A stretch of 64,000 nucleotides of DNA from an uncultured Bacteroidota bacterium (GTDB taxonomy: Bacteria > Bacteroidota > Bacteroidia > Bacteroidales > P3). This document shows, one piece after another, positions 1 through 64,000 of the stretch (position 1 is its first letter; the number at the start of each line of letters is the position of its first letter). The stretch spans positions 1-64,000 of the forward strand of contig CADAQX010000027.1 in NCBI GenBank assembly GCA_902790215.1. Reading direction: 5' to 3'. Made by a program: the position numbers and the translations under genes. The notes below the pieces were generated by a model that was not told the origin of the DNA, made no database searches, and saw only the letters and a program-made list of their open reading frames with translations.

Positions 1-2577
1 GGCGTAGAAGGTGAACTGGGTGACCGGGAGGCGGAAGACAAGTGTGTCGGAGCACTCGAGGTCGTTGTAGGCGACAAGGGTGACATCCACCGAGTCGGCA
101 GATACCTCGCCGAAGTTATGTGCGCAGGGTGAAGTGGTCTCCATCAGCGGGGTGCCGTCCTCGAAGTACCACACGCGGCGGACGCTGTAGGGCGACTTGT
201 CGGTGAGGGTGACCACGGGGTTGTCGGAGTCGACGAAATAGGGTCTATAGTCCACGGTGGCCACGGGGATGGGATGGACGGTAATCTGCTCAGTAAGGGG
301 AGCGGCGTTGCAGTCGTTGGTGCCATGTCCAATGAGGGTGTAGACCGTGGTCTGTTTAGGCTTGACGGTGATATCGGTGGGGCCGTGGCCTGCAGAGTCG
401 AGCAGTTCAAGAAGGCTGGAGTCTGGCGGCTGGGCAGACCAGGAGTAGGTGTAGGCCTTGTCGGCATGGAGGGAGACCTCGTCGCCGGCACACATGTCGT
501 GCCTTGAGATGGAGAGGGTGGGGTTGACACGGTAGGCATTCACGCTGTCCCAGGCCACGCACTGCTTGGTGCTGATGACCTTGACATAATACTTGCAGGT
601 GTCGTCATAGGGTAGTACACGGAGTGTGGGACCATCTGCAATCTGGTTGGCGTCGTTGATATGGCGGTACCAGCGGTAGTTGCAGCCCTGTGTCTCGGTG
701 GACACGGTGATGTCGGTCTGCTGGCCGTTGCACACAACGGTGTCGCCGGTGACGTTGAGAGCCGGGTGCTGGAAAACCTCGATATTGACAGAGTCGGTGG
801 CTGTGCACCAGACGGTGTCGTAGGTGTATATCGAGTCGCGGGCAAAGAGTCCGTTGTAGGCGCGCAGGACGACGGGGTTCTTATAGAAACCGAAGATGTG
901 CGTAAGCTGGGTGTTGCCGTTGCGGCGGTCGCCGTAGATGGTGTCTGTGGCAATGGTGTCGGGAGCCACGGAGGTGTCGTTGATGAGTATCCAGTCACGG
1001 CGTGTGGATCCGGGAGTGACATCGCGCAGGACGACGGTCTCCGAGTCGCACACCTCAAGCGCCGAGGCCTCAATCTTAGTCCTGGGGCGGCTGAGAGTCT
1101 TGATGGTGTAGGTGCTGTCGCTGAAACACTCAGGGTCTGTTCTGTTGAAGGAGCGCACCTTCACGGCATATACGCCAATGGTGTCGTAGCGGTGGTGCGC
1201 CTTGGCACCAATCATGGAGTCCACCACGATGGTGTTGGTGTCCACTCCCGAGTAGAACCACCACTTGGTAATGGAGGTGTCGCACCCCATCATGTCATTG
1301 GGCACAAAGCTCTTGTTGGTCAAGTTCAGGTCGCCGTCGCATGACTTGAGGCTGTCGATGACCATCTGCGGCTTGGTGTTCTGCACACTGACATACACTT
1401 TCGACACAAAGGGTATGGCGGGGTTCATGGATGAAGTCATGTCGCAGCGGAACACCTGCAGGTTGGTGTACTGTCCGGCCATGCTGCCTTCGGTAAGCAG
1501 AAAGTCATCGATTTGGCAATTGTACACGTTGTTGGTGCTGGTGGTGGGGGTAATGCGGGTAAAGTTGACGGACTCGGGGACGGATGAGACACTGGCAATA
1601 CCCTCCATGCCGGAGTTGCTCTTATACCACACATAGTTGGTCAAACCCGGAGGAGCTGTGAGGGTGGCCACGGTGGTGGTAGCACCGGCCGGGCAGCCCG
1701 AGGTTTTAATTTCCATGGGCATGCATTCACCGGCGATGTAGGCGCAGGCATAGTGCGCGCTCATGCTGCAGTCGCCGGCACCCACGCGGATGCGCACGCG
1801 CTGGTATAGGTAGTTAATCAAGTTGATGGCCACCTTGTTCCAAGGCAGATAGATGTTGCAGCCGTAGGTGCCCGGAGTGTGCTGGCCGGTGCTGCCCACG
1901 TAGAAAGGCGATACATCGGAGCCGCTACCAGCCGGGGTGGGACGGATGAAACACAGGGTGTCGTGGCCCACGCGCTCCCAGGTGTTGCCCACTTTTTTCT
2001 CAATCTCGATGGCAAACTCGGGGTTCTCCGATACGGTGTGCTGTCCGTTCTGCAGCGACAGTGCGTACCAGATGAAGATGAGGCTGTTTTGCGGGCGGAC
2101 GTCGAACTCGTAGCACAGCATCTCGGCCTCGTGCGATCCGCCGCAGTTGTTGCCCAGGCGGATGGAGCTGGTGTAGGTGCTGTCGGGCGGCAGGTAAGAG
2201 AGGTGGTTGGCTGTATTGGGGTCATTGCCGGGTCCTTTGATTACGAAACGCCGCATATAGTCCTGCTGGTTGTTGATGTCAACCGAGTTAGCGTTGGTGC
2301 AGCTGCTACCAGATGAACGCGATGCCAACTGGTTGGCAGGGATTTGCGTACCCCATTGGCGCATGCCCCAGTCTCCGCAGGTGCTCGTGTAGTTGTCTTT
2401 GCTGCCTTCGTAGCCATACCACTGGGCGTTGGCGTTGTTGCCGCCGCCCGAGGTGGTGAAAGTTGTGGGGTTTTTCAACCCTTTGCAATAGTTCGAACCC
2501 TGGGCGAGGACGGAACTCGACAGCAGCACGGCTGCTGCCAGGGCGATAGTTTGTACCAAGTGACGTAATTGTGACAT
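1..2577 (-). CDS. Large secreted PKD-type surface protein, N-terminal part
   Basis: The reading frame is open on the minus strand from an ATG at 2577 to the window edge, giving 859 residues with no stop. I walked every codon and saw no interruption. Residues 1-26 form a signal peptide (MSQLRHLVQ, then a hydrophobic run, ending SSVLAQ). The rest is rich in Thr, Ser, Asp and paired Cys. Near residues 790-845 there is a PKD-like stretch with the word VWYFEDGTP. This pattern is typical of Bacteroidota surface proteins exported by the type IX system. The C-terminal sorting domain would lie beyond the left edge, so that assignment is an inference. No enzymatic motif was seen; adhesion or gliding-related roles are possible. 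Confidence 0.85.
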   Translation of the reverse strand, partial: MSQLRHLVQTIALAAAVLLSSSVLAQGSNYCKGLKNPTTFTTSGGGNNANAQWYGYEGSKDNYTSTCGDWGMRQWGTQIPANQLASRSSGSSCTNANSVDINNQQDYMRRFVIKGPGNDPNTANHLSYLPPDSTYTSSIRLGNNCGGSHEAEMLCYEFDVRPQNSLIFIWYALSLQNGQHTVSENPEFAIEIEKKVGNTWERVGHDTLCFIRPTPAGSGSDVSPFYVGSTGQHTPGTYGCNIYLPWNKVAINLINYLYQRVRIRVGAGDCSMSAHYACAYIAGECMPMEIKTSGCPAGATTTVATLTAPPGLTNYVWYKSNSGMEGIASVSSVPESVNFTRITPTTSTNNVYNCQIDDFLLTEGSMAGQYTNLQVFRCDMTSSMNPAIPFVSKVYVSVQNTKPQMVIDSLKSCDGDLNLTNKSFVPNDMMGCDTSITKWWFYSGVDTNTIVVDSMIGAKAHHRYDTIGVYAVKVRSFNRTDPECFSDSTYTIKTLSRPRTKIEASALEVCDSETVVLRDVTPGSTRRDWILINDTSVAPDTIATDTIYGDRRNGNTQLTHIFGFYKNPVVLRAYNGLFARDSIYTYDTVWCTATDSVNIEVFQHPALNVTGDTVVCNGQQTDITVSTETQGCNYRWYRHINDANQIADGPTLRVLPYDDTCKYYVKVISTKQCVAWDSVNAYRVNPTLSISRHDMCAGDEVSLHADKAYTYSWSAQPPDSSLLELLDSAGHGPTDITVKPKQTTVYTLIGHGTNDCNAAPLTEQITVHPIPVATVDYRPYFVDSDNPVVTLTDKSPYSVRRVWYFEDGTPLMETTSPCAHNFGEVSADSVDVTLVAYNDLECSDTLVFRLPVTQFTFYA

Positions 2578-2845
2578 AGGTCTATTTTGATTTTATTGTT
2601 TGCATTAACGAGTTTTCTCTACTATTATGACACAGAGGTATCGATTTCGCTGCATTTTTTTAACATTGTTTAAGAAAATAGTTTTGTCTGTTGTTGTGCG
2701 TTTTGTATTAATTAGTTGATTATTAGTGGTTAGTTGTTCGGTTTGTGCATCCTCTGTATTTAAAAAATGTTAACATGTTGTTGAACCGTTTGGTGTCCTC
2801 TCTTTGTCCCGAATCAGTCAAAACGCTGTGAGGCCGTTCTTTTTT
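2578..2845. other. AT-rich intergenic leader with no gene seen
   Basis: This stretch lies upstream of the minus-strand surface-protein gene and should contain its promoter. The best -7-like word on the minus strand is TACCTCTG (2633-2640), one mismatch from TAnnTTTG. No coding potential or RNA gene was recognised. Confidence 0.4.
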
Positions 2846-2942
2846 CGTTATTTATTCCTTTCGTTTCCTATCGTTTTCCCTTTATACGACGAAGAACGAT
2901 CGAAAATGAATGGGAAAACGAGCGAATAAATGACGACGCTAC
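2846..2942 (-). repeat. Intergenic palindromic repeat, copy A
   Basis: Imperfect long inverted repeat with arms at 2846-2868 and 2912-2935 around an inner GATCG/TCGTT-rich core. Read on the minus strand it begins AGCGTCGTCATTTATTCG. The same opening occurs at 10741 and 27832, and a related one at 43119. It lies between a surface-protein gene and the tRNA-Val terminator. It carries no gene. Function is unknown. Confidence 0.6.
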
Positions 2943-2990
2943 TATGGCGCTACCCGGGGGGATGGTATAGGTTTGACGGGTGCCGGGATA

Positions 2991-3025
2991 AGAAAAAGAC
3001 AGCCGAAAAAGTCTTCAGCTGTCTT
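2991..3025 (-). terminator. Terminator of tRNA-Val
   Basis: On the minus strand, an 8-bp stem (AAGACAGC/GCTGTCTT, arms 3018-3025 and 2996-3003) is followed by a T-rich run (TTTTTCTT). It lies directly 3' of the tRNA. Confidence 0.7.
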
Positions 3026-3030
3026 GCCGG

Positions 3031-3105
3031 TGGGAGTAATTGGATTCGAACCAATGACCCTCTGCTTGTAAGGCAGATGCTCTGAACCGACTGAGCTATA
3101 CTCCC
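3031..3105 (-). tRNA. tRNA-Val (anticodon TAC)
   Basis: On the minus strand the cloverleaf is complete. The acceptor stem is GGGAGTA/TACTCCC. The D arm holds AGCTCAGTCGG. The anticodon stem TCTGC/GCAGA encloses the loop CTTACAA, giving anticodon UAC, which reads GUA (Val). The T arm contains GGTTCGAATCC. The discriminator base is A and is followed by CCG, so the 3' CCA is not fully encoded. A strong promoter lies upstream at 3149-3180. Confidence 0.96.
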
Positions 3106-3148
3106 TTAGTGAGTCCGTGACGGGCTTTCGTCCTCTCGAAATCGTTTG

Positions 3149-3180
3149 CAAAGATACGAACTTTCTGCGACATGGCAAAA
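3149..3180 (-). promoter_or_regulatory. Promoter of tRNA-Val
   Basis: Minus-strand -7 box TATCTTTG (3149-3156) with TTTTG (3176-3180) exactly 19 bases upstream, the Bacteroidota sigma-ABfr pattern. Its -33 element shares a palindrome with the divergent promoter at 3185-3216. Confidence 0.8.
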
Positions 3181-3184
3181 ATTT

Positions 3185-3216
3185 TTTTGCCATTAGACTA
3201 AAAAAATGTAATTTTG
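3185..3216 (+). promoter_or_regulatory. Promoter of the DUF4296 lipoprotein gene
   Basis: Plus-strand -33 TTTTG (3185-3189) and -7 TAATTTTG (3209-3216), spaced 19 bases, about 30 bases upstream of the ATG at 3245. It is back-to-back with the tRNA-Val promoter. Confidence 0.7.
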
Positions 3217-3244
3217 CATTGTGAAAGTAACTAATACAGATACT

Positions 3245-3592
3245 ATGAAGAAGTATGGATTTGTTTTGCTGCCAGTGATTTTGCTGTTGTGCGGGGTGTT
3301 GTCGTCGTGCAACAGCGATGAGGTGCCGCCCGATGTGATGAGTGAGGAGCGCATGGCCTCGTTTTTGCAGGAGGCTTATCTGATTGAGGGCTTTTATGCG
3401 GTGGAAACGGGTTTCCACTACGACACGCTGCAACCCGAGATGATTGGCACCTACGACAGCCTGTTGTCGCGCTACGGTCTCAATCGCGAGACGTTTGAGC
3501 ACAGTGTGGACTGGTACACTGCGCACCCAGAGGTGTATCAGCGTGTGCACGACACAGTGCTGGCGCGTTTTGAACGCGAGGCGGCACAGTGA
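3245..3592 (+). CDS. DUF4296-type lipoprotein
   Basis: A 115-residue protein. I chose the ATG at 3245 (MKKYGFVLL) over an upstream in-frame ATG at 3221, because the lipoprotein signal peptide then starts cleanly and the promoter stays upstream of the gene. The lipobox LSSC places the lipidated Cys at about residue 22. The mature part (EERMASFLQEAYLIEG) resembles DUF4296 proteins, short Bacteroidota lipoproteins of unknown function. It is probably outer-membrane attached. It converges with the next lipoprotein gene, ending 22 bases from it. Confidence 0.75.
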   Translation: MKKYGFVLLPVILLLCGVLSSCNSDEVPPDVMSEERMASFLQEAYLIEGFYAVETGFHYDTLQPEMIGTYDSLLSRYGLNRETFEHSVDWYTAHPEVYQRVHDTVLARFEREAAQ

Positions 3593-3614
3593 TGCGTGTG
3601 GCACAGGGCGCGGA

Positions 3615-4088
3615 TTAGCGCCGGTCGAGGACTTGCAGGTGCAGGGTGTCTCGCTTGGGGAACTGCAGGGTGTCGTTTTGCGTGTCTTTGATAAGGGGAG
3701 GCAGGTTGATCAGCACATGGGCCAACCAGCGGTTGCCGCGCTTGTGCATGTCGAGGGTGCCGTCCTGCTCTTGGATAGGAGTGCTTTTGTGGAATGAGAC
3801 GATGGCCGTGGTGTCGTCGATGATGTCGACGCCGGTAATGGTTATCTCGGCGGGGGTGTTGCGGCGGATGTACTCCATGTCGGTGTTTGGCATGATGCGT
3901 TGCTGGATTACTTCCAAGGTGTTGGTTTGGGTTTCCTGGGTGGCGTAGTCGTAGGCATCGTCAAAACGGTAGTTGCCCATGGCGTCGAGGTAGCCGTAGG
4001 CTGCCTGTTCGATTCTCTTTTGGTTGCTGGCACAGCCGGACAGGAGTGTGCCGAGGGCTGCAATGATTAGGATGGCTGTTTTTTTCAT
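3615..4088 (-). CDS. Small lipoprotein, DUF4878/NTF2-like
   Basis: A 157-residue protein that starts MKKTAILIIAALG with lipobox LLSGC (Cys19), so it is predicted to be lipidated. The mature region has a helix (AAYGYLDAMGNYRFDDAYDY) followed by alternating beta-like segments ending in a hydrophilic tail. That layout fits the small NTF2-like/DUF4878 lipoproteins common in Bacteroidota; this is a fold-level guess from pattern only. No catalytic residues were seen. It sits on the minus strand downstream of two further lipoprotein genes, with a terminator between them, so it is probably transcribed separately. Confidence 0.7.
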   Translation of the reverse strand: MKKTAILIIAALGTLLSGCASNQKRIEQAAYGYLDAMGNYRFDDAYDYATQETQTNTLEVIQQRIMPNTDMEYIRRNTPAEITITGVDIIDDTTAIVSFHKSTPIQEQDGTLDMHKRGNRWLAHVLINLPPLIKDTQNDTLQFPKRDTLHLQVLDRR

Positions 4089-4158
4089 TTCTGTATAATA
4101 TCAAGAGTTTTGCTGTGGTTGGCCGGGATGGTCGCCGGTGGCCGGGCGCTATCTAATA

Positions 4159-4194
4159 GAAAAAGAATCCAAAGCGCTGTTCGGATTCTTTTTC
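4159..4194 (-). terminator. Terminator after the repeat-bearing lipoprotein
   Basis: A perfect 12-bp inverted repeat (4159-4170 and 4183-4194) rich in A on one arm and T on the other, with a 12-base loop. It lies 19 bases past the stop at 4213. Only a weak T-run follows the stem; the U-rich arm may serve. Confidence 0.6.
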
Positions 4195-4212
4195 TTCGGT
4201 GTGTATTGTTTG

Positions 4213-4617
4213 TTATTCTTGTACCGTGACGTTGACGTTGCGTTTACCGATGTTGGTTTTCACTTTGATTTCGGTAGGACGGTCAGTGGGTTTGGCTTCT
4301 TTGGTGGAAGTCTGGAGGTTTTTGGTATCCTCGCTGGTTCTCTGTTTAATCTCCTTTTTCACGGTGATTTCGGTAGGACGGTCGTTGGTGCTTTTCTTCA
4401 CCTCGGCTTTTTTCTTGGTGGTGGCTTTCTTGGCAGGAGCAACGGGCTCGTCTACAACAACTTCCTCAATAGCGGTGCTGTCGATGACTTCCTCAACGAT
4501 GGTGTCGACGGGGACAACGGTGTCGATGACTTCCTCGGCAGGAGCGGGGTTGTTGCAAGCAGTGGCGGTGGCCATGGCTACAACGGCTAATGCAATGAGT
4601 TTGATTTGTTTTTTCAT
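4213..4617 (-). CDS. Short lipoprotein with a charged linker and two DRPTEI repeats
   Basis: A 134-residue protein. The signal peptide MKKQIKLIALAVVAMATATA is followed by Cys21 and NNPAPAEE, so lipidation is likely. Residues 26-60 are acidic (Glu, Asp, Val, Ile) and residues 61-75 basic (Lys-rich). The nonapeptides DRPTEITVK (79-87) and DRPTEIKVK (112-120) are 33 residues apart, and their DNA is also nearly identical (around 4268-4285 and 4366-4383). No known domain was recognised. The charge blocks suggest an extended or disordered periplasmic linker. Expression seems to be monocistronic, being bounded by terminators on both sides. Confidence 0.7.
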   Translation of the reverse strand: MKKQIKLIALAVVAMATATACNNPAPAEEVIDTVVPVDTIVEEVIDSTAIEEVVVDEPVAPAKKATTKKKAEVKKSTNDRPTEITVKKEIKQRTSEDTKNLQTSTKEAKPTDRPTEIKVKTNIGKRNVNVTVQE

Positions 4618-4637
4618 TGTGTAGGTGATTTATAAAA

Positions 4638-4672
4638 TCAGAGACCTTGCCCCTAAGAGGTAAGGTCTCTGA
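4638..4672 (-). terminator. Terminator after the InlB-repeat-like lipoprotein
   Basis: A 14-bp stem (4638-4651 and 4659-4672) with one G-U pair, loop of 7, followed on the minus strand by a TTTTAT run. It lies 13 bases past the stop of the lipoprotein at 4685. Confidence 0.75.
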
Positions 4673-4684
4673 CAGGTTGTTTAT

Positions 4685-5524
4685 TTATTTTGCAGCAAAT
4701 TTGGTGGCTTTAGCTTTGGGGACGAAGTTGCTCTTTCCAACAGCAGTCAGGCTGCAGTTGCCAACGGTGACGGTCATAGTCTTGGTGGCGGCATTTTCGA
4801 TACCAACATGGTGGACTAAGGCGTCTAAGGCATCGAACATGGTGGCGTTGACGACGGTGGTGATGGTCAGGCCGGTAGCATCGAAGTTGGTGGTGTTGAT
4901 GGTAGCGGTCTTTGCCCACCAGTCACCATACCAGCTGGTGTCGCCAGTCTGCTGGTTGACAGAGAAAAGGGAGGTGGCTGCATAGTAGTCGACACCGTAG
5001 AAAGTCTCACCGCTCATGAAACCTTGCTCACCAGCGGTTTCGCTGTGGGTACCGGTTTCGGAAGTGGCGAAAATGTCGATTGAGGGGTAGGACTGTCCCT
5101 GGGTCTGGTAAGCGATGATGTCAATCAGGCCATACGAGGCATAGTAGGGGATGCCAAAGTATGAGGATGTCCACTGGTCGCTGCCAAAGGTGACGTTGAT
5201 ACCGTCGGCGGGAGCATCGGACTCGAAGGTGGCGGTGTAGGTCTCGTCCTTGCTGACGATGATGTTACGAGAAGCCTCGGTGACACCGTCCTGCCATTTT
5301 ACAAATCTGTAGTCGGTGTTGGGGATGGCTGCAATGGTCACGTTGGTACCTTCTTCGTAGGTGCCGCCGCCGGTGACAGTACCCATGGTGGCGTCATTGG
5401 AGGTGACGGTGATGGTGTACTTGGGTTTTACGGGGGTCACAGGCTCTTCGGGCTTCTTGGTGCAGCTGGCCAGGATGGAGCCAGCAACCAGCATGATGCT
5501 GAAAAATTTGATTACGTTTTTCAT
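4685..5524 (-). CDS. Lipoprotein with a divergent InlB B-repeat domain
   Basis: A 279-residue protein. MKNVIKFFSIMLVAGSILAS precedes Cys21 (lipobox ILASC), followed by a Pro/Lys-rich linker. Residues about 35-100 contain a single beta-repeat (GTVTGGGTYEEGTNVTIAAI, then YRFVKWQDG and YTATFE) matching the divergent InlB_B-type repeat often seen on Bacteroidota surface lipoproteins. The remaining 180 residues are Thr/Ala/Tyr-rich without a recognised motif. Probably outer-membrane anchored and surface facing; ligand unknown. It has its own promoter and terminator. Confidence 0.78.
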   Translation of the reverse strand: MKNVIKFFSIMLVAGSILASCTKKPEEPVTPVKPKYTITVTSNDATMGTVTGGGTYEEGTNVTIAAIPNTDYRFVKWQDGVTEASRNIIVSKDETYTATFESDAPADGINVTFGSDQWTSSYFGIPYYASYGLIDIIAYQTQGQSYPSIDIFATSETGTHSETAGEQGFMSGETFYGVDYYAATSLFSVNQQTGDTSWYGDWWAKTATINTTNFDATGLTITTVVNATMFDALDALVHHVGIENAATKTMTVTVGNCSLTAVGKSNFVPKAKATKFAAK

Positions 5525-5590
5525 CTTTTGTGTTGTTTTTTAATTGTTTATAATGTTAATTGTTCTTTTTTCCTCATTGCTTATATTTTG

Positions 5591-5598
5591 CAAAAGTA
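5591..5598 (-). promoter_or_regulatory. -7 box upstream of the InlB-like lipoprotein
   Basis: Minus-strand TACTTTTG matches TAnnTTTG, 67 bases upstream of the ATG at 5524. No clear TTG was found at the expected -33 position. Confidence 0.5.
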
Positions 5599-5691
5599 CA
5601 ACTTTTTTATTAAATGGTGTTTTTTTTTCTTTTTTTTAGTAATTTTTTTGACTTGGAGAGAGTTGACTGCCGTGATGGACGGGGCGGTCGG

Positions 5692-6795
5692 CTATGATTT
5701 TATGTCGAGAGCATCGCGGATGTCGTTGCCGAGGAGCATGAAGGCGAGGACGAGGAGCATGATGGCCAGGCCGGGCAGGAGGGCGAGGTAGGCGCTGTCG
5801 AGCAGGATGTAGCTGTAGTTTTCCTTTACCATGGTGCCCCACGAGGGCATGGGGGGCTGCACACCGATGCCAAGGAAACTGAGTCCCGCCTCGAGGAGTA
5901 TGGCGCTGGCAAAGTTGGCGGCTGCCACAACGATGACGGCGCCGGTGATGTTGGGCAGTATGTGGCGGAAGATGGTGCGGAAGGAACTGTAGCCGAGGGC
6001 TCGGGCTGCCTCGACGTATTCTTTCTCCTTGATGCTGTAGACTTGTCCGCGCACCACACGGGCAATGTCGACCCACATGGTGAGCCCCACGGCCACGAAG
6101 ACTTGCCAGAATCCCTTGCCGAGGGCGAAGGTGATGGCTATGACGAGGAGCACGGTGGGGATGGACCAGACGACATTGATGAGCCAGGTGATGAGGTTGT
6201 CGACCCAGCCGCCGTGGTAGGCTGCCAGTGCGCCGAGGGTAATGCCGATGAGCAGGGCGATGAGGACGGCTATGAAGCCCACGGAGAGGCTGACGCGGCT
6301 GCCTATCATTATCATGCTCAACACGTCGCGCCCGTAGGCATCGGTGCCGAGGAGGAAGGTGCGTTCATGCAGTTTGACGACTCTTTCGCGTGCTATGGTG
6401 AAGGGCTCGCCGGCAATGGGCACTACGTGCATGCTGTCGGCTTCCGTTTGGCAGGAGGCGACGGGCAGGGCGGTGTAGGGGAGGGGTTTCCCGGTCAGGA
6501 ATGAGCCTCCGGGTTTGTCGACGGGGTCGTAACAGAGGAATGTGGCCCGGCTGCCGGGTTTCAGGGTGGCGAGTTCGAGGTACTGCTGGTTGCAGTAGGG
6601 GGTGTGGTCGGGTGTGACGAGGTAGCCGAGAATAGCCACAAGGACAAAGAGCCCTATGACCACGAGGCTGGCCACAGAGAGGCGGTTGCGGCAGAAGCGG
6701 TGCCATGCAAGGTGGCTGAGAGAGGTGCTCTGCCCGGGAGCCTGCTGCTTGAGGAAGCGGCGGTGCTTTTTGCTGAATAGCGCCTGTAGGGTCAT
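5692..6795 (-). CDS. Oligopeptide-type ABC transporter permease (DppC/OppC family)
   Basis: A 367-residue inner-membrane permease. TM1 is at about residues 41-62, followed by a periplasmic segment of about 95 residues. The BPD_transp_1 domain (about 170-365) opens with GTDAYGRDVLSM and carries the EAA coupling motif EYVEAARALGYS, where the ATPase docks. The C-terminus GNDIRDALDI is typical of DppC. The family moves peptides or nickel together with a DppB partner, two ATPases and a binding protein. None of these is adjacent, so its partners must be elsewhere. The long loop after TM1 is larger than in typical DppC proteins. It ends a minus-strand run with sufT, 15 bases downstream of it. Confidence 0.88.
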   Translation of the reverse strand: MTLQALFSKKHRRFLKQQAPGQSTSLSHLAWHRFCRNRLSVASLVVIGLFVLVAILGYLVTPDHTPYCNQQYLELATLKPGSRATFLCYDPVDKPGGSFLTGKPLPYTALPVASCQTEADSMHVVPIAGEPFTIARERVVKLHERTFLLGTDAYGRDVLSMIMIGSRVSLSVGFIAVLIALLIGITLGALAAYHGGWVDNLITWLINVVWSIPTVLLVIAITFALGKGFWQVFVAVGLTMWVDIARVVRGQVYSIKEKEYVEAARALGYSSFRTIFRHILPNITGAVIVVAAANFASAILLEAGLSFLGIGVQPPMPSWGTMVKENYSYILLDSAYLALLPGLAIMLLVLAFMLLGNDIRDALDIKS

Positions 6796-6810
6796 GGGCG
6801 TTGGCGGGAT

Positions 6811-7128
6811 TTAGAGAAGACCCAGTTCAAGTTTCACCTCTTCGCTGAGGTTGTTGAAATCCCACGGCGGGTCGAAGGTGAGTTCCACATCGACGGACTT
6901 GATGCCTTGTATGTAGCCCACCATTTGTTTCACTTCCATGAACATGTATTCGGCTTCGGGACAGTCGGGAGCCGTCATGGTCATGAGGATGCGGACGTTG
7001 AAGTCGTCGTCGATGTCTATCTTGTAGATGAGGCCGAGGTCGTAGATGTTGACGGGTATCTCGGGGTCGTAGATGTTCTTCAGGCAGTTGACGATGGCAC
7101 TGTTGAGGGTTTCTTTGGTGGGTGTCAT
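6811..7128 (-). CDS. sufT: SufT-like Fe-S cluster assembly factor (DUF59)
   Basis: A 105-residue DUF59/MIP18-family protein. Motifs seen: YDPEIPVNIYDLGLIY near residues 20-35, and MTMTAPDCPEAEYM, with the conserved Cys, near 50-63. The family helps mature Fe-S proteins. I chose ATG 7128 because it falls 4 bases after the sufE stop at 7133, suggesting translational coupling; an in-frame ATG at 7155 inside sufE would add nine residues. Its place beside sufE supports an Fe-S role. The organism has a heavy Fe-S demand (the hydrogenase at 50-55 kb). Confidence 0.88.
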   Translation of the reverse strand: MTPTKETLNSAIVNCLKNIYDPEIPVNIYDLGLIYKIDIDDDFNVRILMTMTAPDCPEAEYMFMEVKQMVGYIQGIKSVDVELTFDPPWDFNNLSEEVKLELGLL

Positions 7129-7132
7129 GGCG

Positions 7133-7552
7133 TTATTGTTTTTGAGAGAATGCAAGGGCGTAGAGCTTCATTTGCTTGACCATGGAGGTGAGGCCGTTGG
7201 AGCGAGTGGGGGAGAGGTGCTCTTTGAGGCCTATCTGGTCGATGAAGTGGAGGTCGGCGGCGAGGATGTCCTGCGGGGTCTGCCCGTCGAGGGCGCGGAT
7301 AAGGAGGCTGATGATGCCTTTGGTGATGACGGCGTCGCTGTCGGCCTTGAACCACAGGCGCCCGTCGCGGTGCTCGCAGCTGAGCCACACGCGGCTTTGG
7401 CAGCCTTTGATGAGGTTGCTGTCGGTCTTGTCTTTCTCGTCGATGACGGGGCATTCCTTGCCGAGGTCGATGAGGTAGGCGTATTTGTCGAGCCACTCTT
7501 CGTAGCAGGAGAACTCCTCGACAATGGTGTTTTCTATTTCCTGTATGGTCAT
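7133..7552 (-). CDS. sufE: SufE-like sulfur acceptor protein
   Basis: A 139-residue cytoplasmic protein starting MTIQEIENTIVEEF. The conserved active-site region SNLIKGCQSRVWL holds the Cys that in this family accepts sulfur from the SufS cysteine desulfurase and passes it to the SufBCD scaffold. The later segment IRALDGQTPQDIL also fits the SufE fold. The gene sits directly upstream of sufT. No sufS or sufBCD is in the window. The C-terminal tail (MVKQMKLYALAFSQKQ) shows a short extra helix. Confidence 0.92.
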   Translation of the reverse strand: MTIQEIENTIVEEFSCYEEWLDKYAYLIDLGKECPVIDEKDKTDSNLIKGCQSRVWLSCEHRDGRLWFKADSDAVITKGIISLLIRALDGQTPQDILAADLHFIDQIGLKEHLSPTRSNGLTSMVKQMKLYALAFSQKQ

Positions 7553-7572
7553 ATTATCTGTTATTAGTCTTT

Positions 7573-8661
7573 TTATTTTGGGGCGGTGCGGATGAAGAAG
7601 ACGGCTATGACGCCGAATACTGCCTGGGGCAGCAGCACGGCGATGAACGGGTTGAGGGTGCCGAAGATGGCATAGACTGTGGAGACTTTCATGAAGACGA
7701 TGAAGGCAAAGGCCAGTGCGATGCCGATGGCCAGGTGCACGCCGATGCCGCCGCGTGTCTTGCGGCTGGACACACCCACGCCGATGAAGGTCATGACGAT
7801 AATGGCCAAGGGGTTGAGCAACCGCTGGTAGAGCTCTATCTTGGCGGTGACAACGGTTGAGGAGCCCCGCATTTTCTCGCGGACGATGTAGTGGTAGAGC
7901 TGGGTGGAGTTCATGTCGGGGATGTTGTCGGCCGCGCGGTTGAAATCGTCGGGTGAGATGCCGAGCCGCCGTTGTGAACGGGCGCTGCGCGTAAGGTGCT
8001 CCCTGGGACCGTCGACGGTGCGGTGGACGAAGTCTATGCACTCCCACTTGTTGGTGAGGGTGTCGAACTGTATGGAGGAGCAGGATATGCGGTCGACGAG
8101 GCGGTAGTCTTCGTCGTACACATCGCGATGGAACTGGCTTACCGTCATGGTTTGTGCGTTGTAGCTTTCGGCATAGACCTGCACTCCTTTCTTGGCCTGG
8201 AAGTGTATGTTGCTGAAGTAGCTGGGGCGGAGACGGTAGATGTACTGGTTCTCGAATTCAGTGAGGTAGCGGTTGTTGACGGGTATCAGGAAGTTGCCGA
8301 AGAGCAGCACCACAATGGCCACGATGACGGAGCCGTAGAGATAGGGCCGCAGCATGCGGCGGTAGCTGATGCCGCTGCCGAGGATGGCTATTATCTCGGT
8401 GTTGCCCGCCATCTTGGAAGTGAAGAAGATGACGCTGATGAAGATGAAGAGCGGGCTGTAGAGGTTGACGAAACCGGGGATGAAGTTGAGGTAGTATTTA
8501 TAAATAATCTCCCCCAGCGGCGCATTGCCGCTGAGGAAGTCGTCGAGTTTCTCCGATACATCGAAGGTGATGACGATGACAATGATGAGCGCCATCGCCA
8601 GCAGGAAGGTCTTCAGGTACTTCAGCAGAATGTACCGGTCAAGCCGTGACAGGAATTTCAC
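7573..8661 (-). CDS. lptG: LptF/LptG-family lipopolysaccharide export permease
   Basis: A YjgP/YjgQ-family permease of 362 residues. N-terminal TM segments follow LSRLDRYILLKYLKTFLL, the classic family opening. Then comes a periplasmic jelly-roll region (about 130-260) and three C-terminal TM helices. With LptB and its partner it extracts LPS from the inner membrane. I prefer the GTG at 8661, which overlaps the mutA stop (GTGA) and gives the conserved N-terminus. An ATG at 8703 in the same frame would add 14 residues inside mutA. LptF and LptG cannot be told apart here. It lies 20 bases upstream of sufE. Confidence 0.85.
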   Translation of the reverse strand: MKFLSRLDRYILLKYLKTFLLAMALIIVIVITFDVSEKLDDFLSGNAPLGEIIYKYYLNFIPGFVNLYSPLFIFISVIFFTSKMAGNTEIIAILGSGISYRRMLRPYLYGSVIVAIVVLLFGNFLIPVNNRYLTEFENQYIYRLRPSYFSNIHFQAKKGVQVYAESYNAQTMTVSQFHRDVYDEDYRLVDRISCSSIQFDTLTNKWECIDFVHRTVDGPREHLTRSARSQRRLGISPDDFNRAADNIPDMNSTQLYHYIVREKMRGSSTVVTAKIELYQRLLNPLAIIVMTFIGVGVSSRKTRGGIGVHLAIGIALAFAFIVFMKVSTVYAIFGTLNPFIAVLLPQAVFGVIAVFFIRTAPK

Positions 8662-10535
8662 TCTTGTCCGATGCCGAATAGTTTCTGGAATTTGGTGAGA
8701 CATTCGAGAACATTGGTCTTGACGTGGATAAATTCGTCAATGCCGTAGCCTTTGTAGGTTTCGACCATATCCTTGGGGTATCCGGCCAGCACAATGCTCT
8801 TCACCTTTCCTTTCAGGCCCTGGCAGGCCTGCTCGGTGATTTCGGCATATTCGTCGTCGCTGGAGCAGAGCACCACGATGTCGGCCTTGGCCTCAAGAGC
8901 GGCTTTCACGCCCTCTTCGGCACTCTTGAAACCGGCATTGTCCTGAATCTCGTAGCCGGCCACGCCGAAGAAGTTGGTGGCAAAACCGGAGCGAGCCTTG
9001 CGCATGGCGAGGTTGCCGTAGGTGAGCAGGAATACTTTGGGACGGATGCCGCTTTTTTCTGTGGCCAGGCGGAGATGCTCGAAGGCCTCGGCGCCACGGT
9101 ATTGGCGCAGGGGCTTGAATTCGGCTTCACCCTCATGGCAGGCGCACTTGGGGCAGCATTGGGTGTCTTTGGTAATCTTGTCGCCCATCTTTTCGAGCAG
9201 ATTGGGGTACTGGTTGGTGCCCAGGATGGTGGTCTTGCGGGTGGCTATGTCCATGTCGCGCTGCTGTGCGGTCTTTTCCACTTCGGCCTGTACAAAGCCT
9301 TCGCGGATGGCCTCTGCAAAGCCGCCGTGCTCTTCAACGTCCATGAAGAGCTGCCAGGCGTACTGGGCGATGCTGTCGGTGAGGTTTTCTATGTAGTAGC
9401 TGCCGGCTGCGGGGTCGACAATCTTGTCCATGTAGCTCTCTTCCTTGAGCAGCAGCTGCTGGTTGCGGCCGATGCGGTAGCCGAAACTGTCGGACTCCTT
9501 GTAGGCGATGTCGAAGGGGTTGGTGGTGATGCTGTCGGCACCGGCTATGGCGGCAGACATGGTCTCGGTGGTGGTGCGGAGCATGTTCACATAGGGGTCG
9601 AAGATAGACTTGTTCCAGAGGGAGCTGGTGGCATTGATGAACACCTTGCAGCTGCAGTCGCACTCGGGTTTGTATTGCTCCACAATCTTGCTCCACAGCA
9701 TGCGGGCGGCACGAATCTTGGCAATCTCCATGAAGTAGTTGCTGCCCGTGGCGAAGTTGAACACGAGGTTCTTGGCCACCTCGTCCACGGTGAGGCCGCG
9801 GTCGGTGAGGTGTGCCACCATGTCGTTGGCGGAGGCGAGGGTGAAGGCAAGTTCCTGCACGATGCTGGAGCCGGCGTTGTGGATATAGCGGCCGTTGACA
9901 GCCAGCACGCGGAAGCCGGGAAGGTTCTCTTTGGCAAAGTTGACGAGCTCGACGGCCTCGTTGTATGCCTCTTCCTCACCGTTGCGGTAGCGTCCGTGGA
10001 GCAGGGCGCGGCCGTAGATGTCGAAGTTGCAGCTGCCCTCTGTCTTGGCGGGGTCGTAGCCGTTGGCTCTCACAGCCTCGACAAAGAACTTGAGGGTTTC
10101 AAGCATGTTCTTGCTGCAGGTGAAATTAATCTTGCAAGCCTCGGGGTGGATGCCTTTCAGCAGGGTTTGCATCTCCTCCGCGCTGCCAACCTTGCAGGCG
10201 CACAATCCTATGGAGTTGGCGCCGCGTTCCAGAGCCTCCAGGGCCAGGGCGTTGGCCTCCTCCAGAGTCTCGGCTTTTATGTCTTGGCGGATGTCCCATA
10301 CATTGTTGTCGGCGTGTTTGCCGCGGGTGTAGGGAGCCTGGGCGGGATTGCTGTCAAGATACTCAAGGTTGTCAAGGTCTTCGGCACGGTAGTAGGGCTT
10401 CACCTTGAAACCTTCGATGGTCTTCCATACCAGTTTCTTTTCGTAATCGGCACCTTTGAGGTCCTTATTAATCACTTCTTCCCATTTTTCGGTGGGAACA
10501 GGCGGGAATTCGCCGAACAATTTGTTGTCTTCCAT
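8658..10535 (-). CDS. mutA: Methylmalonyl-CoA mutase small subunit
   Basis: A 625-residue protein. The TIM-barrel mutase region spans about residues 30-480 (DPAAGSYYIENLTD, GRNQQLLLKEES), and a B12-fold domain about 490-625 (KVFLLTYGNLAMRKARSGFA). The DxHxxG cobalamin-binding signature of the catalytic large subunit is absent, as expected for MutA. The pair converts succinyl-CoA to (R)-methylmalonyl-CoA in the propionate route. Oddly, mutB is not adjacent on either side. A Cys-rich insert, QCCPKCACHE, near residue 470 is notable. I used ATG 10535 (MEDNKLFGEF), which follows the promoter at 10572. Confidence 0.93.
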   Translation of the reverse strand: MEDNKLFGEFPPVPTEKWEEVINKDLKGADYEKKLVWKTIEGFKVKPYYRAEDLDNLEYLDSNPAQAPYTRGKHADNNVWDIRQDIKAETLEEANALALEALERGANSIGLCACKVGSAEEMQTLLKGIHPEACKINFTCSKNMLETLKFFVEAVRANGYDPAKTEGSCNFDIYGRALLHGRYRNGEEEAYNEAVELVNFAKENLPGFRVLAVNGRYIHNAGSSIVQELAFTLASANDMVAHLTDRGLTVDEVAKNLVFNFATGSNYFMEIAKIRAARMLWSKIVEQYKPECDCSCKVFINATSSLWNKSIFDPYVNMLRTTTETMSAAIAGADSITTNPFDIAYKESDSFGYRIGRNQQLLLKEESYMDKIVDPAAGSYYIENLTDSIAQYAWQLFMDVEEHGGFAEAIREGFVQAEVEKTAQQRDMDIATRKTTILGTNQYPNLLEKMGDKITKDTQCCPKCACHEGEAEFKPLRQYRGAEAFEHLRLATEKSGIRPKVFLLTYGNLAMRKARSGFATNFFGVAGYEIQDNAGFKSAEEGVKAALEAKADIVVLCSSDDEYAEITEQACQGLKGKVKSIVLAGYPKDMVETYKGYGIDEFIHVKTNVLECLTKFQKLFGIGQE

Positions 10536-10571
10536 TATATTATGCCTTTCTATTATCAACAATTAAGCAAA

Positions 10572-10602
10572 CAAAGTTACAATTATTTTTCGACATAGCA
10601 AA
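10572..10602 (-). promoter_or_regulatory. Promoter of mutA
   Basis: Minus-strand -7 TAACTTTG (10572-10579) and TTTTG (10599-10603 region) spaced 19 bases, about 37 bases upstream of the mutA start codon. Confidence 0.75.
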
Positions 10603-10657
10603 AAATAATGTTCATTTTTGCGTAAAGTTAGGTGTGAAGGAGCGGGATTTCGCCTTC

Positions 10658-10697
10658 AACCCCAATCGGTCATAAACCCTAATGACCGATTGGGGTT
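10658..10697. repeat. Perfect 16-bp inverted repeat
   Basis: Arms 10658-10673 and 10682-10697 are perfectly complementary around an 8-base loop (AAACCCTA). The right arm with its flank (10678-10697) recurs at 28225-28244 with one mismatch. It lies just beside repeat copy B. It could form a hairpin in either transcript; no T-run makes it a clear terminator. Confidence 0.7.
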
Positions 10698-10740
10698 TGA
10701 CAAGTATAGTCTGTCGTTGATGATGGTGTCTTGTAACCAT

Positions 10741-10984
10741 CAAGCGTCGTCATTTGTTCGCTCGTTATTCGCTCGTTTTCCACTCTTTTTCCGTTTCAGA
10801 AAGGGAAAAATGAGGGAAACATATCGAAAAACGATATGATAAGGAACGACGCAACATCGAGCCCGGAAGGTACTCAGAGGAACGTTGGGGACAAATATGC
10901 GACACTTTCGGAACGTTGAGGAACATTGAGGAAAGGTGGCGTAATCCTCCACAGAATAAAACGTAACTTCCGCGCGAAACGGCA
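10741..10984 (+). repeat. Dispersed 240-bp intergenic repeat, copy B
   Basis: This 244-bp block matches 27832-28065 along its whole length. Both open CAAGCGTCGTCATTT, contain the hairpins TTTC..GGGAAA and CATATCG/CGATATG, and end CCGCGCGAA.CGGCA. The first 109 bp are bounded by a 7-bp inverted repeat GCGTCGT (10744-10750) / ACGACGC (10846-10852). Copy B has a roughly 10-bp extra unit (AACGTTGAGG followed by AACATTGAGG). It contains no gene and sits in the divergent gap between mutA and a surface-protein gene. Confidence 0.85.
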
Positions 10985-11098
10985 AGGGGTCCACCGAAAA
11001 TGACGTTGCTCCCATTCGGTCTGTATCGGACGGAGATAAGATGACTGATTTGTGTTAAAAATGATTGGATATACAATAAAAAGGGGGTGTTTGCCGTT

Positions 11099-14000
11099 AT
11101 GAAAAAAAACGTGTTTCCCATGAAACGGACGTTGCTGTTGGTCGGTTTTTTGCTATGGCTTGGTGTCGGCTCAGTGAGTGGGCAGGCGGTGGGAGGCTAT
11201 TTTTTTGAGACGGGCTATGACTCCACGATGTGGGTTGACATGACCGATGCCCAGTTGTATCCGGACGGTGATCTCCAGATGGTAGAGATGGGGTTTTCTT
11301 TCTTTTTCTGTGGGACATATTACAGGCAGTTGTCTTTTGGAAAAAGGGGCAATATTATTTACTTTGACTACCCGGAAGTATTGCCCACTCAGGTATTTAG
11401 AGATGTTGCCCAACCTTTGATGGCTCCCTATTGTACAGGTGTATATGCCAATGAGGTTTTGTATAAGTTGACAGGTGTTGCCGGCAGGCGTATACTTGTC
11501 GTCGAGTTCAGGATAGTTGTGGAAGATGCAGCCATTAGGCCATTGCAAGTGCATATTTCCGAGCGGGACGGCAGCTTCACATATCTGTATGGCGAGAAAG
11601 GCTATTCGGCGCAGAGAGACCGTTTCTATGTTGGCTTTAAAGGGGAAGAGGGGACGATAGTCAATGTCAGCCAAAGCAGTGAGGCCGTGCCGAGGGCGAC
11701 ACTCTGGGGTGTTTATGATTGGCCGGGGGATTACAGGTACTACCGGTTCACGCCCGATATGGAGGCCGGCAGGTGCGGCTTTCCGCGAGGAGGCGTGACG
11801 GTGTTGTCAGTTACCGACGAAGAGGCCACTTTGTGCTGGCATCGTGCATTCAATGAAATAGGATATGAGATTACTTATTGCATAGCCGATAGCTCTTATT
11901 CGTGTCCAACGATATTTACTCCCGATACTTGTATAACACTTACTGGCCTGCTCCCGATGACAGCGTATCAAGTACAGGTGCAATCCATTTGTGGTCGTGA
12001 TAGTTCACGAAACATCGTTGAAGGGAGATTCCGGACGGCCTGTCATGAAGAAAGAGATAATCTGATTAATTTTGCAGACTTGTATGGCGACCATGTAGTG
12101 TGTCGGACAGGTTGGTATCAAGCCCCGTCTACTACGACAGGGGTCGTCGATTTCGGGCCGACCAGTCGCTCGTCGCGCCATACGGTTCATACCAATATAA
12201 ATGAGACAGACTCCCGCACCCATAACATGCTTCATACGGTGCCTGACGGGCATTGCCAGTCGGTGCGGTTGGGCAACTGGGCAACGGGACGCCAGGAGGA
12301 GTCGATAACCTATACCATAAAGGTGGACAGCAATCTGTTTGACTTATTGATACTTCGGTATGCAATAGTGGAGCAGAATCCGGATCATCCGGAGGAGGAG
12401 CAGCCGAAGTTTCTGTTGAGCTTCAGGGATTCTGCAGGACGGTTGATAGACAATTGTTATTATGCCAATTTTGTTGCGGGACTTGGCAGTTCTGTATGGC
12501 AACAGGGTGTTTCCGGTGTTGTATGGCGAGACTGGACGGCGGTGGGCATTGACCTCACCCCTCTGCACGGCCGGACTATTAATGTTGTGCTGGATAACTT
12601 TGACTGTGATCTCGGTGGACATTATGGTTATGCCTATTTTACCCTGGAGAGCGCTTTTAAGCGTCTGCAGTCGGCCCGTTGCGGATATTCATGGACAAAC
12701 ACTTTTTATGCCCCCAAGGGTTTTTCGTACAGGTGGTATCGCCGTGACAACCCTGGCGTCACCCTTGGCCGAGCCGATTCTTTGTCAGTGACGGGACAAG
12801 GTGAGTATAAGTGCCGTGTCTCTTTCCTTACGGGGGACAGCAGTTGCGGTTTTACGCTTACCTGCCATTCGGGTCCCCGTTTCCCGGTGGCGGCATTCAC
12901 TGCGGTGCCGATAGACAGCTGTGGCTATTCCTATAGGTTTGAAAACAACAGTGTCGTCGCCCACGATGTGGATCACACGCAACTGACAAGCGATCATTGC
13001 GAGCAATACCTATGGCGTTTTGGCGACGGCACGGAGTCCACCGCGGTTAATCCGGTCCACACTTTCGAGTCGGGTGTCTTTGATGTTGAACTGGTGGCCA
13101 TGCTTTCCAACGGCCATTGCCGTGACTCGGTGAGGCATACTATTGTGGTCAACCGCTTGCGCGACACGATAGCGGACACTTTCTGTGTGGGTGGGGCTTA
13201 CTCGTTTTATGGCAATTATTTTAACCAGCCGGGTATGTATACTTTAACTGACGGTTGCAGGCAGCACACTGTGCGGCTGTCGCAGAAACAGTACTTCTAC
13301 GAGGAGCTGATGGATACTGTCTGTCAAGGCGACATATACAGGCTTGGTGAATACAGTTTCGTTGACGAAGGGGTGTATGATGTCAATTTGGTCTCGGTGG
13401 AGGGGTGTGATTCGTCCTACCTTTTTACGCTGGCTACAAGACCGTTGCCTGAGGGCGAATATGATATATCGCATATATGCCGGGGGGAAGTGTATTATTA
13501 TATGACAGGGCGGTACAGCGCTGCAGACTCTTCGTCGGCGGAATCCGGAAGTGTGTGCTTTGTGGGTGAGGACGGACTGCTGTATTGCTGGACGGCTTTG
13601 TCACCGTCGGCTGCTTTGCCTTGGCTGACAGCAGACGGACAGGTGCAAATTGCCCCCAAGCGGACGAGTACTTATTATGTGACCTATCAGTATATGGATA
13701 GTCCATCGTGTCCGGTGGGAGACACTATTGTGCTGGCTCCGCTGGAGGAAATCGTGGCTGATTTCGAGGTTTCCCCAACGTGGCTGGGGTATGACAAGCT
13801 GGATCTTACAGTTCTTGACCGCAGCCGCAATGCTGAAGGCAGGATATGGTTTATTGACAGGGTGGAGCAGGATGATTCGGGGTCGGTGCTGTATTATTCC
13901 ATTTCGGAGGATGCAGACAGTGTGGTGGTGGGTATTGTGGCTTTCAATAATACCTGTTCCGACACGGCGGAGCGGGTTGTGCCTGTCCTGCACCACATGC

Positions 14001-14263
14001 TGACATTCCCCAATGTCTTTACTCCGTCGCTAAATGATAATAACCGTTTTGGTCCCATAGGGTATAATGTCACCGATTATGAATTGTGGATTTACGACCG
14101 CCGCGGCAACCTTGTATTCCACAGCACTGATGTGACTGAGATGTGGGACGGCACCTGTAACGGTGCCCCGTGCAGACAGGAGTCCTATACCTACACATGC
14201 CGCTATACGACACCTACAAACGACCGCTTATCGATGACGGGTACCGTGACATTGCTGAGATAG
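11099..14263 (+). CDS. Type IX (type B) sorted surface protein with FN3 and PKD domains
   Basis: A 1054-residue secreted protein. Signal peptide: MKKNVFPMKRTLLLVG..SVSGQ. I chose ATG 11099, behind a GGGGG-rich stretch; GTG 11087 and ATG 11120 are alternatives. A fibronectin type III-like domain lies at about 227-307. A PKD domain is at about 594-682 (LWRFGDGTESTAVNPVHTF). The last about 85 residues form the gliding motility-associated CHU_C domain (FPNVFTPSLNDNNRF, ELWIYDRRGNLVF), the type B cargo signal of the type IX system. It should be displayed on, or released from, the outer membrane. Its codons are more G- and T-ending than those of the enzyme genes nearby. Its stop lies 2 bases from that of the convergent addA. 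Confidence 0.9.
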   Translation: MKKNVFPMKRTLLLVGFLLWLGVGSVSGQAVGGYFFETGYDSTMWVDMTDAQLYPDGDLQMVEMGFSFFFCGTYYRQLSFGKRGNIIYFDYPEVLPTQVFRDVAQPLMAPYCTGVYANEVLYKLTGVAGRRILVVEFRIVVEDAAIRPLQVHISERDGSFTYLYGEKGYSAQRDRFYVGFKGEEGTIVNVSQSSEAVPRATLWGVYDWPGDYRYYRFTPDMEAGRCGFPRGGVTVLSVTDEEATLCWHRAFNEIGYEITYCIADSSYSCPTIFTPDTCITLTGLLPMTAYQVQVQSICGRDSSRNIVEGRFRTACHEERDNLINFADLYGDHVVCRTGWYQAPSTTTGVVDFGPTSRSSRHTVHTNINETDSRTHNMLHTVPDGHCQSVRLGNWATGRQEESITYTIKVDSNLFDLLILRYAIVEQNPDHPEEEQPKFLLSFRDSAGRLIDNCYYANFVAGLGSSVWQQGVSGVVWRDWTAVGIDLTPLHGRTINVVLDNFDCDLGGHYGYAYFTLESAFKRLQSARCGYSWTNTFYAPKGFSYRWYRRDNPGVTLGRADSLSVTGQGEYKCRVSFLTGDSSCGFTLTCHSGPRFPVAAFTAVPIDSCGYSYRFENNSVVAHDVDHTQLTSDHCEQYLWRFGDGTESTAVNPVHTFESGVFDVELVAMLSNGHCRDSVRHTIVVNRLRDTIADTFCVGGAYSFYGNYFNQPGMYTLTDGCRQHTVRLSQKQYFYEELMDTVCQGDIYRLGEYSFVDEGVYDVNLVSVEGCDSSYLFTLATRPLPEGEYDISHICRGEVYYYMTGRYSAADSSSAESGSVCFVGEDGLLYCWTALSPSAALPWLTADGQVQIAPKRTSTYYVTYQYMDSPSCPVGDTIVLAPLEEIVADFEVSPTWLGYDKLDLTVLDRSRNAEGRIWFIDRVEQDDSGSVLYYSISEDADSVVVGIVAFNNTCSDTAERVVPVLHHMLTFPNVFTPSLNDNNRFGPIGYNVTDYELWIYDRRGNLVFHSTDVTEMWDGTCNGAPCRQESYTYTCRYTTPTNDRLSMTGTVTLLR

Positions 14264-14265
14264 GG

Positions 14266-17200
14266 CTACAGGCAGGGGAGCACTTGGCAGTGGTCGGCAC
14301 TGAGATAGACGAGGTAGCCTTTGACAGTGGGGTGACCCATGGCGCTGAGGGCATCGCAGTAGTGCAACACTTGGTCTTGGTGTTCAGCCTTGGGCTGTCC
14401 CGTCTTGTAGTCGATGACCCACACGCAGTCGGGGGTGTAGACAATCCTGTCGGGACGGATTACCTCGTTGTGCCAGGCTATATTGCATTCGTTTTTGGCC
14501 GGGAATTGCGGGTTGAAGAAGCGCGCCACTTCGGGCTGTGCCATCATGTTGTGGAGGGCTTGGCGGAGGTAGGCGGCGGTTTCGTCGTCGGGACGAGTGC
14601 GGCGGGTGTAGGTGTCGAGGGCATTGTCGAGGTCGTCGGTGCTGTGGACGAGCGCCAGCACCTCGTGCACTTGGTTGCCGCGCCGGATGGCTGTCTCGTC
14701 CAGCTGGCGGAAAATTTGAGCCGACTGCTCTGCAATGGCGATGCGCGAGGCCCATGTGGGGAAAACAATTGAGGAGATTCTCTCGGCCGCAGGACTTTCG
14801 GATGCGGCGGGAGATGAGGCCGGACTGCTGTCGCCAATGGCTATGACACCGGGACGGATTTCGCGCGTGTCGGAGCGCATCGACAGGTAGTCGTGCAAGA
14901 GTGCCGTATAGCAGGTGGTGTTCTCTTTGGGCGGAGTCTGGCAGTAGAGCAGCAGCTTTTCTTTGGGTCGGGTAAGGGCAACATAGAGCACGTTGATGCG
15001 GTCCATGTCGTTTTTCTGCTTTTCCTCATTGTATTGCTCGTCGAATAGGGAGGGCTTGCCTTGGATGGGGTGAACCAGTCCGGTGGGCAGCGGGAGCCCT
15101 GAGCCTGGGTCAATCTGCACCCATATGTCGTCTTGAGTGTCGCGTTTGTTAAGAATGGGGTAGAGCACAACGGGGGCTTCGAGGCCTTTGGCTTTGTGGA
15201 TGGTCATGAGCCGGACGGCATCGAGGTCAGAGGCTGTATTGGTGGAGAGCCGGTCTTTCTGCTCATCAAACCATTCGATGAATTCTGCCAGGTCGTGCCG
15301 GTGGCTGTTTGTGTATTTTGCCACAATATTGAGGAATGTGGCTATGTAGGATGTCTCGATGTTGTCGAGGTGGAGCATGCGCAGCATCTCTTCGCAGCAG
15401 TCGTAGAGGTCGAGAGTGCGGAGCAACGCCGTGTTGAGCTCTATGCCGTCGGGTGCCAGCAGGCTGTCGAGGTCGACGGGCTGGCGGTTGTTGAGGAAGG
15501 CGGTGTCGATGTGGCAGGAGGAAAGCCCGAGACTGCGCAGGTACAGCACCACGCGGGCGGCGGCAACACGGTCGGTGCTGTCAAGGAGGTACTGCAGCAT
15601 GTTGCGCATCAGCATCACGGCACGGCTTTGGCTGAGCAGGAACGATTCGCCCGAGACAACGGGGATGTCGTGGGCTGTAAGGTGTGTGGAAATCTCGCCC
15701 AGGGTGCGGTTGTCACGGGCAAGTACGGTGATGTCGCGGAAGCGGTAGCCCTGGCCGTCGGTTAGGGACTGTATGTCGGCCAGCATGTCGTCCCACAGGG
15801 GTGTGCGGTCGCCGTCGAGGTCATAGAAGCCAGCCTGTATATAGCCCCCTTCCGTTACGGGGGTCTGGACGAGGGCTGGGGTTTCGCCGCTGCCGATGTA
15901 GATGTCTTGTAAGTCTTTGTTGTCGGCAAAGCGGTTGCGTACCGCCCATGCGAAGAAGTCGTTGTTGAACTCCACGATAGCCCGTGCCGTGCGGAAGTTG
16001 TATTCCAGATTGGTGACCGAGCTTGTGCCGGGGTGTTCGAGCAGGCGTCCGTGAACGGGATTGTCCACATGAGGCAGGGCAATGAATTGCCCCACATCGC
16101 CCTGGCGGAAACGGTAGATGGCCTGTTTGCCGTCGCCCACCACAAGAGAGGTGTGGCCGGAAGAGACGCCGTTTTCCACCAATGGGACAAGATTCTGCCA
16201 CTGGAGCCGTGAGGTGTCCTGGAATTCGTCAATGAGATAGTTGTGATAGCGGTTGCCTATGCGCTCGTAGATGAAGGGTGCGGGCTCGTCCTGCACCACT
16301 TCGGAGATACGGCGGTTGAACTCGGAGATGTGCACGATTTCATTGTCGCGGGAGTATTGTCCCACCAGCTGGCCGAGCTTGTTGAGCAGGGCTAAGGAGT
16401 AGAGGTTCTTGAGCAGCAGCTGGCGGGTGTTGTAGAGGGTCTCCTCTGCGGTGCGCAGTTCGACTATTTCATTATAAATAAAAATAAGAAGAGGCTTGAC
16501 CTGTGTCAGTGCGTCGACAACAGAACGTGAGACTTTGGCACTGCCTAACTTGTCGCCTTCGAGATAGGCCAGCACATAGCTGTTGGGTTCGCCGATGATG
16601 CCGTTGGCCAGCTTGCGGAAATAGACACCGGCCCCCGAGGCACCATGGTAGAAGTCGTTGTCGGAAAGCCCTTGTGCAGTGAATGTGTCCACAGCCTTTT
16701 GGCCGAGTGCTTTGAGCCGTTGTTCGTAGGAGCGGTTTTCCGCCACCATGCTGCGGTGTATCTGGCGAAACTCGGCGCTGTCGGTGTCGCGGAGCAGCCG
16801 CAGGTACTGCGGGGTGTGTTCTTTGAAAAGCTCCTGGGCCAAAGAGGCCAGTTCGCGCTCTATCATATAGCTCTTGCCGTCGGACATGCGGCTCTCGGCA
16901 AAGTCGCAGAGCATCTCGGTCAGTTCTTGCTGCCCATCGGTGCCGGCAAGAGCCATGAGGTCGTCCACGGCACTCTGTATGAGGGCGTCGTTGTCAATCT
17001 GCACGTCGAAGTTCAAGGGTAGGTTGAGGTCGTGGGCAAAGGTGCGGACTATGCGGTGCATAAAACTGTCGATGGTGCAAACGGCAAGGTCGGAGTAGTT
17101 GTGCAGGATGGCTTGGCGGACTATCGAGGCGTGATGTCGCAAAGCGCTGTCGCTGAGTTTCAGTTGTTCTGCAATGTCTTTCCCCATGGGTGAGGCTGTG

Positions 17201-17415
17201 CCGGTGTCGGCCATGCGGTCAAGTTCGTGCAGTATGCGCTCCTTCATCTCGTTGGCGGCCTTGTTGGTAAAGGTGATGGCGAGAATGCGTTTGAAGCGCA
17301 CGGGGAGCTCGTTCTCGCCGGCCGAAAAGGCCAGGAGGAGGTATTGGCGCACGAGGGTGTAGGTCTTGCCCGAACCCGCTGAGGCGCGGCAGATGATGAA
17401 TCGGCTACTGTCCAT
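14266..17415 (-). CDS. addA: AddA/RecB-like UvrD-family helicase-nuclease
   Basis: A 1049-residue SF1A helicase fused to a RecB-type nuclease. Motifs in order: P-loop ASAGSGKTYTL (about 9-19), ITFTNKAANEMKERI, YLIDEFQDTSRLQW (about 395), VGDGKQAIYRFRQGD, MTIHKAKGLEAPVV and LYVALTRPKEKLLLY. Near residue 1000 is VWVIDYKTGQ, the PD-(D/E)xK nuclease core. The family resects double-strand breaks as AddAB. An AddB partner is not adjacent. I chose ATG 17415 because the promoter at 17425 lies just upstream; a longer in-frame start would cross that promoter. Confidence 0.88.
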   Translation of the reverse strand: MDSSRFIICRASAGSGKTYTLVRQYLLLAFSAGENELPVRFKRILAITFTNKAANEMKERILHELDRMADTGTASPMGKDIAEQLKLSDSALRHHASIVRQAILHNYSDLAVCTIDSFMHRIVRTFAHDLNLPLNFDVQIDNDALIQSAVDDLMALAGTDGQQELTEMLCDFAESRMSDGKSYMIERELASLAQELFKEHTPQYLRLLRDTDSAEFRQIHRSMVAENRSYEQRLKALGQKAVDTFTAQGLSDNDFYHGASGAGVYFRKLANGIIGEPNSYVLAYLEGDKLGSAKVSRSVVDALTQVKPLLIFIYNEIVELRTAEETLYNTRQLLLKNLYSLALLNKLGQLVGQYSRDNEIVHISEFNRRISEVVQDEPAPFIYERIGNRYHNYLIDEFQDTSRLQWQNLVPLVENGVSSGHTSLVVGDGKQAIYRFRQGDVGQFIALPHVDNPVHGRLLEHPGTSSVTNLEYNFRTARAIVEFNNDFFAWAVRNRFADNKDLQDIYIGSGETPALVQTPVTEGGYIQAGFYDLDGDRTPLWDDMLADIQSLTDGQGYRFRDITVLARDNRTLGEISTHLTAHDIPVVSGESFLLSQSRAVMLMRNMLQYLLDSTDRVAAARVVLYLRSLGLSSCHIDTAFLNNRQPVDLDSLLAPDGIELNTALLRTLDLYDCCEEMLRMLHLDNIETSYIATFLNIVAKYTNSHRHDLAEFIEWFDEQKDRLSTNTASDLDAVRLMTIHKAKGLEAPVVLYPILNKRDTQDDIWVQIDPGSGLPLPTGLVHPIQGKPSLFDEQYNEEKQKNDMDRINVLYVALTRPKEKLLLYCQTPPKENTTCYTALLHDYLSMRSDTREIRPGVIAIGDSSPASSPAASESPAAERISSIVFPTWASRIAIAEQSAQIFRQLDETAIRRGNQVHEVLALVHSTDDLDNALDTYTRRTRPDDETAAYLRQALHNMMAQPEVARFFNPQFPAKNECNIAWHNEVIRPDRIVYTPDCVWVIDYKTGQPKAEHQDQVLHYCDALSAMGHPTVKGYLVYLSADHCQVLPCL

Positions 17416-17424
17416 AACAATTTG

Positions 17425-17432
17425 CAAAGATA
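17425..17432 (-). promoter_or_regulatory. -7 box of addA
   Basis: Minus-strand TATCTTTG, about 10 bases upstream of the ATG, implying a very short leader. No TTG was seen at the matching -33 position. Confidence 0.65.
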
Positions 17433-17525
17433 CGACTTTTTTTTCATATATTATAGGGGTTGTTTTTAATCCGGCAGGCGGAATGTTAAAAAAGACTTTT
17501 TTTTGATTTTTTTTACAGCATAATG

Positions 17526-17555
17526 TTGATAATTCAAGAAAATTTGCTAATTTAG
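17526..17555 (+). promoter_or_regulatory. Possible tonB promoter
   Basis: TTG (17526-17528) and TAATTTAG (17548-17555), one mismatch from TAnnTTTG, spaced 19 bases, about 65 bases before the tonB ATG. Confidence 0.45.
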
Positions 17556-17618
17556 CGGTTGAAAAAGAGTGCATGTAGAATGCTTAAAAAGTAAAATAAT
17601 AAATTAAAATTCAATAAT

Positions 17619-18308
17619 ATGGAAGCAAAGAAAACTCCTAAGGCAGACCTCGAAAAACGCAGAGGACTGTATTTGGAAATCGGACTGGTGGTCATTTTGG
17701 CTGCCGCATTGGTGGCTTTCAACATCAAGTCGTACGACAAGGAGGAAAAGGTGGTGAACACCCGTACCGCCGAGTCGGAGATTGATGTGGAAATCCTCAA
17801 TACCCAGGAAGAGGAAACCCCTCCGCCACCTCCTGAAGAACCCGAGGTTGTCGCCACCGACCTTAATGTGGTTGAAAACGACGCCCAGGACATTGAAGAG
17901 GTGGGTATCATCAACGCTGGCGACGACGCCAACAAGGGCGCTGAGCGTATCACCAACGTTGTGGTAGAAGAAGAGGTGCAGGAAGAAGAGGACGAAGTCT
18001 TCATCGTTGTTGAGGAAGACCCAGAGTTCCCCGGTGGTCTGCAGGCCCTCTCCCAGTTCATTGCCGACAATATCAAGTATCCGCAGCTTGCCAAGGAGAA
18101 CAATATCACGGGTCGTGTGTTCGTCTCCTTCGTGGTCGAGAAAGACGGTCGCGTTGGTCAGGTGAAGATTCTGCGTGACATCGGCGGTGGCTGCGGCAAC
18201 GAGGCTGTGCGTGTGGTGAAGCTGATGCCCAAGTGGAAACCCGGCAAACAGCGTGGTAAACCTGTACGTACACAGTTCAACCTCCCCGTCAACTTCGACT
18301 TGCAGTAA
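17619..18308 (+). CDS. tonB: TonB-family energy transducer
   Basis: A 229-residue inner-membrane protein. A short cytoplasmic N-terminus (MEAKKTPKADLEKRRG) precedes one TM helix at about 20-40. Then come a PPPPPEEPE stretch near 68 and a long acidic linker (VVEEEVQEEEDEV), so the usual Pro-rich spacer is largely replaced by Glu. Residues about 140-229 are the TonB C-terminal domain (PEFPGGLQALSQFI, GRVFVSFVVEKDGRV, PKWKPGKQRGKPV). It passes proton-motive force to outer-membrane TonB-dependent receptors. No exbB or exbD is nearby. It is followed by a clear terminator. Confidence 0.93.
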   Translation: MEAKKTPKADLEKRRGLYLEIGLVVILAAALVAFNIKSYDKEEKVVNTRTAESEIDVEILNTQEEETPPPPPEEPEVVATDLNVVENDAQDIEEVGIINAGDDANKGAERITNVVVEEEVQEEEDEVFIVVEEDPEFPGGLQALSQFIADNIKYPQLAKENNITGRVFVSFVVEKDGRVGQVKILRDIGGGCGNEAVRVVKLMPKWKPGKQRGKPVRTQFNLPVNFDLQ

Positions 18309-18348
18309 TGTAAAGTGCTGCGGCGCAAGGCTACGGCAGGAAGTATAA

Positions 18349-18385
18349 AAAAGGGTTGCCCAATGCAAAGGCAGCCCTTTTCTTC
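18349..18385 (+). terminator. Terminator of tonB
   Basis: A 12-bp stem (18349-18360 and 18370-18381) with one G-U pair and a 9-base loop, ending in a T-rich run TTTTCTTCTT. Confidence 0.8.
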
Positions 18386-18432
18386 TTGGATGGACATGGA
18401 GCCGCTATCATATCTATATCTTAATTGTCTCT

Positions 18433-20358
18433 ATGCTTGCTATTAACAACTTATCGGTTCAATTCACTGGGACCAATCTTTTCGAGAATGTAACATTCAA
18501 TATCGGCGACCACGACCGCATAGGACTAGTGGGGAAGAACGGCGCCGGGAAGTCCACGCTGATGAAGATACTCTGCGGCTGGCAGCAACCCGAGACAGGC
18601 ACTCTGGTCATTGCCTCGGATCAGACGGTGGGCTATCTGCCACAGGAAATGGTTCCGGACACCACGCGAACAGTCATCGAAGAGGCGTTGACAGCCTTCA
18701 GCCATATAGATGCATTGATTGCCGAACAGCAGCGCCTTACCGAGGAGATTGCCACCCGCACCGACTACGAATCACCGGCCTACACCAAGCTCCTCAATCG
18801 TCACAACGATGTGACGGAGCAGATTAGCATGCATGGCGGCTCCAGCCGCAGGGAACAGACCGAGAAGGTTCTGCTTGGGCTGGGATTTAAACATGACGAC
18901 TTCAATCGGCCGGTGGCTGAATTCAGTGGTGGCTGGCAAATGCGTGTGGAACTGGCCAAGTTGCTGCTGCAAGGCCCCGACTTCCTGCTTCTTGACGAGC
19001 CTACCAACCACTTGGACATCGTTTCAATCCAGTGGCTGGAGAATTTCTTGAGGAACTATCCCGGAGCAGTGGTGCTGGTGTCGCACGACCGCACATTTTT
19101 GGATAATATCACCACGCGAACCATAGAGATTACCGCTGGGCGCATTTACGATTACAAGTGCTCCTACTCCGACTATGTCATCCAGATGCAGGAACGCCGT
19201 GCCTCGCAGATGGCGCAGCTCACCGCCCAGCAGCGGCAGGTGGCGCAGATTGAGGCTTTCATTGAGCGGTTCCGCTACAAGGCCACCAAGTCCAAACAGG
19301 TGCAGTCGCGCATCAAAATGCTGGACAAGATGGAAATGGTGAAGGTGGATGAGGTGAGTACCGAGAGCATCCATTTCCGCTTTCCCCCGGCACCGCACAG
19401 CGGCAAGATAGTTGTTGAAGCGGAACACTTGGGCAAGGCCTATGGTGATTTGCAGGTGTTCGACCGGGTGGATTTCCTGCTTACATCGGGCAAAAAGGTG
19501 GCCTTTGTAGGCCGTAATGGAGAGGGAAAGTCAACTATGGCCAAGATAATAGTGGGCGAGATAAATGACTACACAGGCTCTTTCCGGCTGGGGGCTCAGG
19601 TGCAGGTGGGCTATTATGCCCAGAACCAGGCTGCCATGCTCGACGGTGAGAAGACGGTGTTCCAGACCATCGACGATATTGCTACGGGCGACATACGGCC
19701 GAAAATCCGCAATATATTGGGCAGTTTTCTTTTCGACAGCGAAGACTGCGAGAAAAAGGTCAAGGTGCTCTCCGGCGGCGAGAAGGCGCGGCTGGCACTG
19801 GCCAAACTCCTGCTCACCCCCTCGAACCTGCTTGTCCTCGACGAGCCTACCAACCATTTGGACATGGACTCCAAGGACATCCTCAAGAATGCCCTGCTCC
19901 AATACACAGGCACGCTGATTCTCGTGTCCCATGACCGTGACTTCTTGCAGGGGTTGACAGAGACACTCTACGAATTCCGCGACGGAGAGGTGCATGAGTT
20001 CCGCGGTGACATCTTCGAGTTTTTGGATGCCAAAGAGTCCGAGCAGGCGGCACGGGCAGCAAAAGCCAATATGTTTAGCCAGACGGTTCAAGCCAAAACC
20101 AGTGCAGGGAAGGAAGCTTATGAGCAAAACCGCAATCGTGAGCGCGAGTTGCGCAAGCTGCGCAGTGCGGTGGAAAAGATAGAAAAAGAAATAGAGACCC
20201 TCGAGGCACAGATTGCCGAGAAAGAGTCTCTATTGGCTTCGGGCAATGCCCAGGATGCAAATTTCTTTGCCGAATACCAGTCGTTGAAAGACCGGCTCGA
20301 TGCCCAGATGGAGGCCTGGGAGACGGCCACCATTGCCGTGGAGGAGTATAAGGGGTAA
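18433..20358 (+). CDS. ABC-F family ATPase (Uup/YheS type)
   Basis: A 641-residue soluble protein with two ATP-binding cassettes and no membrane segments. Cassette 1 has GKNGAGKST (near 37), the signature FSGGWQMR and LLDEPTNHLD. Cassette 2 has GRNGEGKST (near 358), LSGGEKAR and VLDEPTNHLD. The linker between them (about 245-300, Gln/Arg rich) is the P-site tRNA interaction motif region. A C-terminal coiled coil (ELRKLRSAVEKIEKEIE) resembles that of Uup. ABC-F proteins act on the ribosome in translation rescue, and some protect against antibiotics. This one looks like a housekeeping member. Confidence 0.92.
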   Translation: MLAINNLSVQFTGTNLFENVTFNIGDHDRIGLVGKNGAGKSTLMKILCGWQQPETGTLVIASDQTVGYLPQEMVPDTTRTVIEEALTAFSHIDALIAEQQRLTEEIATRTDYESPAYTKLLNRHNDVTEQISMHGGSSRREQTEKVLLGLGFKHDDFNRPVAEFSGGWQMRVELAKLLLQGPDFLLLDEPTNHLDIVSIQWLENFLRNYPGAVVLVSHDRTFLDNITTRTIEITAGRIYDYKCSYSDYVIQMQERRASQMAQLTAQQRQVAQIEAFIERFRYKATKSKQVQSRIKMLDKMEMVKVDEVSTESIHFRFPPAPHSGKIVVEAEHLGKAYGDLQVFDRVDFLLTSGKKVAFVGRNGEGKSTMAKIIVGEINDYTGSFRLGAQVQVGYYAQNQAAMLDGEKTVFQTIDDIATGDIRPKIRNILGSFLFDSEDCEKKVKVLSGGEKARLALAKLLLTPSNLLVLDEPTNHLDMDSKDILKNALLQYTGTLILVSHDRDFLQGLTETLYEFRDGEVHEFRGDIFEFLDAKESEQAARAAKANMFSQTVQAKTSAGKEAYEQNRNRERELRKLRSAVEKIEKEIETLEAQIAEKESLLASGNAQDANFFAEYQSLKDRLDAQMEAWETATIAVEEYKG

Positions 20359-20405
20359 TGCTACATGGTGAAAAAAAGTAAACCTTAAAGACCGAATTGG
20401 AATAT

Positions 20406-21692
20406 TTAGTGTTGACTATCAGACAGTAATATCCACTTGTACACAGGCATGACTTCAATATTGATGCCATGGGTTTGGATGGTGTTTTCTTGGTCGCGGG
20501 TCACAATGACGGCCTTTTTCAATGGGCGGATGCCATGCAGGGCGACTAGTGCTTTGATTTCTCTCTCGATGGTGAGGCTGTCGTTGATGTTTATCGATGC
20601 CTGGACTGCCATATCTGCCTCTGGAATATAAAAGTCCACTTCCACATTGTGGTTGTAGTAGAACACGCGAGGCTCGTCGGTATTGCTGTATCTTCGTAGC
20701 AGGTGAATGGCGCATAAGTTTTCCAATAGTTTCTCTTCACCATTGAACAGAAAATTGTTTAACAGACCATTGTCAGAGAAATAACGTTTTTTGATGGTCT
20801 CCTGCTCTGTGAATGGAGAGACAAAATTGGTCAGGGCAAAGGTCATGTAGCTATCTTCGAAGTATTGTAAATAGTCTTTTACCGAAGTCAGGCTAACCTT
20901 TTCTCCCGTTGACCTCACGATATTTTGCAGTCGAGTTAGCGATACAGGCTGTGTAACACATTCAGCCAGTTTCTTGGCCAAAAGCCGGATACTGCGGATG
21001 TTTCGGATATTGTTGCGAGCCACAATGTCCCCCATCAGGATTTTCTGGTACAGACTATTTACCCATTCACGTTTGTCAATAAGATTAAAGGTCTCAGCAA
21101 AACCACCGTCTGCCAAATAGGAGTCCATCTGTCGTGCAATGTTGCGTAAAATATTTGGGTCGAACATCCAGTTGTTGTGGAGTTCAGTTTGGTGGTACAG
21201 GAGGTATTCGGAAAAAGAAAACGGCCAGACTTCACGGATAATAAAACGCCCGCCGAGGGTTGTGGCCACCTCGCTGCTCAGCATTTTGGCATTGCTCCCA
21301 GTAACCATCACTCGGTATTGTTGGTCGGCCAGTCTGCGTACAAATTGCTCCCACCCATCTATTACTTGTACCTCGTCAAGATAGATAAAGGGCTTTTTGT
21401 CGCCAAACATTTCTGCATAGCAGTCAAGAATCACTCCAAGCTCGGAGGCCTGCATGTAGCGGATACGCTCGTCCTCGAAGTTAATGTAGAGAAAATCCTC
21501 TACCTTCATTGACATATTGTTGATGCGCTGTTGCATGTCTTGTACCATCAGGCATGATTTTCCTGCTCTTCGAATACCTACAAGTACATAGTTCATCTTA
21601 TCCTCAAAAGGAATAGGGCGGACTACCAGTACTCTTTCCCGAACCTCCTGCTGACGTTCAAGGATGATTCTTTTTACAATCTGCTTATCCAT
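20406..21692 (-). CDS. AAA_14 / DUF4143 ATPase
   Basis: A 428-residue protein with Walker A VGIRRAGKSCLM at about 37-48. A Walker B-like FIYLDEVQVIDGWEQ follows near 100, with GSNAKMLSSEVATTLGGR after it. The C-terminal half has the DUF4143 core (EWVNSLYQKILMGDIVARN, YLQYFEDSYM, VDFYIPEADMAVQASI), where the terminal part resembles a nuclease-like fold. The family is widespread, often horizontally moved, and of unknown role. A perfect 19-bp inverted repeat lies 9 bases upstream of the ATG and probably controls it. It converges with the ABC-F gene. Confidence 0.9.
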   Translation of the reverse strand: MDKQIVKRIILERQQEVRERVLVVRPIPFEDKMNYVLVGIRRAGKSCLMVQDMQQRINNMSMKVEDFLYINFEDERIRYMQASELGVILDCYAEMFGDKKPFIYLDEVQVIDGWEQFVRRLADQQYRVMVTGSNAKMLSSEVATTLGGRFIIREVWPFSFSEYLLYHQTELHNNWMFDPNILRNIARQMDSYLADGGFAETFNLIDKREWVNSLYQKILMGDIVARNNIRNIRSIRLLAKKLAECVTQPVSLTRLQNIVRSTGEKVSLTSVKDYLQYFEDSYMTFALTNFVSPFTEQETIKKRYFSDNGLLNNFLFNGEEKLLENLCAIHLLRRYSNTDEPRVFYYNHNVEVDFYIPEADMAVQASININDSLTIEREIKALVALHGIRPLKKAVIVTRDQENTIQTHGINIEVMPVYKWILLSDSQH

Positions 21693-21701
21693 GCTGATAA
21701 T

Positions 21702-21758
21702 TATTTTAACCTATACGTTAGAATATTTTTTAATTCCCATAACGTATAGGTTAAAATA
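21702..21758 (-). promoter_or_regulatory. Operator-like inverted repeat upstream of the DUF4143 ATPase
   Basis: Perfect 19-bp arms at 21702-21720 and 21740-21758, spacer 19. Each arm contains TAAC-N6-GTTA, itself a half-palindrome. The distal arm ends 21 bases before the stop of the flavoprotein gene, the proximal arm 9 bases before the ATPase start, so it fills the promoter region. It is likely to bind a dimeric or tetrameric regulator, or to be a transcript hairpin. Confidence 0.65.
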
Positions 21759-21779
21759 TTATTGTATTGCAGTGGGGAT

Positions 21780-23024
21780 TTATTTCGTTTGTGATGCAGC
21801 GGCGCGGCCGGCGGCATAGCCTGTAGAAAAGGCTATCTGCAAGTTGTATCCGCCTGTGTCGGCGTCCAAGTCTAGTACTTCGCCGGCAAAATAGAGGCCG
21901 GGTACCAGTTTCGACTCCATGGTCTTGGGGTTTATCTCCTTGATGTTCACACCCCCTTGCGTCACCACAGCGGTGTCGTATTCTCCTGTTCCGCAGAGAG
22001 TGAACTCCACGTTCTTGAGGAATTGCAGCAGTCTTCGGCGCTCGTTGCCATTAATCTGATGCAGTCTCTTGTAGTATTCGATATGCAGCCGGTCAAGAGC
22101 CAATTGTACCAGCTCGGCGGGCAGCCACATGCGCAGGGCATCGTGGAACAGGCGTGTGCCGTTGTCGTTGAGGTCGGCAATCAGCCGTCGGTCGAGGGTG
22201 TCGGCATCCAAGGCGGGTTTCAGGTCGATATGAGCGGTGAGGGTCTCACCATTGTTCAGCATCCGGCTCACCTGTCTGCTGGCTGAGAGCACTATCGGAC
22301 CGTCGATGCCGTCTTCGGCAAAAGTCATCTCGCCGAAGCCTTCAAACAGGTGTTTATTGTCGCCGGGTTTGGTGATGGTGAGGCCTACGTTCTTCAGCAC
22401 GAAGCCCACCAGCTCCTGCGGTATCTTCTCCTGGCAGGTGAGCGACACCAGCGACGGCACCTGTGGCACCACGCTGTGTCCTGCCTCTTCGGCCAGTCGG
22501 TAGCCGATGCCAGTGGAACCCGTCGTGGGGTAGGAGAGGCCTCCTGTGGCTATGATGACTGCATCGCCGCGCACGGTAGTGCCGTCCTGCAGTCGCACGC
22601 CGTGGCGGTCTTCAGTGAGGCTCTTTACTGCGCAGTTCTTGCGTATTTCCACATTCGGACGAGTTTCCAGGTCGTTGATGAGGGCCAGGAATATATCGAG
22701 GGATTTACCGCTTTTGGGATAGACCCTGTGCCCGCGCTCCTCTATTAGCGGCACATTCCGTCGCTCGAAGAAGTCCATCAGCTGTGTGTTGAACATCTGG
22801 GAGAAACTGTTCCGCATCCACCGCCCGTCGGGGCCGATGTGGGCGATGAAATCCTTTATCGGTGCAGTGTTGGTAAGGTTGCATCTCCCTTTGCCGGTGA
22901 TGCGGAGCTTGCGTCCCGCCTGATCCATCTTCTCCAGCAGGACAACCTCTGCCCCCTGCTCGGCGGCGGCGACGGCAGCCATCATGCCTGCGGCGCCGGC
23001 GCCCACAACAACCACCCGGTTCAT
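21780..23024 (-). CDS. NAD(P)/FAD-dependent oxidoreductase, HI0933/BaiN family
   Basis: A 414-residue flavoprotein. The FAD-binding Rossmann motif VVVGAGAAGMMAAVAA is at residues 4-19, followed by LLEKMDQAGRKLRITGKGRC, the hallmark GRKxxxTGxGRCN of this family. The C-terminal FAD segment GLYFAGEVLDLDADTGGYN also fits. Substrate is unknown for most members; some BaiN proteins act on bile-acid intermediates, but that cannot be claimed here. I used ATG 23024, which overlaps the upstream stress-protein stop (ATGA), so the two genes are translationally coupled. Confidence 0.9.
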   Translation of the reverse strand: MNRVVVVGAGAAGMMAAVAAAEQGAEVVLLEKMDQAGRKLRITGKGRCNLTNTAPIKDFIAHIGPDGRWMRNSFSQMFNTQLMDFFERRNVPLIEERGHRVYPKSGKSLDIFLALINDLETRPNVEIRKNCAVKSLTEDRHGVRLQDGTTVRGDAVIIATGGLSYPTTGSTGIGYRLAEEAGHSVVPQVPSLVSLTCQEKIPQELVGFVLKNVGLTITKPGDNKHLFEGFGEMTFAEDGIDGPIVLSASRQVSRMLNNGETLTAHIDLKPALDADTLDRRLIADLNDNGTRLFHDALRMWLPAELVQLALDRLHIEYYKRLHQINGNERRRLLQFLKNVEFTLCGTGEYDTAVVTQGGVNIKEINPKTMESKLVPGLYFAGEVLDLDADTGGYNLQIAFSTGYAAGRAAASQTK

Positions 23025-23857
23025 GACTTCGACAGGGTGATGATGTCGGCGGGATGCACACACAGCACAGGTATCTGGGAGTTGTGCACAATCTGCTGCG
23101 CATTGGTGCCGAGGAAGAGCTGCGAGATGATTCGGTCTTGCTCGGTGTTGATGACAACCAAGTCGGCTTTGATGTTTTCACAATAGGTCAGCACCGTATC
23201 GCTATAGTTGGAGTACTTCTGCACGGTGGTCACATGTTTGATGCCCTCGTGATTCAGATACTCTTCGGTCTGGGCGATATAGGCATTCAGTTGTGCAGCC
23301 TCTTCGGGGAACTCCTGCAGTCCGAGGATGTGAATCTCGGAGCCGAACATCTTGGCCATCGTGGCTGCGGGCGGCACCTTCTGGCGTGAATTGACATTGA
23401 TGCGGATAGGCACCACAATACGCTCCAAGTCTTTGTGGAAGTTGAAGCCTTCGCGGATGGTCAATACCGGCACGGGAGCCTCCTGCACAATGCGCACAGC
23501 GGTACTGCCCATCCAGTATTTCTCGAAACCGGAAGCGCCGTTGGTGCCGATGACAATCATGGGAGAGTTCTCGTGACGTGCCACGCGGGCGATGACTGCC
23601 GCCACACGACCTGAGCAGATGTCCCAGCGAATCTTGCCGTACTTCATCAGCGGCTGGTTCTTCTCGCACAGCTGTGTCAGTTTGTCCTCCGCCAACAGGC
23701 TCATCACCGTCTGCTGCTCTTCGTCTATCAACAGTTTCTCCCGTTTTGCCCACACGATTTTTATATCGCAATGCAGTTTATTGGCAATGTCAATGGCCAA
23801 TTCAAGGGCGATAAGCGACCCCTTTGAAAAGTCTGTTCCGACAATAATTGAATTCAT
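23021..23857 (-). CDS. Two-domain universal stress protein (UspA family)
   Basis: A 278-residue protein. The N-terminal Usp domain (residues 1-140) starts [19 protein letters not shown] and has the ATP-binding pattern G-2x-G-9x-G-S in [17 protein letters not shown] second Usp-like domain (about 145-278) ends [20 protein letters not shown], with a shorter ligand loop, and may be degenerate. Such proteins are cytoplasmic nucleotide-binding stress factors. It is coupled to the flavoprotein gene and divergent from ruvB. Confidence 0.92.
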
Positions 23858-23950
23858 CTTATGATAGTTTTTGCTTTTGGTTTATAACGAGTCTTTGCCC
23901 TTTTTATTTTGGCAAAGGGAATAAAAAAATGCTATGTGCCGTTTTTTTTG

Positions 23951-23958
23951 TAATTTTG
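23951..23958 (+). promoter_or_regulatory. -7 box of ruvB
   Basis: TAATTTTG lies 22 bases upstream of the ruvB ATG at 23980, matching TAnnTTTG. Confidence 0.6.
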
Positions 23959-23979
23959 CATCTTCAAAGGCACACAGCA

Positions 23980-25008
23980 ATGAATACCAATTTAGATGCT
24001 ACCGGCCACAGCCAGACCGTGCAGGAACGCGAGGTCGAGCGCGCTTTGCGCCCCAAGGGCTTCAACAGCTTTGCGGGGCAGAAGCAGGTGCTCGACAATC
24101 TTCGCATCTTCGTGGGTGCGGCCAAGCAGCGTGGCGAACCCCTCGACCACGTGCTCTTCTTCGGTCCTCCCGGCCTGGGCAAGACCACCCTCTCCTATAT
24201 CATCGCCAACGAGCTGGGGGTGAACATCAAGATGACCTCCGGCCCGGTGCTGGACAAGCCTGGCGACTTGGCCGGCATGCTCACTTCGCTCGAAGCCAAC
24301 GATGTCCTTTTCATAGACGAGATACACCGCCTGTCGCCTGTAGTGGAGGAGTACCTTTACTCTGCCATGGAGGACTATAAGATAGACATACTTATCGAGT
24401 CCGGCCCTGCCGCCCGCAGCGTGCAGCTCAACCTCAAACCCTTCACGCTTATCGGAGCCACAACCCGTTCCGGCATGCTGACGGCACCGCTGCGTGCCCG
24501 TTTCGGCATCAACTGCCGGCTGCAATACTACGACGCCGAGACACTGGCCACCATTGTCAACCGCTCCGCCGGTCTGCTGCAGGTGAAGATAACCTCCGAA
24601 TCCGCTTTCGAGATAGCCCGCCGCAGCCGCGGCACTCCCCGCATAGCCAACTTGCTTTTGCGCCGCGTCCGCGACTTTGCGCAGGTCAAAGGCGACGGCA
24701 CCATCACGCTGGATATCGCACGCTATGCTCTCCGCGCCCTCAATGTGGACAGCAACGGTCTTGACGAAATGGACCTGCGCATCCTCGGCACCATCATCGA
24801 CAAGTTCCGAGGGGGACCGGTGGGCATCAACAACATCGCCACAGCCGTGGGCGAAGACGCAGGCACCGTCGAGGAGGTATATGAGCCATACCTCATACAG
24901 GAAGGCTACCTGCAGCGCACTCCCCGAGGCCGCGAAGCCACCCCGTTGGCCTACCAGCACCTCGGCAAGCTGAAAACCGACGGACAACAACAATTGCTCG
25001 ATTTATAG
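23980..25008 (+). CDS. ruvB: Holliday junction branch migration helicase RuvB
   Basis: A 342-residue AAA+ ATPase, the usual RuvB length. Motifs: [14 protein letters not shown], Walker [13 protein letters not shown], Walker [13 protein letters not shown], sensor 1 [20 protein letters not shown], and the C-terminal winged helix ([18 protein letters not shown]) that contacts DNA. It acts with RuvA, which is not here, to move Holliday junctions. I chose ATG 23980 ([12 protein letters not shown]), since longer starts would run through the promoter. It leads a same-strand run with hutI, lolD and rlmB. Confidence 0.97.
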
Positions 25009-25078
25009 GGCCTAAAGGTCTTATAAGCCCTATAGGTTCTATAGCCTCTATCAATTCTAAAGAAAACAGCATAAAAAT

Positions 25079-26314
25079 ATGAGAACACTGATTAAAAATA
25101 TCAAGGAGTTGGTGCAGGTGGAACGCCAGCCCAGGCTCCGCGTCTGTGGCAAGGATATGGCACAGATGGAAACCATCAAGAATGCCTACCTCATTATCGA
25201 AGACGACAAGTTTGCCGCCTTCGGTCCCATGTCGGAGCTTAAAGAACAAAATGCCGACACAGTCATCGACGCCACCGGGCACATGGTGCTGCCCTCCTTC
25301 TGCGACTCCCACACGCACATCGTCTATGCCAACTCGCGCGAGCATGAGTTTGTCGATAAAATCCGTGGCCTCAGCTATGAGGAAATTGCCAAGAGGGGAG
25401 GTGGTATCCTTAACTCGGCCAAGGCGACGGCAGCGGCCACGGAGGAAGAGCTGTACGATATGGCCTTGCAGCGTCTCGAGGGTGTGATGCGTATGGGCAC
25501 GGGCGCTATCGAGATTAAGAGCGGCTATGGCCTGTCAACCGAGAGCGAACTGAAGCTTCTGCGCGTAATCCGCCGTCTCAAAGAGAATTCGCCCATGACC
25601 ATCAAGTCGAACTTCCTCGGTGCCCACGGCATTCCGATGGAATATCGCGGCCATCAGGAAGATTATGTCAATGTGGTCATCAACGAGATGATACCCAAAG
25701 TGGCGGAGGAGGGTCTGGCCGACTTCATCGATGTCTTCTGCGATCAGGGTTTCTTTACCGTTGAGGACACCGCCCGCATTCTGGAGGCCGGCATCAAATA
25801 CGGGATGCGGCCGAAGATTCACGCCAACGAGATGGCTGTCTCCGGCGGTGTGCAGGTCGGTGTGAAATATGGAGCCATCTCTGTCGACCATCTGGAGCAG
25901 ATGGGCGACGCCGAGATAGAGTGTCTGAAAGGCTCGGATACCATGCCCACCGTGTTGCCGGGCTGTGCCTTCTTCCTCAACCTGCCCCTCTCGCCGGCCC
26001 GCAAGATGATTGACTCGGGTCTGCCTGTATCCATGGCTTCCGACTACAACCCCGGCACCTCGCCTTCGGGCAATATGCAGCTCATCCTCTCGATGGCCTG
26101 CATACGTTACCGCCTGACCCCCGAAGAGGCCCTGAACGCCACCACCTTGAACACCGCCTATGCCATGGGCGTGAGCGACAAGGTCGGCACTATTGCCGTG
26201 GGCAAGAAGGCCAACTTCTACATCACCGTTCCCATCCCCACCTACGAATACCTGCCCTACGCCTACGGCGAAAACAAGGTGGCACGTACCTTCCTTAACG
26301 GCAGAGAGGTATGA
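25079..26314 (+). CDS. hutI: Imidazolonepropionase
   Basis: A 411-residue amidohydrolase that opens 4-imidazolone-5-propanoate to N-formimino-L-glutamate, step three of histidine degradation. Metal-binding DSHTHIVY is at about residues 78-85. Substrate and metal residues follow in [20 protein letters not shown] and [14 protein letters not shown]. Its length matches HutI. The usual partners hutH, hutU and ftcD are not in the window, so either the pathway is dispersed or the gene is a remnant. Its stop overlaps the lolD start (ATGA), implying co-translation. Confidence 0.94.
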
Positions 26315-26964
26315 TTAGGGTAGAGCGTCTCAACAAGTCATACGGCACGCTGCATGTGCTGCGCGACATCAACCTCACTATCCAGCAGGGCGAGATAGTG
26401 AGCATTGTGGGTGCCTCGGGGGCTGGCAAGACCACCCTACTGCAAATGCTCGGCACACTCGACAAGCCCGACAGCGGACACATATACTACAACGATACGG
26501 ACGTCATCGGACTGGACGAAAAAGCTTTGTCGCGTTTCCGCAACCAGAATGTCGGTTTCGTGTTCCAGTTCCACAATCTGCTGCCCGAGTTCACCGCCTT
26601 GGAGAATGTGTGCCTGCCTGCATTGATAGGTGGGCGCAGCATGGCCGAAGCCACCGACGAGGCCATGCAGCTGCTCAAGTTCCTCAATGTGGCCGACCGG
26701 GCCAGCCACAAACCCGCGCAGCTCTCGGGGGGCGAACAGCAGCGTTTCGCTGTGGCAAGGGCCCTCATCAACCGTCCCGCCGTCGTGCTGGCCGACGAGC
26801 CTTCGGGCAACCTCGACACCAAGCACGCCGAAGAGCTGCACGACCTCTTCTTCCAGCTCCGCGACCGGTACCGGCAGACCTTTGTCATCGTCACCCACAA
26901 CACCGCCCTGGCACAAAAATCCGACCGCCAGATAACACTCCGCGACGGTGCTGTAGTAAGCTGA
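26311..26964 (+). CDS. lolD: LolD-type ABC transporter ATP-binding protein
   Basis: A 217-residue ATPase with Walker [11 protein letters not shown] (about 35-44), the Q-loop region [16 protein letters not shown], signature [15 protein letters not shown] and Walker [13 protein letters not shown]. NLDxxxA and [10 protein letters not shown] are typical of LolD/MacB-class ATPases, which in LolCDE release lipoproteins from the inner membrane. No LolC/E permease is adjacent, so other MacB-class roles remain possible. The window carries several lipoproteins that would use the Lol route. Confidence 0.88.
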
Positions 26965-27025
26965 TTTTAAAAGTCTATCATAACTATCCCCTCTATCCTG
27001 TCTATCAACCTCAATCCCCCCAAAC

Positions 27026-27802
27026 ATGATACAGAAAAAACAACCCATCCAAACCCCTGCCGACAGCAGTCAGTCCACCACCGCCATCTATGGTCTTCGC
27101 CCGGTGATGGAAGCCGTTGACGGTGGTGTGCGCATAGACCGCGTACTGATTCAAAACGGGCTGACAGGCGCCCTTGCCACCCAGCTCAAGGCGACTATCC
27201 GCGACAAGGGCATCCCCTTCCAGTTTGTGCCGGAGGAAAAACTCAACCGTCTGGCAAAAGGCAACCACCAAGGGGTGGTGGCTCTCATCTCGCCCATCCG
27301 GTTCCATGATGCCATAGAGTTGATACCGCGACTGATGGAGGCCGAAAAACCGCCGCTGGTCCTGCTGCTCGACCACATCACAGACGTGCGCAATTTCGGA
27401 GCCATCGTCCGCACTGCCGAGTGTGCGGGGGTGGATGCTGTCATTGTCCCAGACCATGGCAGTGCCCAGATTGGCAGCGATGCCGTCAAGACCTCTTCGG
27501 GTGCTCTGCTCCGAGTGCCTGTGTGCCGGGAGAACAACTTGAAAACGGTCCTCAACCTTGTACGCCAGTGCGGCATGCAGGTGGTGGCGGCAACGGAAAA
27601 AGGCGCTGCCGACTATCTGGAGGTGGACTTTACCCGTCCCACCATGCTCATCATGGGGGCGGAAGAAACGGGCATCAGCCCCGAGCTGCTCAAACTGTCC
27701 GACATCCGCGCCAAGCTGCCCATCATGGGACAGGTGCAGTCGCTGAATGTGTCGGTGGCTGCGGCTGTCTTCATGTACGAAGCGTTGCGCCAGCGGCGTT
27801 AG
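27026..27802 (+). CDS. rlmB: 23S rRNA 2'-O-ribose methyltransferase (TrmH/RlmB family)
   Basis: A 258-residue SPOUT methyltransferase. The N-terminal substrate-binding domain (GLRPVMEAVDGGVRIDRVLI, then VPEEKLNRLAKGNHQGVVA) matches RlmB. The C-terminal trefoil-knot domain has DHITDVRNFGAIVRTAECAG, MGAEETGISPELL and IPMxxxVxSLNVS-like MGQVQSLNVSVAAAV, which bind S-adenosylmethionine. RlmB methylates G2251 of 23S rRNA. It is the last gene of the ruvB run; a large non-coding gap follows. Confidence 0.93.
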   Translation: MIQKKQPIQTPADSSQSTTAIYGLRPVMEAVDGGVRIDRVLIQNGLTGALATQLKATIRDKGIPFQFVPEEKLNRLAKGNHQGVVALISPIRFHDAIELIPRLMEAEKPPLVLLLDHITDVRNFGAIVRTAECAGVDAVIVPDHGSAQIGSDAVKTSSGALLRVPVCRENNLKTVLNLVRQCGMQVVAATEKGAADYLEVDFTRPTMLIMGAEETGISPELLKLSDIRAKLPIMGQVQSLNVSVAAAVFMYEALRQRR

Positions 27803-27831
27803 CGGACTCCATTCATCCATGCAATCTCACT

Positions 27832-28065
27832 CAAGCGTCGTCATTTATTCGATCGTTATTCGATCGTTTTCCACTCGTTTTCCCTTTCACAAAGGGAAAA
27901 ATGAGGGAAACATATCGAAAAACGATATGATAGAGAACGACGCAACATCGAGCCCTAAAGGCACACAGAGGTACGTTGGGGACAATTATACGTCACTATC
28001 GGAACACTGAGGAAAGGTGACGTAATTCTTCACAGGATAAACAGTAAATTCCGCGCGAAGCGGCA
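27832..28065 (+). repeat. Dispersed 240-bp intergenic repeat, copy C
   Basis: 234 bp homologous end to end with 10741-10984. It starts 30 bases after rlmB, opens CAAGCGTCGTCATTTATTCG and holds two tandem TTCGATCGTT words. Hairpins CTTTC/GAAAG and CATATCG/CGATATG follow, then a conserved tail that ends CCGCGCGAAGCGGCA. It lacks the extra ~10-bp unit of copy B. No coding sequence. Confidence 0.85.
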
Positions 28066-28075
28066 GAAAGCAAAG

Positions 28076-28140
28076 TAAGAGGTAAGAGATAAGAACCAGG
28101 ATTGTATGCCACAGTTTCTGGCTCTTAGTTCTTACCTCTA
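28076..28140. repeat. Imperfect inverted repeat after copy C
   Basis: Arms 28076-28099 and 28118-28140 (GAGGTAAGA.. against its complement) with a few mismatches and an 18-base loop. It could fold as a hairpin at the 3' end of the rlmB transcript. Confidence 0.5.
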
Positions 28141-28497
28141 AACTCGTATGTGGACAAGATGCCGAAAGAAATGCTAATATGGCATAAAAAGACCTGAAAA
28201 AGCGAGAAAGGATAAAAAAGTCGGCCTAATGACCGATTTGGGTTGAATATCAATGGGCGTTACAGGGCCAACAACGGGGTGTGACAGGCAGCCGTGTGTT
28301 AAAAAAATATAAATATTGGGGTGCCGGGGGTATCCAAAACGGGCTTTCCGACTCTATATAGAAAAGCAGTGATTTTTGCTGCGCTGTCCAGCGGCAGAGG
28401 TGGGTGACAGAGGAGTGTGGGACGGAAATGATGAAGAGTGGGGGAGTTGCGGGCGGCAGTGGGAAAGACTGTATTTAATAAAAATATCAAGAAAATG
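28141..28497. other. Non-coding gap, no gene seen
   Basis: No convincing reading frame or RNA gene. The only notable word is CCTAATGACCGATT.GGGTT at 28225-28244, shared with the hairpin at 10678-10697. The region leads into the promoter of the giant surface-protein gene. Confidence 0.5.
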
Positions 28498-28527
28498 TTG
28501 TCAAATCGATTTTTATTCGTACCTTTG
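28498..28527 (+). promoter_or_regulatory. Promoter of the giant surface-protein gene
   Basis: TTG (28498-28500) and TACCTTTG (28520-28527), spaced 19 bases, giving a leader of about 85 bases before the ATG at 28618. Confidence 0.75.
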
Positions 28528-28617
28528 TAAGTTCAAAAGTGCCGCTTTCTGATAAGGAAAAGTGGGGTTTTTGAATATGTAAAATATTGAAAATAAAAAA
28601 GTAATATAGTAATACAA

Positions 28618-31600
28618 ATGAAGAAAAGTTTTTTACTATTGGGCCTGATTTTTGCGCTGTCGACACTTGTGTCGCACGCACAAATCTATGAGTACTTCTA
28701 TCAAGATTTCGAAACGGGCACTCCAGTGAACTATGCGTTGTCCAGCACGACGTCGATTGGCACCCAAAACACCATTGTGTCGGGTGGCCAAAGGGCTATC
28801 AAGATGACCTGGACGCAGAACTCGGCGGATACAGTAACGCTCGACACGATTGACTTCTCGGCGATGGACATGAATTTCTATACGTTGGAATTCATGCACA
28901 TTGCTTATGTCGATCCGACGGTGGGCGGTCTCAGCGGTAACCAGATGGTTTGCTATATCGAGGCGAAAATACCCACTCGTGCAAACTGGATTACGCTGAA
29001 CAGTACCCACTACAACATGGATGAGGGCGGTAGTACGGAGTTCAACTCCTTGGCCACATTCAACAAGTATTCGTATATTGAATGGCAGCATGCCACCACG
29101 GTGAATAACCAGTTGTGGAAGAAAGAGCGTTTCGACCTGGACCAGCTGCTTCAGACTCTTGATGTGACGGATAAGAAGGTGGTTCTCCGTTTCGTGCTTG
29201 TTCCGCGAAACAATGCTTCGGTTCCTGCCCATGCATGGTATATCGACGATATCAGGGTGCGTGCCTCGAGGCAGCCTATTGTCACCCCGAATATTACGAT
29301 GTTGTCTTTCCCCGACCACTTGAATTATCCCAGTAGCCGCGGTGCAAAACTGAAGTTATATGCCACCACCCAGCCTCGTGTGACCCAGGGTATCAACGGC
29401 GATTCGGTTTATGCAGAATATCGTGTGGGCAACAACCCGACGGTGTACAGAGCCTATTTGCATCGTGCCGGTCCCAACAACTTGTTTGAGGGTCGTATAC
29501 CTTTCTTCGGCTATGACACTTTGATACACTATCATATTATTGTCAAGGACTCGACAACGAACAACAATTCGGCCTACTTCCCCAAAAACTCCAGCCAATG
29601 GCTGACATTTAGATGTGTCAGAGGTAGGTCAAATTACGTCGGTCCGTCAGGTACCACGACCAACAATAGTGTCTTCCCGTTCCCAGTCTATGCCGACAAC
29701 AAGTCGGAGTTTATATACGACAGCGTCACGATGGCCGGATTGGGGTATGGGCCGGGGTATATTACTGATTTCCGGTTTATAATAACGGCCATGGGTGTGT
29801 TGGCTCCCCGAGAGCGTTTCCAGATTAGAATGGCCAACATGGATAATTCGGTCACCCGTATTGACAATCAGACGTACACCTCTTCGGCAATGCAGATTGT
29901 GTATGACTCGGTGTTTACTATTATGCCATCGGCACCGAACACGTATATGAATGTCCATCTGCAGGATACGTTCTTCTATTCGGGAAGTGATTTGGTGGTG
30001 CAGGTTATTTACGACGCCCTTCACAATGTCCAGGCAACTGCAATCAAGCATATTCCCACTCCCAACAATAAAAGGTCGCTGTATTCTGATGTGGCCGACG
30101 CCTATTTAGGTTACGACCCGTTTACCAATGAGAATTTTGAAAGCGGCGAAACTACCACTACACGTCCTTGGCTACAGTTCATGGCCACGAAAAACCTGCC
30201 GCTGATGTCCGACTGCGGTGTGTCGTCGCTGATATACCCCAGTTTCACTACTCCGTGCCATATTGGAACAGACTCGGTAGTGGTGTGGCTGAAGAACTAC
30301 GGTGTATATTCGTTGAGTGCTGTCAGACTGTGGTACCGTATCGATAACCAGCCCCCAGTTTACTACGACTGGACGGGCGTGCTGGCCGGTGGCGACAGCG
30401 TTCGGGTGCATCTGAACGATAACCAAATGTTCACTGTGGGTTACCATACCATCCGTGCTTGGGTGGACGATACGGTCACCCTGAATCACAATCAGTCGCG
30501 GGTGCGTGACCACGAGCCGTATAACGACACGGTTTTCGCCCCCTTCGCAGCCTGTGACGGCCCCTACAGCGGTGAGAGAACAGTGGGCACGGGCTCCGGA
30601 GCGCATTTCAGTACACTTGAGAACTGCCTCTATGTGTTGAGCCGTTGCGGTGTCGACGGCCCGCTGACGATTAAGCTGCCTGCAGGAACGTATGGCGTTA
30701 CCAAGTTCCCCTATATCCCCGGTACATCGGAGACCAATCTCGTCACATTTGAGCCTGCCACGGCTACGGGTCAGGTGACTTTCCGCCGTCCGCGGCAAGG
30801 TGTGACGACCAATGAGCCGATGCTGGTGGACATGACTGAGGCAAGCGGCATCCGCTTCAACAGGATTAACTTTAATAACGGTCGTTATACCGACAACCGT
30901 TGCGATGTCCTGGTCCAGTTGGGCGACAACAGCTCCAACTGTGTGTTTGAGAACTGCACGTTCTCCGACAGCAACACCATCACCGCCTCGGCCCAGGCAA
31001 TGCTCCATACGGGTGAAGGCGACTCTGTGACGGTGAGAAACTGTACGTTCTACGGCGGTATCATCGGTATTGATGTCAGAGGTACTGCCCCCGACATCCG
31101 TTCTGTGGATAATGTTGTTCAGTTCAACACCTTCACCAATCAGGTTAATACGGCTATCAGCGTTGTTAACCAAGACCATGTGATAGTGGACAGCAACTAT
31201 GTGAACGATGTGAGAACCAATGCGAGCTATACGATTCTCGGACAATATATATACAATGGCAGCCGTATCACCCGCAACAAGGTGTATTCCACAAAGGGCT
31301 CGAGTTGTATCGGTGTGTCCGACATGCATGGTAATGAGCAGAATTATTGTATTGTTGCCAACAATATGCTGGTTTCGGTGTTCGACGGCACGACAAACAT
31401 GCTGACCACGCCGCTGAATATCATCAAGGGCTCCTACATGAAGGTGGTCTTCAACTCGGTGCGCATGAATGCACCGCAGTTTGTCAACGTGGCAGGTGCC
31501 ACTTTGGGCGGCGACATTATCAGCAATAGCTATTTCCAGAATAATGTTATTGCTGTCTTTGATACGTCGAACTACGCCTTCAACTTCATGCCAGGTAATA

Positions 31601-34600
31601 ACAGCGCCACCCTGCACGTCGACCACAACTGCTATTATTCTGTCAGTGGTGTGCTGAACAAGCTTACGGGTATCAGTTACCATAACATTAATGCTTGGCG
31701 TAATGCCCTGCCGTCCGATGTGGGTTCGGTGACGGGCAACCCCAACTACACCAATGGCTCGCGCATTGACTTGCGTTCATTTAATGCATTGCTGCGAAAT
31801 GTGGGTGTTCCTATTGCAGAGGTGCCCATTGACATGTTTGGCTCCATCCGTAATGCCACGGCTCCCAGCCTGGGTGCCTATGAGGTGACGGCTTTGTCCA
31901 TCGACTTTACCCCTGTAGAATTTGTAACTCCCTTGGAGGACTACTGCGGTGCTCCCGCATCGATTCCGGTTGAAGTGGTCATCCGCAACACGGGTAATGG
32001 CTCCTACATCAGCAGTGACAACCCCAATCATCCTATTACCGTATATTATAGTATAGACAACGGCCCCGTACAGTCGTTCACGGTTAACCGTAACATCGGC
32101 CCCAACGACTCGATACATTTCCTGTCCACCCGTACGATGTCGCTGCCCAGCGGTGCCGGCAACTCCGACCGCACCTATGAGATTAAATGGTGGGTGAAAT
32201 GCTCGCTCGACCCCGATGACCTGAACGATACGAGTGTATACACAGTCATCTCGCGATATGCAGCTCCCGCTCCAGCTGTGATTAACCAGAATGTGGCATA
32301 TAATTCTTCTGCCAGTATATTCCCCGCGGTTGGTATCAACTTATGGCCGATTAGTTACTACACTTCGGGCAACGGCCGCCAGCAACGGTCGGGTATTTCA
32401 TGGTACCATTCGATGGATGACACGGCTAAGTTCTACTACGGTCCAGTGCTCTACACCACGCCGCTCTATGCCGATACAACATTCTATATTTCGCAGAAGC
32501 GCAACCTGCCGCTGGTCAAGATTACCGAGGTGCAGGTCAACCGCACAAATCCCGGTGCCACAAATCCCATGCCTTCGTGGATGAATGCCTCCACCACTTT
32601 TGCAGTAGAACTGACCAACTGTGGCGACTATCCTGCCAATGTGGAAGGAGACTCCATCATCGTCCTCCAGTCCAATGCTGCTGGTAAAATCTGGGTGTTG
32701 CCGAATGTCACCATCCAGCCCGGCGAAAACTTGGTGCTTCAGTTCCGTACGTCCAGCACTGCCAGTGATTCCACTCGCACCATCTATGCTCCCAGCACTG
32801 CAGTGGTTACTCCGGCCTACACGGCTAACTTTGCCGTTGTTTACCGCGACGGACACGGTGTTGCCGATGCAGTGCCGTTCAACAATGTCATCACTGCTGC
32901 CACCACGCAGCCGATTAACTGGGCAGGCCAGGGCGTTCCGGCCGCCGTATGGCAGGGTAGTGCCATCAACTTGGCCCAGGGTGCCAGCACTGCTGTGCCA
33001 CCGGTAAACACTCCCACTGCGGGTGCCCGTCGTATAGCATGGCCTACGAACTCCTCCAGTGGGTCGCCCACTGCTACGGCAACTCTTTGGCAGGTGGCTA
33101 CGGATAGCCTTAAGATGAGAATCGGCACCACAGAGAATAATCTTATACTCTATTATGACAATGGTTGTGAAGGTGCCCGCGCTGCTGTCAATATCCATGT
33201 GACAAATATTCCTGTTACCGACCTTGCAGTTGATGAACCCGAGGTTAACGAAGGCTGCAACCTTACTACGACAGAGCCTGTCACAGTCTGGGTGCACAAC
33301 TACGGTATCCAGAATGTCTCTTCCGTTGTGCTGAAATACAGCCTCGACGGCGGTGCCACAGTCGCCTGCGCCGATACGCTTGCAACGGGTCTTGCTGCAC
33401 ATGCCAATGTCCACCATACCTTCTCCAACACCATCAACATGCATGCTGGTGACGATACCACCTTTAATATCAAGGTGTGGGTTGAGGCCGTCAGTTCCGA
33501 CCCCAACCGTTTCAACGACACCAGTTCTGCCCAATTCTTCTCGTCGTTTACTCCTGAGTCTCCGATTGTCACGTCGCCTCAGTCGGTTGATTATGGCGAG
33601 CGTCTCTTGCTCACCGCTGGTGGCCTTCCCAGCAATGTGTATGCTGCATGGTTCTCGGCCAACCATACCCCCTACGACACCACAGCGGGTACGTTCCTGA
33701 GCCCCTATATCTATCATCCTGACACATTCTTTGTCAAGAGCATTGCTCTGCGCGACGTTGCAGAAACCCATGTCGGAACACTGGCGTCAATCATGAGCAA
33801 CAACTACCCCTCGCCCTACAACCCCAAGACACGCTATGTCAAGGAGCAGTATCTCTACACGGCTGAGCAGATTCAGGATGCAGGCCACGGGGCTGGCAAC
33901 ATCAGTTCGCTTTCGTTCTCGTTGGCCACGCTGGGTAACAATGTCAACTCCTTTACATTCGATTATTATACTATTAAAATGGGAACGGTGACCCAGAGTG
34001 TCTTTGCCAATGGTAACTTCGTTACCGGCTTGACTCAGGTTTATAACTCCAACAATCTCACGCTTACTTCTGACGACATCGGCTGGGTGCATCATACCCT
34101 TGACACACCCTTCCAGTGGGACGGCACTTCCAATATCGTGATTGAAATCACCCGTGCATTGAGTACTGCTGGTATCAGTGCCGGTGCCAACACCCACTAT
34201 ACCGCCCAGGCCAATACGGTCATCTCCAAGCAGCATGCCAGCACCGACCAGGCTACACAGACTTCGGGCAGCAAGGGCAACAACCGTCCTGATATTATCT
34301 TCGGATTCTTAGAGCCTGTGGGCTGCGAGAGTGCTGAAGAGGCTATCCTTATAAATGTCACCAATGTGCCTAACGTCGATGCCACCATTGAGTGGCCCGA
34401 GAGCCTCGACACAATGAGCCTGACATCCTGCGACACCATTCACTACTATGTCAAGCTGACCAACCGAGGCTATAACAATATCAATGACTATACGCTCCGC
34501 TACAAGATTGACAATGGCACCTGGCAGCAGACCACCGGCAGTGCCAACAACCTGCCTTTGGGTTATTCCCGTATCCTGCCGCTGTTCGACCAACTCTTGG

Positions 34601-37600
34601 TTCCGGGCCGCCACACTATCACGGCAGTCATCCTCGTTGCGGGCGACTCCATCGTCACCAACGACACCATCACCCGTACCGTAAATGTCCGTTTCTGCGG
34701 TGGTGAATATGTTGTGGGAACATGTCCTTCCCACGATTATCCCTCGCTTACCGTTGCCATCGACACGCTTGTGAATGCCGGTATTGCAGGACCCGTCACC
34801 TTCCAGCTCTGTGAGCAGACATTCAACGAGCAACTCACCCTTGGCTATGTGGAAGGCGCAAGCCCCGCCAACACGATTACATTCACAACCGTTCCCGGTG
34901 CCACCAGCCGCGCATTGATTACACACACACCGACCAATGCCAGCAACTATGTGATGCGGTTCATCTCAGCCAACTATGTTACATTCAACAATGTTGACTT
35001 CTATGCCAACTATACCACTGGCTCGGGAAACAATGTGTTTGCCAACGTACTCAGACTTGACGGCTGCTCCAATATCCATATAACAAACTCCACTATCCGT
35101 TCCAAGAAAACCACGGCAAGCTCCACGAATGCCAACTTGGTGCTTTTGGGCGACGAGAACTACTACATCACCATCGACTACTGTCTGCTCGACAGCGGTT
35201 ACTATGCTGTACGCTCTGTTGACAACGCCAAGAGCCACAACATCACGATTTCCAATAACGACATTCTCAACTTCTGGTATCAGGGTGTCCATATCCGTAA
35301 TACCGACACGCTCTTTGTCACACGCGACAGCATTGCCGCCGGCTCGTCCTTGGCAGGCAAGCCTCTGACGGGTGTCTATGTGGCCAATGGCAACCATGTC
35401 CATGTCCACAACAACTTCATCTATCTTGTCGACAACAAGACGGGTGGCAAGCGAGGCATCAGCATCAACAACTGTAAAGGTACGAACATCGACCGTGTCA
35501 CGGTTTACAACAATATGATTTCCCTCTCCGGTTCGGCAGTGGCATCCCTGGCATCTTCGGGTATCTGGGTTGACTCTCTCTCCAAGCACGTCAGCGTGTA
35601 CTTCAACACGGTGTCGCTCTATGCCGGTGCCAGCCAGCCCACCACGCGTTCCTTCAGTTGCCAGAACTCCTCGGCAGTGCATGTCCTCAACAATATCTTC
35701 TACAATGGAAGTAAGGGCTATGCCTACTATGTCGCTATCGATACTTGTGTTTCCAACTCCAACTTCAATGTCTATTACTCCAATGCCGAACCTCACCCCA
35801 CTACAGGAGCGCGCAAATTTGCCCGTTGGGGTGCATCAGACTGTGTCGATATCGACAGTTTGCGGGTCATTAATAACAAAGACCCCAACTCTCTCGAAGA
35901 GTTTCCGTACTTTGCAGGTGTGACCAACTTAAGTCTCACACTTGCCCAGTTCGCCGACAGGGCTCAGTACAACCCCGACGTGACCGATGACGTCTTTGGT
36001 AATATCCGTCCGCAGATTCCTGCACCTACAATTGGTGCCCACGAGTTCACCCGCTTGACTCACAACATCACTATTGCTGCCATTATCGACCCCGTCATGC
36101 CGGCCATTACCACGGGTAACAACCCCGATGTGTATAATATCGAGACTGACTCCATCACCGTCAGGGTGTATATCTATAACAATGGTAACGCACCCGAGAA
36201 CAATGTCACCTGGTATGCTTACCTCGGCGATGTGTCTCCCACAGTGCAGTCAGTCACCAATACCATCAACCGTTTGCCGTTGCGCACACTTTATGAAGAC
36301 AGCGTCAAGGTTCCTTCTCCGCTTGGAATAATTGACACCCAGTATATGGTTGTCTCGTGCTCCTTGGCTCCGGGTATTACTGATGACAGACCCGATGACA
36401 ATGTCGACACTGCCGCTTTCTTCATCTATCCTGCCTACGACCTCCAACTGGTATCTGTTGCTGTCGATAGCACCGTGGATCCTCTCCACTGCCGCATGTA
36501 TCAGGTACCCCTGCGCTATACCGTCCGCAATGTCGGTAAGAAAGACATTCCCGCCGACCACCAGATTATGCTCGGCTACGACTACTATTGCCACCAGCCC
36601 AGCACCCAGAGCTTCCCCAACTTCCCCGGCTCCAACAACAGCGATATCCAGCCTATCGGCGCTCTCTTCCCTGTGGGTACCATGCTCGAGTTTGTCAATT
36701 CACCGGCCAACCAGCCCAACCTCTATCCTACGGGATACATTGGAGACATTACCGTCCGTCTGCGTGGCTTCGTCCATCACGAGTACGACATCAAGCCCCT
36801 CACCGACACCACCAACTACATCAACATCACTTCCAACCACACGCCCGAAATGCCCATACCCCATGACACCATGGTCGACTATGGCACCTACGGCAACCTA
36901 TGGGCTACACAGAACGCCAGCCGTACCATCCGTTGGCATCGCGACACAGTCAGTGGCGACTTCTTCTACAATGGTAACAACAACTACGGTCGTTCCACAC
37001 ACTGGAGCAATACACCGCAGTACTTCCACGACTCGCTCTACTACCTCAGCTGCCTCAGCACTCGTAACTGCACCAGCTACTATTCCGCCATCAATGTGGG
37101 CATCAATCCTCCGCTCTACTATGATGTGTCCATATCCGAGGTTCGCTCGCCGCGTGGTTCGGGACGTGTCTATCTTGAAAAAGACACCGTGACTCTCCGG
37201 GTGGTGAACTATGGTAGCCAGCCCATATCCAACATCCCCATTGCCTTCAAGTTCATGAATGCCAATGGACGTGTCACCTACCTTGAAGTCCACGACACCG
37301 TCCGTGTCACCATTCCCGGACGTGTCGGAGACAACGTCAGTTACTTCGACTTCTCCTTCGACACAGCATTGCTGGATATCAACCAGCCGCTCACTAATAC
37401 CACCTTCACCCTCAATGCATGGGTCTACCATCCCGACGACATGCAGCGAGGCAACGACACACTCCGCACCGTGCACACCTTCCGCTCACTGGCCGAGAAC
37501 ATCTATGACACCATCAACTCCATGGCTCCTCCCAGTGTCGAAGGATTCAACATCACACGAGTCTCTTTCAACGAACTTGACAACATCATGCCCGACATGA

Positions 37601-40590
37601 TTGGCTACGACAACCTCTGGCTGGGTAGTTACAATGCTAACCAGGCCGAGATTCCCACGCTCTTCGTGCGCCGAGGCACGGTTGATACCCTCACCGTTGA
37701 AGTTGCCAACTCGTACAATGAAATGGACTCTTCCACCGCTGCCAGTCTCTGCGTCTGCATCGACTACAACCGTGACGGTGTTTATGATTTCAATGGACCT
37801 GAGAACATCCTCAAGTCAACCTTTTCCAGTGGTGTCAAGACGCGCAGTCGTCGTGAGTACAAGAAACCCTTCACCATTCCCGAAGACGCCCACTATGGCT
37901 ATATGCGAATGCTTGTCTGGGTGCTTGACGACTCCACCGCCTTCGTTGCTGGCAACCACTCATCCTCCGCGCACCGTGATTTAGGACAGATGCAGCAATA
38001 TCTCCTCTATGTCCAGGAAGACTGCATGCTCGATTCTGTGGATGCTGCTCTCACCCGTGTGGTGTCTCCGCGCAACCACATTGTTACCGCCGCAAACCAC
38101 TATGTCGAGGTTATGCTCGCCAACAAGGGTCTTGAGCCTCTCACTTCTGCACAAATCAACTATTCATTCGACGACCATCTCAATGTCCCGCAAACGGGTA
38201 CCATCAGCTGGACTGGTAACCTCGAGCCGGGTATGAGTGAAGTGGTGCGTCTCGACTCCATCAATTTCTACGAAGGTACCACTGACCTCGTATGTACTGT
38301 CGAAGTCGAAGGCGACACCTTCCATGTCAACAACAACACGCTTCTCTATCAATACCACCGCTACTACGTTGTACGTCCCCGCTTCATCGACAGCTTCGAC
38401 GTGCCTGTCAATAAGTGGTATGCACCTGCCGGCTACAACGCCTTTACCCGCAACTACTTCGAGCGCGGCATCCCGGCCAAGAGCACCATTGTCTCGGCCT
38501 ACTCGCAGCCCAATGCGCTCGTCACCAGCTGCACCGAATCCGTTGTCACGGGTCGACATGGCAACCGCAGTGTCGTCTACACACCAATCATCGACATCCG
38601 TACCATCAAGTGCGACACCATCCATTTCCTTCTCAGCAAGAATATGGCCGAAGGCAGCTACATGCAAATGGAGTTCAAAGACTTTCAAGGCAACTGGATT
38701 GTCGTTGACGACGGTAATGTCCGCTGGGGTGTCGATTCCTCATTCAGCTGGTATGATAATCGTTTCGGTTGGACAGGCAACACCATCAATGGCGCATACG
38801 TCAGCAAGGAAATGGCTACCAAACCTCTCAGTGGCGACTTCCCGCAGGACCTCCAGTTCCGCTTCGTCTACACTACGCCGGTAACCACTTCGCCTGCCGC
38901 CAACTTCGGCGATGGCGCTGCCATTGACAACTTCAAGATTGGCCGTGCCCAGCGCGACATAGATGTGGGCGTCACCGAAATCACCCATCCTACTGCCCCG
39001 CAGTTTGGTCAAACCATCTATCCTCGTGTAATCATCCATAACTATGGTTATGATACCATCAGCCATTTCGTGGTAAGCTATAAGCCCTATGGCACATACC
39101 TTGCCATGGAAAGCATCTGCGATCAGGTTGTCTACCCGGGTGGTGACATTGAGTATGAATTCCCCGACCCGTTTGTCATTACCAACGCCTTCCCCGACAC
39201 CTTTGACATCTGCGCGTTCACCAATGTCCAGCGCGACCTCTACAAGGACAACGACACCGCCTGTGGCATATATGGTCTTGCTCCTCTTGCCAACGACCTC
39301 TATATGTACCAGATTGTCTCGCCGCTTAGTAGTGCCGTTGCGGGTGACAGTTTAGACATTACTGTACGCCTTCGTAATTTCGGACAAAATGAAATTGACG
39401 AGTGCGATTTATTCTATGTCTACAACAATGGCGACACCGTCCGTGAGCATGTTGTATTCAACGACTATCTTGGACGCAATCTTGCCTCCACCGAATTCTT
39501 CAACTACACCTTCACGCATCGCGTGCGTGCCACCATGGGCTCCATGCTCCTCCGGACCTGGTGCACCTACAGGTACGACGTATACCCCTACAACGACACC
39601 CTCTTCAGACAGATTGCCGCCATCTCGGCACTCACCGATGTACAGGCTACCGCCGCTTATGTTGACAAGCGCGACATGGAAACCTTCTATGCAGCCGTGA
39701 TTATCGACAATGTCGGCGCCCGCATGGCCAACGATTTCAAAGTCGGCTTCTGGTATGACAATGACCCCAACACGCTCATCGAGGAGGTCTTCCATCGTGA
39801 GGGTGGACTGCCCTATGGAGCTCATGTCGTCCACACCTTCCGCACCCCGTTGCCTGGTCGTTCTGCAGTCTATGATCTGGTTGCCGGATATGTCTCTGTG
39901 GATGGCGACACAAACCAGACAAACGACACCACTCGTGTCAACTTGACCGATATAGTGAAAACTATGGTCGATTTGGATGTCATGCATGTCGAGATTGAAG
40001 AAAACCGTTCCGACTCCTGCCGTGTCCGTGTAGTGGTTAAAAATGTTGGATCCTTCCCGTATACGCGTAACCTGCTCATCAAACCCTTAATCAATGGACA
40101 GCGAACCAACTATCAGACATTGGTGGGTCAATGGTACATCGATGTCGGAGATATCAAGCACATCGATATAATGAAGAGTGGCAATTACTGGAAGATTCCG
40201 AAAGATCCCAACAGAAAGTATGTGGGTTCCTGTGCAATCGAAAATATATGGGACGACAATAATCCGGCCAACGACCAGACTACAATCATCAAAGTGGTTA
40301 ACTACTTCGAGGGCGTGCCCATTTCCGACAACGACGACTTTGTCCTTGACCAGAACTACCCGAACCCCTACGATGGCTCCACTCGTATTGAGTTCAACCT
40401 GCCATTCAGTGGCACGGCTCGGTTCTTCGTCAACGATGTGGTTGGCCGTCAGGTCTATGAGCACACAGAGTACTATCGTCAAGGCCGCAATTCCATTACC
40501 TTCAAGAAAGGCAATCTGCCCGCCGGCATCTACTACTATGGAGTCGAGTACGACGGCCAGCGCCGCATGCACAAGATGATTATCAAGTAA
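28618..40590 (+). CDS. Giant (3990-residue) type IX sorted surface protein
   Basis: One uninterrupted 11,973-bp frame. The signal peptide is MKKSFLLLGLIFALSTLVSHAQ. Regions by rough residue: jelly-roll-like domain (25-220); CARDB-like modules with repeated NDT words; a first parallel beta-helix (about 640-1090) closing with SLGAYEVT; more CARDB-like modules; a second beta-helix (about 2035-2480) closing with TIGAHEFT; a GEVED-like domain near 3000-3120 (CIDYNRDGVYDFNGPENI); and a second jelly-roll (about 3250-3445). The last about 80 residues are a type A Por_Secre_tail domain (DQNYPNPYDGST, LPAGIYYYGVEYDG). It is predicted to be exported by the type IX system and anchored on the surface, as an adhesin or glycan-binding protein. 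Codons become more C-ending toward the 3' end. tilS starts on the base after its stop. Confidence 0.93.
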   Translation: MKKSFLLLGLIFALSTLVSHAQIYEYFYQDFETGTPVNYALSSTTSIGTQNTIVSGGQRAIKMTWTQNSADTVTLDTIDFSAMDMNFYTLEFMHIAYVDPTVGGLSGNQMVCYIEAKIPTRANWITLNSTHYNMDEGGSTEFNSLATFNKYSYIEWQHATTVNNQLWKKERFDLDQLLQTLDVTDKKVVLRFVLVPRNNASVPAHAWYIDDIRVRASRQPIVTPNITMLSFPDHLNYPSSRGAKLKLYATTQPRVTQGINGDSVYAEYRVGNNPTVYRAYLHRAGPNNLFEGRIPFFGYDTLIHYHIIVKDSTTNNNSAYFPKNSSQWLTFRCVRGRSNYVGPSGTTTNNSVFPFPVYADNKSEFIYDSVTMAGLGYGPGYITDFRFIITAMGVLAPRERFQIRMANMDNSVTRIDNQTYTSSAMQIVYDSVFTIMPSAPNTYMNVHLQDTFFYSGSDLVVQVIYDALHNVQATAIKHIPTPNNKRSLYSDVADAYLGYDPFTNENFESGETTTTRPWLQFMATKNLPLMSDCGVSSLIYPSFTTPCHIGTDSVVVWLKNYGVYSLSAVRLWYRIDNQPPVYYDWTGVLAGGDSVRVHLNDNQMFTVGYHTIRAWVDDTVTLNHNQSRVRDHEPYNDTVFAPFAACDGPYSGERTVGTGSGAHFSTLENCLYVLSRCGVDGPLTIKLPAGTYGVTKFPYIPGTSETNLVTFEPATATGQVTFRRPRQGVTTNEPMLVDMTEASGIRFNRINFNNGRYTDNRCDVLVQLGDNSSNCVFENCTFSDSNTITASAQAMLHTGEGDSVTVRNCTFYGGIIGIDVRGTAPDIRSVDNVVQFNTFTNQVNTAISVVNQDHVIVDSNYVNDVRTNASYTILGQYIYNGSRITRNKVYSTKGSSCIGVSDMHGNEQNYCIVANNMLVSVFDGTTNMLTTPLNIIKGSYMKVVFNSVRMNAPQFVNVAGATLGGDIISNSYFQNNVIAVFDTSNYAFNFMPGNNSATLHVDHNCYYSVSGVLNKLTGISYHNINAWRNALPSDVGSVTGNPNYTNGSRIDLRSFNALLRNVGVPIAEVPIDMFGSIRNATAPSLGAYEVTALSIDFTPVEFVTPLEDYCGAPASIPVEVVIRNTGNGSYISSDNPNHPITVYYSIDNGPVQSFTVNRNIGPNDSIHFLSTRTMSLPSGAGNSDRTYEIKWWVKCSLDPDDLNDTSVYTVISRYAAPAPAVINQNVAYNSSASIFPAVGINLWPISYYTSGNGRQQRSGISWYHSMDDTAKFYYGPVLYTTPLYADTTFYISQKRNLPLVKITEVQVNRTNPGATNPMPSWMNASTTFAVELTNCGDYPANVEGDSIIVLQSNAAGKIWVLPNVTIQPGENLVLQFRTSSTASDSTRTIYAPSTAVVTPAYTANFAVVYRDGHGVADAVPFNNVITAATTQPINWAGQGVPAAVWQGSAINLAQGASTAVPPVNTPTAGARRIAWPTNSSSGSPTATATLWQVATDSLKMRIGTTENNLILYYDNGCEGARAAVNIHVTNIPVTDLAVDEPEVNEGCNLTTTEPVTVWVHNYGIQNVSSVVLKYSLDGGATVACADTLATGLAAHANVHHTFSNTINMHAGDDTTFNIKVWVEAVSSDPNRFNDTSSAQFFSSFTPESPIVTSPQSVDYGERLLLTAGGLPSNVYAAWFSANHTPYDTTAGTFLSPYIYHPDTFFVKSIALRDVAETHVGTLASIMSNNYPSPYNPKTRYVKEQYLYTAEQIQDAGHGAGNISSLSFSLATLGNNVNSFTFDYYTIKMGTVTQSVFANGNFVTGLTQVYNSNNLTLTSDDIGWVHHTLDTPFQWDGTSNIVIEITRALSTAGISAGANTHYTAQANTVISKQHASTDQATQTSGSKGNNRPDIIFGFLEPVGCESAEEAILINVTNVPNVDATIEWPESLDTMSLTSCDTIHYYVKLTNRGYNNINDYTLRYKIDNGTWQQTTGSANNLPLGYSRILPLFDQLLVPGRHTITAVILVAGDSIVTNDTITRTVNVRFCGGEYVVGTCPSHDYPSLTVAIDTLVNAGIAGPVTFQLCEQTFNEQLTLGYVEGASPANTITFTTVPGATSRALITHTPTNASNYVMRFISANYVTFNNVDFYANYTTGSGNNVFANVLRLDGCSNIHITNSTIRSKKTTASSTNANLVLLGDENYYITIDYCLLDSGYYAVRSVDNAKSHNITISNNDILNFWYQGVHIRNTDTLFVTRDSIAAGSSLAGKPLTGVYVANGNHVHVHNNFIYLVDNKTGGKRGISINNCKGTNIDRVTVYNNMISLSGSAVASLASSGIWVDSLSKHVSVYFNTVSLYAGASQPTTRSFSCQNSSAVHVLNNIFYNGSKGYAYYVAIDTCVSNSNFNVYYSNAEPHPTTGARKFARWGASDCVDIDSLRVINNKDPNSLEEFPYFAGVTNLSLTLAQFADRAQYNPDVTDDVFGNIRPQIPAPTIGAHEFTRLTHNITIAAIIDPVMPAITTGNNPDVYNIETDSITVRVYIYNNGNAPENNVTWYAYLGDVSPTVQSVTNTINRLPLRTLYEDSVKVPSPLGIIDTQYMVVSCSLAPGITDDRPDDNVDTAAFFIYPAYDLQLVSVAVDSTVDPLHCRMYQVPLRYTVRNVGKKDIPADHQIMLGYDYYCHQPSTQSFPNFPGSNNSDIQPIGALFPVGTMLEFVNSPANQPNLYPTGYIGDITVRLRGFVHHEYDIKPLTDTTNYINITSNHTPEMPIPHDTMVDYGTYGNLWATQNASRTIRWHRDTVSGDFFYNGNNNYGRSTHWSNTPQYFHDSLYYLSCLSTRNCTSYYSAINVGINPPLYYDVSISEVRSPRGSGRVYLEKDTVTLRVVNYGSQPISNIPIAFKFMNANGRVTYLEVHDTVRVTIPGRVGDNVSYFDFSFDTALLDINQPLTNTTFTLNAWVYHPDDMQRGNDTLRTVHTFRSLAENIYDTINSMAPPSVEGFNITRVSFNELDNIMPDMIGYDNLWLGSYNANQAEIPTLFVRRGTVDTLTVEVANSYNEMDSSTAASLCVCIDYNRDGVYDFNGPENILKSTFSSGVKTRSRREYKKPFTIPEDAHYGYMRMLVWVLDDSTAFVAGNHSSSAHRDLGQMQQYLLYVQEDCMLDSVDAALTRVVSPRNHIVTAANHYVEVMLANKGLEPLTSAQINYSFDDHLNVPQTGTISWTGNLEPGMSEVVRLDSINFYEGTTDLVCTVEVEGDTFHVNNNTLLYQYHRYYVVRPRFIDSFDVPVNKWYAPAGYNAFTRNYFERGIPAKSTIVSAYSQPNALVTSCTESVVTGRHGNRSVVYTPIIDIRTIKCDTIHFLLSKNMAEGSYMQMEFKDFQGNWIVVDDGNVRWGVDSSFSWYDNRFGWTGNTINGAYVSKEMATKPLSGDFPQDLQFRFVYTTPVTTSPAANFGDGAAIDNFKIGRAQRDIDVGVTEITHPTAPQFGQTIYPRVIIHNYGYDTISHFVVSYKPYGTYLAMESICDQVVYPGGDIEYEFPDPFVITNAFPDTFDICAFTNVQRDLYKDNDTACGIYGLAPLANDLYMYQIVSPLSSAVAGDSLDITVRLRNFGQNEIDECDLFYVYNNGDTVREHVVFNDYLGRNLASTEFFNYTFTHRVRATMGSMLLRTWCTYRYDVYPYNDTLFRQIAAISALTDVQATAAYVDKRDMETFYAAVIIDNVGARMANDFKVGFWYDNDPNTLIEEVFHREGGLPYGAHVVHTFRTPLPGRSAVYDLVAGYVSVDGDTNQTNDTTRVNLTDIVKTMVDLDVMHVEIEENRSDSCRVRVVVKNVGSFPYTRNLLIKPLINGQRTNYQTLVGQWYIDVGDIKHIDIMKSGNYWKIPKDPNRKYVGSCAIENIWDDNNPANDQTTIIKVVNYFEGVPISDNDDFVLDQNYPNPYDGSTRIEFNLPFSGTARFFVNDVVGRQVYEHTEYYRQGRNSITFKKGNLPAGIYYYGVEYDGQRRMHKMIIK

Positions 40591-41910
40591 GTGCTGAAGC
40601 AATTCATAGCACACGTCAGTCAGCAGCACCTCTTCCCCACGGGGCGGGAGGTGCTGCTTGCTGTCAGTGGGGGTATAGACTCTGTCGTCTTGGCACACCT
40701 TATGCACTCCGCAGGGTATCCCTTCGCCATAGCCCACTGCAACTTCCATCTGCGCCCTGGCGACTGCGACCGCGACGAGGCTTTTGTGTGTTCTCTTGCC
40801 CGCGACTATGGGGTCGACATCCATGTCGCACAGTTCCAGACCAACGACTATGCCCGCACCCATGGCCTCAGTGTCGAGGATGCCGCACGTCAACTCCGCT
40901 ACCAGTGGTTTGCCACACTTTGCCGTGACCATGGCTATCCGGCACTGCTCACGGCTCATCACCGCGACGATGCCGGCGAAACCTTCTTCATCAACCTGCT
41001 TCGCGGCACAGGTCTGGCCGGCCTTCACGGCATTCTCGCGGTCAACGGCCTTGTGGTGCGTCCCCTGCTCCCCTTCTCCCGGGCCGAGATAGAGCAATAC
41101 GCCCTCGACCACGGACTGCACCATGTAGAGGACATCACCAACAACTCCTTCCTCTACCGTCGCAACCAGATACGCCATCGCCTGCTCCCTCTCCTCCGCG
41201 AGATACAGCCCTCGGCCGACACTGCCATAGCCCGCACCATTGCCAACCTTCAGGCAACAGAGCAGCTCTATCAAGCCTTGCTTGCCCCTCTCCGCCAGCA
41301 GCTCCTCACCAGCCTGCCCGACGCAACGCTCAGCCTCAGCCTTGACTTCGCTGCGGTCATGCCCTCCGTCTCCCGGGGTGGCACCCTCTATGCCCAGCTT
41401 CTTTACGAACTGCTGCGTCCCTACGGCTTCAATGCCGCGACAGTGGCCGATATCCTCGCCGCCGAAATGCCGGGCCGACGATTCCTCTCGCCCACCCACA
41501 CCGCGTTGCTCGACAGGAATGTGCTCCTCATTACCTCCCTCCAGGCACCGTCCGCCGGGCAGCTGCCCGGCATTCATGTCCAACGGCTCTCCGCCGCGCA
41601 GTCCTGTCCCGACCCGCGCAGCCTCCCGCCCAATCAGATGCTCCTCGATGCCGACACCGTCGTGCTGCCACTCTCCCTGCGCCACTGGCGCGCTGCCGAC
41701 CGGTTCCAGCCGCTGGGCATGCTCCGTGGCTCGCAGCTTGTCAGCGACTTCTTCTCCGACCATAAATACTCGCTCATTGACAAAGAGCGCCAGCTTCTCC
41801 TCGTCGATGCCGCCGACCGCATACTCTGGATTGTAGGCCGGCGCACCGCCCACCATTGCCGCGTAACCCCCTCGTCGCAGACCCTGCTTCTCGTCACAGT
41901 CGAGCCCTGA
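40591..41910 (+). CDS. tilS: tRNA(Ile)-lysidine synthase
   Basis: A 439-residue PP-loop enzyme that converts C34 of tRNA-Ile(CAU) to lysidine, allowing AUA reading. The ATP-pyrophosphatase loop SGGIDS is at residues 26-31. HCNFHLRPGDCDRDE and LLTAHHRDDAGETFFINLLR follow, all diagnostic. The C-terminal TilS domain includes DRFQPLGMLRGSQLVSDFFSD near residues 370-390. The start is GTG 40591, immediately after the TAA of the giant surface-protein gene, so it probably depends on readthrough transcription from that gene. Confidence 0.94.
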   Translation: MLKQFIAHVSQQHLFPTGREVLLAVSGGIDSVVLAHLMHSAGYPFAIAHCNFHLRPGDCDRDEAFVCSLARDYGVDIHVAQFQTNDYARTHGLSVEDAARQLRYQWFATLCRDHGYPALLTAHHRDDAGETFFINLLRGTGLAGLHGILAVNGLVVRPLLPFSRAEIEQYALDHGLHHVEDITNNSFLYRRNQIRHRLLPLLREIQPSADTAIARTIANLQATEQLYQALLAPLRQQLLTSLPDATLSLSLDFAAVMPSVSRGGTLYAQLLYELLRPYGFNAATVADILAAEMPGRRFLSPTHTALLDRNVLLITSLQAPSAGQLPGIHVQRLSAAQSCPDPRSLPPNQMLLDADTVVLPLSLRHWRAADRFQPLGMLRGSQLVSDFFSDHKYSLIDKERQLLLVDAADRILWIVGRRTAHHCRVTPSSQTLLLVTVEP

Positions 41911-41960
41911 ACTGCGATGGACTGCAGCGTTTGGCAATTGACTTTTTTGTGGCCGATTAG

Positions 41961-41990
41961 TTGTTATGTCGGAAAATAGTTGTATCTTTG
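41961..41990 (+). promoter_or_regulatory. Promoter of the 42-kb lipoprotein
   Basis: TTG (41961-41963) and TATCTTTG (41983-41990), spaced 19 bases. Confidence 0.8.
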
Positions 41991-42049
41991 CAAAATGAAA
42001 ATAGACACACACAAATGTGTGCCGCAGTATTAATAAAATTCTCATTACT

Positions 42050-42829
42050 ATGAAGAAATTGTTTATCAGTTTTATTGCTCTTGCCGCTTTGACGGCAGGG
42101 CTGGTGTCGTGCAACAACAAGAGTGGACAGTATCGGGTCGTTGTAGAACCCATGGACGGACAATCCATGCTCTGGGGTCAGTCCGAGGCGATGGCTTCGT
42201 GGGACAATACTTTGATGGCCACAGAAATGACACTCACCGAGGTGGCAGAGGACGGCACCGCTGCTCTCCAACTGCCCGAAGATTTGAATACCGATGGCAC
42301 GCGTTGTTTTGTGCATCCCGCCGCAGCCTATGCCGGCGAGGGCATGGTGTGCATCCCCACGGTACAGAACGGTATGGACTGCAAACAGGCCATCCCCTAC
42401 TATGCCGAAATAGCCGAGGGGAACGACGCCCTGGCATTCGTGTCTGTTTGTGGTGTGTTGCGTCTGCATCTTACCACACCCGAGAAAATCGCCTCCATTT
42501 CAGTCTCCACCGACGACTCGCTGGGCTGCATGTCGGGTCTGTTTGTCGTAGAGAACTATCCGGATGTCAAACTCGGTGTCGACGAAGTTGTGGGAACGGT
42601 GAACAGTGTTCGCTGCGAAAAACTGCCTGACATAGACTTCAGCCAGGGCGGCGATGTCTATTTCTGCGTGGCTCCCGGCAGTTTCAAGACCTTCAACGTG
42701 ACGATGACAACCGCCGACGGACGGGTGTGCGTCAAACACCAGAAAGAGGACATGGTGATTGATGTGAACCGCGGCCAGACAACCACCGTCACGATGGGTT
42801 CTCCCGAACACGATTTGGTTTTTGAGTAG
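42050..42829 (+). CDS. Predicted lipoprotein of unknown function
   Basis: A 259-residue protein. I chose the ATG at 42050, giving MKKLFISFIALAALTAG followed by LVSC (lipidated Cys at about 21) and NNKSGQYRV. The upstream ATG in the same frame would spoil the signal peptide. The mature part has alternating beta segments with regular Val/Thr/Asp, ending VNRGQTTTVTMGSPEHDLVFE. It resembles fimbrillin- or BACON-like Bacteroidota lipoproteins (VCVKHQKEDMVIDVNRGQTT), but no family can be assigned with confidence. It has its own promoter. Confidence 0.72.
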   Translation: MKKLFISFIALAALTAGLVSCNNKSGQYRVVVEPMDGQSMLWGQSEAMASWDNTLMATEMTLTEVAEDGTAALQLPEDLNTDGTRCFVHPAAAYAGEGMVCIPTVQNGMDCKQAIPYYAEIAEGNDALAFVSVCGVLRLHLTTPEKIASISVSTDDSLGCMSGLFVVENYPDVKLGVDEVVGTVNSVRCEKLPDIDFSQGGDVYFCVAPGSFKTFNVTMTTADGRVCVKHQKEDMVIDVNRGQTTTVTMGSPEHDLVFE

Positions 42830-42834
42830 AATAT

Positions 42835-42866
42835 TTTTGTCAGTTTAAAAAATATTCGTATCTTTG
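42835..42866 (+). promoter_or_regulatory. Promoter of tRNA-Gln
   Basis: TTTTG (42835-42839) and TATCTTTG (42859-42866), spaced 19 bases, about 76 bases upstream of the tRNA. Confidence 0.8.
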
Positions 42867-42942
42867 CATCCTCAAATCAGGAGAGAAAAACGGGTTTCAA
42901 TGTATGCAACAAGTTGGTCTCTTGTGACTTGAAGAGCAAGGA

Positions 42943-43013
42943 TGTCCAATGGTGTAATGGCAGCACTCCAGATTTTGGTTCTGTCAGTCCAGGTTCGAGT
43001 CCTGGTTGGACAA
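42943..43013 (+). tRNA. tRNA-Gln (anticodon TTG)
   Basis: Acceptor stem TGTCCAA/TTGGACA, D arm TGGTGTAATGGCA, anticodon stem CCAGA/TCTGT with loop TTTTGGT giving anticodon UUG (Gln, CAA), and T arm CCAGGTTCGAGTCCTGG. Starting with U at position 1 is usual for tRNA-Gln. The discriminator is A; CCA is not encoded. Confidence 0.95.
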
Positions 43014-43020
43014 CAGAAAA

Positions 43021-43053
43021 CTCCGCATGGCATGCCATGCGGAGCTTTTTTTT
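43021..43053 (+). terminator. Terminator of tRNA-Gln
   Basis: A perfect 24-base palindrome (43021-43044) able to form a hairpin, followed by C and an 8-base T-run. It is a textbook intrinsic terminator. Confidence 0.9.
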
Positions 43054-43118
43054 CTGTCGCCCTGGCCGTGAGTGCCCCTTCCGCGCAAGGAGGCACCGAC
43101 ACCGTAGGCTCGATCTAT

Positions 43119-43215
43119 CGTCGTCATTTATCCCTTTTGTTTCCTATCGTTCTTCGATCGTTCTCCCTTTCTATGAGGGAAAACAATCGAAAAACGATAA
43201 AAGAGAGAGGGAAAA
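43119..43215 (+). repeat. Intergenic palindromic repeat, copy D
   Basis: Starts CGTCGTCATTTATCCC. It contains CGTTCTTCGATCGTT and the hairpin CTCCCTTT..GAGGGAAAA followed by CAATCGAAAAACGAT. These words are shared with copies A, B and C, but the conserved tail of B and C is missing. It sits between the tRNA-Gln terminator and the lysS promoter. Confidence 0.55.
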
Positions 43216-43327
43216 GAGAACGGCTCCTCATGGTCGAGTTGAGGTACAATAGGCTGGTTTATCCGTCTTTTTGGGCGTTTACCGGTACTTTGGGGTAAAT
43301 TGGTGATGAGAAGTCGTTTTTTTTTTG

Positions 43328-43335
43328 TATCTTTG
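43328..43335 (+). promoter_or_regulatory. -7 box of lysS
   Basis: TATCTTTG, 58 bases upstream of the lysS ATG. No TTG at exactly 19 bases; a TTGG lies about 25 bases upstream. Confidence 0.65.
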
Positions 43336-43393
43336 TAAATTGCCTTTTGTGTGGCATGTCTGTATAAAAAATTTATAAACAATATATTGCATC

Positions 43394-45115
43394 ATGGCCG
43401 AATTGACCGAACAAGAACAAATCCGCAGGAATTCGCTGAACGAACTGAAGAATCTGGGCATTAATCCCTATCCCGCCGCCCTGTACGAGGTGAACGCCAA
43501 GTCGAGCGAGATTCTCGAGAAATATCCGCAGGACAACACGCTGTTTCAAGACATCAGCATAGCTGGCCGCATCATGAGCCGCCGCATCATGGGTGCCGCG
43601 TCGTTTGTAGAGCTGCAAGACCCCTACGGGCGTATCCAGCTGTATATTAAGCGCGACGAGATTTGCCCCGGTGAGGACAAGACCCTCTACAACACCGTTT
43701 TTAAACGTCTGCTCGACATCGGCGACATTATCGGTGTGACCGGTTATGTCTTTGTTACCCAGATGGGCGAGACCTCGATTCACGTCAAGAGCCTCACCGT
43801 GCTGAGCAAGAGCCTCCGTCCGCTGCCTATTGTCAAGGAGAAGGACGGCGTGGTGTATGACGCTTTCAGCGACCCCGAGCAGCGCTACCGTATGCGCTAT
43901 GTCGATTTGATTGTCAATCCCCATGTGCGCGACGTGTTCGTCAAGCGTGCCAAGATTGTCAACACCATGCGCGACTATTTCAACGAGCAGGGCTATCTCG
44001 AAGTCGATACCCCCGTGCTGCAGGTCATCCCCGGCGGTGCCGCGGCACGTCCTTTCATCACGCACCACAACGCGCTGGACATCGACCTCTATCTCCGCAT
44101 TGCCAACGAGCTGTATCTGAAACGCCTTATTGTGGGCGGCTACGAGGGTGTGTATGAGTTCTCCCGCAATTTCCGCAACGAGGGCATGGACCGCACGCAC
44201 AACCCCGAGTTCACATGCATGGAGATTTATGTGGCCTACAAGGACTACAACTGGATGATGACCTTTGTGGAGAACATGCTCATGCGCATTGCCCGCACCC
44301 TTCACGGCACCACCAAAGTGCAGGTGTGGGGCAACGAGATAGACTTTCAGGCACCTTACCGCCGTGTCCCCATGTGCGACCTGATTAAGGAGCACACGGG
44401 CTACGACGTGGCCGATATGGATGAACAGCAACTGCGCGACACCTGCAAGGCTCTCGGCGTCGAGACCGACGAGACCATGGGCAAGGGCAAGCTGATTGAC
44501 GCCATCTTCGGAGAGAAGTGCGAGCACACGCTTATCCAGCCCACCTTTGTCACCGACTATCCCATTGAGATGTCGCCCCTCTGCAAGCGCCACCGCGAGA
44601 ACCCCAACCTCACCGAGCGCTTTGAACTCTTTGTCAACGGCAAGGAACTGGCCAATGCCTATAGCGAGCTGAACGACCCGATAGACCAGCTGGGACGTTT
44701 CCAGGAGCAGCTGCGCCTGAGCGAGAAAGGCGACGACGAGGCCATGTTTATCGACATGGACTTTGTCCGCGCCCTTGAGTTCGGCATGCCGCCCACGTCC
44801 GGCATGGGCATCGGTATCGACCGCTTGGTGATGATGATGACCGGCGAGCAGAGCATACAGGATGTGTTGCTCTTCCCGCAGATGAAGCCTGAGAAGAAGG
44901 CCGTGGTGACCACCGACGAGGAGTTTGTGGAGCACGGCGTGGCAGCCGAGTGGGTGCCTATGCTGCGCAAGGCCGGCATCAACACGCTGGCACAGCTCAA
45001 AGAGGCCAACCCCAACAAGCTGTACAACGACCTGAACGGTCTGCGCAAGAAGAACAAACTGGACATACCTCCCGTGCAGAAAGAAGCCGTGGAGAGCTGG
45101 ATAGGACAGTCATGA
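43394..45115 (+). CDS. lysS: Lysyl-tRNA synthetase, class II
   Basis: A 573-residue cytoplasmic enzyme charging tRNA-Lys. The N-terminal OB-fold anticodon domain (about 55-165) includes [19 protein letters not shown]. Class II motif 2 is [20 protein letters not shown] and motif 3 is [17 protein letters not shown]-terminal extension of about 65 residues follows the core, with a helix-hairpin-helix-like ending ([20 protein letters not shown], then [13 protein letters not shown]); similar tails occur in Bacteroidota LysRS. Its stop overlaps the next start (ATGA). Codons are strongly biased to C at the third position, as expected for high expression. Confidence 0.96.
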
Positions 45116-45762
45116 TTAAGGTTAAACAGTTTACGGTAAACCATTTTGAGGTGAACTGCTTTGTGCTGTGGGACGACAGCACAAGGCAGTGCGCCATTGT
45201 TGACCCGGGAGCGGAGGCCAGCTACGAGGAGGCACAGATTGACCAGTTTATCGCCGATAATGGGCTTGTGCCTTCGATGGTGCTGCTGACTCACGCCCAT
45301 GTTGACCATATAGCCGGGTTGAGGCAGGTGTGCGAGCGCTATCGGTTGCCAGTCACCCTGCATGAAGAGGGGGCTAAACTGCTACGTCAGGCCGAGGCCT
45401 ACGGTTCGCTGATGGGTTTCTTCAATGTCAGCAATATGGATGATTTGCCGACCCGCTTTATACAGGACGGCGAAGTGTTGCGGCTGGGTGATGCGGAGGA
45501 GATAGAATGCCGCTATGTGCCGGGACATTGTCCGGGCAGCATGGCATATGTGTTGCCGGGCGAGAAGGTGGTTATTACCGGCGATGCACTGTTTCGTGGC
45601 AGCATCGGGCGCACCGATTTGCCCGGCGGTGACTACCGTCTGTTGATTGACAAGCTGCATACGCGCATCCTTACCCTGACTGACGACTATCAGGTGTTGC
45701 CCGGCCACGGCGAGTTGAGCACGGTGGGTGAGGAGCGCCGTTACAACGGCTTTCTTGTTTGA
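45112..45762 (+). CDS. MBL-fold metallo-hydrolase (glyoxalase II-like)
   Basis: A 216-residue protein translationally coupled to lysS. The metal-binding motif [12 protein letters not shown] is at about residues 60-71. Further ligands: [13 protein letters not shown] (His), [18 protein letters not shown] (Asp) and LPGHGELST (His). The set matches small Bacteroidota glyoxalase II-like hydrolases that bind two metal ions. The substrate is not evident. Codons are less C-rich and more G-ending than in lysS. Confidence 0.9.
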
Positions 45763-45780
45763 TAGTTTGTATTAGTGGTT

Positions 45781-46461
45781 ATGATTAATCCCAAAATAGA
45801 CCCGTCATGGTTGGAGGTGCTGCGGCCGCAGTTCGAGGCGCCTTATTTTGCGCAGTTGAAGGACTTCCTTGTGGCTGAGAGGCGGCAGTATGTGTGCTAC
45901 CCCAAAGGGGGTGACATCTTTGCCGCTTTTGACCGCACACCATTTGACAAGGTGAAGGTGGTCGTTCTGGGACAAGACCCCTACCATGAGCCGGGGCAGG
46001 CGCATGGCTTGTGTTTCTCTGTTCCTGCGGGTATTGCTGTGCCCCCCTCATTGGTGAATATCATCAAGGAGATAAACAGCGACTTGGGTACGCAGATTCC
46101 GCTCACCTGCGGCGACCTGACAGGCTGGGCAGAGCAAGGGGTGCTATTGCTGAATGCCACATTGACGGTAAGGGCCCATCAGGCAGGTTCGCACCAGCAC
46201 AGGGGTTGGGAACTCTTTACCGATGCCGCCATACAGGCGTTGGCACAGCGGCGCACAGGCATCGTGTTTATGCTGTGGGGCAGTTTCGCCATCAGCAAGG
46301 CGCAGTATATCGACCGTTCGCGACATTATGTCTTGACGGCACCGCATCCGTCGCCGTTGTCGGCCTACAGGGGTTTCTTCGGCTGCCGTCACTTCTCGCA
46401 GTGCAACGCCATATTGCAGCAGCAGGGGCTTGCACCGATAGACTGGACACGAATAAGTTGA
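45781..46461 (+). CDS. ung: Uracil-DNA glycosylase, family 1
   Basis: A 226-residue base-excision repair enzyme. Motif A GQDPYHEPGQAHGLCFS holds the catalytic Asp. Then come LLLNATLTV and the C-terminal motif B HPSPLSAYRGFFGCRHFS, which inserts into the minor groove. Start ATG 45781; a GTG two codons earlier is possible. It lies 18 bases after the MBL gene and is probably part of the lysS transcript. Confidence 0.97.
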   Translation: MINPKIDPSWLEVLRPQFEAPYFAQLKDFLVAERRQYVCYPKGGDIFAAFDRTPFDKVKVVVLGQDPYHEPGQAHGLCFSVPAGIAVPPSLVNIIKEINSDLGTQIPLTCGDLTGWAEQGVLLLNATLTVRAHQAGSHQHRGWELFTDAAIQALAQRRTGIVFMLWGSFAISKAQYIDRSRHYVLTAPHPSPLSAYRGFFGCRHFSQCNAILQQQGLAPIDWTRIS

Positions 46462-46518
46462 GGAAGACCCCATTCTCCCCAACACTGCATTTTTTTCTCT
46501 TCATCCATTTTTTTTGTG

Positions 46519-46526
46519 TATCTTTG
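46519..46526 (+). promoter_or_regulatory. -7 box of the duplicated-domain surface gene
   Basis: TATCTTTG, 45 bases upstream of the ATG at 46572. Confidence 0.65.
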
Positions 46527-46571
46527 CACCGTGAATGTGGCCGTTCACTGCGTAAATAAAGTTTACTGACT

Positions 46572-48464
46572 ATGAAAAAGTTTTATTTCTTAATCATCAT
46601 TCTGAGTATAATGGGCGCAACACCGTTGTGTGCACAGTACCATATCACGGGTGATACCATACAATACATGGACTCAATTTATTGGAGACCAGATTGGGTT
46701 GACACGCTGGTTGACCCCGCAAATATACCTCATGAATCCTTTACCTTTACTTATGGATTTCCTCAATCACCTGGAGCCGAATGGCTTATGAAGCATACCG
46801 TGGATCATCCGATACGTGTTATTGGCATAGCTTGCGCGGTGGCGGCAAGATACCAGCACTGGCCTGAAGACCTTGTCCAACCCGTCGAAACCTCTGTACA
46901 GGAATATCTCCGAATTTACCGTAGAAAGCGCGATTCGACCGATGTACCGCTGCGTTCCATACCGTGGGATCCCACCGCCCCGCATCGGTATCTTAATTGT
47001 CAAAGCTCCTCTGCCCGATCCCCCAATGATCCAACAATCATCAACTGCGACTCGATTACCTATGGGTACCCATACGTACATCCCGTATATGAGGTTTATT
47101 TCGAGGACAATCCCTTGGTTATCGTTGACTCGTTTTGCATCGGAATGACCAACCACAGTGGTGGGATATGGGATTGTATATTTCCGAAAAATTTCAGTAT
47201 GTATGGAAATCCTCCTTGCGGTATCAGACGTGAATTAACTTATATTATGATCTATGACAGTAACGGTGTAATAATTCCGGCAGGCCAGCCTACGGAATAT
47301 ACTACATGGAATCTATGGTACATTTTCCCCATTCTTTCGCAGGATACGGATTTTTCGCTGTTAGATTCCTGTCCCGCGGTGGGAAATGTGTGGATAGACA
47401 CCGCGGGCGGCGGCAGCGTTCTGCGCTGGGACACCGACACGCTCCACACCCAGTGGAGGCTCGGCATCAGCGACACCGGGGTTGCCCACAACACCCTTTA
47501 TCTCGATACCCTGCTGGAGGTACCCTACATCAACCTCGACTCTTTGGGTATTGAGCCCCCGTTTTCGGTGCAGGTGCGCCCCCAGTGCCTCTGCTATGAA
47601 TACTGTGAGGTGTGGGGCGACTGGGGCGACTGCACCGAGTTTCTGCCCTTGCCTGTGCCTGACACCTGCCGACCTGTGGAGAATCTGCAGTTCGTAAGGA
47701 CGGGACGCAGAACGGGAACACTGACATGGATTCCCGACACGGTCCAGACCCTATGGGAGGTGTCTGTCGGCCTCGTCGACGGGGATGTGTCGGAAGCCTT
47801 TTTTGACACCCTCGTGACGGTTCCGTTCCTTGACATCGACAGCACGATGGCGCCCACCGTCTTCACGGCACACGTCCGCGCTATCTGCGGAGAGGACAAC
47901 CAGAGCGACTGGGTATCGGTCACTGTAGATGGCACAGATACGTGCCGACCTGTGGAGAATCTGCAGTTCGTGAGGACGGGACGCAGAACGGGAACACTGA
48001 CATGGATTCCCGACACGGTCCAGACCCTATGGGAGGTGTCTGTCGGTCTTGTCGGTGGGAACGTGTCAGACGCCTTTTTTGACACCCTCGTGACGGTTCC
48101 GTTCCTCGATATCGACAGCACGATGGCACCTGCCGTTTTTATGGCACACGTCCGCGCCATCTGCGGAGAGGACAACATGAGTGACTGGGTGTCGGTCACA
48201 GCCGAACCCTATGAGAGCATCGCCCAGGCTGTGGCTCCCGACGTCCAGCTTGTCCCCAATCCCGCTGACGGCCTTGTGCGTGTGGTGGCTCCCGACGGGC
48301 TGCGCAGTATTGAGGCCTATGACATGTCAGGACGCAGGATGCTTGCCTTAACTGCCAACTCCACAGAGGCATCTTTCAATGTCGCGGACTGGCCTGCCGG
48401 CACCTATATCGTCATCCTCCGCACCGCGGCAGGCACCGCTGTGCAGCGGCTGGCGGTGAAATAG
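46572..48464 (+). CDS. Type IX (type A) sorted surface protein with duplicated FN3-like units
   Basis: A 630-residue secreted protein. Signal peptide MKKFYFLIIILSIMGATPLCAQ. Residues about 30-260 form a domain also seen, more weakly, in the protein at 58214. Two consecutive 92-residue FN3-like units (about 366-457 and 458-549) are almost identical: both run CRPVENLQFVRTGRRTGTLT to RAICGEDN.SDWVSVT and differ at about half a dozen core positions. The C-terminus (LVPNPADGLVRVV, YDMSGRRML, LPAGTY-like WPAGTYIVIL) is a Por_Secre_tail sorting signal. Ligand unknown; adhesion is plausible. Confidence 0.88.
   Translation: MKKFYFLIIILSIMGATPLCAQYHITGDTIQYMDSIYWRPDWVDTLVDPANIPHESFTFTYGFPQSPGAEWLMKHTVDHPIRVIGIACAVAARYQHWPEDLVQPVETSVQEYLRIYRRKRDSTDVPLRSIPWDPTAPHRYLNCQSSSARSPNDPTIINCDSITYGYPYVHPVYEVYFEDNPLVIVDSFCIGMTNHSGGIWDCIFPKNFSMYGNPPCGIRRELTYIMIYDSNGVIIPAGQPTEYTTWNLWYIFPILSQDTDFSLLDSCPAVGNVWIDTAGGGSVLRWDTDTLHTQWRLGISDTGVAHNTLYLDTLLEVPYINLDSLGIEPPFSVQVRPQCLCYEYCEVWGDWGDCTEFLPLPVPDTCRPVENLQFVRTGRRTGTLTWIPDTVQTLWEVSVGLVDGDVSEAFFDTLVTVPFLDIDSTMAPTVFTAHVRAICGEDNQSDWVSVTVDGTDTCRPVENLQFVRTGRRTGTLTWIPDTVQTLWEVSVGLVGGNVSDAFFDTLVTVPFLDIDSTMAPAVFMAHVRAICGEDNMSDWVSVTAEPYESIAQAVAPDVQLVPNPADGLVRVVAPDGLRSIEAYDMSGRRMLALTANSTEASFNVADWPAGTYIVILRTAAGTAVQRLAVK
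47667..48218 (+). repeat. Tandem 276-bp duplication inside a surface-protein gene
   Basis: Two in-frame units, 47667-47942 and 47943-48218, with near-identical DNA over most of their length, including synonymous positions. This indicates a recent duplication or ongoing gene conversion. Confidence 0.85.
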
Positions 48465-48489
48465 CCGCAAGGATTCTTTCTGCAATGCA

Positions 48490-50397
48490 TTATTCTTCCT
48501 TCGGGGGGATGACAATGAAGTCGCCGTGCTGCTGGAAGTGCTCGATAAGCTGGGCATAGAAGCGGTGGCGGGAGAGTGTTTCGGCATTGCCGAGGATGAT
48601 GAGTTTCATGCGGGCGCGTGTGATGGCTACGTTCATGCGGCGCAGGTCGGAGAGGAAACCTATAGCGCCCTGGTCGTTGTCGCGCACCATGCTGATGATG
48701 ATGACGTCGCGTTCCTGCCCCTGGAAGCCATCGACGCTGTTGACCGAGATTTGACGGCGCAGGGTGCGGAAGAATTTCTGCCATTTGAGTAGTCGGCGGA
48801 TGAGGCGTACCTGTGCCCGGTAGGGGGAGATGATGCCGAAATCGACCCGTTCACCGACGATGCGGTCGATGCCTATCATTTCGATGTAGTCGCGCAGGGT
48901 GTGGACGAGCAGCCTTGCCTCTTCGGAGTTGGTGCGGCTGAGGGTGCGGCTTTCTTTTTCGCCGAAACGGCATTGTGAGGTGTCGAACCAGGTGAGCGGA
49001 GTGTCGAGGGGTGATATTTGGCGGTCGGCCACTTGCGGGGCTGCGGTGAGTCGGTTGTGATAGAACCAGCGCGAGGGGAAGGCCATGATGTCGCGGTGCA
49101 TGCGGTACTGTGTGGTGAGGAGGGTGAGGCATTCGGGGTGGTTGTGCGCTATGCGCTGCATGAGGGTGTGGCTGAGACCGCCGCGCGCGGCTTCGGGGCA
49201 TTTGACAGTGGGAGGAAGCTGGCAGTGGTCGCCACTGAAGATGACCCGGTCGGCTTTGAGGATGGCAGCCCAGCAGGCGGGTTCGAGGGCTTGGGCGGCT
49301 TCGTCGATGAAGAGGGTGGAGAAGCGTCGGCGTTCAAGGATGTGGTAGGCGCTGCCGATAAGGGTGCAGGACACTACGCGGGCGTGGTCGAAGAGGTCGT
49401 ATTGGATGCGTATCTCCAGTTCTGTGGCGCGGGAGCGCAGTTTGGCCATGCGTGAGCGTTTCTCGCGTGAGAGGTTTTCGCTTTCGCGGGCTTCGCGCAG
49501 GGCTTTGCGGATGCCCCAGAGTTCGGGGTAGTCGGGGTGTGCGGCGTAGCGGCGCTCATAGCTGCAGTCAAGCATCTCGTCGCTCATGCGCAGTGGGTTG
49601 CCCACACGCAGCACGTTGACTCCACGGCGCGAAAGTTGTTCGCTTATCCAGTCAACAGCGGCATTGCTGGGTGCGCAGACAAGGACTTGTGTTTCGCGCT
49701 GGAGGGTTTCGATGATGGCCTCGACAAGTGTGGTGGTTTTGCCGGTGCCGGGAGGCCCGTGGACGATGGCCACTTCCTGTGCTTCGATTACGTGCTGCAC
49801 GGCGTTCTCCTGGTCGGGGTTGAGCCAGGGGAACGAGAGCCGGGGAAGGTGGCGGAAATGGGGCTTGAGGGGTCCGATGAGTGTGTCGCGCAGGTGGACG
49901 AATTTCTCGTCGTCGCTACGCATGGCAGTGGAGAGGGCATCGAGCATGACACGATAGCTGGTGGTGTCGATGCACAGCCTGACGCCGAGAATCTTGTTCT
50001 GAGCGGTGGCACGGATGGACTGCAGTGCGCTTTTGCCGGGAACGGTGACGGTGAGTTGCCCGATGTCGGCCTGCTCGATGTAGCATTGGTGAGTGAGCTC
50101 GCGCAGCTGGCTGCCGTCGTCGTTGAGGTGGAAGAAGACGACAGGTTTGCCGGGTTCGAAGTCGGTTTCGGTCTCGTCATCGGATACTTCGTAGTTGATG
50201 GTTAGCACCAATTGGTCGAGGGCGTTGTAGTCGCTTGCACCGAGGGTGACAGGATAGCGGCAGGAGGGTTCCTGGACTTGTGTGGCAAAGAGCCCGTCGG
50301 TGAGCGTGCGGGCATAGGTTTCCTGTTCGTGTCGCATTTCCAGTTGGAGCAGTTCGACGAGGTGCTGGAGAGAGGATATGGGGGACGTGATGTTCAT
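48490..50397 (-). CDS. UPF1/IGHMBP2-like superfamily 1B DNA/RNA helicase
   Basis: A 635-residue helicase. Motifs in order: Walker [18 protein letters not shown] (about 213-229), Walker [17 protein letters not shown], motif [14 protein letters not shown], motif [15 protein letters not shown], motif [19 protein letters not shown] and motif [19 protein letters not shown]. The N-terminal about 190 residues form the beta-barrel/stalk region of the AAA_11/AAA_12 family. Bacterial members are thought to unwind DNA or RNA; the precise role is unclear. It is encoded divergently from the hydrogenase operon. Confidence 0.9.
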
Positions 50398-50442
50398 GTT
50401 TGTATGCTTTTAACGAAAAAGATTGAAAATTATTTTACAATC

Positions 50443-50475
50443 TTTTGGCTCAATCAAATAAATTATGTATCTTTG
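50443..50475 (+). promoter_or_regulatory. Promoter of the hydrogenase operon
   Basis: TTTTG (50443-50447) and TATCTTTG (50468-50475), spaced 20 bases, leaving a leader of about 95 bases before the first gene. Confidence 0.75.
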
Positions 50476-50577
50476 CATATCCTGTCGTATCATGTATATG
50501 ATACGTAAGGGTATGTGTATTAGTTAGTAATATATAAACAATAAGTAAATATTAATCCAAAAACAAGGAGTTTTCAT

Positions 50578-50973
50578 ATGACAAAAGTAAAATCATTAGC
50601 TGACCTCAAAGCAATGAGAGAAAAGCTTCAGTCGAGTCTGGATATCCGCGAGAAGGCAGAGAATCCCGAGTCGCTTGTGCAAATTAAAGTCGCTATGGCC
50701 ACGTGCGGTATCGCAGCGGGAGCCAAGCAGGTTATGGAACACATGATGGCTAAGGCTGAAGAGCTCAAGATTGCCGCTGTTTTCACCCAGACCGGTTGCA
50801 TGGGCTATTGCCATGCCGAGCCTACGCTGGAAGTGCGTGTCCCGGGCAAGGACCCTATCGTATTCGGACACGTTGACAACGACCGCGCTGACGAGATCCT
50901 GACCAAGTACGTCATGAACGGCGAACTGGTTGAAGGCATTATCCCGGTCAATTACGAAACCATTGACAAGTAA
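50578..50973 (+). CDS. HndB-like [2Fe-2S] ferredoxin-fold hydrogenase subunit
   Basis: A 131-residue protein with a thioredoxin-like [2Fe-2S] fold. Cys ligands appear in MATCGIAAGAKQV (about residues 41-53) and QTGCMGYCHAEP (about 76-87), as in the HndB subunit of NADP-reducing hydrogenases. It likely relays electrons in the complex encoded downstream. It begins at ATG 50578, preceded by a good AAGGAG ribosome-binding site (50565-50570). The next gene starts 17 bases after its stop. Confidence 0.88.
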   Translation: MTKVKSLADLKAMREKLQSSLDIREKAENPESLVQIKVAMATCGIAAGAKQVMEHMMAKAEELKIAAVFTQTGCMGYCHAEPTLEVRVPGKDPIVFGHVDNDRADEILTKYVMNGELVEGIIPVNYETIDK

Positions 50974-50990
50974 AAAACGGAGGACACACT

Positions 50991-52769
50991 ATGGCAAAGT
51001 ACAAAATGCATGTTCTCATCTGTGGCGGTACTGGATGCAAATCCAGCAACAGCCTGGATATTATCGAAAACTAGGTGCAGGTCATCAAGACCGGTTGCTT
51101 CGGTTTCTGCGAGAAAGGCCCCATTGTGAAGATTATGCCTGACAATACTTTCTACACCCAGGTGAAACCCGAGGATGTACGCCGTATTGTTGAAGAGCAC
51201 CTGATCAAGGGCCGTAAGGTTCCCGAGCTGCTGTACATGAACCCCGAAAACAAGGAGCACGTGTCAGACTCGAAACACATGGACTTCTACAAGAAACAGA
51301 TCCGTATTGCCCTGCGCAACTGCGGTTTTGTGGATCCCGAAAATATTGAAGAGTGCATCTCCCGCGGTGGTTATGAGGCACTGGCAAAGTGCATCACTGA
51401 GATGACCCCCGAGCAGGTTATCGCCGAGGTGAAGGCTTCGGGTCTTCGCGGACGTGGCGGTGCTGGTTTCCCCACTGGTTTGAAATGGGAACTCTGCGCC
51501 AAGAACAAGGCTGACCAGAAGTATGTCATCTGCAACGCCGATGAGGGCGACCCCGGTGCATTCATGGACCGTTCCATTCTGGAAGGCGACCCCAACAGCA
51601 TCGTCGAGGCTATGGCCATCTGCGGCTATGCCATCGGTGCCAGCAAGGGTTTGGTTTACATCCGCGCTGAATATCCTCTGGCCATTGAGCGCCTGAAAAT
51701 CGCCATCAACCAGGCTCGCGAATACGGCCTGTTGGGCGAGGACATCCTGGGCACAGGCTTCAACTTCGACATCGAGCTCCGCTATGGTGCCGGTGCTTTC
51801 GTCTGCGGTGAGGAAACCGCCCTTATCCACTCCATGGAAGGCCAGCGTGGCGAGCCCACCCTGAAACCCCCGTTCCCCGCTGTCAGCGGCTATATGGGCA
51901 AGCCCTCCAACGTGAACAATGTCGAGACCTTCGCCAATGTGCCCGTTATCATTACCAAGGGCGCTGAGTGGTTCAGCAAGATTGGTACCGAGAAGTCCAA
52001 AGGTACCAAGGTCTTCGCTCTTGCCGGTCAGATTAACAACGTGGGTCTGATTGAGGTTCCCATGGGCATCACCCTGCGCGAGATTATCTATGAGATTGGT
52101 GGCGGTATCAAAGACGGTCGCCAGTTTAAGGCTGTCCAGACTGGTGGTCCTTCCGGCGGTTGCTTGACTGCCAAGCACCTCGACACTGCTATTGACTACG
52201 ACAGCCTGGTGGCTGCCGGCTCCATGATGGGTTCCGGCGGTATGGTTGTCATGGACGAGACCAGCTGTATGCCCGCTATTGCCAAGTTCTACCTCGAGTT
52301 CACCTGCGAGGAGAGCTGCGGCAAGTGCTCGCCCTGCCGTATCGGTAACAAGCGCCTCTGCGAAATTCTTGAGAAGATCACTGACGGCCGCGGTACTATG
52401 GAAGACCTTGAAGAACTCCGCAACCTGGCAGCTGTCATCAAGGATACCGCTCTCTGCGGACTGGGTCAGACCTCCCCGAACCCCGTACTCTCCACCCTCG
52501 ACAACTTCTGGGATGAGTATGTGGAGCACGTTGTCGACAAGAAATGCCGTGCCGGTGTCTGCAAGAAACTGATGAGCTATGCTATCGACCGCGAGAAGTG
52601 CATCGGCTGCGGCAAGTGCGCCAAGGGCTGCCCCGTCGAGGCTATCACACGCACCGACTACACCGCTCCCGGCCACAAGCTGGCTTCTATGGTTATCGAC
52701 AGCACCAAGTGTATCAAGTGCGGCGCATGTATCAACAACTGTAAATTTGGTGCCATCTCCATTCAGTAA
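50991..52769 (+). pseudogene. NuoF/HndC-like hydrogenase subunit interrupted by an in-frame TAG
   Basis: Reading from ATG 50991 (behind GGAGG at 50979-50983) gives 27 residues, including ICGGTGC. A TAG at 51072-51074 stops it. The same frame then continues for 564 codons from GTG 51075, straight into TGCFGFC. The N-terminal [2Fe-2S] domain is thus split and seems to lack about a dozen residues. The remainder is intact: FMN/NADH-binding GLRGRGGAGFPTGLKW and CNADEGDPGAFMDR; the 4Fe-4S site ESCGKCSPCRIGNKRLCEI; and a C-terminal two-cluster ferredoxin (CIGCGKCAKGCPVEA, CIKCGACINNCKFGA). The usual role is to pass electrons between NAD(P)H and the HydA subunit. It may be functional from GTG 51075, be damaged, or reflect an assembly error. 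Confidence 0.8.
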
Positions 52770-52808
52770 ACGGTACAATAATTAATATTTAAAAGAAGAC
52801 TTTACAAT

Positions 52809-54575
52809 ATGATTAATCTCACTATAGATAATAAACCGGTTCAAGTTCCCGAAGGCACCACGATTCTTAAAGCTGCCCGCATGGCCGGTATCGATATTCC
52901 CACTCTTTGCCATTTCGAGCTTGATGGGATGAATTTTGAAAACAAACCCGGCGGATGCCGCGTGTGTGTTGTCGAGGTGAAAGGCCGCCGCAATCTGGCT
53001 CCCGCCTGCGCCACCGATGTGATGGAAGGCATGGAAGTGCTGACCCACAGCGCCCGCGTCATCAACGCCCGCAAAACCGTCGTCGAGCTTATCCTCAGCG
53101 ACCACCCGAATGACTGTCTCCAGTGCGAGAAGAACGGCGACTGCGAGTTGCAGAGCCTTACCAAACGCCTCGGTATTAAGGAAATCCCCTTCAAGGGCGC
53201 TACTTCCACTTACCGTAAGGACAGCACCCTCAGCGTTTACCGCGATATGGACAAGTGCGTCATGTGCCGCCGCTGCGAGTCGATGTGCAACAAGTTCATG
53301 TCAGTAGGTGCCCTGAGCGGTGTCAACCGTGGTTTCCAGGCAGTCGTCGCTCCCGCTTTCGAGCAGAATCTCGGCGACAGCAGCTGCGTCAACTGCGGCC
53401 AGTGCGTCCAGGTGTGCCCCGTCGGAGCTCTTACTTTGGTGGATAACATCAGCGACGTGCTCAAGGCCATCGCCGATCCTACCAAGAAGGTTGTCGTCCA
53501 GACCGCTCCCGCTGTCCGCGTGGCTCTTGGTGAAGAGTTTGGCATGAAACCCGGCGAAATTGTCACCGGCAAAATGGCTGCTGCACTCCGTCGTCTTGGT
53601 TTCGACCAGGTTTACGACACTGACTGGAGCGCTGACCTCACCATCATGGAAGAAGGCACCGAGCTCCTCGGCCGCCTGAAGAAAGCCCTTGCCGGCGAAG
53701 AGGTAAAACTGCCTATGTTCACCTCCTGCTGCCCCGCTTGGGTCACCTTCTACGAGAAGAACTTCCCCGATCTGCTTGAATACCCCTCGACCGCCAAGTC
53801 GCCCCAGGGTATGTTCGGCGCAGTCGCCAAGAACTACCTGGCCCCCAAACTGGGTGTCAAACGCGAAGACCTCGTGGTCGTTTCCATTATGCCTTGCTTG
53901 GCCAAAAAGAGCGAGCGCGCACGTGAGGAACTGGCCGTCAACGGCGACAGCGATGTCAACTACACCCTCAGCACCCGCGAGCTGGCTCACATGATTCGCC
54001 AGTGCAACCTCAACCTCAACGACATGCCCGAAGAGGACTTCGACAGCCCGCTCGGTCAGTCCACAGGTGCAGCTGTCATCTTCGGCGCTACCGGTGGTGT
54101 TATGGAGGCTGCTCTCCGTACCGCCTACGAGCTGCACACTGGCAAGACCCTGCCCAAGGTCGAGTTCCACGAGACCCGTGGTTTCGACGGTGTGAAGGAA
54201 GCTACCATCGATATCGACGGCTTCCCCCTGAAGATTGCCGTCGTCTATAGCCTTGCAAATGCCCGCAAGATGATGGAGCAGGTGCGTCAGGGCAATCCCA
54301 ATGGCTATCACTTCATCGAGGTGATGGCTTGCCCCGGCGGTTGTATCGGCGGTGCCGGTCAGCCCTATCACCACGGCAACAGCGAGATTATCCGCAAGCG
54401 CATGGAAGCCATCTACCGCGAGGACGAAGGCAAGCCCATCCGCAAGAGCCACGAGAATCCCGAAATTCTCGCCATCTACGAGGAGTACTATGGTGAACCT
54501 TGCGGCCACCTCAGCCACGAGCAACTGCACACCCACTACTTCGACAAGTCCGATAAAGTGGAGGCAACAAAATAA
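52809..54575 (+). CDS. [FeFe] hydrogenase catalytic subunit (HydA/HndD type)
   Basis: A 588-residue enzyme catalysing 2H+ + 2e- = H2. In order: a plant-type [2Fe-2S] domain (FENKPGGCRVCVVEVKG, Cys in CHFEL); the His-ligated 4Fe-4S site HPNDCLQCEKNGDCELQ; two 4Fe-4S clusters (CVMCRRCESMCNKF, CVNCGQCVQVCPVGA); and the H-cluster domain with L1 TSCCPAWVTFYE, L2 MPCLAKKSE and L3 MACPGGCIGGAGQP. All H-cluster Cys are present, so it is predicted to be active. A small-subunit-like tail ends the protein. Together with the NuoE- and NuoF-like subunits it forms a multimeric, possibly electron-bifurcating, NAD(P)-linked hydrogenase. The maturases HydEFG are not in the window. Confidence 0.96.
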   Translation: MINLTIDNKPVQVPEGTTILKAARMAGIDIPTLCHFELDGMNFENKPGGCRVCVVEVKGRRNLAPACATDVMEGMEVLTHSARVINARKTVVELILSDHPNDCLQCEKNGDCELQSLTKRLGIKEIPFKGATSTYRKDSTLSVYRDMDKCVMCRRCESMCNKFMSVGALSGVNRGFQAVVAPAFEQNLGDSSCVNCGQCVQVCPVGALTLVDNISDVLKAIADPTKKVVVQTAPAVRVALGEEFGMKPGEIVTGKMAAALRRLGFDQVYDTDWSADLTIMEEGTELLGRLKKALAGEEVKLPMFTSCCPAWVTFYEKNFPDLLEYPSTAKSPQGMFGAVAKNYLAPKLGVKREDLVVVSIMPCLAKKSERAREELAVNGDSDVNYTLSTRELAHMIRQCNLNLNDMPEEDFDSPLGQSTGAAVIFGATGGVMEAALRTAYELHTGKTLPKVEFHETRGFDGVKEATIDIDGFPLKIAVVYSLANARKMMEQVRQGNPNGYHFIEVMACPGGCIGGAGQPYHHGNSEIIRKRMEAIYREDEGKPIRKSHENPEILAIYEEYYGEPCGHLSHEQLHTHYFDKSDKVEATK

Positions 54576-54586
54576 ATGTAGAATGC

Positions 54587-54653
54587 GTGAATGTGTTGGT
54601 GTGTGAGTCGTGCAGCGCAAGCCATTAACGAATTAGCGCATCAACACATTCAC
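54587..54653. repeat. 12-bp inverted repeat between hydA and the nuoE-like gene
   Basis: Arms GTGAATGTGTTG (54587-54598) and CAACACATTCAC (54642-54653) enclose 43 bases. This could form an intercistronic mRNA hairpin that adjusts the ratio of the last subunit, or stabilises the upstream message. Confidence 0.5.
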
Positions 54654-54667
54654 AAAATATAAATAAT

Positions 54668-55147
54668 ATGGCAAACATCAAGTTATCTGAAGAGAAAATA
54701 AATATCATCAAGGAGATTGCCAAATCGTTTGGCAATAAGCCGGGCGAGGTTATCAATGTCCTCCACCAGGTGCAGGGTAAATTCGGCTACCTTCCCGCCG
54801 AAGTCCAGGAAGTTGTCGCCCACGAGCTTAATATCCCGGTTTCCCGTGTATATGGCATCGTATCCTTCTACAGCTTCTTTACCATGGAGCCCAAGGGCAA
54901 ACACCCCATCGACATCTGTCTGGGTACTGCCTGCTACGTGCGTGGTGCCGAGAAGGTGCTGGACGCTTTCAAGCGCGCCCTCAACGTCGAAGTTGGCAAG
55001 TGCACTGCCGACGGCAAGTTCTCGCTCAACACCCTCCGTTGCGTCGGTGCCTGCGGTCTGGCTCCTGTGGCCATGATTGGCGAAAAGGTATATGGACGTC
55101 TTACTCCTGACCTCGTGCCCAGCATTTTGGCCGAATACAACGACTAA
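54668..55147 (+). CDS. NuoE/HndA-like [2Fe-2S] hydrogenase subunit
   Basis: A 159-residue protein. An N-terminal helical domain (FGNKPGEVINVLHQVQGKFG, YGIVSFYSFF) leads into a thioredoxin-like [2Fe-2S] domain with ligands CLGTACYVRGA (about 90-100) and LRCVGACGLAP (about 125-135). It pairs with the NuoF-like subunit as in complex I and in electron-bifurcating hydrogenases. It is the last gene of the operon, separated from hydA by a 92-base gap and followed by a strong terminator. Confidence 0.95.
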   Translation: MANIKLSEEKINIIKEIAKSFGNKPGEVINVLHQVQGKFGYLPAEVQEVVAHELNIPVSRVYGIVSFYSFFTMEPKGKHPIDICLGTACYVRGAEKVLDAFKRALNVEVGKCTADGKFSLNTLRCVGACGLAPVAMIGEKVYGRLTPDLVPSILAEYND

Positions 55148-55163
55148 TCAACAATCATCACTA

Positions 55164-55198
55164 CAAAGCCCCTACACGCGGTAGGGGCTTTGTTTTTC
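55164..55198 (+). terminator. Terminator of the hydrogenase operon
   Basis: Perfect 12-bp stem (55164-55175 and 55181-55192), 5-base loop, then TTTTTCTTT. It ends six bases before the next gene. Confidence 0.9.
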
Positions 55199-55203
55199 TT
55201 TCC

Positions 55204-55758
55204 ATGGCTCTTACTCAAACTCCCCAGTGGGTGGCGGCCTATACTTCACCCCGTGCTGAAAAGAAAGTGACCGACCGCATCGTGCAGGATCTCGGCATAG
55301 AGGCTTATGTGCCCCTCCACCGTGTGCTGCGCAAATGGAGCGACCGTGTCAAGAGTGTCGAGGTACCTCTGATACCCTCTTACACTTTTGTCAAACTGCG
55401 CGAATGCGATCTCTGGTCTGTGCGCGGTGTGCAGGGCATCTGTGGCTTTGTCACCTTCCCCTCTACGGGCATCGCTGTCATCCCCGAGCGCGACATACTC
55501 AGTATCCGACGACTGGCCGAATCGATGGAGAATATATATGTGCGCAACACCGACCAGCTGAAAACAGGAGCCTATGTCAGGGTGATAGGGGGTGAGTTCG
55601 AAGGCATGACTGGGGTTATCACGGACGACAAACACGGCGGTAACTTCGCCGTTGAAGTGGCCGAGCTGAATATCTATCTGACAGTAACAGTGCAGCAGGA
55701 GCTGCTGCAAGTCATTGATCCGCCCAAGAAGAAACCCGTGGGTCTGCTATATAAGTAA
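55204..55758 (+). CDS. UpxY-like NusG-family transcription antiterminator
   Basis: A 184-residue NusG paralogue. The NGN domain (about 8-110) has WVAAYTSPRAEKKVTDRI, IEAYVPLHRVLRKWSDR and PLIPSYTFVKL. A KOW motif lies at about 125-155 (KTGAYVRVIGGEFEGMTGVI). Its closest relatives in pattern are the UpxY regulators that in Bacteroidota let polymerase read through leaders of surface-polysaccharide operons. Here no polysaccharide genes follow. Instead it runs into a convergent nitroreductase gene, overlapping its end by 12 bases. Its start lies right after the hydrogenase terminator, so some readthrough is possible. Confidence 0.85.
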   Translation: MALTQTPQWVAAYTSPRAEKKVTDRIVQDLGIEAYVPLHRVLRKWSDRVKSVEVPLIPSYTFVKLRECDLWSVRGVQGICGFVTFPSTGIAVIPERDILSIRRLAESMENIYVRNTDQLKTGAYVRVIGGEFEGMTGVITDDKHGGNFAVEVAELNIYLTVTVQQELLQVIDPPKKKPVGLLYK

Positions 55759-56382
55759 GTCTTCCAACCCCACTTTGGGCACATAATGGATGCCGTCCTC
55801 ACGGTAATAGGCGTGGCTTTCGTCGGGGGCAATTTTTTTCAATTCAATTTTCTCAATTCCTTTGCCAATGGCAACAATCATCAGCGGGTCAAGAGGCAGT
55901 TCCAGTTCTCGCACAATCTCACCCTTGTTGAATGCGCCGATGGCCAATCCGTTCAATCCCATTTCCACGGCTTTCAGCAGCATACTCTGCAGGGCAATGC
56001 CGAGGTCGATGTCAACCATCTTGTTTTCTTCCACAGTGCTGCACACTATGATGAACGCCTCCGGCTCGGTGCCGGGCAGGGGCAGGTGCAGTTCGGGCAG
56101 GGCTGCACCCAGGCGTATGAGCTTCAACACCTTGTCAGCTCCTGTGTCGCGCGTCACCAAGCGGAAACGCAGCACCTGCTGGTTGCGCGCCGAAGGCACT
56201 TTGCTGCATACCGCCACGATGCGTTCCAGTTCTTCGTGTTTTACCACATAGTCTTTCAAATAGCCGCGCTGGCTGCGGTTGCGCAGCAGCAGTTCGTCGA
56301 GGGTGTGACCTACCCGTTTCACCTTGGTGCGTCCGGTGCCGAACACTTCCTCGTATCGTTTTTCCAAGTAATTGTCTGCCAT
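55747..56382 (-). CDS. Nitroreductase-family flavoprotein
   Basis: A 211-residue protein. NRSQRGYL near 35-42 and SKVPSARNQQVLRFRLV near 57-73 fit the FMN-binding core of the nitroreductase family; GIALQSMLLKAVEMGLNGL is the later FMN-contacting helix. These enzymes reduce nitro compounds, quinones or flavins with NAD(P)H. I chose ATG 56382 (MADNYLEKRY), since the longer frame would cross the promoter at 56449. It converges with the UpxY-like gene with a 12-base overlap. Confidence 0.88.
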   Translation of the reverse strand: MADNYLEKRYEEVFGTGRTKVKRVGHTLDELLLRNRSQRGYLKDYVVKHEELERIVAVCSKVPSARNQQVLRFRLVTRDTGADKVLKLIRLGAALPELHLPLPGTEPEAFIIVCSTVEENKMVDIDLGIALQSMLLKAVEMGLNGLAIGAFNKGEIVRELELPLDPLMIVAIGKGIEKIELKKIAPDESHAYYREDGIHYVPKVGLEDLLI

Positions 56383-56448
56383 AGTATGTTTGTTTTTATT
56401 GTGTTGGCAACAGTCTCCAGCTGTGGAATGACGAATATTACCGGTCTG

Positions 56449-56480
56449 CAAAGATACGCATTTTTTATAGAACAACAAAA
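56449..56480 (-). promoter_or_regulatory. Promoter of the nitroreductase gene
   Basis: Minus-strand TATCTTTG (56449-56456) and TTTTG (56476-56480) spaced 19 bases. Confidence 0.8.
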
Positions 56481-56553
56481 AAACATTGTTGTTTGCCCAA
56501 TTCGACTGTTTTTATTGAAACATTATTTCGTCGTTTCGCCGTTTTTTCTATGT

Positions 56554-56626
56554 TTGTTCTTCGCTTGTTCTTCGGTTGTTCTTCGCTTTTAAAGCGAAGA
56601 ACAACCGAAGAACAAGCGAAGAACAA
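56554..56626. repeat. Perfect 36-bp inverted repeat, copy E of the palindrome family
   Basis: Arms 56554-56589 and 56591-56626 are perfectly complementary around a single T. Each arm is built from three tandem near-copies of a GTTCTTCG-type word separated by short spacers. The same word occurs in copies A and D. It lies between two divergent promoters in a 396-base gap. It could extrude as a cruciform or form a very stable RNA hairpin. Confidence 0.9.
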
Positions 56627-56743
56627 CTGTGAAACGAACTGTGTTTGTGTGTTTTCTTGAAATAGCAAAATAAAATTATTTTCCGGTTTTGTCCAACGGT
56701 AGATATTATTTTAATCCAAATAATAACTGTCAAAAAAAAAACG

Positions 56744-56751
56744 TATATTTG
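56744..56751 (+). promoter_or_regulatory. -7 box of the 56.8-kb secreted protein
   Basis: TATATTTG, 27 bases upstream of the ATG at 56779. Confidence 0.6.
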
Positions 56752-56778
56752 CAAAATGGAGAATCGAATATTTTAATT

Positions 56779-58203
56779 ATGAAAAGGCTGTTATTTATCT
56801 TGTTTTCAGTGTTTAGTATGGTTTTGTACGGGCAGGATTATATCGCTCATATGCATACTAATTACACTGCCGACACATCGATTATCCGGAAGTATACAGA
56901 TGAATGGAGCGTCCTGTACACGGGTTCGGCAACAGCCGGGAATTACTTCCATCTTGTAAACGTGAATACTGGATATATGTATTCGATTGATGTAGATGAG
57001 GACGTCACAGATATGGAAATTCTTGACGATACGTTGTATTATTGCGGTGGACTATACTCATATTGGTCTGTTATGAATTATTTCCCCATACAGCAATTCT
57101 TAACAGGCTCTGTCTCTATCAAACGATGGAGGGTGACTCCGACAAAGATGTTCGTCCCAAAGAAGCTTGAGGTTTTCAGGGTAACAGGCGGTGTGCACGC
57201 TGTAGTGGTGGGCGACATAGTGACAGCTCAAAGGACGGACTCTTATATTGTTGATTTTTGGCATAGGGCTCCCTATCAGATGTGGGATTATGCTTATTTG
57301 TACACAGAAGACAAGGAGTGTTATGATGATATAGCTGTGACAGACAATTATGTGGTTGCATCGGCGCATGTATGCCATAGTAGTGAGATAATCCTTAGGG
57401 TGCTGGATAAGCCGACATATGTAAACATCTTGCCTGATGGACATTCTGGCAGTGACCAAATTTTTACTAATTGTACTCTTCCGGCTTGTGAATACACTAC
57501 GTTTAATTATTCCGGTTCCGACCATAAGAAACCAGGTGGACACGGAGTGTATCCGGTTTGTCTGGCACATACAAAGGGGGACCATGTAGTGATTGGTTGC
57601 ATGGTAGAAGAAAGTGGATGCCCAGGTGTTTCGGCAAAAGAAGTAAAGATTGTTTCGGGTGTGCCGTCAATCGTCCGTAATATTTGTGCGTGGTCAAATG
57701 AGCTGTGGGACAAATTCCATAATCTGTGGGATATACGGTATAATCCGGATAGCGACACGTTGGCTATGCTTATAGATATGAAACAGGAGGGGGAAGTGTA
57801 CCAAGGGATAATGAAATTGGACAATTCTTCTTTTACGCCCTTTCGTTTCACCTATCCGGTGTATCAAGAAGGTGCGTATGAGATGAACTCAATTGATTGG
57901 GGAAACTCTATTCTTCTGCCGCATTCGTCAGTTGATAAAGTGTACCGAAAGATGGTAAGCGGTATTATGAGTGACGAAGATGTGATTCAGACTAAAATTT
58001 GGAGCGTTTTTCTGGATGATACAGAATGCTTTAAAACACAAGACATGGAAGAGAAGAAGGCGTATGGCAATCTGGGTGTATTCCGGTTGCCAGCAAATAG
58101 TGGCGGTATTCTTAATATCAGTAGCTCTCATTACACTCGACCAGTAACACCGTCTTCCATTGCTGTGGATTGTGGAGAAATAAACGAGGAGTATTCATAT
58201 TAA
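56779..58203 (+). CDS. Secreted protein of unknown function
   Basis: A 474-residue protein. Signal peptide MKRLLFILFSVFSMVLYGQ, with start 56779 just after the promoter. The mature part has many Tyr, Asp and aromatic residues in short repeating beta-like segments (DVTDMEILDDTLYYCGG, DDIAVTDNYVVASAHVC, YNPDSDTLAMLID), suggesting a beta-propeller; this is an inference from periodicity. The end (VDCGEINEEYSY) lacks an evident type A or type B sorting domain, unlike its neighbours. It is followed after 10 bases by a sorted protein, so the two may be expressed and act together. Confidence 0.75.
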   Translation: MKRLLFILFSVFSMVLYGQDYIAHMHTNYTADTSIIRKYTDEWSVLYTGSATAGNYFHLVNVNTGYMYSIDVDEDVTDMEILDDTLYYCGGLYSYWSVMNYFPIQQFLTGSVSIKRWRVTPTKMFVPKKLEVFRVTGGVHAVVVGDIVTAQRTDSYIVDFWHRAPYQMWDYAYLYTEDKECYDDIAVTDNYVVASAHVCHSSEIILRVLDKPTYVNILPDGHSGSDQIFTNCTLPACEYTTFNYSGSDHKKPGGHGVYPVCLAHTKGDHVVIGCMVEESGCPGVSAKEVKIVSGVPSIVRNICAWSNELWDKFHNLWDIRYNPDSDTLAMLIDMKQEGEVYQGIMKLDNSSFTPFRFTYPVYQEGAYEMNSIDWGNSILLPHSSVDKVYRKMVSGIMSDEDVIQTKIWSVFLDDTECFKTQDMEEKKAYGNLGVFRLPANSGGILNISSSHYTRPVTPSSIAVDCGEINEEYSY

Positions 58204-58213
58204 ATAAGATGCC

Positions 58214-59500
58214 ATGAAAAAGATAGTTATTGTTGTGTTGACAGTTATTTTCGGGGTGCTGGTGCGGGCGCAAGCGCCACATAATCCTCCATTAGACACC
58301 ATAGTTGGAAACGAGATTACCTATTACTACAATGTTAACAATTATTGCACGAATTTTTATTATATACACCGTGGATCGCAGTATGTTACTGCCCAACAGT
58401 ATTATGCCGACTCGACATTGCGGATAGTCGGTCTGGCCGTTTGTGCTAAGGAAGGAGAAAGTGTGGATGATTTTTGGTATAATGATTACACTTTTTATAT
58501 TGATAGCATTGTCCGCTTGTATGTGTATGAGGCCGGAACGGGTCAATTGATTCAACTGTGCAGCAAAACTGTCAATCTGCGTTCTGTGAGCAGATGGATG
58601 ACGGTGCATGGAAGATACGGAGATCCTGTGCCATTCTGGGATGATGTCATGAATGACTGGACTTTTCCTGTTATAGAAGTATATTTTGACACTGTCGTGA
58701 CCGTTGATGACTCTTTTTATATTGGCTTTGGCCCCGTACAACCATCGAAACAACATGTTTTTGTTATGAAAATGTTGGAGAATACTGCTCAATCGTACGG
58801 AAGCTCGTCCCCAGGTTTATGTCCTTTGCCATTGATGGCTGAATATGACATGGAAAATAGTTCCTGGATATATTTTAGTTCAAGGACTACTACACATAAA
58901 CCGTGGTGCATCTACCCAATATTGGATTCCACAGGATGGTCTGAGTATTGCGACACGATGGTGTGTCCGTTGGTGGCGGAGTTGAATGTGTCGGTGGGGT
59001 ATGGCATGGCGGTCTGCTCGTGGTTGGGCGACACACTGAACGGTCACGTCCAGTGGCAGCTGTCGTACGGTCTTGTGGGAACCGAGCCGGAGGACGGGCG
59101 TGTGATTACCATCACAGAGTTAAGCCGCGTGTTGAACGACTTGGAGGACACTGTGGAGTATGTGGTGTATGTGCGTGGCTATTGCGGTGTGTGCCGTAAG
59201 TGGGGCGAGTGGAGCGAGGGCACGGTGTTCCGTCTGCGTGGGCAAGAGGGTGTTCTGACAGCTGAGGCGGAGTGCGGTGTGCGGTTGGCTCCCAATCCGT
59301 CGCACGGCAGGGTGGAGGTGTCGTCGGACTGCGGTATGCAGCGGGTGACGGTATACGATGCCCAGGGCGCGCAGGTGCAGACACAGCAGGTGTCGGGGAA
59401 TGCAGCGGTGGTAGACCTCAGCGGTCGTCCGGCGGGATTGTATTTCGTCGTGGTTTACACTCCAGCGGGCACAGTGTACCGGAAATTAGTGATTGAATAG
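58214..59500 (+). CDS. Type IX (type A) sorted surface protein
   Basis: A 428-residue secreted protein. Signal peptide MKKIVIVVLTVIFGVLVRAQ. Residues about 30-250 form a beta-rich domain that resembles the N-terminal part of the protein at 46572 in layout (RIVGLAVCAKEGES, FYIGFGPVQPS). An FN3-like segment follows (VAELNVSVGYGMAVCSWLGD to YVVYVRGYCGVC). The C-terminal type A sorting domain contains RLAPNPSHGRVEVS, VTVYDAQGAQVQT and RPAGLYFVVVYTPAG. The last 500 bases are much richer in G than the first part of the gene. Confidence 0.87.
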   Translation: MKKIVIVVLTVIFGVLVRAQAPHNPPLDTIVGNEITYYYNVNNYCTNFYYIHRGSQYVTAQQYYADSTLRIVGLAVCAKEGESVDDFWYNDYTFYIDSIVRLYVYEAGTGQLIQLCSKTVNLRSVSRWMTVHGRYGDPVPFWDDVMNDWTFPVIEVYFDTVVTVDDSFYIGFGPVQPSKQHVFVMKMLENTAQSYGSSSPGLCPLPLMAEYDMENSSWIYFSSRTTTHKPWCIYPILDSTGWSEYCDTMVCPLVAELNVSVGYGMAVCSWLGDTLNGHVQWQLSYGLVGTEPEDGRVITITELSRVLNDLEDTVEYVVYVRGYCGVCRKWGEWSEGTVFRLRGQEGVLTAEAECGVRLAPNPSHGRVEVSSDCGMQRVTVYDAQGAQVQTQQVSGNAAVVDLSGRPAGLYFVVVYTPAGTVYRKLVIE

Positions 59501-59521
59501 CGCTGAAGGTATATAGCGGAG

Positions 59522-59559
59522 AGATGCAAGAGCGGTTGTTCATTCCTGCATCTTTTTTT
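59522..59559 (+). terminator. Probable terminator of the 58.2-kb gene
   Basis: A 7-bp stem AGATGCA/TGCATCT (59522-59528 and 59547-59553) followed by TTTTTTT. The stem is short and the loop is 18 bases, so confidence is moderate. Confidence 0.55.
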
Positions 59560-59587
59560 CAGGCTCTATGTTGGGGAGTAGGGCGGA

Positions 59588-60652
59588 TTATTCTATGGCG
59601 GATGAGTTGGCTGCATATGCGCGCCAGCGGTCGAGTACTGCGGCCATGTCGTCGGGTATTGGGCTTTCGAAGTGCAGGTGCTGACCTGTGGTGGGATGGT
59701 TGAAACCCAGCACAAAGGCATGGAGGGCTTGTCGTGGCAGCAGTCGGAAGTTGTTTTCGACAAACTGTTTGTAGCGTGAGAAAGTGGTGCCTTTGAGGAT
59801 GCGGTCGCCTCCGTAGGCGGCATCATTGAAGAGGGGATGGCCTATGTGGCACATGTGGGCACGGATTTGGTGGGTACGGCCTGTCTCGAGGATGCATTCC
59901 ACCTGTGTCACGTAGCCAAAACGTTCCACTACGTGCCAGTGGGTGACTGCATATTTGCCTCGCTCGGGGTCGTCGGTGACGTGCATGATGCGGCGGTCTT
60001 GCGGCGAGCGTTCCAGATTGCCGATAACAGTGCCGTTGTCTTCGTCGAAATTGCCCCAGACCAGGGCGGTGTATTTGCGCTCGGTGGTGTGGTTGAAGAA
60101 CTGTTTGGCCAATACGGCCTGTGCCTCTTCGTTCTTGGCGATGAGCAGAAGGCCTGAGGTGTCCTTGTCTATGCGGTGCACCAAATAGGGCACAACGGGT
60201 TGCCCGTCACGGCCAGTCTTGCCTTGGAAGTAATAGAGCAGGCCGTTGAGCAGGGTGCCGGTGAAGTTGCCATAGCCGGGGTGGACCACCAGTCCGGGCT
60301 GTTTGTCCACGATGAGTACATCGTCGTCCTCGTAGGTGATGTGGAAGGGAACGGGTTCGGGAAGCAGCTCGGTTTCGTGCGGTGGTTCGGGCAGCAGGAT
60401 GCTGATGGTGTCGCAGGGTTTAATCTTGTAGTTTGATTTAACGGGTCGGTCGTTGACCATGATGCAGCCGGCTTTGGCAGCAGCCTGTATTTTGGTGCGG
60501 GAGATGCCTTCGAGGCGCATCTGCAGGTATTTGTCAATGCGCAGCATGGCCTGTCCTTTGTCCACTTCGATGCGATGGTGTTCAAAGAGTTCGGGTTCGT
60601 TGAGTTCGGCTTCGTCCTGTATCAGTGTGTTGTCGATATCGGAGGGTGTCAT
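59588..60652 (-). CDS. rluD: RluD-family 23S rRNA pseudouridine synthase
   Basis: A 354-residue enzyme. The N-terminal S4 RNA-binding domain (about 30-90, LRIDKYLQMRLEGISRTKIQ) is followed by the synthase domain. The catalytic Asp sits in LVHRIDKDTSGLLLIAKN (Asp near 162). GRTHQIRAHMCHIGHPLFND completes the family pattern. RluD makes pseudouridines in helix 69 of 23S rRNA. I used ATG 60652; a TTG three codons upstream is in frame. It is the last gene of the miaB-led minus-strand run, 18 bases after the surface-protein gene. Confidence 0.93.
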   Translation of the reverse strand: MTPSDIDNTLIQDEAELNEPELFEHHRIEVDKGQAMLRIDKYLQMRLEGISRTKIQAAAKAGCIMVNDRPVKSNYKIKPCDTISILLPEPPHETELLPEPVPFHITYEDDDVLIVDKQPGLVVHPGYGNFTGTLLNGLLYYFQGKTGRDGQPVVPYLVHRIDKDTSGLLLIAKNEEAQAVLAKQFFNHTTERKYTALVWGNFDEDNGTVIGNLERSPQDRRIMHVTDDPERGKYAVTHWHVVERFGYVTQVECILETGRTHQIRAHMCHIGHPLFNDAAYGGDRILKGTTFSRYKQFVENNFRLLPRQALHAFVLGFNHPTTGQHLHFESPIPDDMAAVLDRWRAYAANSSAIE

Positions 60653-60670
60653 GGCTGTCAATGGTGGGGG

Positions 60671-62536
60671 TTATGGAATGATAATCTTGCGTGCGGGTGC
60701 ATTGCCTACCCGGACGAGGTAAAGCCCGGCGGGCAGGGGCTGTGTGGTGCAATGCGTGGCGGCACCTTGGGTGCGGTTTTCGTATACTTTCTGCCCTTTG
60801 AGGTTGTAGACAGAAGCGGGTGCAGGCGTGTCACTGTGGATGACGAGGCGGTCTCCCTGCAGGGCAACGGTAAAACTGTCGGCATGCGGGGTGTCGATTG
60901 ACAGGGTGGCACGGTGGCCAAAGGCCGGGCGCAGCATGAGCGCACCGCGCAGTATGCTGGTTTGCCATTCGGAACCGGTGAGGTAGAAGATGTGCTGCGA
61001 GGCGTTGTTGTTGCGGTCGAAGCCCAGATTGATGTAGTCTGCGGTGGTCTGCTCCAGTCCTATGTAGATGGTTCCGTTGCATACGAGGGGCTGATCCAAA
61101 ACATAGCGCACGTATTGGTTGAAACCTTTAAAGAGGGGACGGCGGCGGTCGCAGTCCTGATAGATGATGTTGCCTGGGTGGCCGTCGGCATCGTCCCAAA
61201 CGGTGATGTAGAATCGAATGCTGCTGTTCTGGTCGGCCAGGGTGTGGTTGAAGTAGAGGTAAAGTGCGGTAAGTGTGTCCTCGGTGTTGAGGGTAAAGCG
61301 ACAGGCAAGGCGGACGGCGGGGTTGGTGGAGGTGATGCCGTAGCCGTTTTCGGGTGTGCCGTCGTCGTAGGCATAGTAGTTGTCGAAGGTTTGGGTGAAG
61401 GAAATTGTGTCGTTCTGAGGATAGGGGTCGCCGCTGACACCTTCGCGAAGGTAATGGGAAATATAGAATGCATCGGGACTGTCGTGGCTTACGGGCAGCG
61501 TGTAGTTGAGGGGTGGACGGGCATGCGCCGGCGATGTCTGGTAGGAGTGGGCGCGCCAGTAGACAGGCGTGTTCTCATAGCCTCCGTCGTATGAGTGCAT
61601 GAGTTGATGGAGCCTGTCGTAGATGCGGTAGCCATATACGGTGGCCAGCTCCTGGGTGAATCGGTTGGTAATGGTGACGGGAAGGGTGTCGGTCAGGTCG
61701 GCCGGGGTGAACTGGCGTGCGGGCATGGCCTGATAGTGTTTGAGCATGGAGGGCGCGGGGTTCACGAAAGCGACATCGCGTGCGGCGGTGTCACGGTGGT
61801 GCCGCCCATGGTTTAGATACACGTAGTCGATATTCCATTGGTCGGCATTGCTGAGAATGCCGTTTTTGTTGATGTTGTCAAGGCTGCAGAGGTTGCAGAA
61901 CCGAAACTGGAATCCAGGTTGGAAAAATCTGTCGTCGAGCAGTGGTATTTCGACGAACTGCCAGTAAGAACCTGTGCGGGCATGGAGGCTGTCGGGATGT
62001 GTGCCGGGTGTCACCCATACCCGGGCCCAGTCGTTTAGTATGGGGTTGAAGAATTCAAGGATTAGGGAGTCTTGGCTTTCAGGAGGGTCTCCGGAACGCT
62101 CCCACATGTTGCCGTAGCCTCCACCGGGCAGATAGAAGAAGCTAAGGTATACGGAGTCACTTGGCGATAATGGCCGTGTGTAGGGCTGGAAGACAGAGTC
62201 GAGTCTCAGGGGCATGGAGGTGAGAGTGTCGCCGGTGAACAGTTGGCCTGTGGCAGTAGGGTAGAGGGTGCCGTCGGCTTTGAAGGCATCGAGGGTGGCC
62301 ATGCCAATGGTCGGGGGCAATGGTGCATATCCTTGGTTGAAAAAGGTGCCGCCGGGATGCCAGTATAGCAGAGATTGTCTGGTGTTGGAAAAGTCGTCAA
62401 AGAAGGGGAGTGACAGGGTCATGTCGCCGTCTTTCTGTGCAGCGGCTTCCGGCCGTCGCAGCGAGGAGAGAGCCTCTTGGGCCGGGAGCCATGCAGCGGG
62501 CAGCAGTAGCAGTAGTATGGAAAGCAGCTGTTTCAT
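60671..62536 (-). CDS. Type IX (type A) sorted secreted protein
   Basis: A 621-residue protein. Signal peptide MKQLLSILLLLLPAAWLPAQ. Residues about 35-250 look like a carbohydrate-binding-type jelly-roll (LPFFDDFSN, WNIDYVYLNHGR). A later beta domain (about 395-560) includes YDDGTPENGYG and AALYLYFN-like TALYLYFNHTLADQN. The C-terminus (SVYNLKGQKVYENR, PLPAGLYLVRVGNAPARKII) is a type A sorting domain. The start codon directly abuts the stop of the PASTA gene, indicating co-translation. Function unknown. Confidence 0.87.
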   Translation of the reverse strand: MKQLLSILLLLLPAAWLPAQEALSSLRRPEAAAQKDGDMTLSLPFFDDFSNTRQSLLYWHPGGTFFNQGYAPLPPTIGMATLDAFKADGTLYPTATGQLFTGDTLTSMPLRLDSVFQPYTRPLSPSDSVYLSFFYLPGGGYGNMWERSGDPPESQDSLILEFFNPILNDWARVWVTPGTHPDSLHARTGSYWQFVEIPLLDDRFFQPGFQFRFCNLCSLDNINKNGILSNADQWNIDYVYLNHGRHHRDTAARDVAFVNPAPSMLKHYQAMPARQFTPADLTDTLPVTITNRFTQELATVYGYRIYDRLHQLMHSYDGGYENTPVYWRAHSYQTSPAHARPPLNYTLPVSHDSPDAFYISHYLREGVSGDPYPQNDTISFTQTFDNYYAYDDGTPENGYGITSTNPAVRLACRFTLNTEDTLTALYLYFNHTLADQNSSIRFYITVWDDADGHPGNIIYQDCDRRRPLFKGFNQYVRYVLDQPLVCNGTIYIGLEQTTADYINLGFDRNNNASQHIFYLTGSEWQTSILRGALMLRPAFGHRATLSIDTPHADSFTVALQGDRLVIHSDTPAPASVYNLKGQKVYENRTQGAATHCTTQPLPAGLYLVRVGNAPARKIIIP

Positions 62537-63421
62537 TTACCAATCCCATCCATCGTCAAAGCCATAGTCGTCGTCCGGGTCGTAGGGGTCGTATTCGTCA
62601 AACTGAGTGTTGAATATTTGGGAAGAGTCGACTTTGAAATTGGAGATGATGCGTTCCACATCGGCCTCGGTGGCATCGCAGTACCATACATCGACGTAGG
62701 TGCCCAGCGGATAGCGGGTGACGCCGGTGTAGTCGGGGTAGAGTTTATAGCATACTGCACTGCTGCGGTCGGTGACGTCTTCCCAGTGTTCCTGTCCCAC
62801 GTTGAGGGAGGCGGAGAGGATGCCCCTGCGGGCTTTGGCGGGAGCCTGTCCAATCACGAAAGGCACACGGGTGCCTACCGGCTGTTCACCCATACCTACG
62901 GTGAGGTCGACAACTGCGCCTTGGTCCATCTTCTGTCCGGCGTATACCATTTTACCCTTGCTGGTGCTTTCGAGGATGACGTTGCGGTAGGGACTGTCGA
63001 CAAATGACAGCCGTCCGCAACGCAGTCCTGCCGCTTCGAGGGCGGAGACAGCACTGCGCACCGTCATGTTGGAGAGTTCCGGGAGCACCACATCGGATGG
63101 TGCGAAAGTGGTGACGGTGACGTAGATTTTGCGGTGGGTCTTGACCATGGTACCCGCTTTGGGGTCTTGCTGGATGACGATTCCTCCCTCGCTTTCGGCA
63201 TCATACACCGAGTCGATGATGACATAGTTGAAATGCAGCGGGTTATCGTCTTTGAGTTTTTCGAGAGATGTACCGCAGATGTTGGGCAACTCGTATTCTT
63301 TCCCCTGGCGTGCAATGGTCTTGATGAGCAGAAAGGCCAGCACGACAATGATTATCGAAACACCAATCATGTACAGAAGGTGCTTGACAAGAGGGTATTT
63401 TTTGAAGAAGTCTGTGTTCAT
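62537..63421 (-). CDS. Membrane-anchored PASTA-domain protein
   Basis: A 294-residue protein with one TM helix (about 15-38, LLYMIGVSIIIVVLAFLLI) and three periplasmic PASTA repeats (about 43-110, 112-178 and 180-255; for example QQDPKAGTMVKTHRKIYVTV and YAGQKMDQGAVVDLTVGMG). A very acidic tail follows (DEYDPYDPDDDYGFDD). PASTA domains bind peptidoglycan fragments in Gram-positive kinases and PBPs, but this protein has no kinase or PBP domain. Bacteroidota homologues of this size are usually described only as PASTA-domain proteins. It lies between miaB (30 bases upstream) and the secreted protein. Confidence 0.9.
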   Translation of the reverse strand: MNTDFFKKYPLVKHLLYMIGVSIIIVVLAFLLIKTIARQGKEYELPNICGTSLEKLKDDNPLHFNYVIIDSVYDAESEGGIVIQQDPKAGTMVKTHRKIYVTVTTFAPSDVVLPELSNMTVRSAVSALEAAGLRCGRLSFVDSPYRNVILESTSKGKMVYAGQKMDQGAVVDLTVGMGEQPVGTRVPFVIGQAPAKARRGILSASLNVGQEHWEDVTDRSSAVCYKLYPDYTGVTRYPLGTYVDVWYCDATEADVERIISNFKVDSSQIFNTQFDEYDPYDPDDDYGFDDGWDW

Positions 63422-63451
63422 ATTGTCTTTGATAACGCAATAAATGCTGTT

Positions 63452-64000
63452 TTATTGTCTGGATGTTACCACTTCGCCTTTGAGCGTGGCAGCAGTGCAG
63501 TCGGTAACTTTCACTTGGACATACTGTCCAGGCAGTATGTTGTGACGGTCGAAAACGATGACTTTGTTCTGGCTATTGCGGCCAAAGAGCTGCTCTTTGC
63601 TTCGGTGGGATTCGCCTTCCACCAGCACTTCAAAGGTTTTGCCTATCTCTTTGCGGTTGTTTTCGAGGGCAATCTGTCCCTGAAGGGCGATAATCTCTTC
63701 GAGGCGGCGGGTTTTCTCGGCATCGGGCACGTCGTCGGTCAAGTGTTTGGCGGCGTAGGTGTCGGGGCGCATGGAGAATTTGAACATATAGGCGTAGTCG
63801 TAGCGCACTTGGCGGAAGATGTCGAGGGTCTTGAGGTGGTCTTCCTCGGTCTCGGTGCAGAAACCGGCAATGACATCGGTGGTGATGGAGCAGTCGGGCA
63901 TATAACGCCGTATGGCAGCAATGCGGTCTAAGTACCATGCCGAGTCGTAGTGGCGGTTCATAAGTTTCAGCATTCGGTCACTGCCGCTCTGAACGGGCAG
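63452..64000 (-). CDS. miaB: MiaB tRNA methylthiotransferase, C-terminal part
   Basis: The frame enters from the right edge and gives 182 residues before the stop at 63452. Its first visible words, LPVQSGSDRMLKLMNRHY, match the radical-SAM core of MiaB, and TDVIAGFCTETEEDHLKTLD continues it. A TRAM domain ends the protein (GKTFEVLVEGESHRSKEQLF, GQYVQVKVTDCTAATLKGEV). The enzyme adds the methylthio group to i6A37 of tRNAs. The N-terminal Fe-S domain is outside the window. It heads a probable operon with the PASTA protein, the secreted protein and rluD. Confidence 0.93.
   Translation of the reverse strand: MPVQSGSDRMLKLMNRHYDSAWYLDRIAAIRRYMPDCSITTDVIAGFCTETEEDHLKTLDIFRQVRYDYAYMFKFSMRPDTYAAKHLTDDVPDAEKTRRLEEIIALQGQIALENNRKEIGKTFEVLVEGESHRSKEQLFGRNSQNKVIVFDRHNILPGQYVQVKVTDCTAATLKGEVVTSRQ

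Follow-up and report, generated by a model that had tools for sequence, protein, structure and literature searches.

On the forward strand of the window, by which we mean the whole 64,000-nucleotide stretch of DNA that was analyzed, we identified four genes that, on the evidence of their sequences, form an electron-bifurcating-type [FeFe]-hydrogenase operon (hndB-like/hydB/hydA/hydC) in which hydB is damaged. The series begins with an hndB-like gene (50578..50973, 131 aa), whose product is a relative of thioredoxin-like [2Fe-2S] ferredoxins with three cysteines only (43, 74 and 78). Its match to PF01257 scores 19.8 bits, below the cut-off of 24.8, and the provisional name was assigned from the size and place of the gene and from this weak match. 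A Shine-Dalgarno-like GGAGG (50979-50983) follows, and the identical motif is found ahead of hydB in several relatives. hydB itself, the gene for the flavin subunit, is read in two pieces (50991..51074 and 51075..52769). On its 3' side lie hydA (52809..54575, 588 aa), encoding the catalytic [FeFe]-hydrogenase subunit (NF040763, 872.5 bits versus a cut-off of 765) with three H-cluster motifs, and hydC (54668..55147, 159 aa), encoding a NuoE-like [2Fe-2S] subunit (PF01257, 170.9 bits). Both an [FeFe] HydA and a NuoE-like HydC are encoded beside hydB. All of these features are on the forward strand, as is a single open frame of 3990 codons (28618-40590) that is by far the longest in the window.

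The 5' piece of hydB opens with an ATG at 50991 and consists of 27 sense codons through position 51071, followed by a TAG stop (51072-51074). The GTG directly adjacent at 51075 begins a frame of 564 codons that runs without interruption to a TAA at 52767-52769. The first Cys pair of the N-terminal domain (CGGTGC) is located 5' of the TAG and the second (TGCFGFC) 3' of it, and both are in one frame. This arrangement, from the GGAGG at 50979 to the second Cys pair after the GTG, had been described in an earlier note made from the same DNA, and direct reading confirmed every element of it. The window frame contains an FMN/NADH-binding core of the NuoF type (PF01512, 158 bits; PF10589, covering the 4Fe-4S region, 109.5 bits) and a C-terminal ferredoxin domain with two 4Fe-4S motifs (two stretches of PF00037). 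The N-terminal match to PF01257, which scores 33.5 bits in an intact relative, is absent from the window frame. The note had also called the product a NuoF-like hydrogenase subunit with an intact downstream core and intact neighboring subunits; the FMN/NADH core, the matches to solved HydB structures described below, the open frames and the family matches all agree with this. We take HydB to belong to the class found in trimeric electron-bifurcating [FeFe]-hydrogenases, presumably of the group A3 type. Among relatives, the first 27 codons (50991-51071 in the window) stand out for their nucleotide conservation, at 94–100% versus roughly 80–100% downstream, as if the start of the gene carried an extra signal.

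The spacing between the two Cys motifs of hydB is nearly invariant. Of 109 relative loci, 105 have a spacing of 29 residues and one has 28; the other three loci start inside hydB and are not measurable. Some of these loci represent the same record twice, and among distinct sequences the spacing is 29 in 88 of 89 and 28 in the other. The relatives, where named, are metagenome-assembled Bacteroidales, mostly from the guts of ruminants or other herbivores. In the window the spacing comes to 17 if the stop is included as a position, and is therefore 12 short, which gives an exact figure (12 codons, 36 nt) to the earlier estimate of about a dozen missing residues. Sizing the gap against full-length homologues, a check that the note had proposed, places a 36-nt gap after position 51072 in nucleotide alignments with both nearest relatives, G074 (the L009 record) and G047 (the L010 record), which are 91.4% and 90.9% identical to the window over hydB. 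No other genome of the window's own species was found for comparison, the nearest relative being the one at 91.4%. The gap is the sole indel longer than 4 nt in the aligned blocks (48355-56406 for G047 and 48456-55151 for G074).

Thirteen residues are gone from the window hydB and one stop stands in their place, for a net difference of 36 nt. The TAG is assembled from bases of both flanks, which agrees with the note's suggestion of an in-frame deletion that made the stop at its junction. The breakpoints show no bases in common, and a repeat-driven assembler misjoin is consequently not an obvious cause. By calculation, 17 of 1771 possible 36-nt deletions within hydB would leave a stop at the junction, a figure without evidential weight, since it was the stop that drew attention to this case. 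The valine at the position of GTG 51075 is invariant in 25 relatives and is encoded by GTG, GTT, GTC or GTA across the 13 relatives inspected. As an ordinary valine codon position with varied codon use, it is not an evolved start. We also considered a strain-switch chimera at the junction and rejected it. Over the 81 nt before the junction, the window and the four relatives set against it agree at 95–100%, but the relatives are unusually alike here among themselves too (98% between L008 and L014, versus 80–91% downstream); the blocks from -413 to -18, misaligned in several pairs of this comparison, were excluded.

The lesion is private to the window genome. A search of related genomes for the same junction, also proposed in the note, found the exact sequence in only one of 120 congeneric genomes, the window's own. 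Hits with two mismatches occur in 12 other genomes, compared with three genomes for a backward control, and no such hit was on the contig listed as carrying hydB in the same genome. With the intact protein as query, 68 places in these 120 genomes were identified that span residues 1-603/604 at no less than 89% identity. Sixty-six of these near-full-length copies are free of stops, while the window copy has one TAG and the copy in G003 has a TAG and a TAA; an interrupted hydB is thus not a normal form of the gene. Two genomes (G063 and G060) have further near-full-length copies at 71–73% identity, both open, and the remaining genomes gave partial or distant matches that were left out of the count of open and broken copies. 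We found no second hydB in the window genome, a draft that is 96.85% complete, where five further hits are all short and score weakly, none above 28.3 bits. Among the titles and opening parts of abstracts that were found, none mentions this lesion, which is no proof of its absence from print.

Two further irregular copies were observed in the course of the survey. In G003 (L125:3474-5282, the same record as L026), the stops at codons 304 and 316 occur among four other substitutions within codons 293-316, and these clustered changes look like sequence error. In G016 (L126:906-2615), about 20 additional codons lie in frame near codon 199, and the contig ends inside the gene.

Three of the 120 genomes encode a HydB with no N-terminal thioredoxin-like domain at all. 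The frames in G030 (L190:2693-4207, forward strand), G079 (L191:1566-3059, reverse strand) and G027 (L192:3650-5137, forward strand) are open, have their own start codons and encode 504, 497 and 495 aa, respectively. Like the window copy they consist of a NuoF-like core with Fe-S motifs and are followed by hydA; hydC is also present in two of the three, and the G079 contig ends inside hydA. The hydA genes of L190 and L192 keep the three H-cluster motifs. No hndB-like gene was found beside these copies in the fetched stretches of the three genomes. In G030 and G079 the neighboring gene encodes a helicase that shares 58% and 62% identity, respectively, with the helicase next to the window operon, and from this shared neighbor the place of the two copies looks orthologous to that of the window. 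G027 has other neighbors in its fetched stretch. However, the domain-less proteins are only 53–58% identical to normal HydB, and 11 residues of the FMN/NAD (flavin) loop, around NADEGDPGAFMDR, are also missing. Judged by this divergence and by the loss in the flavin loop, the domain-less HydB is an old lineage and not the same event as the break in the window. It is conceivable that the lineage represents a flavin-poor or flavin-free bifurcating-type hydrogenase.

The remainder of hydB is under strong purifying selection. From the GTG, comparison with L009 gives a dS of 0.494 and a dN of 0.0061, a ratio of 0.012. This value falls between those of its neighbors, 0.007 for hydA and 0.024 for hydC, and the hndB-like gene is without any non-synonymous change. 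Only two of the 564 residues are private to the window when compared against five relatives, and no relaxation of selection after the break is visible. The half-domain on either side of the junction is no exception: the first 27 codons show no non-synonymous difference from L009, L010 or L007, and within the 68 codons after the GTG one residue differs from L009 but is shared with L014, leaving none private to the window. Under free drift along the whole branch, about 320 changes would be expected in hydB and about 40 in the half-domain, estimated as half of dS multiplied by the number of non-synonymous sites. This absence of drift implies a very young break or, alternatively, DNA that is unbroken in the organism.

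The hydrogenase complement of the genome extends beyond this operon. HydE, HydF and HydG all score above their cut-offs, and a group B1 [FeFe]-hydrogenase is encoded on contig C12 (L129:1216-2673, reverse strand; 529.6 bits versus a cut-off of 450). A larger hydrogenase-like protein encoded near it (L131:415-2166, reverse strand) falls below all cut-offs and may be of the sensory kind. Given the three Hyd proteins and the group B1 enzyme, release of H2 is probably independent of the hydB operon. In Bacteroides, according to the available text of PMC12578642, H2 production is attributable to the group B enzyme, and the A3 hydrogenase gave no fitness defect that was significant under the conditions tested. 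Bifurcating-type enzymes are not always dispensable, as the related enzyme Hnd is described in the available text of PMC10084766 as essential to a sulfate reducer for the oxidation of ethanol.

In the intact protein the missing residues are numbers 28-40, which make up the second half of a predicted helix (21-34) and the loop that precedes a strand (41-46). These assignments are from an AlphaFold2 model of the first 115 residues built with 25 relatives (mean pLDDT 81.9, and 63 around the first Cys pair). Reading through the TAG would therefore not restore the domain, as half of the first helix and the following loop would be missing either way. This bears on the proposal that a suppressor tRNA or recoding allows readthrough, or that two peptides together form a working domain. 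The two pieces do share one frame and each has its Cys pair, but residues 28-40 of the relatives are in neither, which makes the complementing peptides raised in the note unlikely. In addition, no tRNA with a CUA anticodon occurs at the 39 tRNA places identified in the draft with Rfam (30 as loci, eight in seven fetched stretches and one within the window), at all of which ARAGORN read the anticodon; at 96.85% completeness, however, the draft may have missed one. Of the long ORFs in the window that begin with ATG and do not overlap one another, seven of 33 also end in TAG; these were counted as frames and not checked individually as genes. Recoding had already been judged unlikely in the note, and readthrough or complementation now seems highly improbable. 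Folding of the junction RNA revealed nothing unusual that might favor bypass or restart (z of -0.79 for the window and -1.21 for an intact relative). A restart, at the GTG or at a later ATG such as the one at 51279 just before the core, might instead yield a still-working HydB without its N-terminal cluster. The adjacent, in-frame TAG and GTG, the complete and constrained core and the domain-less frames of the three congeners are all consistent with such a protein, and the N-terminal cluster of a NiFe relative is termed a dead end for electron transfer in the available text of PMC8880783. The same text, however, describes the N-terminal domain as stabilizing the C-terminal domain of HydC and the cluster as within reach of that of HydC, at 11 Å. 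The GTG is moreover a plain, fortuitous valine codon; the half-domain should drift if the core alone mattered, although the break may be too young for this to be seen; and the congeners without the domain belong to an old lineage that has lost part of the flavin loop as well. The restart without the domain that the note envisaged is therefore possible in principle but found no support, and we consider a functional truncation unlikely. We are at least as skeptical of the related idea that a real junction and a working core-only HydB, started at the GTG or a later ATG, represent a first step in one species towards the domain-less form of its congeners, with the cluster being dispensable.

The main rival to a recent deletion is an artefact of assembly or consensus, in which hydB is whole in the organism itself and the 36 nt dropped out during assembly, during gap closing or by way of chimeric reads. 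The apparently complete constraint on the gene, including a half-domain that would be useless (no private change in the 27 codons before the TAG or in the 68 after the GTG), is what an unbroken gene would show. The restriction of the lesion to a single genome points the same way, and the patch in G003 indicates that such faults occur in congeneric drafts. On the other hand, the junction ends are without a repeat, the junction lies inside a contig of 118.7 kb, its aligned flanks contain no second indel longer than 4 nt, and k-mer assemblers join only what some reads join. On balance an artefact is possible but less likely than a recent deletion. We favor a recent, strain-level deletion of 36 nt in hydB whose breakpoints left the TAG and removed the N-terminal domain, to which we assign a probability of roughly 0.55; the resulting allele is probably null. 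Of the four alternatives in the note (reinitiation without the domain, complementing peptides, new damage and a wrong assembly), new damage is the best fit to the 36-nt gap against the nearest relatives and to the 66 open copies among 68. Against a recent deletion it must be said that a null allele is unexpected under such constraint, that there is no trace of decay beyond the deletion and that an artefact fits these observations equally well.

In a recent deletion of this kind, the loss of 36 nt would have taken out 13 of the residues that separate the Cys pairs in the thioredoxin-like [2Fe-2S] domain, and its breakpoints would have created the TAG. Translation from ATG 50991 would stop after 27 residues, and any HydB restarted at GTG 51075 or a later ATG would be without a folded N-terminal domain. 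A core-only protein of this kind might retain some chemistry and would probably assemble poorly. The bifurcating-type complex would then probably be absent or poorly working in the strain, a loss presumably tolerated because of the group B1 [FeFe]-hydrogenase. The lesion looks ordinary in kind and not like a new mechanism. If real, it is a further example of a newly arisen disabling allele in a hydrogenase gene of the gut, warns against reading bifurcating-hydrogenase activity from the presence of genes, and provides a natural test of the need for the N-terminal [2Fe-2S] domain of HydB. If it is an artefact, the result is a correction to the assembly.

The best match of the intact congener among solved structures is HydB of the NiFe HydABCSL complex (PDB 7t2r chain B, E 6e-251). 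This protein also has an N-terminal thioredoxin-like domain with one [2Fe-2S] cluster, according to the available text of PMC8880783. However, its partners are NiFe subunits, whereas hydA in the window encodes an [FeFe]-hydrogenase and the N-terminal domain of the window HydB is broken. The tetrameric HndABCD hydrogenase (PMC10084766) resembles the window operon in having the gene for a small fourth subunit together with those for NuoF-like, NuoE-like and [FeFe] subunits. Substitution of the hndB-like protein for the broken HydB domain is unlikely, as it has three cysteines only and HndB is described in the available text of PMC10084766 as probably without a redox centre. The intact congener also aligns nearly end to end with HydB of the electron-bifurcating HydABC complexes (PDB 7q4v B, 8a6t B and 7p5h B; E 8e-251, 5e-208 and 1e-197). 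In the Thermotoga maritima complex a [2Fe-2S] cluster of HydB is 12 Å from that of HydC (available text of PMC9499530), and this cluster is presumably that of the N-terminal domain. Compared with these HydB proteins, the window core has the same domains and the operon encodes the same partners, but in the window copy a stop replaces 13 residues of the N-terminal [2Fe-2S] domain.
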